Source: a virus
Length of the DNA: 28,224 nucleotides
Reading direction: 5' to 3' (one strand)
IMG/VR virus record: IMGVR_UViG_3300034102_001632
Coordinates: 1-28,224 of that record
Shown: in pieces, positions 1 through 28,224 of the stretch
Numbering within the stretch: the stretch's first letter is position 1
How the letters are laid out: every line of letters starts with the position of its first letter
Program-made: the position numbers and the translations under genes
Notes under the pieces: model-generated
The model's input: the letters and a program-made list of their open reading frames with translations, nothing else
What the model was told of the DNA's origin: nothing
The model's database searches: none

Positions 1-344
1 CCTGCTAACTGAGTAACACTATCCCCATAAAGGTTGGGAGAAGCAATAACTCCACCACTGACCGACTGAGTGGTGACTGGTGTATCAGCAGCATTAAAGC
101 TTTCTGAGAAACTGAATGCTTGACCTGCTGTATTAACGTCATAAGTCCCAGCACCATTCACTCCACCAAAGGAGGTTGATTGAATATTTGTACCTGAAGC
201 AGAATATGATGCTCCAATTCTAGTTGATTGTACCGCAGCACCCTGAACACCAAGTTGAACAGAATCAGTAATTTTTGATGTAATTTCAGCAGCACTTACA
301 GGAGTAATGAAGAATAACGAAGAGATTAGAAGTAATCTTTTCAT
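1..344 (-). CDS. Exported cyanophage protein of unknown function, 3' end beyond window
   Basis: Reading leftward from an ATG at 344-342 the frame stays open to the window edge (114 complete codons), so the C-terminus is missing. The N-terminus is a clear signal peptide: Lys-Arg, a hydrophobic core LLLISSLFFITP, then VSA|AE as a signal peptidase I site near residue 18. The mature part is rich in Ser, Thr, Gly, Ala and Asn with no Cys, a composition seen in extracellular or virion-surface fibrous proteins. A CTAAATA late-promoter-like box lies on the same strand at 379-373, about 29 bases upstream of the ATG, which fits late, virion-related expression. It is divergent from the lysozyme-like gene. 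I recognise no domain, so the function is unknown. Confidence 0.75.
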   Translation of the reverse strand, partial: MKRLLLISSLFFITPVSAAEITSKITDSVQLGVQGAAVQSTRIGASYSASGTNIQSTSFGGVNGAGTYDVNTAGQAFSFSESFNAADTPVTTQSVSGGVIASPNLYGDSVTQLA

Positions 345-372
345 TTTCTTATTTTGTGATAAACACTACTGA

Positions 373-379
373 TATTTAG
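373..379 (-). promoter_or_regulatory. Late-promoter-like box for the leftward gene
   Basis: CTAAATA on the minus strand, the form of the T4-like cyanophage late promoter, about 29 bases upstream of the ATG at 344. A 7-base match is weak alone; position and orientation support it. Confidence 0.45.
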
Positions 380-406
380 GTTTAATACTCTTTCAAATTC
401 TATTTC

Positions 407-435
407 TTGACAAAACCTAAATATTAACTTATTAT
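407..435 (+). promoter_or_regulatory. Sigma-70-type promoter TTGACA-17-TATTAT
   Basis: TTGACA at 407-412, a 17-base spacer and TATTAT at 430-435. The expected start is near 442, inside the palindrome at 440-463. It would drive the lysozyme-like gene through a leader of about 125 bases. A CTAAATA late-promoter-like box (417-423) sits inside the spacer, so the same spot could serve both early and late transcription. Confidence 0.6.
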
Positions 436-439
436 GAAT

Positions 440-463
440 AAACCCGACACTAGTGTCGGGTTT
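440..463. repeat. Perfect 24-base palindrome at the predicted transcription start
   Basis: The two 12-base arms (AAACCCGACACT and its complement) match perfectly with no loop. It begins five bases after the -10 box, covering +1, where an operator would lie. As RNA it could form a 5'-terminal hairpin. It has A and T runs on its outer sides like a bidirectional terminator, but the flanking genes diverge, so no transcript obviously needs to end here. Confidence 0.6.
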
Positions 464-495
464 CACATTATGAGTCTTTGATGTGACAATTAGAG

Positions 496-544
496 CCGTG
501 GAAGGTGCCTCCCGAGAGGGTTGGTATACCCCCCTTCTATACGG
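496..544 (+). ncRNA. Structured leader RNA candidate upstream of the lysozyme-like gene
   Basis: A nested fold is visible: CCGT (496-499) pairs with ACGG (541-544), GAAGG (501-505) with CCTTC (533-537), and inside these CCTC (508-511) with GAGG (516-519) closes a CCGA loop. GGGT (518-521) could instead pair with ACCC (528-531), giving two exclusive states. The element is GC-richer than its surroundings and ends 22 bases before the ATG at 567. Structured RNAs named manA, wcaG and PhotoRC are known from cyanophages; I cannot tell whether this is one of them. Confidence 0.45.
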
Positions 545-566
545 ATGTAGAGTTCAATTAAAATTA

Positions 567-1199
567 ATGCAACAATTCTTTACTGTAGCCCTGCCCCTTC
601 TGGCATCGGTTACAACCAATATGGCAACACTGCCGATATTTCCTCCTTTGACGACACCACCGGTGCCGTTTTCTGTTATTAAGGAGTTTGAAACTACGAC
701 AGCGACCAAAGAGGTTGCTCCCGAAAAGCCAAAAGAGAAAAGGCTAATTTGTAAAGGGTGTTCAGAATATGAATCGCTTGCCTTGGAATTTTTCCAAGAT
801 CAAGGAATTAAAGACAGAAACGCCCTTGCTACTATCCTGGGCAATATTAAGCAAGAATCTATGTTCGTGCCTAATATTTGTGAAGGTGGTAGTAGGACTC
901 AGTACCATCACTGCGGTCGTGGTTATGGTCTGATCCAATGGACATCTGCCGATCGTTATTATGGATTGGGTGAATTTGCTAAGAAGTTTGGTGGTTCTCC
1001 ATCAGCACTTCCAACGCAACTTCGTTATCTGACGAATGAAGTTCAATGGAAACGAATCGAAGACCGAATGAAAACTCCTGGTAAGTCTATCGATCGCTAC
1101 ATGAACTATGCGTACAGTTGGATTGGTTGGGGCATTCATGGTGCTCGTACATCTTATGCTCATGAATATGCCAACCGACTGATCACGGTAGAGGTTTGA
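567..1199 (+). CDS. Phage tail lysozyme-like peptidoglycan hydrolase with N-terminal export signal
   Basis: The core, residues about 65-205, resembles the phage tail lysozyme / Phage_lysozyme2 family: LGNIKQES with Glu97 as candidate catalytic acid, then GRGYGLIQWTSADR and a C-terminal helical part. It should cleave the glycan strand of peptidoglycan. Residues 1-27 are hydrophobic like a signal peptide or signal anchor and are followed by a Pro/Thr/Lys linker, so the enzyme probably reaches the periplasm by host secretion. I chose ATG 567 over an in-frame GTG at 483, because the extra 28 residues would be translated from the folded leader RNA and do not look like protein. It could be the lysis endolysin or a virion-associated hydrolase; a small membrane protein gene lies two genes downstream. 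Confidence 0.75.
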   Translation: MQQFFTVALPLLASVTTNMATLPIFPPLTTPPVPFSVIKEFETTTATKEVAPEKPKEKRLICKGCSEYESLALEFFQDQGIKDRNALATILGNIKQESMFVPNICEGGSRTQYHHCGRGYGLIQWTSADRYYGLGEFAKKFGGSPSALPTQLRYLTNEVQWKRIEDRMKTPGKSIDRYMNYAYSWIGWGIHGARTSYAHEYANRLITVEV

Positions 1200-1214
1200 T
1201 ACAATAGAATAACT

Positions 1215-1244
1215 GGGAGAGTACTTATCTCTCCCTACTAAATA
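1215..1244 (+). promoter_or_regulatory. Hairpin followed by late-promoter-like box
   Basis: GGGAGAG (1215-1221) pairs with CTCTCCC (1229-1235) around a 7-base loop, with no T tract, so it is a weak terminator or an mRNA 3'-end stabiliser. CTAAATA follows at 1238-1244, about 20 bases before the next ATG. Confidence 0.45.
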
Positions 1245-1264
1245 AACCAGATTTACTGAAATTT

Positions 1265-1453
1265 ATGACTGAACAACAGCAACATCTTGCAAATCTTTTG
1301 CAACAAAGATCTGATCTAGACAAAGCAATTGCACAAAATAGAGAACTTTTTTGGAAAGTTCAGGGTGCAATTGAGTATCTTACCCAAATTGGAGTAACTC
1401 TTCCTGAATCAGAATCCACTGAAGAAACGGAAGAAAACTCATCTGAAGGATAA
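1265..1453 (+). CDS. Small coiled-coil protein, unknown function
   Basis: 62 residues. The N-terminal two thirds is a Gln/Leu-rich amphipathic helix (HLANLLQQRSDLDKAIAQ and onward) suited to a coiled coil; the C-terminal 15 residues are almost all Glu, Ser and Thr. There is no signal peptide and no Cys. It follows a late-promoter-like box at 1238-1244 and precedes the next gene by 25 bases, so the two are probably co-transcribed. Short proteins of this build are common in cyanomyoviruses as uncharacterised late genes. No function can be assigned from sequence; a chaperone or virion accessory role would be a guess. Confidence 0.65.
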   Translation: MTEQQQHLANLLQQRSDLDKAIAQNRELFWKVQGAIEYLTQIGVTLPESESTEETEENSSEG

Positions 1454-1478
1454 TACATAGTAAGAGTGCTGTGCTCTT

Positions 1479-1883
1479 ATGATTAACTTTAATTTTGGTA
1501 AAAAGAAACCAGATAAAAAGCAACTTATAATACTCAGCGTTGTATTATCTTCTATTATCGCAGCACTCTCACAATGTACAGGAGTATCTGAAAATGGACT
1601 TTGGGATTTACTGGATGAAGTTCAAAGAAAATATTTCTCACAAACTATTCTCAATGAGATTTTTATTCAAGATCCTGACAAAGTAGAACGCAGAGTCAAA
1701 CGAGATATAGATCGAGCACTTGATGAAGCGATTCCAGAATATAATCGCATCATTGAAGAAGCAGATAAACGTTATAAACCAAGATATTCTGAGAAACCAC
1801 CAGATGGTAGTGAAGCACAAAGACTGCTTGGTGGGGAAATGAGAATCTGTGCTCCCTGGGTTGACGACTGCCCTAAAGAGTAG
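1479..1883 (+). CDS. Small membrane-anchored protein, possible inner-membrane spanin-like
   Basis: 134 residues. A Lys-rich N-terminus (GKKKPDKKQ) is followed by one hydrophobic segment at residues about 15-32 and then a long, charged, largely helical region, ending in a Cys-containing tail (MRICAPWVDDCPKE). This is a type II topology: short basic cytoplasmic end, one membrane pass, charged periplasmic domain. That shape, two genes after a secreted peptidoglycan hydrolase, is what an i-spanin looks like, but no family motif is visible and no o-spanin partner is recognisable, so this is inference. A lipoprotein reading (LSQC at the end of the hydrophobic segment) is unlikely because Gln precedes Cys. 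The promoter for the tRNA genes lies in its last codons; its TAG stop abuts the TATAAT box. Confidence 0.65.
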   Translation: MINFNFGKKKPDKKQLIILSVVLSSIIAALSQCTGVSENGLWDLLDEVQRKYFSQTILNEIFIQDPDKVERRVKRDIDRALDEAIPEYNRIIEEADKRYKPRYSEKPPDGSEAQRLLGGEMRICAPWVDDCPKE

Positions 1884-1889
1884 TATAAT
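1861..1889 (+). promoter_or_regulatory. Sigma-70-type promoter TTGACG-17-TATAAT for the tRNA cluster
   Basis: TTGACG at 1861-1866, a 17-base spacer and TATAAT at 1884-1889, with the stop codon of the upstream gene (1881-1883) directly before the -10 box. Predicted start near 1896. Confidence 0.65.
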
Positions 1890-1894
1890 ATCAG

Positions 1895-1959
1895 AGTTGA
1901 GAGATCAACTGCGGCACTCCCCTTCGGTAGGTTCAGGAGTGGCGGCTATAGGAACCTAC
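1895..1959 (+). ncRNA. Leader RNA with 5' GNRA hairpin and compact H-type pseudoknot, upstream of tRNA-Arg
   Basis: At the predicted transcript start AGTTGA (1895-1900) pairs with TCAACT (1905-1910) around a GAGA tetraloop. Next CACTCC (1915-1920) pairs with GGAGTG (1936-1941), and GTAGGTTC (1927-1934), inside that loop, pairs with GAACCTAC (1952-1959) downstream. The stems of 6 and 8 perfect pairs interleave, with loops of 6, 1 and 10 bases: the geometry of a classic H-type pseudoknot. It ends five bases before tRNA-Arg. No ORF is in this stretch. It could be a small RNA, a processing signal or a known phage RNA motif that I cannot name with confidence. Confidence 0.55.
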
Positions 1960-1964
1960 TTTAT

Positions 1965-2038
1965 GGGTTAGTAGCTCAGATGGATAGAGCAATTCACTTC
2001 TAATGAATTGGTCGGGGGTTCGAGTCCCTCCTAACCCG
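1965..2038 (+). tRNA. tRNA-Arg (anticodon TCT)
   Basis: Cloverleaf: acceptor GGGTTAG/CTAACCC, D stem GCTC/GAGC, anticodon stem ATTCA/TGAAT with loop CTTCTAA (anticodon 1999-2001), T arm with GTTCGAGTC. CCA is not encoded. It reads AGA, frequent in the AT-rich glycan genes of this window. Confidence 0.95.
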
Positions 2039-2061
2039 TTGGAGATTTATTCTCCAATTTT
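2039..2061 (+). other. Inter-tRNA hairpin with T run
   Basis: TTGGAGA (2039-2045) pairs with TCTCCAA (2051-2057) around TTTAT, followed by TTTT. It fills the spacer between tRNA-Arg and tRNA-Asn; a processing signal or weak attenuator. Confidence 0.5.
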
Positions 2062-2075
2062 AACTGAATAAACAA

Positions 2076-2147
2076 TGGGGTGTAGCACAACGGCAGTGCG
2101 TCGAGCTGTTAACTCGCAGGTTACTGGTTCGAATCCAGTCACCCCAG
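2076..2147 (+). tRNA. tRNA-Asn (anticodon GTT)
   Basis: Acceptor TGGGGTG/CACCCCA, D stem GCAC/GTGC, anticodon loop CTGTTAA (anticodon 2108-2110), T arm GGTTCGAATCC. The outermost anticodon-stem pair is a T/C mismatch. No encoded CCA. Confidence 0.94.
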
Positions 2148-2148
2148 T

Positions 2149-2250
2149 TGGAAGGTCTGGAAATGTTCGGGTCTTCCATACGAGTCGGGATCATCATATC
2201 CGACTCACTAAATCCTAAGTTTTCTTAGGTCGGGGACTTGATCACCCCCG
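2149..2250 (+). other. Chain of hairpins in the tRNA-Asn to tRNA-Thr spacer
   Basis: About 110 bases without a gene. Four stems follow one another: TGGAAG/CTTCCA (2149-2178, long loop), GAGTCGG/CCGACTC (2182-2206), CCTAAG-TTTT-CTTAGG (2214-2229) and CGGGG/CCCCG (2231-2250). No tRNA can be folded from it. Confidence 0.5.
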
Positions 2251-2256
2251 CTCGTT

Positions 2257-2330
2257 GCCTTCGTAGCTCAGTTGGATAGAGCAGGGCTTTTGTAAAGCTC
2301 AGGTCGCAAGTTCAAGTCTTGTCGGGGGCT
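2257..2330 (+). tRNA. tRNA-Thr (anticodon TGT)
   Basis: Acceptor GCCTTCG pairs with CGGGGGC using two G-T pairs; D stem GCTC/GAGC; anticodon loop TTTGTAA (anticodon 2291-2293); T arm AGTTCAAGT. No encoded CCA. Confidence 0.93.
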
Positions 2331-2332
2331 CT

Positions 2333-2404
2333 TGACGAAACTCAAATTTCGTCATATACTTTACAAGTCCGTGTGAAGTGAAGTGCTGGGAGAGAAATCT
2401 CCCA
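2333..2404 (+). other. Two perfect hairpins between tRNA-Thr and tRNA-Gly
   Basis: TGACGAAA (2333-2340) pairs with TTTCGTCA (2347-2354). TGGGAGA (2387-2393) pairs with TCTCCCA (2398-2404) around a GAAA tetraloop (GNRA type), ending four bases before the next tRNA. Confidence 0.55.
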
Positions 2405-2408
2405 CATT

Positions 2409-2480
2409 GCGGAGTTAGTTCAGTGGTAGAACGCTATCCTTCCAAGTTAGATGTCGTCGGTTCGAATCCGATACTCCGCT
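2409..2480 (+). tRNA. tRNA-Gly (anticodon TCC)
   Basis: Acceptor GCGGAGT/ACTCCGC, D stem GTTC/GAAC, anticodon loop CTTCCAA (anticodon 2441-2443), T arm GGTTCGAATCC. No encoded CCA. Confidence 0.95.
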
Positions 2481-2497
2481 TCTTAACCAAACCTTAG

Positions 2498-2526
2498 TTG
2501 ACTTAAGATCTAAAGTACTCTATAAT
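2498..2526 (+). promoter_or_regulatory. Sigma-70-type promoter TTGACT-17-TATAAT for the porin gene
   Basis: TTGACT at 2498-2503, 17-base spacer, TATAAT at 2521-2526. The leader to the porin ATG is about 90 bases and holds two CTTAAG palindromes (near 2537-2552). Confidence 0.65.
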
Positions 2527-2557
2527 ACTGTCCAATCTTAAGGTTTGCTTAAGACTC

Positions 2558-2564
2558 CTAAATA
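2558..2564 (+). promoter_or_regulatory. Late-promoter-like box upstream of the porin gene
   Basis: CTAAATA, 60 bases before the porin ATG and downstream of a sigma-70-type promoter; early plus late transcription is possible. Confidence 0.4.
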
Positions 2565-2623
2565 ACGAAGATTTGCCTTGTTGTAAATCTTTACATTGTC
2601 GTTTAGTACACAAAAACATTTTT

Positions 2624-4111
2624 ATGAAACTCAAACAACTGATGCTTGCACCTGTTGCTCTGGGAATGGTTGCTCCTGTTGCTGCGAATGCCGCAGACCT
2701 TAATATGGCAGCAGTCAACCAATATTCCACTTCGGAACAAGTCACAAGCATTACTCAACTGTCTGATGTCCAACCCTCGGATTGGGCGTATCAGGCCCTC
2801 AGCAACCTTGTGGATCGTTATGGTTGCGTGGCAGGATATCCTAACGGAACCTTTGGTGGTGGTAAGGCAATGACCCGTTATGAGGCAGCAGCACTTCTGA
2901 ATGCTTGCTTGGATCGTGTAACCGAAGTGACTGATGAACTTCAACGTCTTTCAAAAGAGTTTTCTGAAGAACTTCTAGTTATTCGTGGTCGTGTTGATAA
3001 ACTAGAAGCACAAGTTGGTCAACTTCAAGCAACTCAGTTCTCCACTACATCTAAACTTCGTGGTGAAGCAACCTTCGTTCTTGGTGGTGTAGAAGGTGCT
3101 CGTCTTGCTAACGGAACTAACGTTGGTAACACCGCTTTCAACTATGATGTTCGTCTGAACTTTGATACTTCTTTCACTGGTAAGGATTTGCTGAAGACTC
3201 GTCTGCGTTCTGGTAATTTCTCCAGTCAACCCTTTGGTTCTTCCTCGTCTCTGTTCAAACTGGATAAGGCAGAAAGCACTTCCAATCAAGTGCAACTTGA
3301 CCGTCTGTACTACCAGTTCCCTGCTCTCACTAAAGGTCTTAATCTGACTGCTGGTGCTTTGGTTCGTAACACTGAGATGTCATGGATTCCTACTGCATAT
3401 AAGTCTGACATTCTCGACTTCTTTGCTGTTGCTGGTGCTCCTGGTGTCTATAACAAGGCAACTGGTTCTGGTTTCGGTGCTCAATGGGCACAACCTACTA
3501 AGAAAGGTAAGGGTGGTTTCGTTGCTGGTGTCAACTATGTGGCACAGAACGGTTCTGATTCCACCAAAGGTGAATTTGATGCTGCTGGTGCTCTGAATAC
3601 TCTGGCACAGATCGGTTATCGTGCTCCTCAGTACGGTATTGCATTCGGTTATCGTAATGGTACTGAAGGAACTCGTATTCGTACCTTTAATGGTGTTGCT
3701 GGTAATGGTGGTACTCTTGCTGCTAATCAAACCTCCAACGGTTATGCTCTGAATGCTTACTGGCAACCCAAGAAGTCTGGTATCATTCCTTCTGTGAGTG
3801 GTGCTTATGGGTGGAACACTGTAGAAGGTCCTGCTACTCCCAAGGCTGCTACTAAGTCCGAGACTTGGTTTGCTGGTCTTCAATGGGCAGATGTATTTGC
3901 CAAGGGTAATGCTGCTGGTTTCGCTATCGGTGCCCCTGGTAATGCTGCTTCCCTCACTAAGGATGCTCTGATGTGGGAAACCTTCTATCGTTATCGTGTG
4001 AGTGACAACATTAGTATCACTCCTGCTGTGTTCTATGTGTCCAACAACCAAGGTCTGAAGAATGCTTCTTCTAACTACGGCGGTGTGATTCAGACAACCT
4101 TCCGTTTCTGA
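2624..4111 (+). CDS. Cyanobacterial-type outer-membrane porin (SLH domain plus OprB/Som-like barrel)
   Basis: 495 residues with the full layout of cyanobacterial Som/OprB-type porins. Residues 1-23 are a signal peptide ending in ANA|AD. Residues about 46-98 are an SLH domain (QLSDVQPSDWAYQALSNL, then YPNGTFGGGKAMTRYEAA), which anchors such porins to the cell wall. Residues about 102-137 form a coiled coil. The rest is a Gly/aromatic-rich beta-barrel ending in TTFRF, with the C-terminal Phe used for outer-membrane assembly. It should form a diffusion channel for small solutes. ATG 2624 is chosen because it begins the signal peptide; an upstream in-frame start adds residues without that character. 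Codons favour GGT, GCT, CGT and AAC, more biased than in the glycan genes, suggesting high expression. It has its own early- and late-type promoters. Intact and in frame; probably acquired from a host. Confidence 0.9.
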   Translation: MKLKQLMLAPVALGMVAPVAANAADLNMAAVNQYSTSEQVTSITQLSDVQPSDWAYQALSNLVDRYGCVAGYPNGTFGGGKAMTRYEAAALLNACLDRVTEVTDELQRLSKEFSEELLVIRGRVDKLEAQVGQLQATQFSTTSKLRGEATFVLGGVEGARLANGTNVGNTAFNYDVRLNFDTSFTGKDLLKTRLRSGNFSSQPFGSSSSLFKLDKAESTSNQVQLDRLYYQFPALTKGLNLTAGALVRNTEMSWIPTAYKSDILDFFAVAGAPGVYNKATGSGFGAQWAQPTKKGKGGFVAGVNYVAQNGSDSTKGEFDAAGALNTLAQIGYRAPQYGIAFGYRNGTEGTRIRTFNGVAGNGGTLAANQTSNGYALNAYWQPKKSGIIPSVSGAYGWNTVEGPATPKAATKSETWFAGLQWADVFAKGNAAGFAIGAPGNAASLTKDALMWETFYRYRVSDNISITPAVFYVSNNQGLKNASSNYGGVIQTTFRF

Positions 4112-4114
4112 TAA

Positions 4115-4504
4115 ATGATGAAAAAACTCTTCAAGCATTGGAAAAATAGACCAAGAACCCGTCAAGGGTGGATTGATTTGTATGTTTCATACTTGAAGAG
4201 GATACCAGAGAGGCAATACTTTCCAATCTTTGTATTGCTCTCTCTGTATTTCGTAGTTCCATATAGTGAGTTTGTAGTCACTGCACTCATACCACTATAC
4301 TTTATCTTTGAGAAACAAGTTCGTTGGTTTTTCAGTAAAATTCCACTACCAGACTATATAAGAATAGGTGGGTCTGTCATATTCTTTTTGGTTATGATTG
4401 ATGATTACTTATTCTATTTTGCTCTTATGGCACTCGTTGCTTGGAGTGCTAAGCAAGTAAAAAAAACAAAAAAGGAGGAGGTTGACAAACAATCCTCTTT
4501 CTAG
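4115..4504 (+). CDS. Small multi-pass membrane protein, unknown function
   Basis: 129 residues: a basic N-terminus (KKLFKHWKNRPRTRQGW), hydrophobic segments at about 35-68 (one or two passes) and 83-108, and a Lys-rich tail. It starts three bases after the porin stop with two tandem ATGs (4115, 4118), so it is probably translated with the porin. A role in the same envelope process is possible, but there is no recognisable family. A holin is conceivable from size and topology but its distance from the hydrolase gene argues against it. The next promoter overlaps its last codons. Confidence 0.6.
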   Translation: MMKKLFKHWKNRPRTRQGWIDLYVSYLKRIPERQYFPIFVLLSLYFVVPYSEFVVTALIPLYFIFEKQVRWFFSKIPLPDYIRIGGSVIFFLVMIDDYLFYFALMALVAWSAKQVKKTKKEEVDKQSSF

Positions 4505-4510
4505 TATGAT
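4482..4510 (+). promoter_or_regulatory. Sigma-70-type promoter TTGACA-17-TATGAT
   Basis: TTGACA at 4482-4487, 17-base spacer, TATGAT at 4505-4510; the TAG stop of the upstream gene (4502-4504) directly precedes the -10 box. The next gene begins 21 bases downstream with a TTAGGAGG ribosome binding site. Confidence 0.7.
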
Positions 4511-4531
4511 AGGTAACGAGTTAGGAGGTTT

Positions 4532-4726
4532 ATGTCTCTTATTTCCCAACGTGATAGAGAAGTTGCTATTGAAGCACTTGAGCACTATAAGACTACAATT
4601 CCTTTGACTATTAGTATTGGGGAACTTCCCTCAGATACTATTATTAAACAAGATGAACAAAAGATGATGGAAGTAAATGCTCTTCTAAATTGGATTAAAC
4701 TGGAATATTTTAAGAATGAAAATTAA
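4532..4726 (+). CDS. Small hypothetical early-type protein
   Basis: 64 residues, mostly helical (RDREVAIEALEHYKTTIP), acidic, no Cys, no signal or membrane segment. Strong start: TTAGGAGG lies 6 bases before the ATG, directly downstream of a sigma-70-type promoter, so early expression is likely. It overlaps the next gene by 11 bases. Not recognised. Confidence 0.7.
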   Translation: MSLISQRDREVAIEALEHYKTTIPLTISIGELPSDTIIKQDEQKMMEVNALLNWIKLEYFKNEN

Positions 4727-4880
4727 TCTTTGGTATTGCAATGATATGAAACAGTGGCGTTGGACATTAACTGATGATCATCGTCCGATTGTAAAACAGG
4801 AATCAGGTCAAAGAGAAAATCTTCGAGATGCTATGAATGATGTGGCAAATACAGTCGAATATCTTATGAGTCAGTCTTGA
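4716..4880 (+). CDS. 54-residue hypothetical protein
   Basis: Short ORF from ATG 4716 to TGA 4880, overlapping the previous gene. It starts MKINLWYCNDMKQWRWTLTD, an aromatic-rich beta-type beginning, and ends in an amphipathic helix (RDAMNDVANTVEYLMSQS). The overlap and correct orientation inside a compact early block support it as real. No family is recognised. Confidence 0.6.
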   Translation: MKINLWYCNDMKQWRWTLTDDHRPIVKQESGQRENLRDAMNDVANTVEYLMSQS

Positions 4881-4888
4881 CTTTTTAT

Positions 4889-4960
4889 GGGCGATTGGCG
4901 CAGCGGTAGCGCAGCTGCTTTACACGCAGACGGTCATTGGTTCGAATCCGATATTGCCCA
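4889..4960 (+). tRNA. tRNA-Val (anticodon TAC)
   Basis: Acceptor GGGCGAT pairs with ATTGCCC (one G-T), D stem GCGC/GCGC, anticodon loop TTTACAC (anticodon 4921-4923), T arm GGTTCGAATCC. No encoded CCA. Separate from the four-tRNA cluster, between two small genes. Confidence 0.94.
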
Positions 4961-4961
4961 T

Positions 4962-4969
4962 TATAAATA
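4962..4969 (+). promoter_or_regulatory. Late-promoter-like box TATAAATA
   Basis: Fits NATAAATA, directly after tRNA-Val and 38 bases before the next gene. In AT-rich DNA a match this short may be chance. Confidence 0.3.
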
Positions 4970-5006
4970 TTCAAAAAAGATTGAAGAAGTATAACTGATT
5001 ATAACA

Positions 5007-5264
5007 ATGGAAAATTTAAGAATCAGATGTCGATCCTGTGGTAAGGAGTTAGAGGGACATCCTACGAAAACTATAACTTGTGGTTGTCCAAATATGGCAA
5101 CAATTCGTGGAGGAGTTATTTCAGCTGTTGACTTATCCTCTGTTGTTATGCTAAACTCTGTAAATAATAAATCAAAGTCTGGTGTTCTCACTAACGAAGA
5201 TCTTGCTTTTCAAGAGGCAAGAAGACAACGTAAGGTAAGACGTTTAGATTTTGAAGTCCGCTGA
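5007..5264 (+). CDS. Small zinc-ribbon-like protein
   Basis: 85 residues. The N-terminus has four Cys in zinc-ribbon spacing: CRSC at residues 8-11 and CGC at 25-27, within IRCRSCGKELEGHP and TITCGCPNMATI. The rest is a Ser/Val region and a basic C-terminus (ARRQRKVRRLDFEVR) that could contact nucleic acid. It lies between tRNA-Val and tRNA-Ser. The ribosome binding site is weak (GAAGAAG about 20 bases upstream). Zinc binding is inferred from Cys spacing; the role is unknown. Confidence 0.7.
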   Translation: MENLRIRCRSCGKELEGHPTKTITCGCPNMATIRGGVISAVDLSSVVMLNSVNNKSKSGVLTNEDLAFQEARRQRKVRRLDFEVR

Positions 5265-5275
5265 GGACTTTTATC

Positions 5276-5361
5276 GGAAGATTGGCCGAGTGGTTGATGG
5301 CGATAGTCTTGAAAACTATTAACGTTAGTAGCGTTCCAGGGTTCGAATCCCTGATCTTCCT
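5276..5361 (+). tRNA. tRNA-Ser (anticodon TGA)
   Basis: Acceptor GGAAGAT/ATCTTCC, anticodon stem ATAGT/ACTAT with loop CTTGAAA (anticodon 5310-5312), and the long variable arm of class II tRNAs (AACG/CGTT). No encoded CCA. The base after the acceptor stem is T, whereas serine tRNAs normally have G at discriminator position 73. Confidence 0.94.
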
Positions 5362-5383
5362 TGTTACAAATATTACAAATTTT

Positions 5384-5460
5384 TAGATTTTCTTAATCTA
5401 TATTTTTGTATCAACACAAACTTGACAAAGTAAAAGTACTCACTAGCATAACTAGTAGTA
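5384..5460 (+). other. AT-rich gap with two hairpins and a weak promoter-like pair
   Basis: TAGATT (5384-5389) pairs with AATCTA (5395-5400), followed by TATTTTT, a possible weak terminator after tRNA-Ser. TTGACA at 5422-5427 has only TAGCAT 16 bases on as a -10, so the promoter is doubtful. ACTAG (5442-5446) pairs with CTAGT (5452-5456), extended by TACT/AGTA across one bulge. Confidence 0.35.
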
Positions 5461-5475
5461 TTCAACCTAAACCCT

Positions 5476-5625
5476 ATGGATCAGCACACCTACGATAATT
5501 GGGTGAAGATCAAGGAGACCTTCGAGCAGTCTGGTAATACGGACAATATGTTCTATAAGAGAGCAGTTGAAATAGTCAAAACTGGAAGAGATCCTTTGGC
5601 AAAGTTTTTTGGTGATGAAAAATGA
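5476..5625 (+). CDS. 49-residue conserved cyanophage hypothetical protein
   Basis: ATG 5476 to TGA 5625. The sequence MDQHTYDNWVKIKETFEQ continues with a Tyr/Lys-rich helix and ends in TGRDPLAKFFGDEK. Small proteins with the pattern YxNWVKIKETxE recur, as far as I recall, in T4-like cyanophages. It overlaps the next gene by 4 bases (ATGA), suggesting coupled translation. Function unknown. Confidence 0.7.
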   Translation: MDQHTYDNWVKIKETFEQSGNTDNMFYKRAVEIVKTGRDPLAKFFGDEK

Positions 5626-5828
5626 TGGAACCTTTTGATGATGATTATGTAACTCGCACAGAAGTTCAGGAGATGATCGATGCTGCTATACGAAGACACA
5701 ACCGTAATGCTTCTATCATTAGTATGTGCGTCGGTTGGGTGGTTCTTTCTCTATTTGCTGAGGGACTTTTAAGGTTGATTGGAGTTATTCCACCATTACT
5801 TCCATTTCTTAAAATTACTTTAAACTAA
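5622..5828 (+). CDS. Small single-pass membrane protein
   Basis: 68 residues. An acidic N-terminus (MEPFDDDYVTRTEVQEMIDA) leads to a basic turn (RRHNRN) and a hydrophobic stretch at about 32-66, enough for one or two passes. Start ATG 5622 overlaps the previous stop and its own stop overlaps the next start, so it is the middle of a coupled run of five genes reaching gnd. Function unknown. Confidence 0.65.
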   Translation: MMEPFDDDYVTRTEVQEMIDAAIRRHNRNASIISMCVGWVVLSLFAEGLLRLIGVIPPLLPFLKITLN

Positions 5829-5941
5829 TGAGGACAATTACCGAAAAAGATTTACAAGAACTTCAACAAAGAGTTTTACAACAAAAGATAGATGAATTGT
5901 TTGAAGAACCTTCAACTTATGAGGACGAAGACAATGAGTAA
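5828..5941 (+). CDS. 37-residue acidic hypothetical protein
   Basis: Starts on the last base of the previous stop and ends eight bases inside the next ORF. Gln/Glu-rich helix (TEKDLQELQQRVLQQKIDEL) with a very acidic tail. Support comes from the tight overlaps; no family is known. Confidence 0.5.
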   Translation: MRTITEKDLQELQQRVLQQKIDELFEEPSTYEDEDNE

Positions 5942-6029
5942 TCTTTTTATATCTTCATTTTTACTTTTTGGTTCCATTGCATTATTCATTTATTGGGGAC
6001 TTACACACGCATATTCAGGAGTTGTATGA
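5934..6029 (+). CDS. 31-residue single-pass membrane peptide
   Basis: ATG 5934 to TGA 6029, overlapping gnd by 4 bases. Almost wholly one hydrophobic helix (NLFISSFLLFGSIALFIYWG), ending in a short polar tail. The AGGAG ribosome binding site of gnd lies in its last codons, so its translation probably couples to gnd. Function unknown. Confidence 0.5.
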   Translation: MSNLFISSFLLFGSIALFIYWGLTHAYSGVV

Positions 6030-7069
6030 GAGTAGGATTAATCGGATTAGGTCGGATGGGAGAAGGAATGTCCCGTCGTATGATGAAGGCAGGAATTGAA
6101 GTCTGGGGTTATAGAAGAAATTATGAGAAAGCACAAGAAGCATATGAGAAGGGATATGTGAACGGTGTCACAACTTCTATACAAACCCTTACTCAAGTGG
6201 TAAAACATACTCAGAGTGGAGTATCAGACAAATATGGTCCAGGCATCTTTATGATGGTTGTACCTGCAGAAACAGTAGAGGAGACAATCAATGAGTTACT
6301 ACGATATTGTAGTGAAGGAGATATTATTATTGATCATGGCAATAGCAATTTTAAGGACAGTCGGAAGAGAGCAGAACGTCTGGCAAAACTTGGTATCCAA
6401 TATATTGATTGTGGCACTAGCGGTGGTGTTTATGGTTTGGATCGTGGATACTGTCTTATGGTTGGAGGTGGAAATACTGCAGTCGCCACTTGTGCAAAGA
6501 TTTTTGATGCACTCTCCCCAGGTCTCGCAGCTGCCACCAGGACTCAATTTAACTCAGACGTAACATCTGCTGAGTTTGGTTGGTTGCATTGTGGTGGTCC
6601 AGGTGCAGGACACTTTGTAAAGATGGTTCACAATGGAATTGAGTATGGTATAATGCAGGCATACGCAGAAGGATTTAATATCATTAAGAACGCCAATGCA
6701 GGTGCTCAGTATGTCAGAGAAGGAGATGCGGAAATTGCCCCAATGGGAGATCCCGAAAGTTATTGTTATGATATTGATGTTGCTGAGGTTGCTGAGTTAT
6801 GGCGTCGTGGTAGTGTGGTTGGGTCTTGGTTACTTGACCTTACTGCTGATGTGCTACGCAGGGATGGTGAGCTTAAACAGTTCTCTGGAGGTGTATCCGA
6901 CAGTGGTGAGGGTCGTTGGACTGTTTCTGCCGCTGTGGATCTGGGGGTTCCCGCTCCTGTCATTACTACTGCGTTATTTGAAAGATTTAACTCACGCAAT
7001 CTCGGATCGTTCGGAGCAAAAATCTTAAACGGAATGCGTTACATGTTTGGTGGTCATCACGTAAGATAA
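6026..7069 (+). CDS. gnd: 6-phosphogluconate dehydrogenase (decarboxylating)
   Basis: 347 residues. It oxidises 6-phosphogluconate to ribulose-5-phosphate plus CO2, making reduced nicotinamide cofactor in the oxidative pentose phosphate pathway. The N-terminal Rossmann motif is GLIGLGRMGEGMSRR (residues 4-18), followed by HGNSNF, the substrate-loop signature GTSGGVYGLDRGY and the catalytic region GAGHFVKMVHNGIEYG, whose Lys and His-Asn match the family active site. It is shorter than the roughly 470-residue E. coli enzyme and resembles the compact form found in cyanophages. Start ATG 6026 has AGGAG seven bases upstream and overlaps the preceding stop; an upstream in-frame start would add 11 residues before the Rossmann motif and is rejected. 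In cyanophages gnd is a known auxiliary metabolic gene supplying NADPH and pentose for DNA synthesis. Ribulose-5-phosphate is also the substrate of the RibB-type domain at 20841-21430. Confidence 0.93.
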   Translation: MRVGLIGLGRMGEGMSRRMMKAGIEVWGYRRNYEKAQEAYEKGYVNGVTTSIQTLTQVVKHTQSGVSDKYGPGIFMMVVPAETVEETINELLRYCSEGDIIIDHGNSNFKDSRKRAERLAKLGIQYIDCGTSGGVYGLDRGYCLMVGGGNTAVATCAKIFDALSPGLAAATRTQFNSDVTSAEFGWLHCGGPGAGHFVKMVHNGIEYGIMQAYAEGFNIIKNANAGAQYVREGDAEIAPMGDPESYCYDIDVAEVAELWRRGSVVGSWLLDLTADVLRRDGELKQFSGGVSDSGEGRWTVSAAVDLGVPAPVITTALFERFNSRNLGSFGAKILNGMRYMFGGHHVR

Positions 7070-7080
7070 AGGAGTTATTA

Positions 7081-7248
7081 ATGGGAAGATTTAATGGATT
7101 ATCGGAATACGAACTGAAACTTTTAGCAGATGCAGTCTGGTCAAGACAAAGGCATTTCGTTGCTGGAGATATAAAATTTAAAGAGTATGGAGCACTTCTA
7201 GATGAGATTCAGAAGTTGGTAGATTATAGACCAGGTGTATTTTTATAA
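7081..7248 (+). CDS. 55-residue hypothetical protein
   Basis: ATG 7081 preceded by AAAGGAG at good spacing. Helical with Arg/Trp (LSEYELKLLADAVWSRQRHF) and ending VDYRPGVFL. It follows gnd by 11 bases and is likely on the same transcript. No family is recognised. Confidence 0.65.
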   Translation: MGRFNGLSEYELKLLADAVWSRQRHFVAGDIKFKEYGALLDEIQKLVDYRPGVFL

Positions 7249-7253
7249 CAATT

Positions 7254-7376
7254 ATGTTATTGTCAAAAGCACTTTTATTTCTTTCAATTCCTTTCGTATT
7301 ATCAACACTCTACTTCGGAACACGAGGAGGATACTATGATACAAAAGATTACAACGGGAATGGAACCGCACATTAA
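7254..7376 (+). CDS. 40-residue peptide with N-terminal membrane segment
   Basis: ATG 7254 to TAA 7376. The first 21 residues are hydrophobic (KALLFLSIPFVLSTLYF) and the rest polar and Gly-rich (TRGGYYDTKDYNGNGTAH). It could be a membrane peptide or a secreted peptide. Its last 41 bases overlap the next gene, whose strong ribosome binding site (CGAGGAGG) lies inside it. Moderate support only. Confidence 0.45.
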   Translation: MLLSKALLFLSIPFVLSTLYFGTRGGYYDTKDYNGNGTAH

Positions 7377-7554
7377 ACAGAGATATCAATTTGCCGCATC
7401 AGCATTTGTAAGAATGTGGGGGCACAGTTCATTACACGATCGTCGTATTATAGAATTTTGTGAAGTATGGGCTCATAGAACTGAAAATGCCCCACTGGGC
7501 AATACTGTTGATCAATATTTTTATTATGAGTTTAAAACTTGGAGGGGATATTGA
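7336..7554 (+). CDS. 72-residue hypothetical protein
   Basis: Strong start: CGAGGAGG followed 7 bases on by ATG. The protein is rich in His, Arg, Trp and Tyr (AASAFVRMWGHSSLHDRRII), probably a small globular cytosolic protein. Its stop overlaps the next ATG. Not recognised. Confidence 0.65.
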   Translation: MIQKITTGMEPHIKQRYQFAASAFVRMWGHSSLHDRRIIEFCEVWAHRTENAPLGNTVDQYFYYEFKTWRGY

Positions 7555-7667
7555 TGTTTCATTTGGTAGAAGTGCTGGCAGCAAGTCCAGTTTGGTTGGG
7601 TCTTTGTGGAGCAGGATTGACAGTTGCTCCGATTATGGGTATAATGCTTATACACCGAAATAAATAA
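7554..7667 (+). CDS. 37-residue single-pass membrane peptide
   Basis: ATG 7554 sits on the last base of the previous stop, with GGAGGGG about 9 bases upstream. One long hydrophobic helix (VWLGLCGAGLTVAPIMGIML) and a basic end (HRNK). Function unknown; it is supported by coupling and ribosome binding site. Confidence 0.5.
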   Translation: MFHLVEVLAASPVWLGLCGAGLTVAPIMGIMLIHRNK

Positions 7668-7673
7668 CGGTGT
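7652..7673 (+). promoter_or_regulatory. Hairpin with a late-promoter-like box in its loop, before tRNA-Pro
   Basis: ACACCG (7652-7657) pairs with CGGTGT (7668-7673); the loop holds AATAAATA (7659-7666), an NATAAATA match. The same arrangement occurs at 27777-27808. Confidence 0.4.
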
Positions 7674-7675
7674 AA

Positions 7676-7749
7676 CGGAATGTAGCTCAGTTTGGTAGAG
7701 CACTCGCTTTGGGAGCGAGAAGTCGCAGGTTCGAATCCTGTCATTCCGA
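7676..7749 (+). tRNA. tRNA-Pro (anticodon TGG)
   Basis: Acceptor CGGAATG/CATTCCG, D stem GCTC/GAGC, anticodon stem CTCGC/GCGAG with loop TTTGGGA (anticodon 7710-7712), T arm GGTTCGAATCC. The unusual C1-G72 first pair is typical of bacterial proline tRNA. No encoded CCA. A hairpin GCCAGT/ACTGGC (7752-7769) follows. Confidence 0.95.
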
Positions 7750-7773
7750 TGGCCAGTTACTTCACTGGCACAC

Positions 7774-7802
7774 TTGACATACAAGTCTAAACCACTTATA
7801 AT
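7774..7802 (+). promoter_or_regulatory. Consensus sigma-70 promoter TTGACA-17-TATAAT
   Basis: Both hexamers match the consensus exactly (7774-7779 and 7797-7802) with a 17-base spacer. Start expected near 7809, 16 bases before the next ATG. It is the best-matching promoter in the window. Confidence 0.8.
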
Positions 7803-7824
7803 AACTAGGTCAACAAACAAAACA

Positions 7825-8040
7825 ATGTCTCTGATCCAAAAATTCAAGAAAGATGTTAGCACTCTTCGTTCTGCTGCTAACGGGGAATTCTACCTTGATG
7901 TAAAGAGTCCGAAACTTTATAAAAAGGTCCGTCGTTTTTATGAAAACGAAGGAGTAGTATTTTCTGGTGACCCCCTTGACGACTACGAAATGCTTATGGA
8001 GTATGTCGCTAGTGATCTTGAAACCGTTGAGGTTGCCTGA
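7825..8040 (+). CDS. 71-residue hypothetical early protein
   Basis: Start ATG 7825 is just downstream of a perfect sigma-70-type promoter; a longer in-frame reading from TTG 7774 would begin inside the -35 box and is rejected. Basic N-terminal helix (SLIQKFKKDVSTLRSAANGE), a middle LDVKSPKLYKKVRRFYENEG and an acidic C-terminus. Cytosolic and small, it overlaps the next gene by one base. Probably an early host-takeover protein by position; function unknown. Confidence 0.75.
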   Translation: MSLIQKFKKDVSTLRSAANGEFYLDVKSPKLYKKVRRFYENEGVVFSGDPLDDYEMLMEYVASDLETVEVA

Positions 8041-8303
8041 TGAAAGTGGTTAAAAAACCAACTGTTCTTCTTGAACGTTTTCCTTATCGATATGTTCAAG
8101 TTGGCATTCTTGAAATTAATGGTAACCCTGACTATCGTATTCAAAAAGTAGATTCCTACACTGGACGATATCGGGACATGTATCTTCTAGATAATGAAAT
8201 GCAACTTATGACTGCTATGGAAGATCATAACTACACTTGCTGGTTAGATCCTGATACAGTTCCTGCTTATGTGAAAGAAGATGAAGACACGGATGGTCTA
8301 TAA
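8040..8303 (+). CDS. 87-residue hypothetical early protein
   Basis: ATG 8040 shares a base with the previous stop (TGATG), so translation is coupled. Basic and beta-rich first half (TVLLERFPYRYVQVGILE), Tyr/Asp-rich middle, very acidic end (KEDEDTDGL). No membrane segment or Cys cluster. It is the second gene of the transcript from the 7774 promoter. Not recognised. Confidence 0.7.
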   Translation: MKVVKKPTVLLERFPYRYVQVGILEINGNPDYRIQKVDSYTGRYRDMYLLDNEMQLMTAMEDHNYTCWLDPDTVPAYVKEDEDTDGL

Positions 8304-8332
8304 CAGCACTGGTCGGTGATGAAATCCCCCTT

Positions 8333-8560
8333 ATGTCTAAAACAAGTGTCCTAAGATATCTTGGGAACCTTCTTCTCATAATTGGTTATCAAACTATGTT
8401 ATGGGGAGATTTTAAATATGGTTTGATAATTAAAGTTATTGGAGGTCTTCTTACAGTTCCTTTTGCTATCAAACTTAAACTCTGGGATGTACTATTCTTA
8501 TGTGCATTCTTTGGTATCTCCGAAATATCAAAGTTAACCCAACTTTTCTTGGTTTTCTAA
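8333..8560 (+). CDS. Small multi-pass membrane protein
   Basis: 75 residues, nearly all hydrophobic, with about three segments (YLGNLLLIIGYQTMLW, then LIIKVIGGLLTVPFAI, then LWDVLFLCAFFGISEI). No strong ribosome binding site is visible. It lies between two small early genes on the same strand. Function unknown. Confidence 0.55.
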   Translation: MSKTSVLRYLGNLLLIIGYQTMLWGDFKYGLIIKVIGGLLTVPFAIKLKLWDVLFLCAFFGISEISKLTQLFLVF

Positions 8561-8580
8561 AACCAAGTGGTGGAGTCAAA

Positions 8581-8712
8581 ATGACCCCTTATGAGTTTCT
8601 TGCTTCTCTCAAGAGCAAGTGGTGCGGATGGGGAATTCTTTCTCCGCCTGGTTTCCAATTTCCAGTTAAAGAATTGGTGGCGAGCCTGAGTTACCAGAGG
8701 TGGGTTGCATAA
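8581..8712 (+). CDS. 43-residue hypothetical protein
   Basis: ATG 8581 has GGTGGAG about 7 bases upstream. Trp/Gly/Pro-rich ([18 protein letters not shown]) ending in SYQRWVA; its last codons and TAA lie inside the terminator stem at 8698-8720. A longer reading from 8500 overlaps the previous gene and is less likely. Function unknown. Confidence 0.55.
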
Positions 8713-8725
8713 ACCCACCTTTTTT
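8698..8725 (+). terminator. Intrinsic terminator at the left edge of the glycan island
   Basis: AGGTGGGTT (8698-8706) pairs with AACCCACCT (8712-8720) around GCATA, followed by a run of six T (8720-8725). The stem has nine perfect pairs. It should end the early transcript. Confidence 0.85.
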
Positions 8726-8733
8726 AGTATAAT
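8705..8733 (+). promoter_or_regulatory. Promoter nested in the terminator, TTGCAT-17-TATAAT
   Basis: The -35 candidate TTGCAT (8705-8710) lies in the terminator loop and TATAAT (8728-8733) directly after its T run, spacer 17. The -35 box is a partial match. It would drive gmd. Confidence 0.55.
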
Positions 8734-8752
8734 GACTAAAAGTATTTTCTTT

Positions 8753-9754
8753 ATGAAGGTAGCATTAATTACTGGTATTACAGGACAAGATGGATCATAT
8801 CTTGCTGAATTCCTTTTACAAAAAGGATATGAAGTTCATGGTATTGTGAGAAGATCTTCTCTCATTACTACTCATCGTATTGATCACATCTATGATGAAA
8901 TACATCTTCATTATGGAGATCTGACAGATTCAACTAATTTAGTTCGTATTATTCAATTAGTTCAACCCGATGAAATTTATAATCTTGGTGCTCAAAGTCA
9001 TGTTAAAGTATCCTTTGAGATGCCTGAATACACTGCTGATGTGGATGGTATGGGAACTCTTCGTGTTCTTGAAGCAGTGCGTCTCTTGGGTATGGAAGAC
9101 CGTGTACGCATCTACCAAGCATCTACAAGCGAACTTTACGGTCTTGTTCAGGAAACTCCTCAGTCAGAAACAACTCCGTTCTATCCTCGTTCCCCTTATG
9201 GTTGTGCCAAACTTTATGGATATTGGATAACTAAAAACTATCGTGAAGCATATGGAATGTATGCTTGCACTGGGATTCTGTTTAATCACGAATCACCAAG
9301 ACGCGGTGAAACATTTGTAACTCGTAAGATTACCCGTGGTCTTTCTAAGATCTCTGTAGGACTTCAAGATGTTCTTGAACTAGGTAATCTAAATGCAAAA
9401 CGTGACTGGGGACACGCTAAAGACTTTGTTGAAGCAATGTGGTTGATGCTTCAACAAGATGAACCAGATGACTTTGTGATTGCAACTGGTGTTCAGTATT
9501 CAGTAAAGCAGTTTGTAGAAGAAGCAGCACCTTACTTTGGGATTAAGATTTTATGGGAGGGTGATGGTCTTGATGAAGTTGGTATTGATAGAAATACTGG
9601 TAGAACGATCATTAAAGTCAATCCTAAATATTTTCGACCTGCTGAAGTAGAGACTTTATTAGGTGATGCCACTAAGGCAAAGGAAAAACTAGGTTGGGAA
9701 CCTAAGATTTCCTTTAAACAACTTGTTGAGGATATGTGCATTTATGGACAGTGA
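8753..9754 (+). CDS. gmd: GDP-mannose 4,6-dehydratase
   Basis: 333 residues, an extended short-chain dehydrogenase. It converts GDP-D-mannose to GDP-4-keto-6-deoxy-D-mannose using bound NADP(H), the first step to GDP-L-fucose. Seen: the nucleotide-binding motif [15 protein letters not shown] (Gly residues at 8, 11, 14), YNLGAQSHV, the active-site block STSELYG with Thr125 and Glu127, and [12 protein letters not shown] with Tyr149 and Lys153. Spacing matches the E. coli enzyme (Thr133, Glu135, Tyr157, Lys161). ATG 8753 is chosen because the promoter -10 box at 8728 leaves no room for the upstream in-frame start. It overlaps fcl by 11 bases. First gene of the glycan island, less AT-rich than the glycosyltransferase genes behind it. 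Confidence 0.95.
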
Positions 9755-10697
9755 TTCTAGAGTATTAGTTGCTGGTGCCAACGGAATGGTTGGATCGGCA
9801 ATTGTTAGAAACCTTGAAAGTAAAGGTTATACTAATATCATCAAAGGAACTCGTGATGATGTAGATTTCACGAATCAAGATGAAACCGAAAGGTATTTTT
9901 GCTCAGAAGAACCAGAGTACGTGTTTGTTGCTGCTGCTAAAGTTGGTGGTATTATGGCAAACAACAACTATAAGGCAGACTTTCTGACTGAGAATCTCCA
10001 AATTCAAACCAATCTGATTCAGCAGTCTTACAACTTTGGTGTCAAGAAACTTCTATTTCTTGGTTCATCCTGCATTTATCCTAAGTTTGCAACTCAACCT
10101 ATTACCGAAGATCAGTTGATGACTGGTGCTCTGGAGCCAACTAATGATGCTTATGCGATTGCAAAGATTGCTGGTATTATGATGTGCCAGGCATATCGCC
10201 AGCAGCACGGGTTTAATGCCATCTCTCTGATGCCTACGAACCTTTATGGTCCCAATGACAATTTTGATTTGGAGACATCTCACGTTCTTCCTGCGATGAT
10301 TGCTAAGTTTCATTATATGAAGGAGAATGGATATACAATTGATATGGGTGGACCTTGGTATGGTACTGTGAAACTCTGGGGTGATGGTTCTGCTATGAGA
10401 GAGTTTCTGCACGTTGATGATCTTGCAGAAGCGTGTTATGTTTGTATGCAGAACTATGATGGAGCAGAGCACATTAATGTTGGAACTGGTGAGGACGTAA
10501 CAATTAAAGAACTCGCACACACAATTTCTGATGTTGTTCATTTTCCTGGAGACATTGAGTGGGACATTACAAAACCAAATGGCACTCCCCGTAAAGTTTT
10601 GAACGTGGATAAGATCAAGGCACTTGGATGGAAACCAAAAATTGGTCTCCGTGAAGGTATTGAAAAAACTTATAATTGGTATAGGAATAATCTATGA
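9744..10697 (+). CDS. fcl: GDP-L-fucose synthase
   Basis: 317 residues, extended SDR family (also called wcaG). It epimerises and reduces GDP-4-keto-6-deoxymannose to GDP-L-fucose. Seen: [13 protein letters not shown] at the N-terminus, AAAKVGGI, then [10 protein letters not shown] with Ser108 and Cys110, Tyr137 and Lys141 of the YxxxK motif (AYAIAKIAG), and [10 protein letters not shown]. Each of these is offset by one from the E. coli residues (Ser107, Cys109, Tyr136, Lys140). ATG 9744 lies inside the end of gmd. It ends in a 4-base overlap with the next gene. With gmd it completes GDP-L-fucose synthesis from GDP-mannose, which the host must supply; no mannose-activating gene is in the window. 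Confidence 0.95.
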
Positions 10698-11365
10698 AAT
10701 TTCTAACTTTTTTAAACTCTGGATGTCTTGATATTTGTCTGAATATGTTGAAGTCTGCTGAAAAAGTAGGCATTAATATGGATGACTTTATGATTGCTTG
10801 TATGGATGGGGAGGTTTATAACTCCCTTTCTAACAATGAATATAAGGGTGCCTTTCTTTATATGAATCAACAACTGAAAGAATATCAAGACTGGACTTTT
10901 AATCAAAACAGTGGATTTAGAAATATCGTAAGACATAAGTGGAAGATTATTGATCAGGTTCATAAAGAACATCCTAATCTGATGTGGGTTGATACTGATA
11001 TTGTTTTTAAGCAAAATCCTGTTGAGATTCTTACAGGGCACGAAGAGGTATTGTTTCAGACTGATGCTCCTGGTTCCACAATCTGTACCGGGTTTATGGT
11101 CTTTAATGAAACTCCAGAGTGCCGTCAATTGGTTGCAGAATGTGGTGCAGATGAAACAGATGATGATCAATTGATTATGAATAGAATTGCATTAAGTAAA
11201 TACAATGATCATATCGCACTTTTATCAGAAGATTTATTTCCAAATGGTAATGTCTATTATCAACAGGGTAAAAAAGAAAATGCAATGATTGTTCATAATA
11301 ATTGGATGGTTGGAGTCGAAACTAAGATTAATAAGTTTAAGGAGGAAGGACTGTGGCACTTATAA
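10694..11365 (+). CDS. Glycosyltransferase, nucleotide-diphospho-sugar transferase type (GT77-like)
   Basis: 223 residues with a GT-A fold signature: MWVDTDIVFKQNP, whose DTD is the metal-binding DxD motif near residue 100, then VLFQTDAPGSTICTGFMVF and DDQLIMNRIA. This order (DxD, a GFM(V/I) segment, DDQ) is typical of the Nucleotid_trans group (PF03407). It should move a sugar from a nucleotide donor to a growing glycan in the cytoplasm; donor and acceptor are unknown. It starts by ATGA overlap with fcl, and its last codons contain the ribosome binding site of the next gene. Confidence 0.8.
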   Translation: MKFLTFLNSGCLDICLNMLKSAEKVGINMDDFMIACMDGEVYNSLSNNEYKGAFLYMNQQLKEYQDWTFNQNSGFRNIVRHKWKIIDQVHKEHPNLMWVDTDIVFKQNPVEILTGHEEVLFQTDAPGSTICTGFMVFNETPECRQLVAECGADETDDDQLIMNRIALSKYNDHIALLSEDLFPNGNVYYQQGKKENAMIVHNNWMVGVETKINKFKEEGLWHL

Positions 11366-12216
11366 AAAATGATGGATTGAGACCTAAACCAATATCACCA
11401 ACTTATCCACCATATCATAATGGAGAGTATCTTGAAGAGTATTTCTTTAAGAGGTGGAATGAAGAAAGTGTTAAAACTGATAGGGAATATATTGATATTT
11501 TTTGGACAAATAATTTTTGCAATTCTATGTTTGCTGGATTGCAGTATCCAAATATTCAAGAAGAAATTGATAATAACTTAAATCCTAATGGAAAGTATTT
11601 TACAGTATCGCAATTTGATGACGGACCTTTTGAAAAATTTCCTGAAGATACATTAATTTTTTCTGCTGGTGGTAATCGTGAAGGTGAGAATATTGTCCCT
11701 ATACCATTGATTTGTAGTTCTATTCCTAAAGATTTAATACCTAATAAAGAGAAAACTATTTTTGCATCTTTTGTTGGTTCCAGAAATACACATCCTATTC
11801 GTATGGATATGTGCAATCATTTGTCGGAAAAAGATGGATATGAAATTTCTGCAGGAAACTGGTCTACGACAGTTCCTATAGATAACTTTAAAAGATTTAT
11901 TGATATTACTTGTGCCAGTAAATTTGGACTTGCACCAAGGGGATATGGTAAGAGTAGTTTTAGACTTTATGAAATTCTTCAATTGGGAACTGTTCCAGTT
12001 TACATATCGGATATTCATTATCTACCTTGGATGGATGAATTGGATTGGAATGATTTTTGTGTTCCCATTAATGAAGATGAAATAGATCAAATTGATGATA
12101 TACTTAAATCAATTTCTGATGTAGAATATAATAAACTCCTTGAGAATGGTAAAAAAATTTATAGCAAATATTTTTCCCTTGAAGGAATGTTCCAAAACAT
12201 TATCAAAAGAATTTAA
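11353..12216 (+). CDS. Exostosin-family (GT47-like) glycosyltransferase
   Basis: 287 residues. The C-terminal half has the exostosin signature: FASFVGSRNTHPIR, then KFGLAPRGYGKSSFRLYEIL followed by QLGTVPVYISD, the donor-binding part of this GT-B family. The start is a GTG at 11353; GGAGG at 11341-11345 lies 7 bases upstream, and no in-frame ATG gives equal support. It overlaps the previous gene by 13 bases. The N-terminal third is divergent. Sugar specificity cannot be read; exostosin relatives include glucuronyl-, xylosyl- and galactosyltransferases. It begins the strongly AT-rich part of the island. Confidence 0.82.
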   Translation: MALIKNDGLRPKPISPTYPPYHNGEYLEEYFFKRWNEESVKTDREYIDIFWTNNFCNSMFAGLQYPNIQEEIDNNLNPNGKYFTVSQFDDGPFEKFPEDTLIFSAGGNREGENIVPIPLICSSIPKDLIPNKEKTIFASFVGSRNTHPIRMDMCNHLSEKDGYEISAGNWSTTVPIDNFKRFIDITCASKFGLAPRGYGKSSFRLYEILQLGTVPVYISDIHYLPWMDELDWNDFCVPINEDEIDQIDDILKSISDVEYNKLLENGKKIYSKYFSLEGMFQNIIKRI

Positions 12217-12231
12217 AACCTGTAAAAAATT

Positions 12232-12993
12232 ATGACAACATATTACGACAAATTAAAAGAATTACTTACACCATATGATCTTGGATTTACCAAGATGAGA
12301 ATAGGACCTCCTTGTGATGGTGGATATGTGATTTATCAGGAACCTTTGTTAAAAACTAATAGTGTTTATTCTCTCGGAATAGGTCCAGTTTGTGGTTCTG
12401 ATTTTCAATTAGCCCAAATGGGAAAGATTGTTCATATGTATGATGCAGAACCATTTGCACATAATAATCATCCAAATTATCGATTCAAGCAAATTTATGT
12501 GACTTCAGAAGTTATCGATAATGAACTTGAATCTATCGATGATAATAATCTTCTTATGTGTATGGATATAGAAGGTGGTGAATATGAAATTTTGTCTAAT
12601 ATGAAAGAAGAAAACCTTTTAAAGTTTTCTCAGATTTCTATTGAGATTCACTGGATTGGTGGTGAAAATCGTATTGTGGAAGGAGTACCTCAGAATGGTG
12701 GTAGGGCACTTAATGATAATGGTGAGTCCGTCATTAGAATGTTTGAAAAATTAAATAAACATTTCTATCTGTATCATATTCACGTTAATAATGGTGCCAA
12801 CCCATTTGAAGATTTTCCTGATGTAATTGAATGTTCTTATCTAAGAAAAGATATGTGTATTCATACTGATAAGGGAAATTATGTTACTATACATAAGGAG
12901 ACTAAACCATATCCTTTAGTTGGGTTGGATTATCCAAATTACACAGGTCCAAGTAATTTGGCAGTAAATGATAAACTTGATTGGTGGTTATGA
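12232..12993 (+). CDS. FkbM-like SAM-dependent methyltransferase
   Basis: 253 residues. YSLGIGPVCGSDFQLAQMG is a SAM-binding loop, YDAEP the acidic end of strand 2, and CMDIEGGEYEIL is the hallmark D-(I/V)-E-G-x-E segment of the FkbM family (Methyltransf_21, PF05050). FkbM proteins O-methylate sugars. The N-terminal MRIGPPCDGGYV resembles other members. Its last codon overlaps the next start by 4 bases. In this context it probably methylates a hydroxyl of the glycan or a sugar nucleotide; the acceptor is unknown. Confidence 0.75.
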   Translation: MTTYYDKLKELLTPYDLGFTKMRIGPPCDGGYVIYQEPLLKTNSVYSLGIGPVCGSDFQLAQMGKIVHMYDAEPFAHNNHPNYRFKQIYVTSEVIDNELESIDDNNLLMCMDIEGGEYEILSNMKEENLLKFSQISIEIHWIGGENRIVEGVPQNGGRALNDNGESVIRMFEKLNKHFYLYHIHVNNGANPFEDFPDVIECSYLRKDMCIHTDKGNYVTIHKETKPYPLVGLDYPNYTGPSNLAVNDKLDWWL

Positions 12994-14372
12994 TACCTAA
13001 AAATATATTTCAGTCTTGGATAACTAAAGATCTTCATCCAGAAATACAAAAAAAGGTTAATTTAACAAAACAGTTAAATCCTGAATACAATTATCAACTT
13101 TATACTGATTCAGAAATTGATGAATTTGTAAATACTTTTTATCCAGGAGAAGTATCGGAATGTTTTAATAGATTAAATGTTCCTGTAGCAAAGGTTGATT
13201 TTTGGAGATATCTGGTTCTTTACAAATATGGTGGAATATATGTTGACTTGGATTCATCTATCAATACTTCATTAGATAGTTTTATAAAGGAAGATGATAC
13301 TGCTATTATTACAGCAGAAACTAATCCAAATACTTTCGTTCAATGGGCTTTGATATTTGATAAAGAACATCCAATTCTAAACAAAGTTATTGAATTGGTT
13401 CTTGATAATATTCAACATAATTCATATCCAAATGATATATTAAGAATGACCGGACCTCAGGTTTATTCTAGAGCAATAATGGATGTTCACTTTGATTTGT
13501 TTAATGAAAGGTTGGATTTTGAAAGTATAGATCAAAAAACTGATACTACTTTTTCTAAAAATTCTGTTTCTTATAGAATTTATGGAGTTGACTATAATGA
13601 AAACTTTACTTTTAAATTTCCAGAAAGTACATACCTCTATATTGAAAAGGAACCTTGGAGAGATGAATTAAAGAAAAAAGAATTGCTATGCCCAAAGTTA
13701 AATGTTGATAACATTTATATCTGTCATTACAACAAATTAAAAGAGAGAAAACAATCTCTTTTAGATCAATTCAAAGAGGAAAGAATTTACACATATCAGT
13801 TTGTAGAAAATTTTGATAAAAATGAATGGGTGATATCTGAAATAGAAAAAGAATATCCAAGAGTGTTTAGTGAATGGAAAAAAGGAATCGATTCTTATGA
13901 TGATAATGCTCAGAATTCTGAAAGATCATTAGCATTAAAACACGCATCTATACTGAAGGATATTTTTAAAAAACAATATGAGACTTCATTGATATTGGAA
14001 GATGACGTTACTTTATGTGATAATTTTGTAGAATATTGCAATCTTTTTATGGAGCAACTTCCTAAAGATTGGGATATTGCTTGGGTTGGTTCTTGTTTAA
14101 ATTTGCACGAACCAGAAGTTGATGGTAAGTATGTATATAAAACAAATAGAGGTTCTAGATGCACTCACGCTTTTTTGGTTAGTAAATCTATGGTGAATAA
14201 AGTAATAGATTATATTTCTGATATTAATTTACCATCTGATCATTTTTATAATTATCTGATCAAGGAATTCAATCTAAATAATTATTGGTTCGAACCATCA
14301 TTAGCCATACAAAGCTTAGATTTTCGTTCTGCTATTTCCGGTAATTATTGGAACCAAAGTAATATCAATTGA
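12990..14372 (+). CDS. Two-domain glycosyltransferase: GT32-like plus GT25-like
   Basis: 460 residues carrying two catalytic modules. Residues 1-230 are a DxD sugar-transferase domain of the OCH1 / Gly_transf_sug type (GT32): MIPKNIFQSWI, FWRYLVLYKYGGIYVDLDSS with Asp86 and Asp88. Residues 240-445 are a GT25 domain (LPS galactosyltransferase type): NIYICHYNKLKERKQSL, SLALKHASILKDI, SLILEDDVTL with Glu337-Asp339, and CTHAFLVSKSMV. Each domain keeps its acidic motif, so both may be active, adding two consecutive sugars. The reading frame is continuous. ATG 12990 overlaps the preceding stop. Donor sugars are unknown. Confidence 0.85.
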   Translation: MIPKNIFQSWITKDLHPEIQKKVNLTKQLNPEYNYQLYTDSEIDEFVNTFYPGEVSECFNRLNVPVAKVDFWRYLVLYKYGGIYVDLDSSINTSLDSFIKEDDTAIITAETNPNTFVQWALIFDKEHPILNKVIELVLDNIQHNSYPNDILRMTGPQVYSRAIMDVHFDLFNERLDFESIDQKTDTTFSKNSVSYRIYGVDYNENFTFKFPESTYLYIEKEPWRDELKKKELLCPKLNVDNIYICHYNKLKERKQSLLDQFKEERIYTYQFVENFDKNEWVISEIEKEYPRVFSEWKKGIDSYDDNAQNSERSLALKHASILKDIFKKQYETSLILEDDVTLCDNFVEYCNLFMEQLPKDWDIAWVGSCLNLHEPEVDGKYVYKTNRGSRCTHAFLVSKSMVNKVIDYISDINLPSDHFYNYLIKEFNLNNYWFEPSLAIQSLDFRSAISGNYWNQSNIN

Positions 14373-14381
14373 TTTTTAATT

Positions 14382-15227
14382 ATGAAAGTATGCTTCTCTG
14401 ATTTTTGGACACCTTTTGATCCAAATAATAATTTTTTCATTCACACTTTAAGAGAATTATTTGAAGATATTCAAATAGTAAATCCAGAAGACGCTGATGT
14501 AATGTTTTTCAGTGTCTTTGGGAATGAAAATAAATTGTATAAAAATTGTAAAAAAATATTTTTTACTGGAGAAAATATAAGACCAAATTTTAAAACGTGT
14601 GATTATTCCTTAACTTTTGATTTTGAAAGTTATGATGGTAAAAATTTTAGACTGCCTCTTTGGTATTTTTATATTGACTGGTTTAAAGTAAAAACCTATG
14701 ATAATCCTCAATGGTTAATTCCTGAGGATTATCTTTACGGTAAAAATGAATATTCACTAAAAGAAAAAAATAAGTTTTGTTCTATTGTTTATGGGAAACA
14801 AGTTGATTCTAGAATCAATGCAATTCAAAATATTTCCAGATATAAAGAAGTAGATATTTTTGGAAAAGCAAATCCAAATTATAATTTGCCAGATGGAGAA
14901 AAATATAAATTAGATTTGATTTCAAATTATAAGTTTTCTCTTTGTTATGAAAATTCTATAACTCCGGGATACCATACTGAAAAACTTTTACACGGAAAAG
15001 TTGCTGGAAATATTCCAATTTACTATGGTGATAGTACAATCAAAGATGATTTTAATGCCGATTGCTTTATAAATGCAGCAGAATTATCCGATGATGAGTT
15101 GGTTGAATTGATCAAGCAAATAGATTCGGATGAAAATTTATATAAAAAAATCTTTGATGAACCAATATTTAAACAAAAAATATCATTAGAACCAGTTATA
15201 AAATTTTTTAATGAGGTATGTAAATGA
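14382..15227 (+). CDS. GT10 alpha-1,3/4-fucosyltransferase-like protein
   Basis: 281 residues. The signature of GT10 lies at residues 183-217: YKFSLCYENSITPGYHTEKL followed by GNIPIYYGD, with Glu190, Asn191, Glu200 and Lys201 as the conserved GDP-fucose-binding residues. The N-terminal IFFTGENIRPNF also fits the family. It transfers L-fucose from GDP-L-fucose onto a sugar acceptor, normally GlcNAc. The donor is exactly what gmd and fcl, at the head of this island, produce, so the phage seems to carry both donor synthesis and use. It overlaps the next gene by 4 bases. The acceptor is unknown. GT10 is well supported; the 1,3 versus 1,4 linkage is not readable. Confidence 0.85.
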   Translation: MKVCFSDFWTPFDPNNNFFIHTLRELFEDIQIVNPEDADVMFFSVFGNENKLYKNCKKIFFTGENIRPNFKTCDYSLTFDFESYDGKNFRLPLWYFYIDWFKVKTYDNPQWLIPEDYLYGKNEYSLKEKNKFCSIVYGKQVDSRINAIQNISRYKEVDIFGKANPNYNLPDGEKYKLDLISNYKFSLCYENSITPGYHTEKLLHGKVAGNIPIYYGDSTIKDDFNADCFINAAELSDDELVELIKQIDSDENLYKKIFDEPIFKQKISLEPVIKFFNEVCK

Positions 15228-15952
15228 ATTTACATCTAATCTCATTTGCTTCTCCAGAAGAAAAGTACTCTTTTACGATGAATAGGTTTTATAATGAAGC
15301 AGTAAATATGGAAGTATTTAAATCCATTAATTTATTCTCTGAAAAAAATTGTTTCGAATACTGTGAAGAATTATTAGAACATAAACATTTTATGGAGTCC
15401 ACAAAAGCATATGGTTTTTGGATTTGGAAAATGTTTTTAATATCTGAGTTGATGAAATCAATACCAGAAAATGATGTTATTTGTTACGCTGATGTTGGGT
15501 GTACTTTTAATAGAGATGGAAGAGAAAGAATGTGTGAATATTATTCCTCTGTGATGGAAAGGGGTTCATTATGTTTTGATATTTTTCATCCAGAAAAAGA
15601 ATATACAAAATTTGATACTTACTTTAGAATATTTCCATACGATAAAAGTTATTTTGATAGTGGACAAAGATGTGCAACAACTTACTTTTTAAAAAATAAC
15701 GAAACAAATAGAAAAATTGTAGATGAATTTAAATCAATAAGTGTAGAAAATAATTATCATTATATTGATGACTCCCAATCTTTAATACCAAATTGCAAAA
15801 CTTTTAGAGGAGAACATAGATTTGATCAATCTATCTTTTCATTATTGAGTAAAAAATATAGTTTTTACTGCATACCTGATGAAACTTATTGGCATCCAAA
15901 TTGGGCAGTAAATGGAAAAAAATATCCCATATGGGCAACAAGAATAAAATAG
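15224..15952 (+). CDS. Putative glycosyltransferase of the GxWIWK / YxDxGC type
   Basis: 242 residues. Features shared, as I recall, by a group of uncharacterised polysaccharide-cluster proteins: AYGFWIWKMFLI, NDVICYADVGCTFN (DxG in place of DxD) and HRFDQSIFSLLSKKY. The order (aromatic-Trp-Lys, an acidic beta-strand end, an R-x-DQS helix) resembles GT-A transferases, but the first acidic motif is not a classical DxD. Starts by ATGA overlap. Role inferred from motifs and neighbours. Confidence 0.6.
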   Translation: MNLHLISFASPEEKYSFTMNRFYNEAVNMEVFKSINLFSEKNCFEYCEELLEHKHFMESTKAYGFWIWKMFLISELMKSIPENDVICYADVGCTFNRDGRERMCEYYSSVMERGSLCFDIFHPEKEYTKFDTYFRIFPYDKSYFDSGQRCATTYFLKNNETNRKIVDEFKSISVENNYHYIDDSQSLIPNCKTFRGEHRFDQSIFSLLSKKYSFYCIPDETYWHPNWAVNGKKYPIWATRIK

Positions 15953-15962
15953 GATTAATATT

Positions 15963-16751
15963 ATGATTTATGTAACTGGTTCTAATGGGTTAATTGGAAA
16001 AAGATTTTTGGAATTATTTGATGGTCCAATTACCAAAGTTTCTTATAGAGACAATCCTCAAGATGTTTTTGAATCTCATAAAAACTCTTGTTTAATTCAT
16101 TTTGCTTGGAGTTCCAATACAAGGAATACATATGAAGAGTTTGAAAAATTTGTAAAAAGTGATGTAATTAACAGTAAAAAAATATTTGATTTTTATTCTA
16201 AAAAGAATCCAAATGGAAAAATAATTTTCATTTCGAGTGCTGGTGGACTTTATACTGATTATGAAAGAACCGTTGATGAAAATACAAAAGTAAATTCAAA
16301 GACTCTTTATGGTGATCTTAAATTACAAGTTGAAAGTATCCTAAAAACTATTGATTGCAATAGTATTGTGTTGAGAGTTTCTAATGTATGGGGTGGAAAA
16401 ATAGTATCTTCGGATAGAATTAACGGATTGATTGATAAACTTTTTAATATACTTAATACTGAAAATACAATTGAACTGTATACAAATTTAGATACTAGAA
16501 TTGATATAATACACGTTGATGATCTCATCAATTTAATTCAGAAATGTATAGAAACAGATTTATACATTAAACACGATATGTTTGTTGTTGGATCCCAAAG
16601 TTTGACGATTAAAGAAATTTTAGATAAAATTACTTCTGCTGGATATTTAAATATTAAATTGAGTAGGAAAGAATCTAAGTCTTATTTGCACGTAGAAAAT
16701 AGTAGGGTATCAACGACATTTGATTGGAAACCTAAGTACAAATTGATATGA
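15963..16751 (+). CDS. NAD-dependent sugar-nucleotide epimerase/dehydratase (extended SDR)
   Basis: 262 residues. N-terminal YVTGSNGLIGKRF (GxxGxxG), then IHFAWSSN, IFISSAGGLY and YGDLK, the YxxxK catalytic pair, and RVSNVWGG. It is somewhat shorter than the usual 300-340 residues of the family and is the more divergent of the two epimerase-like genes here. It should act on a nucleotide sugar in the cytoplasm; substrate unknown. Overlaps the next gene by 4 bases. Confidence 0.78.
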   Translation: MIYVTGSNGLIGKRFLELFDGPITKVSYRDNPQDVFESHKNSCLIHFAWSSNTRNTYEEFEKFVKSDVINSKKIFDFYSKKNPNGKIIFISSAGGLYTDYERTVDENTKVNSKTLYGDLKLQVESILKTIDCNSIVLRVSNVWGGKIVSSDRINGLIDKLFNILNTENTIELYTNLDTRIDIIHVDDLINLIQKCIETDLYIKHDMFVVGSQSLTIKEILDKITSAGYLNIKLSRKESKSYLHVENSRVSTTFDWKPKYKLI

Positions 16752-17542
16752 AAGTAGCTCTTTTAGTTTGCGGTCAGATGAGAACATTTGACCATCCAAA
16801 AGTAATAAATTATTTAAATCAATTCATTCAAAAATTTAATTGTGATGTTTTTTTATCAACTTGGAATAATAGAGGAGTTTCTGTTTGGAGTGAACACGCA
16901 TTAAAAAACCAATTAGAAATTCAAGAAAAAGAAAAAAATAAAATTATTACAAGTAATGATATTGAATTAATCAAAAATATTAAAAAATTTAAAATAGAAG
17001 ACTATGAAGATTTTTTAATAAATCAATGTGATTTTGAAATGAGTTCTTTATTAACTCAATCTTCTGATAATTTATATTTCTCAAAAGCAACGAGTATTCC
17101 ATCACTGTATAAACTGTATTCTTCTTTTCAATTACTGGAAGAGTATGTAAATGAAAAACAAATTAAATATGATATAATTATAAAAACAAGACCAGATTTT
17201 CTACACGTCCATACTGATGTGGAAAAATATTTTGAAAGATCTAATGATACTCTTTTTCATATTAATACGGGAATAACATATTGTCCTGATAGAGTTTATG
17301 AAATGTTCTTATTATCTTCACCAAAAATTATGAAAACAGTTTGTGAGTCTTGGTTAAACTATAAAGAATTATTGGAAACCAATTACTCATTGCATATGTC
17401 TAAATTTGATGCCTGTAGGTTAGTATATTCTCAGTGCATATTAAATAATATTAAAATTGAGTCATTTGATAAAGTTCTTGGTGATGTCTTAAGAGTTGAA
17501 AATTATGATGATTATCAGTCGTTTGAAAACTTATTTTTGTAA
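16748..17542 (+). CDS. Putative glycosyltransferase, GQMRTF / TRPD family (copy 1 of 3)
   Basis: 264 residues. Starts MKVALLVCGQMRTFDHP, has CDVFLSTWNNRG near residue 33, and YDIIIKTRPDFLHVHTD near residue 140. This pattern (G-x-x-R-x-F, D-x-F-x-S-x-W, Y-D-x-x-I-x-x-R-x-D) is shared by the genes at 18653 and 19386. It occurs in proteins found in capsule and LPS clusters, and the R-x-D acidic motif is placed like the DxD of GT-A enzymes. No biochemical function is certain. ATG overlaps the previous stop. Confidence 0.6.
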   Translation: MKVALLVCGQMRTFDHPKVINYLNQFIQKFNCDVFLSTWNNRGVSVWSEHALKNQLEIQEKEKNKIITSNDIELIKNIKKFKIEDYEDFLINQCDFEMSSLLTQSSDNLYFSKATSIPSLYKLYSSFQLLEEYVNEKQIKYDIIIKTRPDFLHVHTDVEKYFERSNDTLFHINTGITYCPDRVYEMFLLSSPKIMKTVCESWLNYKELLETNYSLHMSKFDACRLVYSQCILNNIKIESFDKVLGDVLRVENYDDYQSFENLFL

Positions 17543-17544
17543 AT

Positions 17545-18651
17545 ATGAAAAATAGAGATTTTTGTATATTGGATAATAAAAGTCCAATTAAAGAATTAGT
17601 AACGTTTAAAAATTTTCCTGTTTATATGGGATGTGTAACCACTCCTGTTGAGGAGGATTTATTTTTTGATCAGGTTTGGGGTTGTTCCAATAACGAGATT
17701 GTACAATTAAAAAATTTAATTGATCCAAATATCCTATATGAAAATTCTCATACACCAGGAAGTGTGGGGAAAATTTGGCAACTCCATCATCAAAGGTTCT
17801 TTAATTTTATTAAAGAAAATTCTTTTGGTGTTGAAAATTACTTGGAAATAGGTGGAGCATCTGGAAATTTATGGAATAATTTTTCCACACTAGAAAACAA
17901 ATTTACTTATTCAATCATTGAACCATCGGATCAAGTATCAACCGATAGTAGGTTAAAATATATTAAAGGTTTTTATGAAGATCAAGTATTTGATAAAAAA
18001 TATAAATGTATAATTCACTCTCATCTATTTGAACACGTTTATAATCCTATTAATTTTTTAAACAAAATATGCAATGATTTAACCGAAGATGGAGTTCAGT
18101 TTATTTCAATTCCAAATATGAGGTTTTGGTTAAAAAAAGGATATACCAATACAATCAATTTTGAACATACTTTTTATATTGATGAGTTTGTTTTAGAATA
18201 TCTTTTAAACAAGTGTGGATTTGTGGTTGAAAATAAAGTAGTTGATAACCATTCAATATTCATTAAAGCATCGAAATCGTCAAATATTGAAAAGGTTGAA
18301 TTTAATTTTTCTTATGTTAAAGATTTATTTTTAGATTATGTTAATTTTTTAACTACTGATGTTATTGATATTAAAGAAAAGATTGTAGAAAATAAAACCT
18401 ATCTTTTTGGAGCACACATTTTTTCACAAACATTGTTGAATTTTGGTCTCGATGAAAATTTAGTTGTTTCAATTTTGGATAATGATCCAAGTAAACAAAA
18501 TAAAAGATTGTATGGCACAAAACTTTTTATCAATTCTCCAGAAGTTTTAAAAAATATTCCATCACCAGTGGTAATATTAAGAGCAGGCGTTTATAATGAA
18601 GAGATAAAATTGCAACTTCTGAATATTAATTCCTCTATCATTTTCATATAA
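17545..18651 (+). CDS. Sugar C-methyltransferase-like protein
   Basis: 368 residues with the three-part layout of TDP-sugar C-methyltransferases (Methyltransf_13 / _23 / _14). The N-terminal part should bind zinc, but the usual Cys cluster is not evident: the visible Cys are isolated (FCILDNK, MGCVTTP, GCSNN), so it may be degenerate. The central SAM domain reads NYLEIGGASGNLW, then CIIHSHLFEHVYNPINFL. The C-terminal domain (YLFGAHIFSQTLL, SILDNDPSKQNKRLYG) matches the family end. It probably adds a methyl to a sugar nucleotide or glycan; substrate unknown. Confidence 0.72.
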   Translation: MKNRDFCILDNKSPIKELVTFKNFPVYMGCVTTPVEEDLFFDQVWGCSNNEIVQLKNLIDPNILYENSHTPGSVGKIWQLHHQRFFNFIKENSFGVENYLEIGGASGNLWNNFSTLENKFTYSIIEPSDQVSTDSRLKYIKGFYEDQVFDKKYKCIIHSHLFEHVYNPINFLNKICNDLTEDGVQFISIPNMRFWLKKGYTNTINFEHTFYIDEFVLEYLLNKCGFVVENKVVDNHSIFIKASKSSNIEKVEFNFSYVKDLFLDYVNFLTTDVIDIKEKIVENKTYLFGAHIFSQTLLNFGLDENLVVSILDNDPSKQNKRLYGTKLFINSPEVLKNIPSPVVILRAGVYNEEIKLQLLNINSSIIFI

Positions 18652-18652
18652 A

Positions 18653-19381
18653 ATGAAAATAGCATTACTTTTAATTGGTAGATTAGATAGTTTTGTTGAT
18701 GACTATCCTTCTTTAAAGGAGTTTGTTCTGGATGATTATTCTCCAGATATTTTCTTTTCTGGACATCCAAATAAAATGGGATTAGAATTTTGTGAGAAAA
18801 AAATTCAAGATCTTTGGAAACCAAAAAAATATATTTTAAGGGAGTATACTGAAAAAGTTAGAAAAGAAGTTCATCCAAACGATGAAAAATTTAATCAATT
18901 TAAAAGATCAGAAACCACACCAAACACTTGGTTGTCTGGAATGTATAATCTTAAATTGGTAAACGATTTGAAAAAAGAATATGAAAAAGAAAATAATTTT
19001 ACATATGATGTTTGTATAAAGGCAAGAACAGATGTCATATGGCACAGTCATATAACAAATGAACAAATTATGTTATCTAATATCGATAACAATATTTTGA
19101 TTCCAACTGCTTGGGACTTTAAATCTGTAAGTCCATATGGAGTATCAGATACTTCAGCTATTTGTAATTCAAGGAGTATGGATTTATATTCATCATTTAT
19201 CAATTATGTCGATGCATATTTTGATGAAGGCAACATTTTTCATCCAGAAACCTTGAATGGAATCCATATAGATAGAATGGGATTGCTTAGAATCCCGGTA
19301 AACACTGGGATTGATCCATTCACAAAGGAACCAAATAAATCTGGATGGTTTGTAATGAATCCTAATAGACGTTTTTATTGA
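18653..19381 (+). CDS. Putative glycosyltransferase, GQMRTF / TRPD family (copy 2 of 3)
   Basis: 242 residues. MKIALLLIGRLDSF at the start, PDIFFSGHPN near residue 32 and YDVCIKARTDVIWH near residue 120 align with the genes at 16748 and 19386. The copies are very divergent between the motifs, so duplication is old or they were acquired separately. It starts one base after the previous stop. Proposed role: sugar transfer in the same glycan; weakly supported. Confidence 0.55.
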   Translation: MKIALLLIGRLDSFVDDYPSLKEFVLDDYSPDIFFSGHPNKMGLEFCEKKIQDLWKPKKYILREYTEKVRKEVHPNDEKFNQFKRSETTPNTWLSGMYNLKLVNDLKKEYEKENNFTYDVCIKARTDVIWHSHITNEQIMLSNIDNNILIPTAWDFKSVSPYGVSDTSAICNSRSMDLYSSFINYVDAYFDEGNIFHPETLNGIHIDRMGLLRIPVNTGIDPFTKEPNKSGWFVMNPNRRFY

Positions 19382-19385
19382 ATTT

Positions 19386-20057
19386 ATGAAATTAGCTATT
19401 TGTTTTTTTGGTTATCCAAGATTTTATGATATGTGGCGGGAGAAGTTTGGTAATTTTTATTCTGGATGTGAAGTAGACTTTTATGCTCATTTTTGGGAAG
19501 ATGATAATTTAGATAAAGAAAGATTAATATCTGAATTTAATTTCAAAGATGTAATCATAGAACAACAGAAAACAGATTTTTTAGAACTTCCAGAAGAAGT
19601 AGATTTATCCAAGATTAGTAAAAATATATTTGAAACTCTTTCTCCTCTTTATTCATTAAAAAGAGTTGGTGAATTGGTAAGAAAGTTTGATTCGGAATAT
19701 GATTTTGTTATTATCACAAGAACTGACATTGGTTGTATGACTGATGAAAGTTTGATTGATTATGAATTTAATAAAGATGAACTTTATTTTTCATATGTGT
19801 TAGGTGATGAATGGTTAAACACTCATCTTGATGCTAAGTGGTTTTGTGCCTCTGCAGATAAACTTTTAAACATATGTGACGTATATGATAATTTGACAAA
19901 ATATTTGGTTGATGATAAAATATCTTTATGCCACCATAGATTATTTTTTCATAGTTTAAGAGATTATCGTGATAAAATGAATATGGTTTGTGTAAATTCA
20001 ACTAACACTAACGGTGGTTGGTTTTTTATAAGAAACGGAACACTCTCAGAAATTTAA
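19386..20057 (+). CDS. Putative glycosyltransferase, GQMRTF / TRPD family (copy 3 of 3)
   Basis: 223 residues. MKLAICFFGYPRFYDMW at the start, VDFYAHFWEDDN near residue 30 and YDFVIITRTDIGC near residue 108 carry the three shared motifs. It is the shortest copy, and His-Phe-Trp replaces the Ser-x-Trp of copy 1. Four bases separate it from copy 2, so the two are certainly co-transcribed. Function inferred only from motif placement and context. Confidence 0.55.
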   Translation: MKLAICFFGYPRFYDMWREKFGNFYSGCEVDFYAHFWEDDNLDKERLISEFNFKDVIIEQQKTDFLELPEEVDLSKISKNIFETLSPLYSLKRVGELVRKFDSEYDFVIITRTDIGCMTDESLIDYEFNKDELYFSYVLGDEWLNTHLDAKWFCASADKLLNICDVYDNLTKYLVDDKISLCHHRLFFHSLRDYRDKMNMVCVNSTNTNGGWFFIRNGTLSEI

Positions 20058-20069
20058 GTAGATTAAAGT

Positions 20070-21497
20070 ATGAACATTTTATTTCCTATTGCTGGTCTTG
20101 GTACTAGATTTAAAAATAACGGATATATTGATCCCAAACCATTCGTAAAGTTTAAGGGAAAACCACTGATTGAGTGGGCTATTTCATCTTTGAAACTTAC
20201 TGGTAAGTATTATGTTATTGTGAATGGTTTAGAGAAAGAATATATTAAAGTTCTCAATACAATTAAAGAAAAATATTATCTTGATCTTGAGATTGTTGAT
20301 ATTGGAAAATCAACTCTTGGTCAAGCAGAGACTTGTCTCTTAGGTATTCAGAAGGCTAATATTGATCCTTCTGAGCAATTGATCATTACTAATTGTGATC
20401 AGTATACTCCTTGGAACTCTAATAAGTTTTTGAGTTTCATTCGTGACAATAATCCTGATGGAGTTGTAAGCACCTACGATCATCCCAATATTCAGATTGG
20501 ATCTGAAAGTCCTTATAGTCATATTGAACTTGACGATAGTGGATATGCAACTCGACTTGCTGAAAAAGTTGCCATCTCATCTCTTGCTCTCAATGGAATT
20601 TTTTATTGGAAAGAGGGTAACTATTTCATTGATAGCACTCAAAGATTAATGAATGATGATAGTGATGCTGGTTGGTCTACTGGTAAAATGTCTTGTGTCA
20701 AAGAAAAGTATGTCTCTTTGACTTACAACTATTTGATTTCTGAAGGTAAAAAGATTATGAATTATCATATGCAAGATGATGAGTTTGTATCACTGGGAAG
20801 TCCAAATGATATTATGTTGCATATTAAGAGACAGAATGTGATGCAGGCTGTTGAAGATCTTCGTAACGGTAAACCAATCGTTATGGTTGATGATTATGAT
20901 CGTGAGTTTGAAGGTGATATTGTTCTTGCTGCAGAGAAGGCAACTGAAGAAAATCTTCTTTTTGCAATGCGCCACGCAAGAGGTTTGATGTGTCTTCCCT
21001 GCACTCAAGAAAAACTTGATCAGTTTGGTATTCCTATGATGCATACAAATGGATGTGATGCATTTGGAACTCCTTTTGCAACCAGTATTGATGCGGTTGA
21101 AGGAGCAACCACTGGTATGTCTGTTAGTGATCGTGTCGCAACTATTAGTACTTTTATTTCCGACACTTCTAAACCATCTTCTCTTGCTCAACCTGGACAT
21201 TTGTTCCCTCTTCGTGCCCGTCCTGGTCTTCTTACCGAACGTCGTGGTCATACTGAAGGATGTGTTGAGATTCTTAAACTTGCAGGTCTCAAGCAAGTCG
21301 GTGTTATCATCGAGATTATGGATGAGTATGGTAAGATGATTAAGGGTGATGCACTTAAGCAATTTGCTGATATCTACAATCTCACTTTTGTTTCTATTGA
21401 AGAACTATATGATGAGGTTTACAATAAGGAATCTACTGGTAGTGTTCCCCTGTCTGCTGTAGATGAAAAAACTCTTGAGTCTATGGCAAAAATTTAA
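20070..21497 (+). CDS. Fusion: sugar nucleotidyltransferase + 3,4-dihydroxy-2-butanone-4-phosphate synthase (RibB) domain
   Basis: 475 residues in one unbroken frame. Residues 1-245 are an NTP_transferase domain: LFPIAGLGTRFKNNGYIDPK with the GxGTR nucleotide loop and Lys23, and ITNCDQ with Asp110 for metal binding. Residues 256-452 are a complete RibB-type domain: VDDYDREFEGD (Arg278, Glu279, Glu281, Asp283), GIPMMHTNGCDAFGTPF, SDRVATI, QPGHLFPLRA and RRGHTEG (His394). All residues I know to be needed for converting ribulose-5-phosphate to dihydroxybutanone phosphate plus formate are present; one usual Asn in the first motif is Phe. In cyanobacteria RibB is normally fused to GTP cyclohydrolase II (RibBA), not to a nucleotidyltransferase. 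There is no other riboflavin gene here. An internal ATG at 20841 sits at the domain junction but lacks a ribosome binding site. A tail of about 23 residues follows the RibB domain. Confidence 0.88.
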   Translation: MNILFPIAGLGTRFKNNGYIDPKPFVKFKGKPLIEWAISSLKLTGKYYVIVNGLEKEYIKVLNTIKEKYYLDLEIVDIGKSTLGQAETCLLGIQKANIDPSEQLIITNCDQYTPWNSNKFLSFIRDNNPDGVVSTYDHPNIQIGSESPYSHIELDDSGYATRLAEKVAISSLALNGIFYWKEGNYFIDSTQRLMNDDSDAGWSTGKMSCVKEKYVSLTYNYLISEGKKIMNYHMQDDEFVSLGSPNDIMLHIKRQNVMQAVEDLRNGKPIVMVDDYDREFEGDIVLAAEKATEENLLFAMRHARGLMCLPCTQEKLDQFGIPMMHTNGCDAFGTPFATSIDAVEGATTGMSVSDRVATISTFISDTSKPSSLAQPGHLFPLRARPGLLTERRGHTEGCVEILKLAGLKQVGVIIEIMDEYGKMIKGDALKQFADIYNLTFVSIEELYDEVYNKESTGSVPLSAVDEKTLESMAKI

Positions 21498-22459
21498 TGA
21501 AGTTTACCACTAGAGCATATAATAGTTTTGCCTTAAATCCTAAAACAAAGGCAAGTATTATTAAAACTAGTGAAGAAGAAAGACTGAAGGGAGAAGCAGA
21601 ATACTATCTGGATCTCCCCGATGATCTTAAAGTCTTCTTTCCTAGAATGATTAATTGTGATCTTACTCCACCATATACTATGGAACTGGAGTATTATGCT
21701 TACAATAATCTTGGAAATGTTATGGTTTCCCCTGATTATGATGATGGTTTTTGGGAAAAGACTTTTGACTTTCTCCTAGGATATATCAATGCTTACAAAC
21801 AGTCAGAATCAATTCCTGCCAATAGGAAAGACTCTCTTTTAATGTTCGTAGACAAAACGGAAAAAGAGTATGTTAAGTTGATGCACGAATTTGACTTTTT
21901 TACATCTTTAAGAGTTCAGGAGGAATTTGTTTTAAATGGAAAACCCCTCAAGTCTTTTAATTTAATCTGGGGAAAACTCAAAGAGTTTATTGAAACAAAA
22001 TTGATTGAAGATAATTTTTATTTCATTCACGGTGATCTTTGCTTCAGTAATATCCTTTATGGTATTAATCCAATTACAGATGATTTAATTCTTAAGATGA
22101 TTGATCCTAGAGGAGTATTTGGTGAGACGAAATACTTTGGGGATCCTTACTATGATCTGGCAAAAATTTCACACTCTTGTAATGGTGGATATGAATACTT
22201 TATCTACGATCAGTTTAAAGTAGACGTTGATTCAAATCAGTTTTTTCTTGATTTTAAAAACGAGTCTAACAAAGATAAAATTAATTCTAAGTTCATAAGT
22301 CTTGTTAAAAAATTTGACTTTGATTATCAGAAGATTAAACTTATTGAAGGATGTATCTTTGTTGGTATGTGTGCCAGACACTATGATAGTTTGGAAAGAC
22401 AAAAGGCTATGTTTATCACTGGTCTTAAAATACTAAATGAAATTTATGAAACACTATAG
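21497..22459 (+). CDS. Small-molecule kinase of the aminoglycoside/choline phosphotransferase fold
   Basis: 320 residues. FIHGDLCFSNILYG is the Brenner-type catalytic loop (HGDxxxxN), and LKMIDPRGVFG the metal-binding strand (IDPRG), followed by GDPYYDLAKISHSCNGGY. The N-terminal half is divergent. The fold phosphorylates sugars, choline or antibiotics with ATP; behind a nucleotidyltransferase, phosphorylation of a sugar or polyol before activation is the natural guess, not resistance. ATG 21497 shares a base with the previous stop, and its end overlaps the HAD gene, so the block is translationally coupled. Confidence 0.75.
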   Translation: MKFTTRAYNSFALNPKTKASIIKTSEEERLKGEAEYYLDLPDDLKVFFPRMINCDLTPPYTMELEYYAYNNLGNVMVSPDYDDGFWEKTFDFLLGYINAYKQSESIPANRKDSLLMFVDKTEKEYVKLMHEFDFFTSLRVQEEFVLNGKPLKSFNLIWGKLKEFIETKLIEDNFYFIHGDLCFSNILYGINPITDDLILKMIDPRGVFGETKYFGDPYYDLAKISHSCNGGYEYFIYDQFKVDVDSNQFFLDFKNESNKDKINSKFISLVKKFDFDYQKIKLIEGCIFVGMCARHYDSLERQKAMFITGLKILNEIYETL

Positions 22460-22802
22460 ATTTTGTTTTGATCTTGATGGAACTTTGTGTTACACAAGAA
22501 AGGAAAATGAACATTACAGTGAAGTAAAACCAATTCCTGGAGCAGTAGAAACCCTTCAGAGGTTAAAATCTGAAGGTCATTATATTATTATTATGACTGC
22601 AAGAAATATGGTTACTCATAATAATAATATTGGTAAAATTATTGCCAAACAATCACCTATTGTGGTAGAATGGTTAAATAAGCACGGTATTCCTTACGAT
22701 GAACTTCACTTTGGAAAACCACTTGCAGATTTTTATGTTGATGATAAAGCAGTCAAATTAGAAGACTGGAATACTTTTAATAAATCTTTGGAGCAATTAT
22801 GA
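22437..22802 (+). CDS. HAD-superfamily phosphatase, capsule-biosynthesis (BcbF-like) type
   Basis: 121 residues, short for a HAD enzyme. Motif I is CFDLDGTLCYTR (nucleophile Asp plus general acid Asp), motif II MTARNM, and the C-terminal acidic motif FYVDDKAV. Proteins of this length with these motifs occur in capsule loci beside sugar nucleotidyltransferases, for example BcbF. It probably removes phosphate from a sugar or polyol phosphate in the same route as its neighbours. It overlaps the kinase gene; ATG 22437 and ATG 22446 are both possible starts with no decisive ribosome binding site. Its stop overlaps the next ATG by 4 bases. Confidence 0.8.
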   Translation: MKFMKHYRFCFDLDGTLCYTRKENEHYSEVKPIPGAVETLQRLKSEGHYIIIMTARNMVTHNNNIGKIIAKQSPIVVEWLNKHGIPYDELHFGKPLADFYVDDKAVKLEDWNTFNKSLEQL

Positions 22803-23623
22803 GAGATTTTTTCTTTGATACAGCCAATGTAGACTTTATAAAATCTACTATGGAAAAATATGGATCTGATATTGATCCTAAATTGGTTCGTGGTGTAACT
22901 ACAAATCCTAATGCATTTAGTAAAGTTGATAAGTATCATCTTGATGAGTGGTTGAATCATGCTGTTGTAATGGGTAAACTTGTTTCCGAAATTCGTGGAG
23001 ACAATGAAGGTGAAATTCATATTCAAGCACCATATTCCTATCTTGACCCAAAAGTTATTCTGGAATATGCAAAAATAATCACTGATGCAACTCAGGGAAC
23101 TTGTAAAGTTGGTATGAAAATTCCTCCATACCAAAAAGTTCTTGAGTATGTCGATCAGTATAATGAATATGTAATTACCAATGTAACTGGTCTTGCAGAT
23201 TCATCAACCGCTCTTAAGTGTTGTACTTATGATGTTGGTTATATCAGTATTATTCCTGGTCGTATGGAAGAAGTTGGTATTGATGCTCAATCAGCAATTG
23301 CATTTGTAAATCAATGTAATTTTGGAAATACTCAAATTATTACTGGAAGTCAAAGGACAACTGAACAAATCATTTATTCTTTCTACTTGGATACCGTTCC
23401 TACAATTGGTGAAAAGTGCTGGGCAGATATCTTCCAAGGTGATAACTTTCAACGTATTCTGAATATTGAATATGGTTATGAACCTGTTGGTCAATTTAGT
23501 CCAACAATTTCACAAGATAATATTAATCTTTCCCTTGCTTTCTTTGAACAAATGGATGGGTTAGGTGATACTGCTCGTAAAGATTTAGAGGAAAGGCTTT
23601 CTAATGAAAATAGCATTTCATGA
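22799..23623 (+). CDS. Transaldolase / fructose-6-phosphate-aldolase family enzyme, divergent
   Basis: 274 residues. FFFDTAN with Asp7, GVTTNPNAF, and VGMKIPP with Lys107 correspond to the DT(A/S), TTNP and VK(V/I)P motifs of the FSA/TalC branch, Lys being the Schiff-base residue. IITGSQRTTEQII matches the later (S/A)SxxT segment. It is about 55 residues longer than FSA or the usual cyanophage TalC (about 215), with insertions in the middle, so it is not the standard phage talC. It is coupled to the HAD gene before it and overlaps the next by 20 bases. A likely role is making or breaking a carbon-carbon bond of a sugar precursor in this island; a pentose-phosphate role as in other cyanophages is the alternative. 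Confidence 0.78.
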   Translation: MRDFFFDTANVDFIKSTMEKYGSDIDPKLVRGVTTNPNAFSKVDKYHLDEWLNHAVVMGKLVSEIRGDNEGEIHIQAPYSYLDPKVILEYAKIITDATQGTCKVGMKIPPYQKVLEYVDQYNEYVITNVTGLADSSTALKCCTYDVGYISIIPGRMEEVGIDAQSAIAFVNQCNFGNTQIITGSQRTTEQIIYSFYLDTVPTIGEKCWADIFQGDNFQRILNIEYGYEPVGQFSPTISQDNINLSLAFFEQMDGLGDTARKDLEERLSNENSIS

Positions 23624-24557
23624 TAATTCTCTTTGTTTGAGAGGTACAACAGTAGCAATTTATGATTGGGCTTATTGGACTCGTCATTATCTTAATGTCG
23701 ATCCAATAATTATGTTCAATTTAAATAATTCAGTAAATGATGCTGGTGTAATTAAAAAATTTGAAAATGAATTTCCAGTGTTTGGGTATTCTAGCACTGC
23801 AGAAATAGATTCTATTTTGAGTCAAAACAAATGTGATGCTTTTTTGATGGAAAAGGGTGGATCACCAGATGGAGTAATTTCTTCCGTATCCAAAAATCTA
23901 GTTAATGCCATTTCTGGTTGGTGGAAACCTGACTGGGTTCATGGTGATGTCTATGCAATGGGATCCAAATGGTTATCTAAACTAACAAATTATACAATTC
24001 CATATGTACCTTATATGGTTCATCTTCCTGAGATTGATAGTGATCTCAGGAAAGATCTTAGTATTCCAAAAGATGCACTAGTAATAGGAAGAAATGGTGG
24101 TTGGGACACTTTTGATATTGACTTTGTAAAAAAAGCAATTAATCAAGTTCTAGAAGAAAGAAATGATATTTGGTTTCTTTTTCAATTTACCGAACCTTTT
24201 ATTCAACATGAAAGAGTAATATATCTTCCTGGTAGTGCTGATTTAAAAACTAAGGTTGAATTTATTAACACTTGTGATGCAATGCTTCACGCAAGATATA
24301 TTGGTGAATCTTTTGGATTGTCTTGTGCAGAATTTTCATTAAGAAATAAACCAGTTATTACTTTTCATAATTCTCCTGAAAGAAATCATATAGATACCTT
24401 GGATGAAAAGGGAATTTATTATGAAAGTTATTCTGACATCCTTCACATCCTCAAAAATTTAGATAAAAATGAAATAAACTCTTTAGAGTGGAATTGTTAT
24501 CAAGAATATTCTCCAGAGAAAGTAGTACAAAAATTTAAAGAAGTTTACTTAAACTGA
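23604..24557 (+). CDS. Glycosyltransferase, GT4-like (GT-B fold)
   Basis: 317 residues. The C-terminal domain has the GT4 pattern: DALVIGRNGGWDTFDI, FQFTEPFI, then INTCDAMLHARYIGESFGLS, whose E-x7-E element (ESFGLSCAE) binds the nucleotide sugar. The N-terminal domain is short, with MKIAFHDNSLCLRGTTVA as acceptor domain start. It retains anomeric configuration if a true GT4 member. It overlaps the aldolase gene by 20 bases. Donor unknown. Confidence 0.75.
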   Translation: MKIAFHDNSLCLRGTTVAIYDWAYWTRHYLNVDPIIMFNLNNSVNDAGVIKKFENEFPVFGYSSTAEIDSILSQNKCDAFLMEKGGSPDGVISSVSKNLVNAISGWWKPDWVHGDVYAMGSKWLSKLTNYTIPYVPYMVHLPEIDSDLRKDLSIPKDALVIGRNGGWDTFDIDFVKKAINQVLEERNDIWFLFQFTEPFIQHERVIYLPGSADLKTKVEFINTCDAMLHARYIGESFGLSCAEFSLRNKPVITFHNSPERNHIDTLDEKGIYYESYSDILHILKNLDKNEINSLEWNCYQEYSPEKVVQKFKEVYLN

Positions 24558-24558
24558 T

Positions 24559-25452
24559 ATGAAATCATTAGTAACTGGTGGTGCAGGTTTTATTGGATCG
24601 CACATTGTAGATAGATTGATTGAATTGGGTCATGAAGTAGTCGTGATTGATAATGAAAGTGCTGAATCGAATGAACAATTTTATTGGAATGATAAAGCAC
24701 AAAACTATAAGTATGATATTCGTGACTATGAAAATACACGTCCTCTTTATGAAGAAGTAGATTATGTTTTTCATCTTGCTGCTGAGGCACGTATTCAACC
24801 AGCAATTTTGAATCCGATTGAAGCAGTAAGTACTAATTGTGTTGGTACAGTTACTGTTCTTCAATGTTCTCGTGAGGCGGGAGTTAAGAAGGTAATTTAT
24901 TCTTCAACATCTTCTGGGTATGGATTAAATCAACCACCAAATCACGAAAATCATCCAGACGATTGTTTAAATCCATATTCTGTATCTAAAGTTTCTGGTG
25001 AAAAACTTTGTAAAATGTATACCAAACTTTTTGGTTTAAAAACGGTTATTTTTAGATACTTTAATGTCTATGGTGAACGTCAACCTCTCCGTGGACAATA
25101 TGCACCTGTAATTGGAATTTTTCTTCGTCAACGATCTTCTAAAGAACCCCTCACAATTGTTGGAGATGGAGAACAAAGGAGAGACTTTACACACGTTTCT
25201 GATGTAGTACAAGCAAATATTGTTGCAGCAACTAAAGATGTGGATGATGAATTTTATGGGCAACTTTATAATGTTGGTAGTGGTGTAAATTATTCAATTA
25301 ATCAAATTGCAGATTCTATTTCTGATGAGCAAATAAACATTCCGCCAAGAATCGGAGAATCAAGAGATACTCTTGCTAATAATGGAAAACTCAGAGTTAT
25401 TTTTGGTTGGAGACCACAGGTAAATTTAATGGATTGGATTGCTAAACAATGA
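24559..25452 (+). CDS. NAD-dependent nucleotide-sugar epimerase/dehydratase (UDP-glucose 4-epimerase-like)
   Basis: 297 residues with a complete set of extended SDR motifs: VTGGAGFIGSHIVDRL, DIRDYEN, VFHLAAEARI, YSSTSSGYG (catalytic Ser/Thr), NPYSVSKVSGEKL (Tyr and Lys), RYFNVYGERQ and GDGEQRRDFTHVSDVV. It is close to the GalE/WbpP group by layout, so epimerisation of UDP-hexose at C4 is plausible; other NDP-sugar reactions are possible. It starts one base after the previous stop and overlaps the last island gene. Confidence 0.88.
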   Translation: MKSLVTGGAGFIGSHIVDRLIELGHEVVVIDNESAESNEQFYWNDKAQNYKYDIRDYENTRPLYEEVDYVFHLAAEARIQPAILNPIEAVSTNCVGTVTVLQCSREAGVKKVIYSSTSSGYGLNQPPNHENHPDDCLNPYSVSKVSGEKLCKMYTKLFGLKTVIFRYFNVYGERQPLRGQYAPVIGIFLRQRSSKEPLTIVGDGEQRRDFTHVSDVVQANIVAATKDVDDEFYGQLYNVGSGVNYSINQIADSISDEQINIPPRIGESRDTLANNGKLRVIFGWRPQVNLMDWIAKQ

Positions 25453-26153
25453 ATCTTTTAATTGAATATTTTAATTCTTTGAATCATATGAGAAATGGAG
25501 AATATCTCTATTGTCTTCACCAAAATCTTGGTAATGATTACATAGAAAATGTCTATGTCTTTATGGATGAAGATGCAGAATTGAACTTCAATTCTGATAA
25601 AATTAAAAGAGTAATAAGAAAAGAAAGACCATCTTATAAAGATCTTTTTGATTTTTGTAATGAAAACTTAAAAGATCAGATTTGTATAGTTGCAAATGCT
25701 GATATTATTTTTGATGATACTCTCAGGCATTTTAATAAAATTGATATGTCTAATACTTTCTATGCACTGAGTCGATGGGAGATATCCACTGGTGATGGTA
25801 AAAATTGGGAAATAGAACCGTTTGAAAATGCAGCATCTCAAGATTCTTGGATTTTTAAAACACCAATTAAAGTTTCTGATGATATGAATTATACAATGGG
25901 TAAACCAGGATGCGATAATAAAATTACATATCATATGAGAGAACTTGGATACACTTGTAGAAATCCTGGTAAAAAAGTTATTACCATTCATTTTCATCCT
26001 ACACAATTTAGGACTTATGATTGGAAAGATGACAGAGTTCCTGGTCCTTATCTATTAATTTCACCTGTCGATAATTTTACTGGAGAACCTCATTACATTG
26101 ATATTGATGGATTTAATGAAAATGGTCAACCATTTAAAGTAGTAAATCAGTAA
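25449..26153 (+). CDS. Putative glycosyltransferase, last gene of the island
   Basis: 234 residues. CIVANADIIFDDT carries an acidic N-A-D strand end placed like DxD; ALSRWEIST, SQDSWIFKTPIK and GKPGCDNKITYHMRELGY follow. As I recall, this order is seen in uncharacterised proteins of polysaccharide loci that look like GT-A transferases. ATGA overlap with the epimerase gene; the island terminator follows 35 bases after its stop. Function is inferred. Confidence 0.6.
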   Translation: MNLLIEYFNSLNHMRNGEYLYCLHQNLGNDYIENVYVFMDEDAELNFNSDKIKRVIRKERPSYKDLFDFCNENLKDQICIVANADIIFDDTLRHFNKIDMSNTFYALSRWEISTGDGKNWEIEPFENAASQDSWIFKTPIKVSDDMNYTMGKPGCDNKITYHMRELGYTCRNPGKKVITIHFHPTQFRTYDWKDDRVPGPYLLISPVDNFTGEPHYIDIDGFNENGQPFKVVNQ

Positions 26154-26187
26154 GCATTTATACTTATTTTGTTAGAGTATTCGAACA

Positions 26188-26215
26188 GAAAGGGGCTTGA
26201 CGCCCCTTTCTTTTT
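26188..26215 (+). terminator. Intrinsic terminator at the right edge of the glycan island
   Basis: GAAAGGGGC (26188-26196) pairs perfectly with GCCCCTTTC (26202-26210) around TTGAC, followed by TTTTT. Nine pairs, GC-rich base near the loop, T tract: a strong rho-independent terminator. Confidence 0.92.
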
Positions 26216-26225
26216 GCTATATAAT
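26197..26225 (+). promoter_or_regulatory. Promoter nested in the terminator, TTGACG-17-TATAAT
   Basis: TTGACG (26197-26202) is the terminator loop plus its first 3' stem base; TATAAT is at 26220-26225, spacer 17. It should start the photosynthesis/redox operon near 26232, 21 bases before the hli ATG. Confidence 0.7.
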
Positions 26226-26252
26226 TGTGTAACAATTCTTAATGAATTTACA

Positions 26253-26447
26253 ATGACTGTAACAACTAATGAATATGGGCAACAGAATATGTTTGCCAAA
26301 GAGCCAACCATGTATTATGAGAACTATGGTATGCTTTCACCTAATCAAGTAAAGGAGCGCACCAATGGACGCTGGGCAATGGTCGGTTTTGTTGCTGGCA
26401 TCATTTCTTATGTTAGCACTGGCAACTTCTTCTTCGGTATCTTCTGA
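26253..26447 (+). CDS. hli: High-light-inducible chlorophyll-binding protein
   Basis: 64 residues. The single membrane helix carries the Hlip/CAB signature ERTNGRWAMVGFVAGI (E-x-x-N-G-R-x-A-M-x-G-F), whose Glu-Arg and Asn bind chlorophyll. Hlips dissipate excess light energy and protect photosystem II assembly; many cyanophages carry them. ATG 26253 fits the promoter just upstream; a longer in-frame reading would start upstream of the terminator. Its stop overlaps the next ATG by one base. Confidence 0.93.
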   Translation: MTVTTNEYGQQNMFAKEPTMYYENYGMLSPNQVKERTNGRWAMVGFVAGIISYVSTGNFFFGIF

Positions 26448-26533
26448 TGACTGAAACTATTTTTACCATTACCTCAGTTGCCTTTTTTGTGCTTCTGTGT
26501 TATGCTGTAGAGAAAGTTGCGGAAACTTATTGA
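26447..26533 (+). CDS. 28-residue single-pass membrane peptide between hli and petF
   Basis: ATG 26447 shares a base with the hli stop, and its own TGA ends one base before the petF ATG. The peptide is [20 protein letters not shown] plus a short charged end. One helix, size and placement recall the tiny subunits of photosystem II or cytochrome b6f, but it does not match any I know. Supported by tight coupling on both sides. Confidence 0.5.
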
Positions 26534-26534
26534 A

Positions 26535-26825
26535 ATGACATTCAACGTTACACTTCAAACCCCTGACGGCACCGAAACCATTATTCAGTGTGCCGAAGAT
26601 CAATATATTCTTGAAGCAGCAGAAGATGCGGGAGTGGACCTTCCTTATTCTTGTAAGGCAGGTGCTTGTTCTTCTTGTGCTGGTAAAGTTGTCTCTGGTG
26701 AGATTGATAATGAAGAACAATCTTTCCTTGATGATGATCAGATGGCAGAAGGATTTGCACTTCTCTGTGTTGCTTATCCTAAGTCTGACTGTGTGATCCT
26801 GACCGAACAGGAAGAAAACCTGTGA
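26535..26825 (+). CDS. petF: Plant-type [2Fe-2S] ferredoxin
   Basis: 96 residues. The cluster ligands are Cys40, Cys45, Cys48 and Cys78 in [13 protein letters not shown] and ALLCVAYP, the C-x4-C-x2-C-x29-C pattern of photosynthetic ferredoxins. It accepts electrons from photosystem I and passes them to reductases. Acidic surface ([14 protein letters not shown]) as expected. ATG 26535 rather than an upstream in-frame start, which would read back into the membrane-peptide gene. It overlaps the next gene by a GTGA junction. In cyanophages petF is thought to feed phage bilin reductases or other reductive steps. Confidence 0.95.
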
Positions 26826-27100
26826 GAAGTGCTGACTGGTTGGGACAACTTTCTATTGCCCTTCAAGAACTTAAATGGACTGGAGAAGATGAAATTGTGG
26901 TTGAAATTGGTGGTGTAGCAGTAACTGGAACTGCAACTCACCCAGATGCAAATGTAAAGTGGGCAAAACCATTTGGAACCGTATCCTATCAGAACGATGC
27001 TTTTATCGTAATCAAAAATAAAACAAGAAGTCCTATGGTCTTCTCCCAACCCAATCCAGAACTTAAACAACAACACTCTTACAAAGGAGAAAAACAATGA
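26822..27100 (+). CDS. 92-residue protein of unknown function between petF and hli
   Basis: GTG start at 26822 overlapping the petF stop by 4 bases. Beta-rich middle ([17 protein letters not shown], then [20 protein letters not shown]) and a polar end; no Cys, no signal or membrane segment. AAAGGAG for the next gene lies in its last codons. Its place inside a photosynthesis/redox operon suggests a related role, but I recognise no family. Confidence 0.7.
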
Positions 27101-27216
27101 ACAAAATTTTTACTGAAAAAGCAGAACGTATTAACGGTTGGGCTGCGATGATTGGATTCGTTGCTGCTGCTGGTTCGTACCTTGTAACTGGTCAAATTAT
27201 TCCTGGCGTATTCTGA
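27097..27216 (+). CDS. hli: Short high-light-inducible protein
   Basis: 39 residues with the Hlip signature EKAERINGWAAMIGFVAAAG (Glu, Asn-Gly, Ala-Met-Ile-Gly-Phe), here with Trp in place of the usual Arg after Asn-Gly. AAAGGAG lies 9 bases upstream; ATGA overlap with the previous gene. It is among the shortest Hlips and consists of little more than the helix. Its stop TGA overlaps an ATG (27216). Confidence 0.9.
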   Translation: MNKIFTEKAERINGWAAMIGFVAAAGSYLVTGQIIPGVF

Positions 27217-27227
27217 TGGAGGTTAAA

Positions 27228-27755
27228 ATGCGTAGTGAAGGATATACTGTTCCTGAAGTTCAATTTCAGTTTCGTGAGAATGGTGAGTTTGTAAACCGTA
27301 CAACTTCAGAACTCTTCAATGGAAAGCGTGTGGTCATTTTTAGTCTGCCTGGTGCTTTCACTCCTACTTGCAGTGCCTATCAGCTTCCTGGATTCGAAGA
27401 GAGATACGATGACTTTATTAGTCTTGGCATCGACAATATTTACTGCATCTCTGTTAATGATGGGTTTGTGATGAATGCCTGGGCACAGGACCAGAACATT
27501 GATAAGGTCAAACTCATTCCAGACGGCAATGCTTATTTCACACGTTCTATGGGAATGCTTGTCAATAAGTCTAACCTTGGTTTCGGCGATCGCTCTTGGC
27601 GTTATGCTGCGGTCGTGGATAACGGAATCATCGAAAAACTATTCGTTGAAGAGGGGAGACGGGACAATGCCGACACCGACCCTTATGAGCAAACTACTCC
27701 GGAAAATGTTCTAGAGTATGTGTCAGCAAATGTAAAAGTCGGCACTACAGTTTGA
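27228..27755 (+). CDS. Prx5-type peroxiredoxin
   Basis: 175 residues. FSLPGAFTPTCS contains the P-x3-T-x2-C active site with peroxidatic Cys48 (Pro41, Thr45), the PGAFTPTC form typical of type II / Prx5 peroxiredoxins. Later FGDRSWRYAAVVDNG matches the fold. It reduces H2O2 and organic peroxides using thioredoxin or glutaredoxin. A second Cys is present (YCISVND) but not at a clear resolving position. ATG 27228 is chosen because GGAGG lies 4 bases before it; ATG 27216 is the alternative. Last gene of the operon, ahead of the terminator at 27777. It would protect photosystems while phage keeps electron flow running. Confidence 0.9.
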   Translation: MRSEGYTVPEVQFQFRENGEFVNRTTSELFNGKRVVIFSLPGAFTPTCSAYQLPGFEERYDDFISLGIDNIYCISVNDGFVMNAWAQDQNIDKVKLIPDGNAYFTRSMGMLVNKSNLGFGDRSWRYAAVVDNGIIEKLFVEEGRRDNADTDPYEQTTPENVLEYVSANVKVGTTV

Positions 27756-27776
27756 CATAAGACTTTATAATAATTG

Positions 27777-27808
27777 ACTCTGTTGCTAAATAAGCAGCAG
27801 AGTTTTTT
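27777..27808 (+). terminator. Intrinsic terminator with a late-promoter-like box in its loop
   Basis: ACTCTGTTGCT (27777-27787) pairs with AGCAGCAGAGT (27793-27803; one G-T pair) around AAATA, followed by six T. CTAAATA (27786-27792) spans stem end and loop and could start late transcription of the gene at 27815. Confidence 0.85.
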
Positions 27809-27814
27809 AGTATT

Positions 27815-27979
27815 ATGCCAAGAGGACATTTGACGAAGGATATTGTTAAGTGTGAGGTCCTTAAACTTAAGAAGGATTTGGATAATGAATGGATGAATAA
27901 ATCTGGATATGATCCAAAGTGGTTGGCACATCATTACCTTAATAAGATCCTGGACAAAATCGAAGAATACAGGGCTTGA
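27815..27979 (+). CDS. 54-residue conserved-type hypothetical protein upstream of psbA
   Basis: ATG 27815 to TGA 27979. MPRGHLTKDIVKCEVLKLKK followed by an aromatic helix (DPKWLAHHYLNKILDKIEEY). Helical and basic; no membrane segment. No good ribosome binding site is visible. The psbA promoter overlaps its last codons: the -35 TTGACA includes the stop TGA. As I recall, short proteins starting this way recur in T4-like cyanophages. Function unknown. Confidence 0.65.
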   Translation: MPRGHLTKDIVKCEVLKLKKDLDNEWMNKSGYDPKWLAHHYLNKILDKIEEYRA

Positions 27980-28009
27980 CACGGATGGGAAACCGTAGTA
28001 TGATAAATA
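27976..28009 (+). promoter_or_regulatory. psbA promoter region: TTGACA-17-TATGAT overlapping GATAAATA
   Basis: TTGACA 27976-27981, 17-base spacer, TATGAT 27999-28004, and GATAAATA (28002-28009, NATAAATA late type) overlapping the -10 box. One site could serve host polymerase early and phage-modified polymerase late. Confidence 0.7.
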
Positions 28010-28054
28010 GGTAAACAAATGTTACGAAATACTCATATTTCTTAACATTGTCAA

Positions 28055-28154
28055 ACACCCCACAAACCGAGACCTCTAGGGTGTATAAATTACGTCTCTC
28101 ATACCCAGTCTGAGGGTGACTGGGGAATAGTATCACCACCATTTCCCTGATGGT
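28055..28154 (+). ncRNA. Folded psbA leader with pseudoknot and two hairpins
   Basis: ACACCC (28055-28060) pairs with GGGTGT (28079-28084); GAGAC (28069-28073) inside that loop pairs with GTCTC (28094-28098), so the stems interleave as a pseudoknot. CCCAGTC (28104-28110) pairs with GACTGGG (28118-28124), and ACCAT (28138-28142) with ATGGT (28150-28154). The leader from the predicted start is about 165 bases without an ORF. PhotoRC motifs are known upstream of psbA in cyanophages and this may be one; not confirmed. Confidence 0.55.
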
Positions 28155-28174
28155 CTTACTACTCTTTTAAACAA

Positions 28175-28224
28175 ATGACTGCTTCAATTGCTTCACGTCA
28201 ACAACAATCGAATATTTGGGAACA
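28175..28224 (+). CDS. psbA: Photosystem II D1 protein, first 16 codons only
   Basis: ATG 28175 reads MTASIASRQQQSNIWE and runs off the window. D1 proteins of cyanobacteria and cyanophages start with a short variable polar stretch followed by Trp-Glu at about this position, before the first membrane helix. The long leader, the promoter and the neighbouring hli/petF operon fit psbA, the commonest cyanophage photosynthesis gene, which replaces host D1 during infection. Only the N-terminus is visible, so the call rests partly on context. Confidence 0.8.
   Translation, partial: MTASIASRQQQSNIWE

What the first reader, a model, noticed from the sequence alone, without database searches (positions are those of the whole stretch)
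1895..1964. Compact H-type pseudoknot in the leader of the tRNA cluster
Seen: interleaved perfect stems of 6 and 8 pairs (1915-1920 with 1936-1941; 1927-1934 with 1952-1959), preceded by a GNRA hairpin at the predicted transcript start and ending 5 bases before tRNA-Arg. No ORF is present. Such an arrangement is unlikely by chance. Inference: a small regulatory RNA, a riboswitch-like element, or a structure protecting the tRNA precursor.
Basis: partly seen in the sequence, partly recalled or inferred. Interest (0 to 1): 0.7.

Follow-up and report, generated by a model that had tools for sequence, protein, structure and literature searches.

The report
Conserved cyanophage pseudoknot small RNA
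A short knotted RNA that many viruses of ocean and lake cyanobacteria carry, one copy each, usually fused in front of a transfer-RNA gene, looks like a self-standing viral small RNA, and it sits in the same slot where related viruses carry a known toxin-blocking RNA.

Summary
At 1915-1959 two perfect interleaved stems (6 and 8 pairs) form an H-type pseudoknot, after a GAGA hairpin that starts 5 nt after a -10 box, and about 5 nt before tRNA-Arg. Stems alone are only moderately unlikely (about 0.1 expected per window strand), but comparison settles it: in 84 distinct homologues both stems pair in every sequence, with compensatory changes, around near-invariant loops. No Rfam match. The reading as a tRNA-leader element does not hold generally: it stands before tRNA-Arg, tRNA-Pro, gp32, purM, a tail-tube gene and others, sometimes followed at once by another promoter; one copy per genome (24 records), patchy among cyanophages, none found in hosts. 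That fits a trans-acting small RNA. Key context: in S-SRM01 the syntenic slot holds an orphan abiF RNA (an RNA antitoxin family); abiF RNAs sit directly 5' of tRNAs in 58 of 106 distinct places; contig L150 has both modules in tandem. A third RNA occurs either with its own terminator or fused to a tRNA. Best explanation: an anti-defence, orphan-antitoxin-like RNA (0.4); target unknown, expression untested.

The parts
1861..1889 (+). sigma-70-type promoter TTGACG-17-TATAAT
   Evidence: 11 of 12 consensus letters; in 83 of 88 distinct homologues 5 or 6 nt separate the -10 box from the first pair of P1
1895..1910 (+). P1, 5'-terminal hairpin (6 pairs, GAGA loop); its first base is the predicted transcription start
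   Evidence: (4 of 6 pairs change on both sides)
1911..1914 (+). GCGG joining segment; C1912 and G1913 could pair with G1944 and C1943 and extend P2 past a 1914/1942 mismatch (G.G; A.G in 18 places; C-G in L430)
   Evidence: pairs 1912/1944 and 1913/1943 never vary in what was seen, so not testable by covariation
1915..1920 (+). P2 (pseudoknot stem 1), 5' strand CACUCC
1921..1926 (+). loop L1, CCUUCG; CCUU is near-invariant
1927..1934 (+). P3 (pseudoknot stem 2), 5' strand GUAGGUUC
1935..1935 (+). loop L2, single A between P3 and P2, near-invariant
1936..1941 (+). P2, 3' strand GGAGUG
1942..1951 (+). loop L3, GCGGCUAUAG; consensus GCGGC(G/U, rarely A)A(U, rarely C or A)AG
1952..1959 (+). P3, 3' strand GAACCUAC
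1965..2039 (+). tRNA-Arg(UCU), first tRNA of the cluster; RNase P cleavage at its 5' end would set the 3' end of the small RNA (inference)
   Evidence: tRNA 1-4 nt after the maximally extended P3 in 46 distinct homologues

Best explanation
The feature is a single-copy small RNA gene of T4-like cyanophages (P1 hairpin plus H-type pseudoknot, about 65 nt). Shown: the structure and its conservation, its own promoter, a predicted start site at a base-paired 5' end, its single copy, its changing neighbours. Inferred: it is transcribed early by the host polymerase; P1 blocks 5'-end-dependent decay; where it precedes a tRNA, RNase P frees it and makes its 3' end; it then acts in trans by presenting the conserved loops to a protein. 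Most likely that protein is an RNA-regulated toxin of a host abortive-infection or toxin-antitoxin system, which the RNA holds silent, as an orphan antitoxin. The last step rests on context (same slot as orphan abiF antitoxin RNA), not on a found toxin.
For: Covariation in P1, P2 and P3. One strong copy in each of 24 records; absent from S-SRM01 and from 10 of 10 other named cyanomyoviruses: accessory, patchy. Unrelated downstream genes; in 12 of 47 distinct places without tRNA an 11-of-12 promoter lies between the RNA and the next gene. 83 of 88 distinct places start P1 5-6 nt after a -10 box. Syntenic replacement by an orphan abiF RNA in S-SRM01; the same 5'-of-tRNA placement of abiF RNA in S-CREM1 and S-SZBM1 and in 58 of 106 distinct places; both modules in tandem in L150; no Abi_2 gene in 12 of 12 abiF-bearing records, while 5 of 8 host abiF RNAs examined have an Abi_2 gene beside them. 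AbiF RNA neutralises AbiF by direct binding (PMC12373285, abstract and passages). A third RNA is found either terminated on its own or fused to a tRNA.
Against: No cognate toxin was found. No bacterial copy: 40 of 40 pattern hits in one genome for each of 84,980 species score at most 20.6 bits against 54.6 or more for phage copies, and 386 cyanobacterial genomes give at best 28.0 bits with P2 missing; an antitoxin mimic should have a model in some host, as abiF does. It has no repeats, unlike ToxI. In many P-SSM2-like contigs an ATG follows about 20 nt after P3, as in a leader. No terminator of its own was seen. Expression was not tested.
Confidence: 0.4

Rival explanations
1. A trans-acting phage small RNA with another target: it binds a general host factor (RNase E, RNA polymerase, ribosome) or a phage protein such as gp32, and helps host take-over.
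For: The same single-copy, promoter-headed, neighbour-independent anatomy. One copy stands 5' of gene 32 (L108). RNase E is raised during infection of Prochlorococcus (PMC2518516, passages), so a protected 5' end makes sense.
Against: Patchy distribution (0 of 10 other cyanomyoviruses) is unexpected for a general take-over function; the shared slot with abiF RNA would be a coincidence. Only 1 of 121 places was seen beside gp32.
Confidence: 0.27
2. A cis-acting 5' leader: a stability cap that protects the tRNA precursor or mRNA from 5'-end-dependent decay, or aids RNase P or ribosome loading.
For: Start site at the first pair of P1; tRNA 1-4 nt downstream in 46 distinct places; ATG about 20 nt after P3 in many P-SSM2-like contigs.
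Against: Only one place in each genome carries it. In 12 of 47 distinct places without tRNA the next gene has its own 11-of-12 promoter directly after the RNA. The loops are far more conserved than a cap needs.
Confidence: 0.2
3. A riboswitch of the H-type pseudoknot kind that senses a metabolite and controls the next gene.
For: Size, pseudoknot and near-invariant loops resemble such aptamers (recalled, not tested).
Against: No Rfam match even at E 10; downstream genes unrelated and often tRNAs; no recurrent terminator or covered ribosome site.
Confidence: 0.05
4. A nascent-RNA antitermination element, of the HK022 put kind (recalled), that lets the polymerase read through a tRNA operon.
For: Position at the transcript start; sometimes heads a tRNA array.
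Against: In S-SKS1-like phages a new promoter starts right after it, so little is left to read through; single copy per genome.
Confidence: 0.05

Closest known systems
abiF RNA (RF03085), RNA antitoxin of AbiF
   Same: Small structured RNA, headed by a promoter and a leader hairpin in S-SRM01 and L150, single motif, placed a few nt 5' of a tRNA (mostly tRNA-Arg) in cyanophage contigs, no toxin gene in the records examined; replaces the pseudoknot in S-SRM01
   Different: Another fold and sequence (hairpin with GCCUCUCAACGAUGC); has known cognate toxins in bacteria, the pseudoknot has none yet
Pseudo-ToxI of phage PhiTE (mimic of the ToxIN type III antitoxin)
   Same: A phage RNA related to a pseudoknot antitoxin that acts in trans on a host toxin
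   Different: ToxI is a repeated unit and PhiTE needed an expanded pseudo-ToxI region; here one copy, other stems and loops (PMC5449768, passages)
RNA anti-CRISPRs (Racrs)
   Same: Solitary, phage-borne non-coding RNA module for anti-defence (PMC10651486, abstract and outline)
   Different: Racrs mimic CRISPR repeats; no such likeness was tested here
wcaG, manA and PhotoRC-II RNAs
   Same: Structured RNAs of cyanophages; wcaG and PhotoRC-II are in this window, manA lies near the pseudoknot in P-SSM2 and ACG-2014f
   Different: Those are typically in possible 5' UTRs of metabolic, exopolysaccharide or photosynthesis genes (PMC2864571, passages) and are longer; no covariance-model match to the pseudoknot
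T4 gene 32 leader pseudoknot (recalled)
   Same: H-type pseudoknot in a T4-like phage transcript leader; one copy here is 5' of gene 32
   Different: All other copies seen are elsewhere; the T4 one is cis-acting autoregulation

Membership tests
abiF RNA (RF03085) | match to the covariance model above 37 bits | tested here: not met
   none at 1840-1975; found in S-SRM01, S-SZBM1, L150 by the same kind of search
Any Rfam 15 family | match with E up to 10 in the 136-base stretch | tested here: not met
   0 matches
Type III antitoxin (ToxI, CptI, TenpI, AntiQ) | H-type pseudoknot | tested here: met
   by covariation only
Type III antitoxin (ToxI, CptI, TenpI, AntiQ) | tandem repeats of the unit | tested here: not met
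   one strong copy per record; the one ToxN locus over cut-off (L289) has a 35-nt repeat unlike it
Type III antitoxin (ToxI, CptI, TenpI, AntiQ) | toxin gene directly downstream | tested here: not met
   downstream are tRNAs or genes of other families in what was examined
Type III antitoxin (ToxI, CptI, TenpI, AntiQ) | binds and silences a toxin | not testable with these tools
   needs experiment
Riboswitch | recurrent class of controlled genes and an expression platform | tested here: not met
RNA anti-CRISPR | mimics a CRISPR repeat | not tested
   no repeat library at hand
tRNA-leader element | always 5' of a tRNA | tested here: not met
   61 of 121 places with tRNA within 60 nt, 51 without, 9 at contig ends
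Self-standing small RNA gene | own promoter, structure conserved apart from neighbours | tested here: met
   (promoter by consensus match only)
Self-standing small RNA gene | discrete stable transcript | not testable with these tools
   no transcript data

The most novel reading that the evidence does not exclude
The pseudoknot is the solo antitoxin (or decoy) of an undescribed RNA-silenced defence system of picocyanobacteria, and cyanophages use the 5' flank of tRNA genes as an exchangeable cassette site for RNA anti-defences, with RNase P, in place of a terminator, cutting out the RNA.
Probability: 0.33. Interest if true: 0.88.

Novelty: new variant of a known kind. Interest (0 to 1): 0.7.

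Why it matters
Cyanophages kill a large share of the main ocean and lake photosynthesisers, and few of their non-coding RNAs have a known role. This RNA is common, strongly constrained and not in Rfam. It comes with a testable rule: small RNAs, among them orphan RNA antitoxins, are parked directly 5' of phage tRNAs, in the same slot, and one can replace another. That would add a reason for phages to keep tRNA genes (as 3'-end makers for small RNAs) and points to RNA-silenced toxins in hosts where none is described.

Tried and rejected
Rfam scan with a permissive threshold for the pseudoknot: nothing. Relation to wcaG or manA: alignments share only short words such as UGCGG. Host copies: and 386 cyanobacterial genomes gave only chance matches. 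ToxN in cyanobacteria: 4 of 386 genomes at E 0.001, 1 over the cut-off; its antitoxin repeat is unrelated. DSL-LC02 keeps a similar upstream gene and tRNA-Arg but has neither RNA: the slot may be empty. Literature: searches in an open-access library list nothing that describes this element; most subscription papers and all preprints are missing there, so this is not proof of absence.

Selection effects. Rows of A1 were taken by a pattern that fixed GCGG, YYTT and GCGGCKATAGG and by at least 5 of 6 P2 pairs (117 places kept, 33 of them repeats merged into 84 distinct rows; one rejected, one at a contig edge). So the 100% for P2 leans on selection; P3 was not used to select. The scan, which leaves the 5' side free, gave, together with the loci already held, 119 distinct places: P3 8 of 8 in 117, P2 6 of 6 in 115 (partner-shuffled means 48.4 and 28.1; three of the eight P3 pairs are fixed by the pattern, and P2 was sought anywhere in the 25 nt upstream). 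Of the five not full, L210 is a chance match. The window's near relatives with UGCGA (14 of the 36 contigs, e.g. L003, L006) do not fit the regular expression and are missing from A1 and from the 121 places. 'Invariant' loops are not absolute: L3 may read GACAG, GAAAG or carry one extra base.

Full report
Observation. The perfect 6+8 pair geometry arises about 0.1 times per window strand in shuffled sequence, so it needed comparison.

Homologues. A pattern from the two stems found 36 contigs in IMG/VR; BLAST found named phages: S-SKS1, SynMITS9220M01, S-SCSM2R, P-SSM2, P-SSM5 and two single-cell virus records, then 57 Synechococcus phage records (among them the ACG-2014f group, S-SM2, Bellamy, S-B05, S-B43, S-H68, RB11-B) and 6 Prochlorococcus or marine records, RefSeq duplicates counted.

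Structure. The 84-row alignment was counted against P1, P2 and P3: 91.4% of 1680 cells pair (shuffled 75.1); 15 of 20 pairs change on both sides; P2 and P3 100% paired, P1 71% (its loop length varies, so alignment there is rough). P2 swaps CACUCC/GGAGUG, UGCUCC/GGAGCA, CAGUUC/GGACUG, UGACCC/GGGUUA, UUAUCC/GGAUAA; P3 swaps GUAGGUUC, GGUAGUUC, GGUGGUUC, GCUAGUUC, GACGGUUC, CAGGGUUC with their partners. A less selected set confirms it. The loops are near-invariant. Base 1914 opposite 1942 is G.G, A.G or, once, C-G, which fits a helix running on through a mismatch to 1912/1944; the outer two pairs never vary, so this stays a suggestion.

Transcript start. Over 89 distinct upstream stretches, 88 have a P1 (4-10 pairs, loops 3 to 40 nt); in 83 of the 88 the first pair lies 5 or 6 nt after the best -10 box (the other five lie 1, 1, 2, 9 and 10 nt after; L105 and L230 were dropped for short flanks, L140 has no P1). 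The -10 box was sought only within 22 nt of P1. A varying loop with a fixed start says that what matters is a paired 5' end.

Neighbours. Of 121 places, 61 have a tRNA within 60 nt, 51 have not, 9 are at contig ends. The 46 distinct ones with tRNA are 39 tRNA-Arg(TCT) and 7 tRNA-Pro(TGG), with 1-4 nt between the longest P3 and the tRNA. Elsewhere it precedes a phrog_3704 gene (annotated purM in P-SSM2), an AIR synthetase (purM, L140), gene 32 (L108), DUF6561 proteins, a phosphomannomutase-like gene, a tail-tube gene, a Phd-like antitoxin and unknowns. In the S-SKS1 type and its relatives a fresh TTGACT-17-TATAAT promoter follows at once (11 of 12 letters in 12 of 47 distinct places without tRNA; at 10 or more letters 15 of 47, against 31 of 940 in shuffles). 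The element is thus not the leader of one kind of gene.

Copy number and spread. R1 finds one strong copy in 8 of 9 and 16 of 16 records (two have an extra 17-bit fragment), the ninth being S-SRM01. It finds none in 10 of 10 other named cyanomyoviruses (a 14.5-bit match in Syn33 I take as chance), with two positive controls in the same call. No bacterial copy was found.

The slot. S-SRM01 shares with the window the upstream small ORF, four tRNAs in matching order and the porin gene, but between promoter and tRNA-Arg it has an abiF RNA (49.3 bits). S-CREM1 and S-SZBM1 carry abiF RNA 4 nt before tRNA-Gly and tRNA-Ala. L150 has promoter, abiF, tRNA-Tyr, promoter, pseudoknot, tRNA-Arg in a row. 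Otherwise the two did not meet in what I looked at: no abiF in 22 of 22 pseudoknot records, no pseudoknot in 18 of 18 abiF records; records are partly fragments and no test of exclusion was made. None of 12 abiF-bearing records has an Abi_2 gene. Cyanobacteria do have the full system: abiF RNA over the cut-off in 8 of 386 genomes, and of the one reading frame I tried beside each of the eight, five are Abi_2. AbiF RNA binds and silences AbiF (PMC12373285, abstract and passages). So a known kind of RNA antitoxin, without its toxin, holds the place that the pseudoknot holds.

A third RNA. GUGUGAAGGAAGUGC plus a variable hairpin stands before tRNA-Gly or tRNA-Leu in 15 of 27 distinct places; several of the rest end in a hairpin and a T-run right after a promoter-like -10 box, as stand-alone small RNAs. 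A variant lies in the window at 2371-2405 before tRNA-Gly. The same RNA can therefore be closed by a terminator or by a tRNA, which supports reading the 5' flank of phage tRNAs as a place for small RNAs.

Mechanism and limits. Shown: structure, conservation, promoter anatomy, single copy, neighbour independence, slot sharing. Inferred: expression, RNase P release, trans action, protein target, anti-defence. The weakest link is the lack of any bacterial model for the pseudoknot. Novelty: the RNA matches no Rfam family and no paper found in the searches named above describes it; the kind of thing it most resembles (solitary anti-defence RNA of a phage) is known, hence 'new variant of a known kind'.

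Noticed in passing
window 2332-2405: Promoter plus GTGTGAAGTGAAGTGC-hairpin leader directly before tRNA-Gly (2409); relatives occur before tRNA-Gly or tRNA-Leu or as terminated stand-alone RNAs in cyanophage contigs; no Rfam match.
   Followed up: partly
L046 1395-1497, L150, L294, L295, L298-L415: Orphan abiF RNA directly 5' of tRNAs is frequent in viral contigs; its leader has a further conserved stretch (GGAGGTCCAAACTTC) in S-SRM01 and L150.
   Followed up: partly
window 8591-8691 and 28043-28138: wcaG RNA (97.3 bits) and PhotoRC-II RNA (85.8 bits).
   Followed up: no
window 2624-4111: Porin-like gene (annotated porin in the syntenic place of S-SRM01); no PHROG match.
   Followed up: no
window 2148-2256: Spacer between tRNA-Asn and tRNA-Thr holds hairpin-like stretches, partly shared with S-SRM01 (GAAGGTCTGGAAATGT).
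   Followed up: no
L117 about 1995-2200: The tRNA-Arg sequence after the pseudoknot breaks off early and a 153-aa frame that was not identified follows: perhaps an interrupted tRNA gene.
   Followed up: no
L289 1331-1432: A ToxN-family gene in one small cyanobacterial genome is preceded by 2.9 copies of a perfect 35-nt repeat, a likely type III antitoxin array.
   Followed up: no

Follow-up and report, generated by a model that had tools for sequence, protein, structure and literature searches.

Closest described systems

To our knowledge, 3,4-dihydroxy-2-butanone-4-phosphate (DHBP) synthase, RibB, has so far been met only in riboflavin synthesis. Among phage sugar pathways, the arabinose module of RB69 offers a close parallel to the locus considered here, comprising a SIS-domain isomerase (ORF055c), a nucleotidyltransferase (NT)-kinase fusion (ORF53_52c) and a HAD protein (p051) (PMC6024577). 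Arabinosyl-hydroxymethylcytosine has been shown chemically in RB69, and its authors propose that the arabinose-5-phosphate isomerase homologue and the NT-kinase protein give rise to UDP-arabinose (PMC6024577). In the glycan cluster of Synechococcus phage S-SRM01 there is a comparable set consisting of a SIS-domain protein, an NT-kinase fusion and a phosphatase. The GDP-octose route of lincomycin (LmbR, N, P, K, O) follows an analogous logic of transaldolase, kinase, phosphatase and nucleotidyltransferase (PMC5854111, PMC12945683), although RibB is absent there and the likeness drawn here, from papers, is one of logic.

The window referred to below is the whole stretch of DNA analysed, positions 1 to 28,224 (28,224 nucleotides) of IMG/VR record IMGVR_UViG_3300034102_001632, from a marine cyanobacterial virus. 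It contains four frames (fusion, kinase, HAD and aldolase) that overlap end to start and encode the following activities:

20070..20816, plus strand: sugar nucleotidyltransferase domain of the fusion (residues 1-249); PF00483 above cut-off, structural match to 4evw, unfused relatives
20817..21497, plus strand: DHBP synthase (RibB) domain of the fusion (residues about 250-475); PF00926, TIGR00506, catalytic residues, structural match
21497..22459, plus strand: putative APH/choline-kinase-like kinase; start overlaps the fusion stop (TAATG), kinase motif, homology to the APH part of RB69 ORF52c
22437..22802, plus strand: putative small HAD phosphatase, EcbF/BcbF-like; TIGR01689, relative of RB69 p051
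22799..23623, plus strand: transaldolase/FSA-type class I aldolase of a distinct subfamily; PF00923, Lys107, fold

Several features of this arrangement recall RB69. An NT, an APH-like kinase and a small HAD occur together, the NT is fused or adjacent to a partner, the family of the first enzyme acts on ribulose-5-phosphate, and both sets would serve to decorate a phage product. The kinase and HAD match their RB69 counterparts by profile (E 2e-19 and E 1e-19, respectively), while for the NT the likeness, to RB69ORF053c, is a fold-level match only. Both profiles also match Enterococcus phage 9183, and the kinase profile matches S-SRM01. Unlike in RB69, RibB and an FSA-type aldolase replace the arabinose-5-phosphate isomerase, the SIS domain present in ORF055c was found in none of the island proteins scanned, and the cassette sits in a glycan island rather than beside DNA-modification genes. 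The family assignments suggest a nucleotide-sugar cassette of phages in which the first enzyme is the unexpected element.

A recurrent fusion of nucleotidyltransferase and RibB

Positions 20070-21497 (plus strand) translate as a single stop-free frame of 475 aa, in which the NT spans residues 1-245 and RibB residues 256-452. Pfam recognizes both parts, NTP_transferase (PF00483) at residues 9-184 with 23.0 bits against a cut-off of 21.2, and DHBP_synthase (PF00926) at residues 259-447 with 218.7 bits against 26.4. Both domains are formed in the AlphaFold2 model (mean pLDDT 84.3), the RibB half matching solved RibB structures with Z about 31 (1.5 A) and the NT half matching 4evw with Z 27. The NT signature (GLGTRF...KP) and the NCDQ motif are largely conserved among relatives, and no NT equivalog model reached its cut-off for the window NT. 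Unfused relatives of this domain adjoin RibB, or lie near it, in four viral loci (L012, L021, L024 and L028).

The same fused frame is present in the cultured Synechococcus phage S-SKS1 (HQ633071, SWZG_00042), where it is 90.7% identical and lies in the same cassette order, and in nine IMG/VR contigs (L003-L011) at 77-93% identity, two of these copies being cut by a contig end. A sequencing frameshift, a misassembly or chance is therefore ruled out as the origin of the fusion. A second start of translation inside the frame, yielding the RibB half alone, was also rejected, because the nearest in-frame methionine (residue 258) is missing in one of the contigs (L008) and so is not conserved.

The original prediction, made from the window sequence alone, had described an NT and a complete RibB in one open frame, with both catalytic motifs intact and in a glycan-island setting, and had named a frameshift joining two genes as one way in which this could be wrong. 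Translation, Pfam, the S-SKS1 and contig copies and the predicted folds bear out the fused frame, no joined-gene artefact is seen, the motifs of both halves are in place, and the island context holds. Its further remark, that it knew of no described fusion of this type, needs qualification. As a sequence the fusion is not new, since it is present in GenBank (S-SKS1), BFVD (M4QPK3) and PHROG 3980, annotated as no more than a DHBP synthase in S-SKS1 and as of unknown function in PHROG 3980; a paper describing it was not found. Searches of the openly licensed literature likewise brought up no account of this fusion, of a cassette with these five parts, or of RibB as a member of any nucleotide-sugar pathway.

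Large proteins of the giant viruses Indivirus and Orpheovirus (BFVD A0A1V0SE20, A0A1V0SE67 and A0A2I2L4Y7) also have fold matches to the fusion, either RibB-like or NT-like, and the Orpheovirus protein is annotated as lumazine synthase.

Conservation of the cassette

The fusion belongs to a larger conserved unit made up of RibB, NT, an APH-like kinase, a HAD phosphatase and an FSA-type aldolase. Scanning viral sequences with the aldolase gave 34 loci, and RibB and the kinase adjoin the aldolase in 33 of them; the remaining one (L014) begins inside the kinase, at a contig end. A separate viral scan with RibB, which shares many contigs with the first, gave 14 cassette-type loci, all with the aldolase, as well as six other matches that had no further cassette gene within the available stretch. 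Two gene orders are seen, NT-RibB-kinase-HAD-aldolase and RibB-kinase-NT-HAD-aldolase. In one locus (L007) the block of fusion, kinase, HAD and aldolase is kept while nearly all neighbouring glycan genes are different.

Some variation is seen. In L012 the NT stands apart, as a gene of its own about 4 kb beyond the contiguous RibB, kinase and aldolase genes, and this is also the one locus with a different HAD, the same HAD being found directly ahead of the aldolase in all other cassette loci examined. No NT was found within the stretch available for L056. No isomerase is conserved in the cassette, and the genes shared by all of the 18 loci compared do not include a reductase. Right after the aldolase, freshwater-type cassettes (L032, L039 and L042) have another NT together with a small protein that by eye is cupin-like, and in one of them (L032) the interval between RibB and the kinase holds, at 7502-7840, a small protein built from short GSPLATL-like repeats.

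Outside viruses, a scan with short exact patterns from a diverse aldolase alignment, which may miss distant members, covered 84,980 bacterial and archaeal genomes and returned a single relative, in a Planctomycetota MAG (L064). A profile search of 392 Planctomycetota genomes found the aldolase in this same genome only, and a wide bacterial spread of the cassette is rejected on these counts. Besides a HAD, an aldolase and an NT, the cellular locus encodes a protein of 817 aa in which RibB, NT and kinase domains follow one another. RibB and NT are thus fused in two opposite orders, NT-RibB in marine phages and RibB-NT-kinase in the MAG, which argues that the two work together. By eye, a transketolase split into N and C halves, a zinc alcohol dehydrogenase and a reductase of RmlD-like type can be recognized upstream of the cellular cassette (L064, 779-5226).

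A separate subfamily of RibB

The RibB part scores 186.8 against the NCBIfam ribB model TIGR00506, above its cut-off of 177.45, and possesses all of the expected motifs (DREFEGD, GHLFPLRA, RRGHTE and the later catalytic Glu). Numbering follows what we take to be the E. coli RibB sequence, readable over its residues 15-206 against our alignment. On this basis, 11 of 11 catalytic residues are kept (R37, E38, E40, D42, T107, H136, R150, H153, T154, E155 and E174). In a comparison of 23 cassette RibBs with 36 other RibBs, the catalytic residues considered are unchanged in the cassette proteins, and the equivalent of His153 is often Gln in the others.

Phylogenetically, the cassette RibBs fall on one side of a branch with support 100/99, in a tree whose comparison set is mostly Planctomycetota with a few others, and on sequence grounds they are a separate subfamily. 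They are like RibB and RibBA in fold, catalytic residues and curated family score, and unlike them in having an NT rather than GTP cyclohydrolase II as partner, in their separate clade, in their phosphate-site residues and in having no riboflavin genes nearby. Positions at which only the cassette proteins differ are V66 (M), S89 (D), T149 (E or D, with G in one), G151 (R or Q) and D159 (E or Q), and in nearly all of them the GGVL stretch ahead of Arg150 has become GLLx (GV146-147 to LL). Those changes that map to positions 146-151 adjoin the phosphate-binding Arg150 and could alter substrate binding.

Such residues on either side of the phosphate-binding arginine (T149 to E/D, G151 to R/Q, GV146-147 to LL) raise the prospect of a diverted enzyme that would act on ribulose-5-phosphate or a larger ketose phosphate and release something other than DHBP, for example a 1-deoxy-ketose phosphate or the branched intermediate that precedes formate loss, for processing by the aldolase, kinase, HAD and NT. 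Single substitutions (G108S or D113G) let E. coli RibB support formation of 1-deoxyxylulose-5-phosphate in vivo (PMC3424233). We nevertheless regard this diversion as a live but unlikely alternative: the compared catalytic residues are all unchanged, Gly108 is retained in every cassette RibB, and the window protein passes TIGR00506.

The intact motifs are equally what would be expected if the RibB half raised flavin during infection as an ordinary auxiliary metabolic gene, with the fusion incidental, and a demand for flavin during infection is plausible. The original prediction had kept such a simple supply role as its alternative. Three observations make it highly improbable. Neither GTP cyclohydrolase II (PF00925) nor lumazine synthase (PF00885) is present in 14 cassette virus records, one of them the whole genome of S-SKS1, although the host may supply these steps; the MAG that holds the cellular cassette has a second RibB elsewhere (427 aa); and the cassette RibBs form their own clade tied to the same sugar genes. 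Together with the conserved cassette, these points favour the role outside riboflavin that had been foreseen.

The partner enzymes

The kinase motif (HGD-x4-N...D) is invariant in our alignment (A7), and the protein is a homologue of the APH portions of RB69 ORF52c and the S-SRM01 NDP-sugar synthase. The window kinase has no match to PF01636 at E 0.001, and the S-SRM01 relative scores 33.7 against a cut-off of 23.2, with a profile link of E 8e-25. For the small HAD the best family match is TIGR01689, at 96.1 bits, which is under the cut-off of 162. With scores below the curated cut-offs, the APH and EcbF/BcbF assignments of the window proteins are putative. Small HADs of the cassette kind (22437-22802 in the window; NC_020851) are labelled "phosphoheptose isomerase" in phrog_1238, in RefSeq (RB69p051) and in phage 9183, yet they match HAD phosphatases, and the label is probably a misannotation that has spread.

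The aldolase exceeds the PF00923 cut-off (43.5 bits against 27) and is modelled with a transaldolase fold (pLDDT 93, Z about 22). At 13 active-site positions compared with T. acidophilum transaldolase and with what we take to be the E. coli FSA sequence, all 19 cassette aldolases are invariant. Residues shared with both families include the Schiff-base Lys107 (19/19), the donor-pocket Asp7, Asn36 and Thr130, and the phosphate-pocket Arg155, Ser184 and Arg186. Two positions set the cassette enzymes apart. Gln76 (19/19) corresponds to Glu in transaldolases (Ta E60) and to Gln in FSA (Gln59), while Ile152 (19/19) corresponds to Phe in transaldolases (Ta F132) and to Tyr in FSA (Tyr131); residue roles in FSA have been described (PMC13259622). 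A TalB/TalA-type transaldolase is rejected, as the catalytic Glu and Phe are replaced by Gln and Ile in 19 of 19, and the FSA equivalog TIGR00875 gives 29.7 bits, far under its cut-off of 245.95, with the Gln retained and Tyr131 replaced by Ile. The protein is probably a Schiff-base aldolase that is neither a standard transaldolase nor an FSA. An attempt to read the product off the sequence failed, because the enzyme has neither the transaldolase Glu/Phe pair nor the Tyr131 of FSA.

A proposed nucleotide-sugar pathway

The reading that we prefer, to which we assign a probability of about 0.55, is that the five-activity cassette makes a nucleotide-activated sugar from ribulose-5-phosphate for the phage glycan island, with the fusion serving as both entry and exit point. 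It is favoured because RibB, kinase and aldolase are so consistently linked in the two viral scans, because the four-gene block is retained in L007 amid changed neighbours, and because of the two fusion orders and the overlapping frames. The separate RibB clade, the likeness to the RB69 and S-SRM01 modules and the absence of riboflavin genes from the 14 records argue in the same direction.

In the scheme envisaged, the phage 6-phosphogluconate dehydrogenase (gnd) and host pentose-phosphate enzymes would provide ribulose-5-phosphate, which the RibB half would convert to DHBP and formate. The class I aldolase, through Lys107, could then couple the DHBP unit, or a close product of it, with another small carbonyl compound, and a branched or deoxy sugar phosphate would result. 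The kinase would place a phosphate on the reducing end, the HAD would remove the distal phosphate, and the NT would act last, on a sugar-1-phosphate-like product, to form an NDP-sugar that an island glycosyltransferase, perhaps of the phrog_13607 family, would transfer. The reaction types are those of the respective families; the order of steps is a guess, as are the second aldolase substrate, the nucleotide and the sugar structure. We see about even odds that DHBP synthase has been recruited by viruses as the step that commits a dedicated nucleotide-sugar pathway, one that includes an unusual FSA-like aldolase and ends in a branched or deoxy sugar donor not described before.

Several points run counter to this pathway. 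As a ketone, DHBP is no obvious partner for an aldolase, and a sugar-1-phosphate would call for an aldose, yet the cassette has no conserved isomerase. The different HAD of L012, the L056 stretch in which the NT was not found, the illegible aldolase reaction and the below-cut-off scores behind the APH and EcbF/BcbF assignments also count against it.

A shorter route would have the NT act on the C4 keto-phosphate or its reduced form, to yield an NDP-tetrose or tetritol-like donor with no chain extension. The logic resembles that of fused CDP-ribitol synthases, and the fusion of NT to RibB in two domain orders would fit it, as would the several short-chain dehydrogenases within the island. DHBP, however, is already phosphorylated, which would leave the conserved kinase and phosphatase, and the equally conserved aldolase, without purpose, and there is no reductase among the universally conserved genes. 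We consider direct activation improbable, somewhat more so than a diverted RibB. It was the four-carbon product, or a relative, that the original prediction suggested as the NT substrate, for glycan decoration; a role outside riboflavin, in a glycan-island setting, has gained support, while the conserved kinase, HAD and aldolase, which it had not mentioned, point to a longer route with the NT at its end.

If the longer pathway is correct, DHBP synthase would serve metabolism in a second way, beyond vitamin B2, and viruses would encode a route to a sugar donor not yet described. The cassette would further lend weight to a rule for phage sugar cassettes in general, in which a constant NT-kinase-phosphatase triad is combined with a swappable first enzyme acting on ribulose-5-phosphate. 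The unit comprises just four genes in the window, is available from a cultured phage (S-SKS1) and starts from a known metabolite, so its product is open to direct assay.

The surrounding island

Further genes in the window that may bear on the cassette are as follows:

5993..7069, plus strand: gnd, 6-phosphogluconate dehydrogenase, outside the cassette; PF03446 and PF00393, about 80% identical to other cyanophage gnd
16748..17542, plus strand: putative glycosyltransferase family (phrog_13607); PHROG match, such a cluster in 15 of 18 cassette loci
23604..24557, plus strand: putative GT-B-like glycosyltransferase; weak PF00534 match (19.5 bits, below cut-off) and synteny, adjoining the cassette in S-SKS1-like phages
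24559..25452, plus strand: NAD-dependent nucleotide-sugar epimerase/dehydratase-type SDR; PF01370 at 199.9 bits, cluster in 12 of 18 loci compared

The product of gnd, ribulose-5-phosphate, is the substrate of RibB, and gnd, which is common in cyanophages, would raise its level. Relatives of the protein encoded at 16748..17542 are found at 18653-19381 and 19386-20057, and from its context this phrog_13607 family is perhaps a candidate user of the activated sugar.

Elsewhere in the window, a GDP-fucose branch is apparent at 8705-15227, with a GDP-mannose dehydratase, a FucT-type fucosyltransferase and, where GDP-fucose synthase would stand, an epimerase. Adjoining the island at 26169-27755 are a high-light-inducible-type protein, a 2Fe-2S ferredoxin and a peroxiredoxin-like Redoxin protein. 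An outer-membrane porin (OprB and SLH domain) is encoded at 2573-4111; it is 75.5% identical to a porin of Synechococcus phage S-SRM01 and is rare among phage records, six of which have any match.

Follow-up and report, generated by a model that had tools for sequence, protein, structure and literature searches.

A four-gene block in a cyanophage close to S-SKS1 probably encodes a dedicated phage pathway leading to a nucleotide-activated, and likely unusual, sugar or polyol destined for the surrounding glycan island. The block occupies positions 20070-23623 of the window, i.e., the whole stretch of 28,224 nucleotides analysed here (IMG/VR record IMGVR_UViG_3300034102_001632). ORF and domain analysis confirmed the four gene calls and the reality of the block, in which five activities are distributed over four genes: a nucleotidyltransferase (NT) domain fused to a 3,4-dihydroxy-2-butanone 4-phosphate (DHBP) synthase or RibB domain, a kinase, a HAD phosphatase and a transaldolase-like protein (TAL) (Table 1). 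These activities had been proposed by the first-pass annotation, and each was recovered here by domain or motif matches.

Locus organization and selection

Table 1. Features of the block and related genes, in window coordinates.
Feature	Position	Strand	Basis
NT domain, residues 1-250 of fused NT-RibB gene	20070..20819	+	PF00483/PF12804; PDB best 4evw E=2.6e-15, next LicC 1jyk
RibB (DHBP synthase) domain, residues 251-475 of fused gene	20820..21497	+	PF00926, TIGR00506, catalytic residues
Whole NT-RibB fusion ORF	20070-21497		
Small-molecule kinase, APH/choline-kinase fold	21497..22459	+	HGDxCFSN and DxRG motifs, AlphaFold model
Small HAD phosphatase, EcbF/BcbF-like	22437..22802	+	TIGR01689, phrog_1238, DxD motif
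Transaldolase/fructose-6-phosphate-aldolase-like (TAL)	22799..23623	+	PF00923, invariant residues, model fold
Neighbour family c0 protein, R-x-D motif, presumed glycosyltransferase	19386..20057	+	Single-linkage cluster
6-phosphogluconate dehydrogenase-like gene	5993..7069	+	PF03446/PF00393, phrog_1319

The four genes overlap or share bases at every junction (1, 23 and 4 bases), as the first-pass annotation had stated, and a further 20 bases are shared with the following gene. With 11 of the 19 junctions of the island overlapping, this feature by itself does not set the block apart and was rejected as weak evidence for it. Purifying selection acts on every part of the block: between the window and five relatives, dN/dS ranged from 0.03 to 0.07 for RibB, 0.03 to 0.06 for TAL, 0.10 to 0.16 for HAD and 0.04 to 0.19 for NT, and was about 0.06 for the kinase, for which it was computable in three of the five relatives. 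The island context comprises GDP-mannose dehydratase, SDR epimerase, GT10, GT25, GT47 and FkbM families. The neighbouring family c0 was present in 18 of the 21 module loci analysed for neighbours; its window member gave no informative Pfam match, and its class as a glycosyltransferase is therefore presumed. The enzyme encoded by the 6-phosphogluconate dehydrogenase-like gene would be a source of ribulose 5-phosphate, a possible tie to the module.

Conservation of the gene set

Conservation, unlike overlap, constitutes strong evidence for the block. In an IMG/VR scan with TAL, where numbers refer to loci and not to independent events, since several loci are the same contig across scans or more than 90% identical (21 TAL groups at 90% identity among 30 loci clustered), the kinase and HAD accompanied TAL in 36/36 loci, RibB in 35/36 and NT in 34/36; the locus lacking RibB is truncated at a contig start. 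This association holds down to 35% identity and across several gene orders. Likewise, the RibB scan recovered kinase, TAL and HAD in 39 of 41 loci, and NT in 38. Among the best 80 of 95 loci from the kinase scan, RibB and TAL were both present in 40 and both missing in 39, the one locus with TAL only lying at a contig start. RibB and TAL, with a RibB-to-TAL span of 2.4-4.3 kb, accompany each other in every locus that no contig end truncates, save L100, which carries a distant RibB (37%) and no module. The set persists despite varying gene order, with RibB unfused in L011, L031, L034 and others, and L006 retains the block at 74-92% identity within a different flanking island. Counting against the proposed pathway are L100 and a further locus, L055, whose 16.8 kb contain no NT. 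Neighbour analyses covered 21 chosen loci and 30 chosen loci.

The linked set is carried by phages from both the sea and fresh water, and by one bacterium at least. Among named phages, the TAL of L046 was found in S-SKS1 only (2 records). A genome scan with close TALs gave no match, and one with 18 diverse TALs yielded 45 pattern matches, out of which one Planctomycetota locus was confirmed; in the 392 Planctomycetota genomes searched, TAL occurred only in the genome with this locus. A second Planctomycetota match, at 1.1e-13 and with three stops, resembles an ordinary relative and was discarded, as were the plasmid matches to the TAL of the Planctomycetota contig L057, since only ordinary fructose-6-phosphate aldolases (27-30%) appeared among the 20 of 38 matches listed. 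In contig L057 the set includes a RibB-NT-kinase fusion, distinct from the NT-RibB fusion of phages, and the contig also bears a tryptophanyl-tRNA-synthetase-like gene and other bacterial-type genes, as read by eye. The first-pass annotation had made its reading depend on joint conservation of the genes. This test did not refute it: the set, with two different fusions, persists across diverged phages and also in a bacterial contig, the single one behind its mention of bacterial polysaccharide loci.

As co-occurrence patterns, these data show that NT, kinase and HAD form a general activation unit, found also without RibB and TAL, and that RibB and TAL form an obligate pair, which on the best reading specifies the carbon skeleton. 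Relatives of the kinase, NT and HAD adjoin DNA-hypermodification genes in other phages, which counts against taking glycan use as proved.

Enzymes, proposed route and known systems

RibB ordinarily serves riboflavin synthesis. The module domain matches DHBP synthase (PF00926, E=6e-65, residues 259-447) and passes the TIGR00506 equivalog-domain cut-off (186.8 versus 177.45 bits). Alignment to E. coli RibB (1iez) showed residues R278, E279, E281, D283, C308, T348, H377, R391, H394 and E415, which we take to be catalytic, to be intact and invariant in 19/19 module RibBs. Thus, the domain shares its family and catalytic residues with RibB and RibBA of the riboflavin pathway, but it is fused to NT or NT-kinase, is devoid of a RibA domain, and has no riboflavin gene in sight: none other was annotated across 182.7 of the 208.0 kb of S-SKS1, or found among the window neighbours searched.

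TAL scored 43.5 bits against TAL_FSA PF00923 (gathering cut-off 27) and only 29.7 bits against the fructose-6-phosphate aldolase model TIGR00875, far under its equivalog cut-off of 245.95. Its predicted structure (pLDDT 92.9) adopts the transaldolase fold (Z 22-24), and the Schiff-base Lys107 was invariant in 18/18 sequences, likewise D7, N36, Q76, N128, S150, R155, S184 and R186. Compared with TalB and FSA, TAL retains the fold, the Schiff-base lysine and the phosphate-binding arginine pair, but carries Gln where transaldolases have Glu, and Ile replacing Phe/Tyr, both invariant (18/18), and its active site includes an altered, invariant SxIPGRM stretch. TAL retains S150 and N36, which in TalB hold the donor C1 hydroxyl; this speaks against a donor role for DHBP, a methyl ketone.

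The NT domain exceeded the NTP_transferase PF00483 cut-off (23 versus 21.2 bits). The kinase had no Pfam match at E 0.01, APH included, and no useful sequence match in PDB (three at E 0.5-0.7); nevertheless, HGDxCFSN and DxRG are present, with HGDxxxxN conserved, and its AlphaFold model (pLDDT 91.5) shows the APH/choline-kinase fold, with VIA Z scores of 18.8 for glucosamine kinase, 18.0 for maltokinase and 17.4 for methylthioribose kinase, and Z 18.8-15.4 over the APH-fold kinases compared. For the HAD protein, the best NCBIfam match was TIGR01689 (EcbF-BcbF; 96.1 bits, below the subfamily cut-off of 162), together with phrog_1238 and an invariant DxD motif (D12/D14); a literature search on EcbF/BcbF found no paper.

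Judging from family membership and intact catalytic residues, the RibB domain would convert D-ribulose 5-phosphate to L-3,4-dihydroxy-2-butanone 4-phosphate (DHBP) and formate. TAL, through a Schiff base on Lys107, would add a dihydroxyacetone-type C3 unit to a phosphorylated partner, or remove it, the substrate being putative. The kinase would then add a phosphate, plausibly anomeric, and HAD remove the original one, in either order; NT would join the product to a nucleotide, and a neighbouring transferase would use the activated product. DHBP is a ketone and not an aldehyde, and so cannot be an aldol acceptor, which leaves a chemical gap between the RibB and TAL steps. The activated-sugar reading of the first-pass annotation is partly supported, by gene conservation and toolkit logic, while its proposal that the aldolase and RibB build the carbon skeleton stays conjectural.

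The same toolkit logic is found in the ADP- and GDP-heptose pathways (HldE or HddA, GmhB, HddC), which combine a kinase, a HAD phosphatase and a nucleotidyltransferase; the block differs in its APH/choline-kinase fold and in RibB and TAL, which have no counterpart there, and the block yielded no GmhA-type isomerase. HddA, HddC and GmhA are named in PMC10918830. The same paper describes the C. jejuni CDP-6-D-glucitol pathway, encoded in a capsule cluster and acting through a nucleotidyltransferase on a ketose phosphate (fructose 6-phosphate), but with two enzymes only (NT and an SDR reductase); lacking kinase, HAD, RibB and aldolase in that account, it was set aside as a model. A further parallel, supporting kinase, phosphatase and nucleotidyltransferase as an activation toolkit, is the cassette of phage RB69 (ORF055c, ORF53_52c, HAD RB69p051), with arabinose-5-phosphate isomerase, NT, kinase and HAD in a row; its kinase and HAD match the module profiles at 2.5e-21 and 8.5e-23, an NT adjoins them, and a ribulose-5-phosphate entry enzyme is also present. 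It differs in having a SIS isomerase as entry enzyme instead of RibB, no TAL, an NT that gave no match to the module NT profile, and a proposed role in DNA arabinosylation, relevant passages of PMC6024577 linking these genes to UDP-arabinose and arabinosyl-hmC. A tblastn search with ORF055c over every retrieved locus, with stretches of S-SKS1 and, of the window, only pieces among them, matched RB69 alone; given this and the unmatched NT, the idea of a swapped entry enzyme rests on RB69 and on the Butyrivibrio fusions described in those passages (PMC6024577). Cyanophage polysaccharide clusters are described in PMC7824862, where text matches to 'ribb' in the portion covered correspond to 'ribbon'. 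No paper on RibB with NT, kinase or TAL was found in the PMC open literature, a scope that leaves most subscription papers and bioRxiv preprints outside.

Alternative explanations and implications

The cassette could be a relative of DNA-hypermodification sugar cassettes, its activated sugar going onto phage DNA rather than glycan. Kinase/NT/HAD loci without RibB and TAL adjoin a TET/JBP oxygenase (L160), a C5 cytosine methylase (L156), a TET-associated glycosyltransferase with a 5-hmdU DNA kinase (L149) or a thymidylate-synthase-family gene (L143), in line with the RB69 proposal; however, annotated neighbours of the RibB/TAL loci include GT10, GT11, GT25, GT47, FkbM and SDR families, and the 182.7 kb of S-SKS1 have DNA methylases and thymidylate synthase annotated but no DNA glycosyltransferase or hydroxymethylase, and we consider a DNA target unlikely. 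It is quite unlikely that the RibB reaction itself has changed, with TAL acting before RibB and providing, for instance, a longer ketose phosphate for conversion to a branched or 1-deoxy sugar. Such an order would solve the chemical problem, since the ketose phosphates made by TAL would have their C1 hydroxyl free, as substrates of RibB do, and both the near-constant pairing of RibB with TAL and the altered TAL stretch are consistent with it; against it, every RibB catalytic residue checked is conserved, and the score of the domain lies above the TIGR00506 threshold that marks the ordinary enzyme.

Very improbable, in our view, is that RibB and TAL are mere auxiliary genes, for riboflavin and the pentose phosphate pathway respectively, placed in the island by chance. 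It is true that pentose-phosphate genes occur in cyanophages, that a 6PGDH and another transaldolase besides the TAL are annotated in S-SKS1, and that riboflavin synthesis is the usual role of the RibB family, but RibB and TAL were jointly present or absent in 79 of the 80 best kinase loci, two distinct fusions join RibB to NT, and the 182.7 kb of S-SKS1 covered offer it no annotated riboflavin partner.

Under the preferred reading of a dedicated activated-sugar pathway, we tentatively suggest, as a possibility somewhat short of even, that RibB was recruited from vitamin B2 into nucleotide-sugar synthesis, its rearrangement and the altered TAL giving a previously unseen NDP-sugar, either 1-deoxy, branched or derived from a C4 unit, with which glycans of the host or the virion would be decorated. 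The module proteins, small and conserved, lend themselves to in vitro reconstitution, and a direct search for the product is thus feasible. We know of no earlier non-flavin role for DHBP synthase; if correct, this would be the first, and would give the pentose phosphate pathway a new, mainly phage-borne outlet into activated-sugar synthesis. It would also suggest a modular logic, in which one kinase/NT/HAD unit is served by interchangeable ribulose-5-phosphate entry enzymes, an isomerase in RB69 and RibB here.

Proteins encoded by the block

The window, a virus record of 28,224 bases, is assigned to a cyanophage given its seven tRNA genes, a 6PGDH-like gene and the close match of its block to Synechococcus phage S-SKS1 (NC_020851; identities of 90.7% for the nucleotidyltransferase (NT)-RibB protein, 79.4% for the kinase and 91.8% for the transaldolase-like protein, TAL). 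The open reading frames at 20070-23623 agree with the four-gene block described in the first-pass annotation, except that the first encodes a two-domain protein, and therefore the set comprises five activities. The NT-RibB protein is already clustered in PHROGs (phrog_3980, unknown function); its RibB part exceeds the TIGR00506 cut-off, and the solved relatives of its NT part are headed by 4evw (nucleoside-diphosphate-sugar pyrophosphorylase, 2.6e-15), followed by LicC (9.6e-4). The GC content of the RibB domain (window 20820-21494) is 0.403, against 0.31-0.34 in the remaining block, despite equal GC3 in RibB and NT (0.244).

TAL passes PF00923, and its model displays a transaldolase fold across the full length (4e0c; Z 23.6, rmsd 3.5, 236 aligned). 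The small HAD phosphatase is closest to TIGR01689 (EcbF-BcbF), scoring under that family's cut-off; this protein is labelled 'phosphoheptose isomerase' in S-SKS1 (SWZG_00040), RB69 (RB69p051) and Enterococcus phage 9183 (gp046), its membership being in the HAD phosphatases. No Pfam match was obtained for the window kinase. Its model (pLDDT 91.5) adopts the APH/choline-kinase fold; high-ranking structures include glucosamine kinase (Z 18.8, rmsd 3.6, 280 aligned), maltokinase (Z 18.0, rmsd 4.0, 279 aligned) and methylthioribose kinase (Z 17.4, rmsd 4.8, 271 aligned), among further kinases of this fold with comparable Z. Both maltokinase and methylthioribose kinase transfer phosphate to an anomeric hydroxyl, and the likeness of the model to them would fit a putative sugar-1-phosphate formation.

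The catalytic residues R278, E279, E281, D283, C308, T348, H377, R391, H394 and E415 (window protein numbering) are invariant in 19/19 module RibBs, the bacterial one included, and align with E. coli RibB. TAL residues K107, D7, N36, N128, S150, R155, S184 and R186 are invariant in 18/18 and the same in transaldolases; Q76 corresponds to Glu in transaldolases and Gln in fructose-6-phosphate aldolase (FSA), and I152-P153 to Phe/Tyr and Leu/Val in transaldolases/FSA. TAL is a genuine though diverged member of the transaldolase/FSA superfamily, with an invariant change in its substrate pocket.

Retention and rearrangement of the set

Scanning IMG/VR with TAL profile A1 yielded 36 loci (identity 35-46% in 26), where HMM search of ORFs detected RibB in 35, kinase and HAD in all 36, and NT in 34; the L020 contig begins within the kinase gene, which accounts for its missing RibB and NT, and NT was not found in the fetched stretch of L055. 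The RibB scan returned 41 loci, 39 with kinase, TAL and HAD and 38 with NT; the contig of L097 breaks off at RibB, and L100, with an identity of 37%, forms a true exception. Among the best 80 of 95 kinase loci, 40 carried both RibB and TAL, 39 neither, and one (L109) TAL alone, at the contig start; the same loci recur between scans, some near-identical, and the counts are not independent. The 30 loci entered in clustering formed 21 groups at 90% TAL identity. The scan patterns were built from the query families and are thus biased to close members; none required a second gene. dN/dS places every part of the block under purifying selection.

The strongest sign of a common task is that gene order is reshuffled while the set is retained (see table). 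The L006 block shares 74-92% identity with that of the window, with flanking genes unmatched; on this same contig, the NT domain (L006:8001-8750 vs window 20070-20819) shows 74% identity against 89% for both RibB and kinase, a divergence that may reflect recombination within the fused gene.

Gene orders, domains and neighbouring proteins (L-numbers, loci fetched in the profile scans)
Feature	Position or loci	Family match
Fused NT-RibB, kinase, HAD, TAL	window, L032, L035, L037, L054	
Unfused NT and RibB, kinase, HAD, TAL	L031, L034	
RibB, kinase, NT, HAD, TAL	L036, L039, L040, L042-L046, L048-L053, L056	
RibB, kinase, HAD, TAL; NT ~5 kb upstream	L038	
RibB, kinase, TAL, another HAD; NT ~4 kb away	L011	
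NT domain of NT-RibB	residues 8-184	PF00483/PF12804
RibB domain of NT-RibB	residues 259-447	PF00926
RuBisCO-like protein	L038:3524-4720	
RuBisCO-like protein	L042:9868-11097	PF00016, 2.4e-32
RuBisCO-like protein	L049:9925-11154	
RuBisCO-like protein	L051:9855-11084	

A second genome scan gave a single locus, L057, in a Planctomycetota MAG, where an 817-residue RibB-NT-kinase triple fusion stands consecutively with another NT, HAD and TAL; upstream of them lie genes for a split transketolase, a methyltransferase, a zinc alcohol dehydrogenase and an RmlD-like SDR. This module looks chromosomal, since putative tryptophanyl-tRNA synthetase and coproporphyrinogen oxidase genes (translation read by eye) lie further upstream on its contig; elsewhere in 392 Planctomycetota genomes, this TAL was not found above one doubtful match (1.1e-13). 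The cyanophage S-SM2 (L016, 1-10613) carries a variant cluster with class II aldolase, two small HADs and a 522-residue protein matching NT twice, sharing transketolase and zinc alcohol dehydrogenase with the Planctomycetota cluster.

The proposed activation unit and pathway

Many kinase relatives without RibB/TAL retain NT and/or HAD. L127 combines kinase, NT and HAD with a protein like that adjoining the window block (19386..20057, a presumed glycosyltransferase), and L140 pairs the kinase with a similar protein. More distant kinase/NT/HAD relatives (L149, L156, L160, L143) adjoin DNA-hypermodification genes (TET/JBP, TAGT, 5-hmdU kinase, sulfotransferase, C5 methylase, thymidylate-synthase family), which suggests sugar activation for DNA in these phages. 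Carbamoyltransferase-like genes lie near a distant kinase/NT pair in L154 (Pfam-checked there; cluster d21, also in L144 and L161).

The RB69 gene row comprises arabinose-5-phosphate isomerase, NT, kinase and HAD, the latter two matching the module profiles. According to PMC6024577, the RB69 NT and kinase regions form one 561-residue protein, for which its authors proposed a role in UDP-arabinose synthesis, and Butyrivibrio proteins carry an NT-kinase-like stretch and, after it, a SIS domain akin to ribulose 5-phosphate isomerases; the 'kinase' assignment in both is ours. The L057 fusion looks like an analogue of NT-kinase-SIS with RibB replacing the isomerase, and on this resemblance we propose ribulose 5-phosphate as the entry metabolite that would be common to both versions.

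Beyond the established set, with its conservation, folds, intact catalytic residues and selection, RibB would produce L-3,4-dihydroxy-2-butanone 4-phosphate (DHBP), TAL would handle a C3 unit, kinase and HAD would exchange the phosphate position, NT would activate the product, and a transferase would consume it. DHBP has no aldehyde and TAL retains the residues that hold the donor's C1 hydroxyl, so DHBP is no obvious acceptor or donor for TAL. Either an additional enzyme would work between RibB and TAL, or TAL would act first and RibB would rearrange a longer ketose phosphate. A RuBisCO-like protein and a methyltransferase lie near the module in 4 of the 21 neighbour-analysed loci, the former possibly a further sugar-phosphate enzyme of the pathway.

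All the enzyme families are already known, and the NT-RibB family is known as sequence, not as a pathway; no description of the combination or of this RibB use was found in the open-access papers searched. We regard the module as a probable nucleotide-sugar pathway whose entry step is new.
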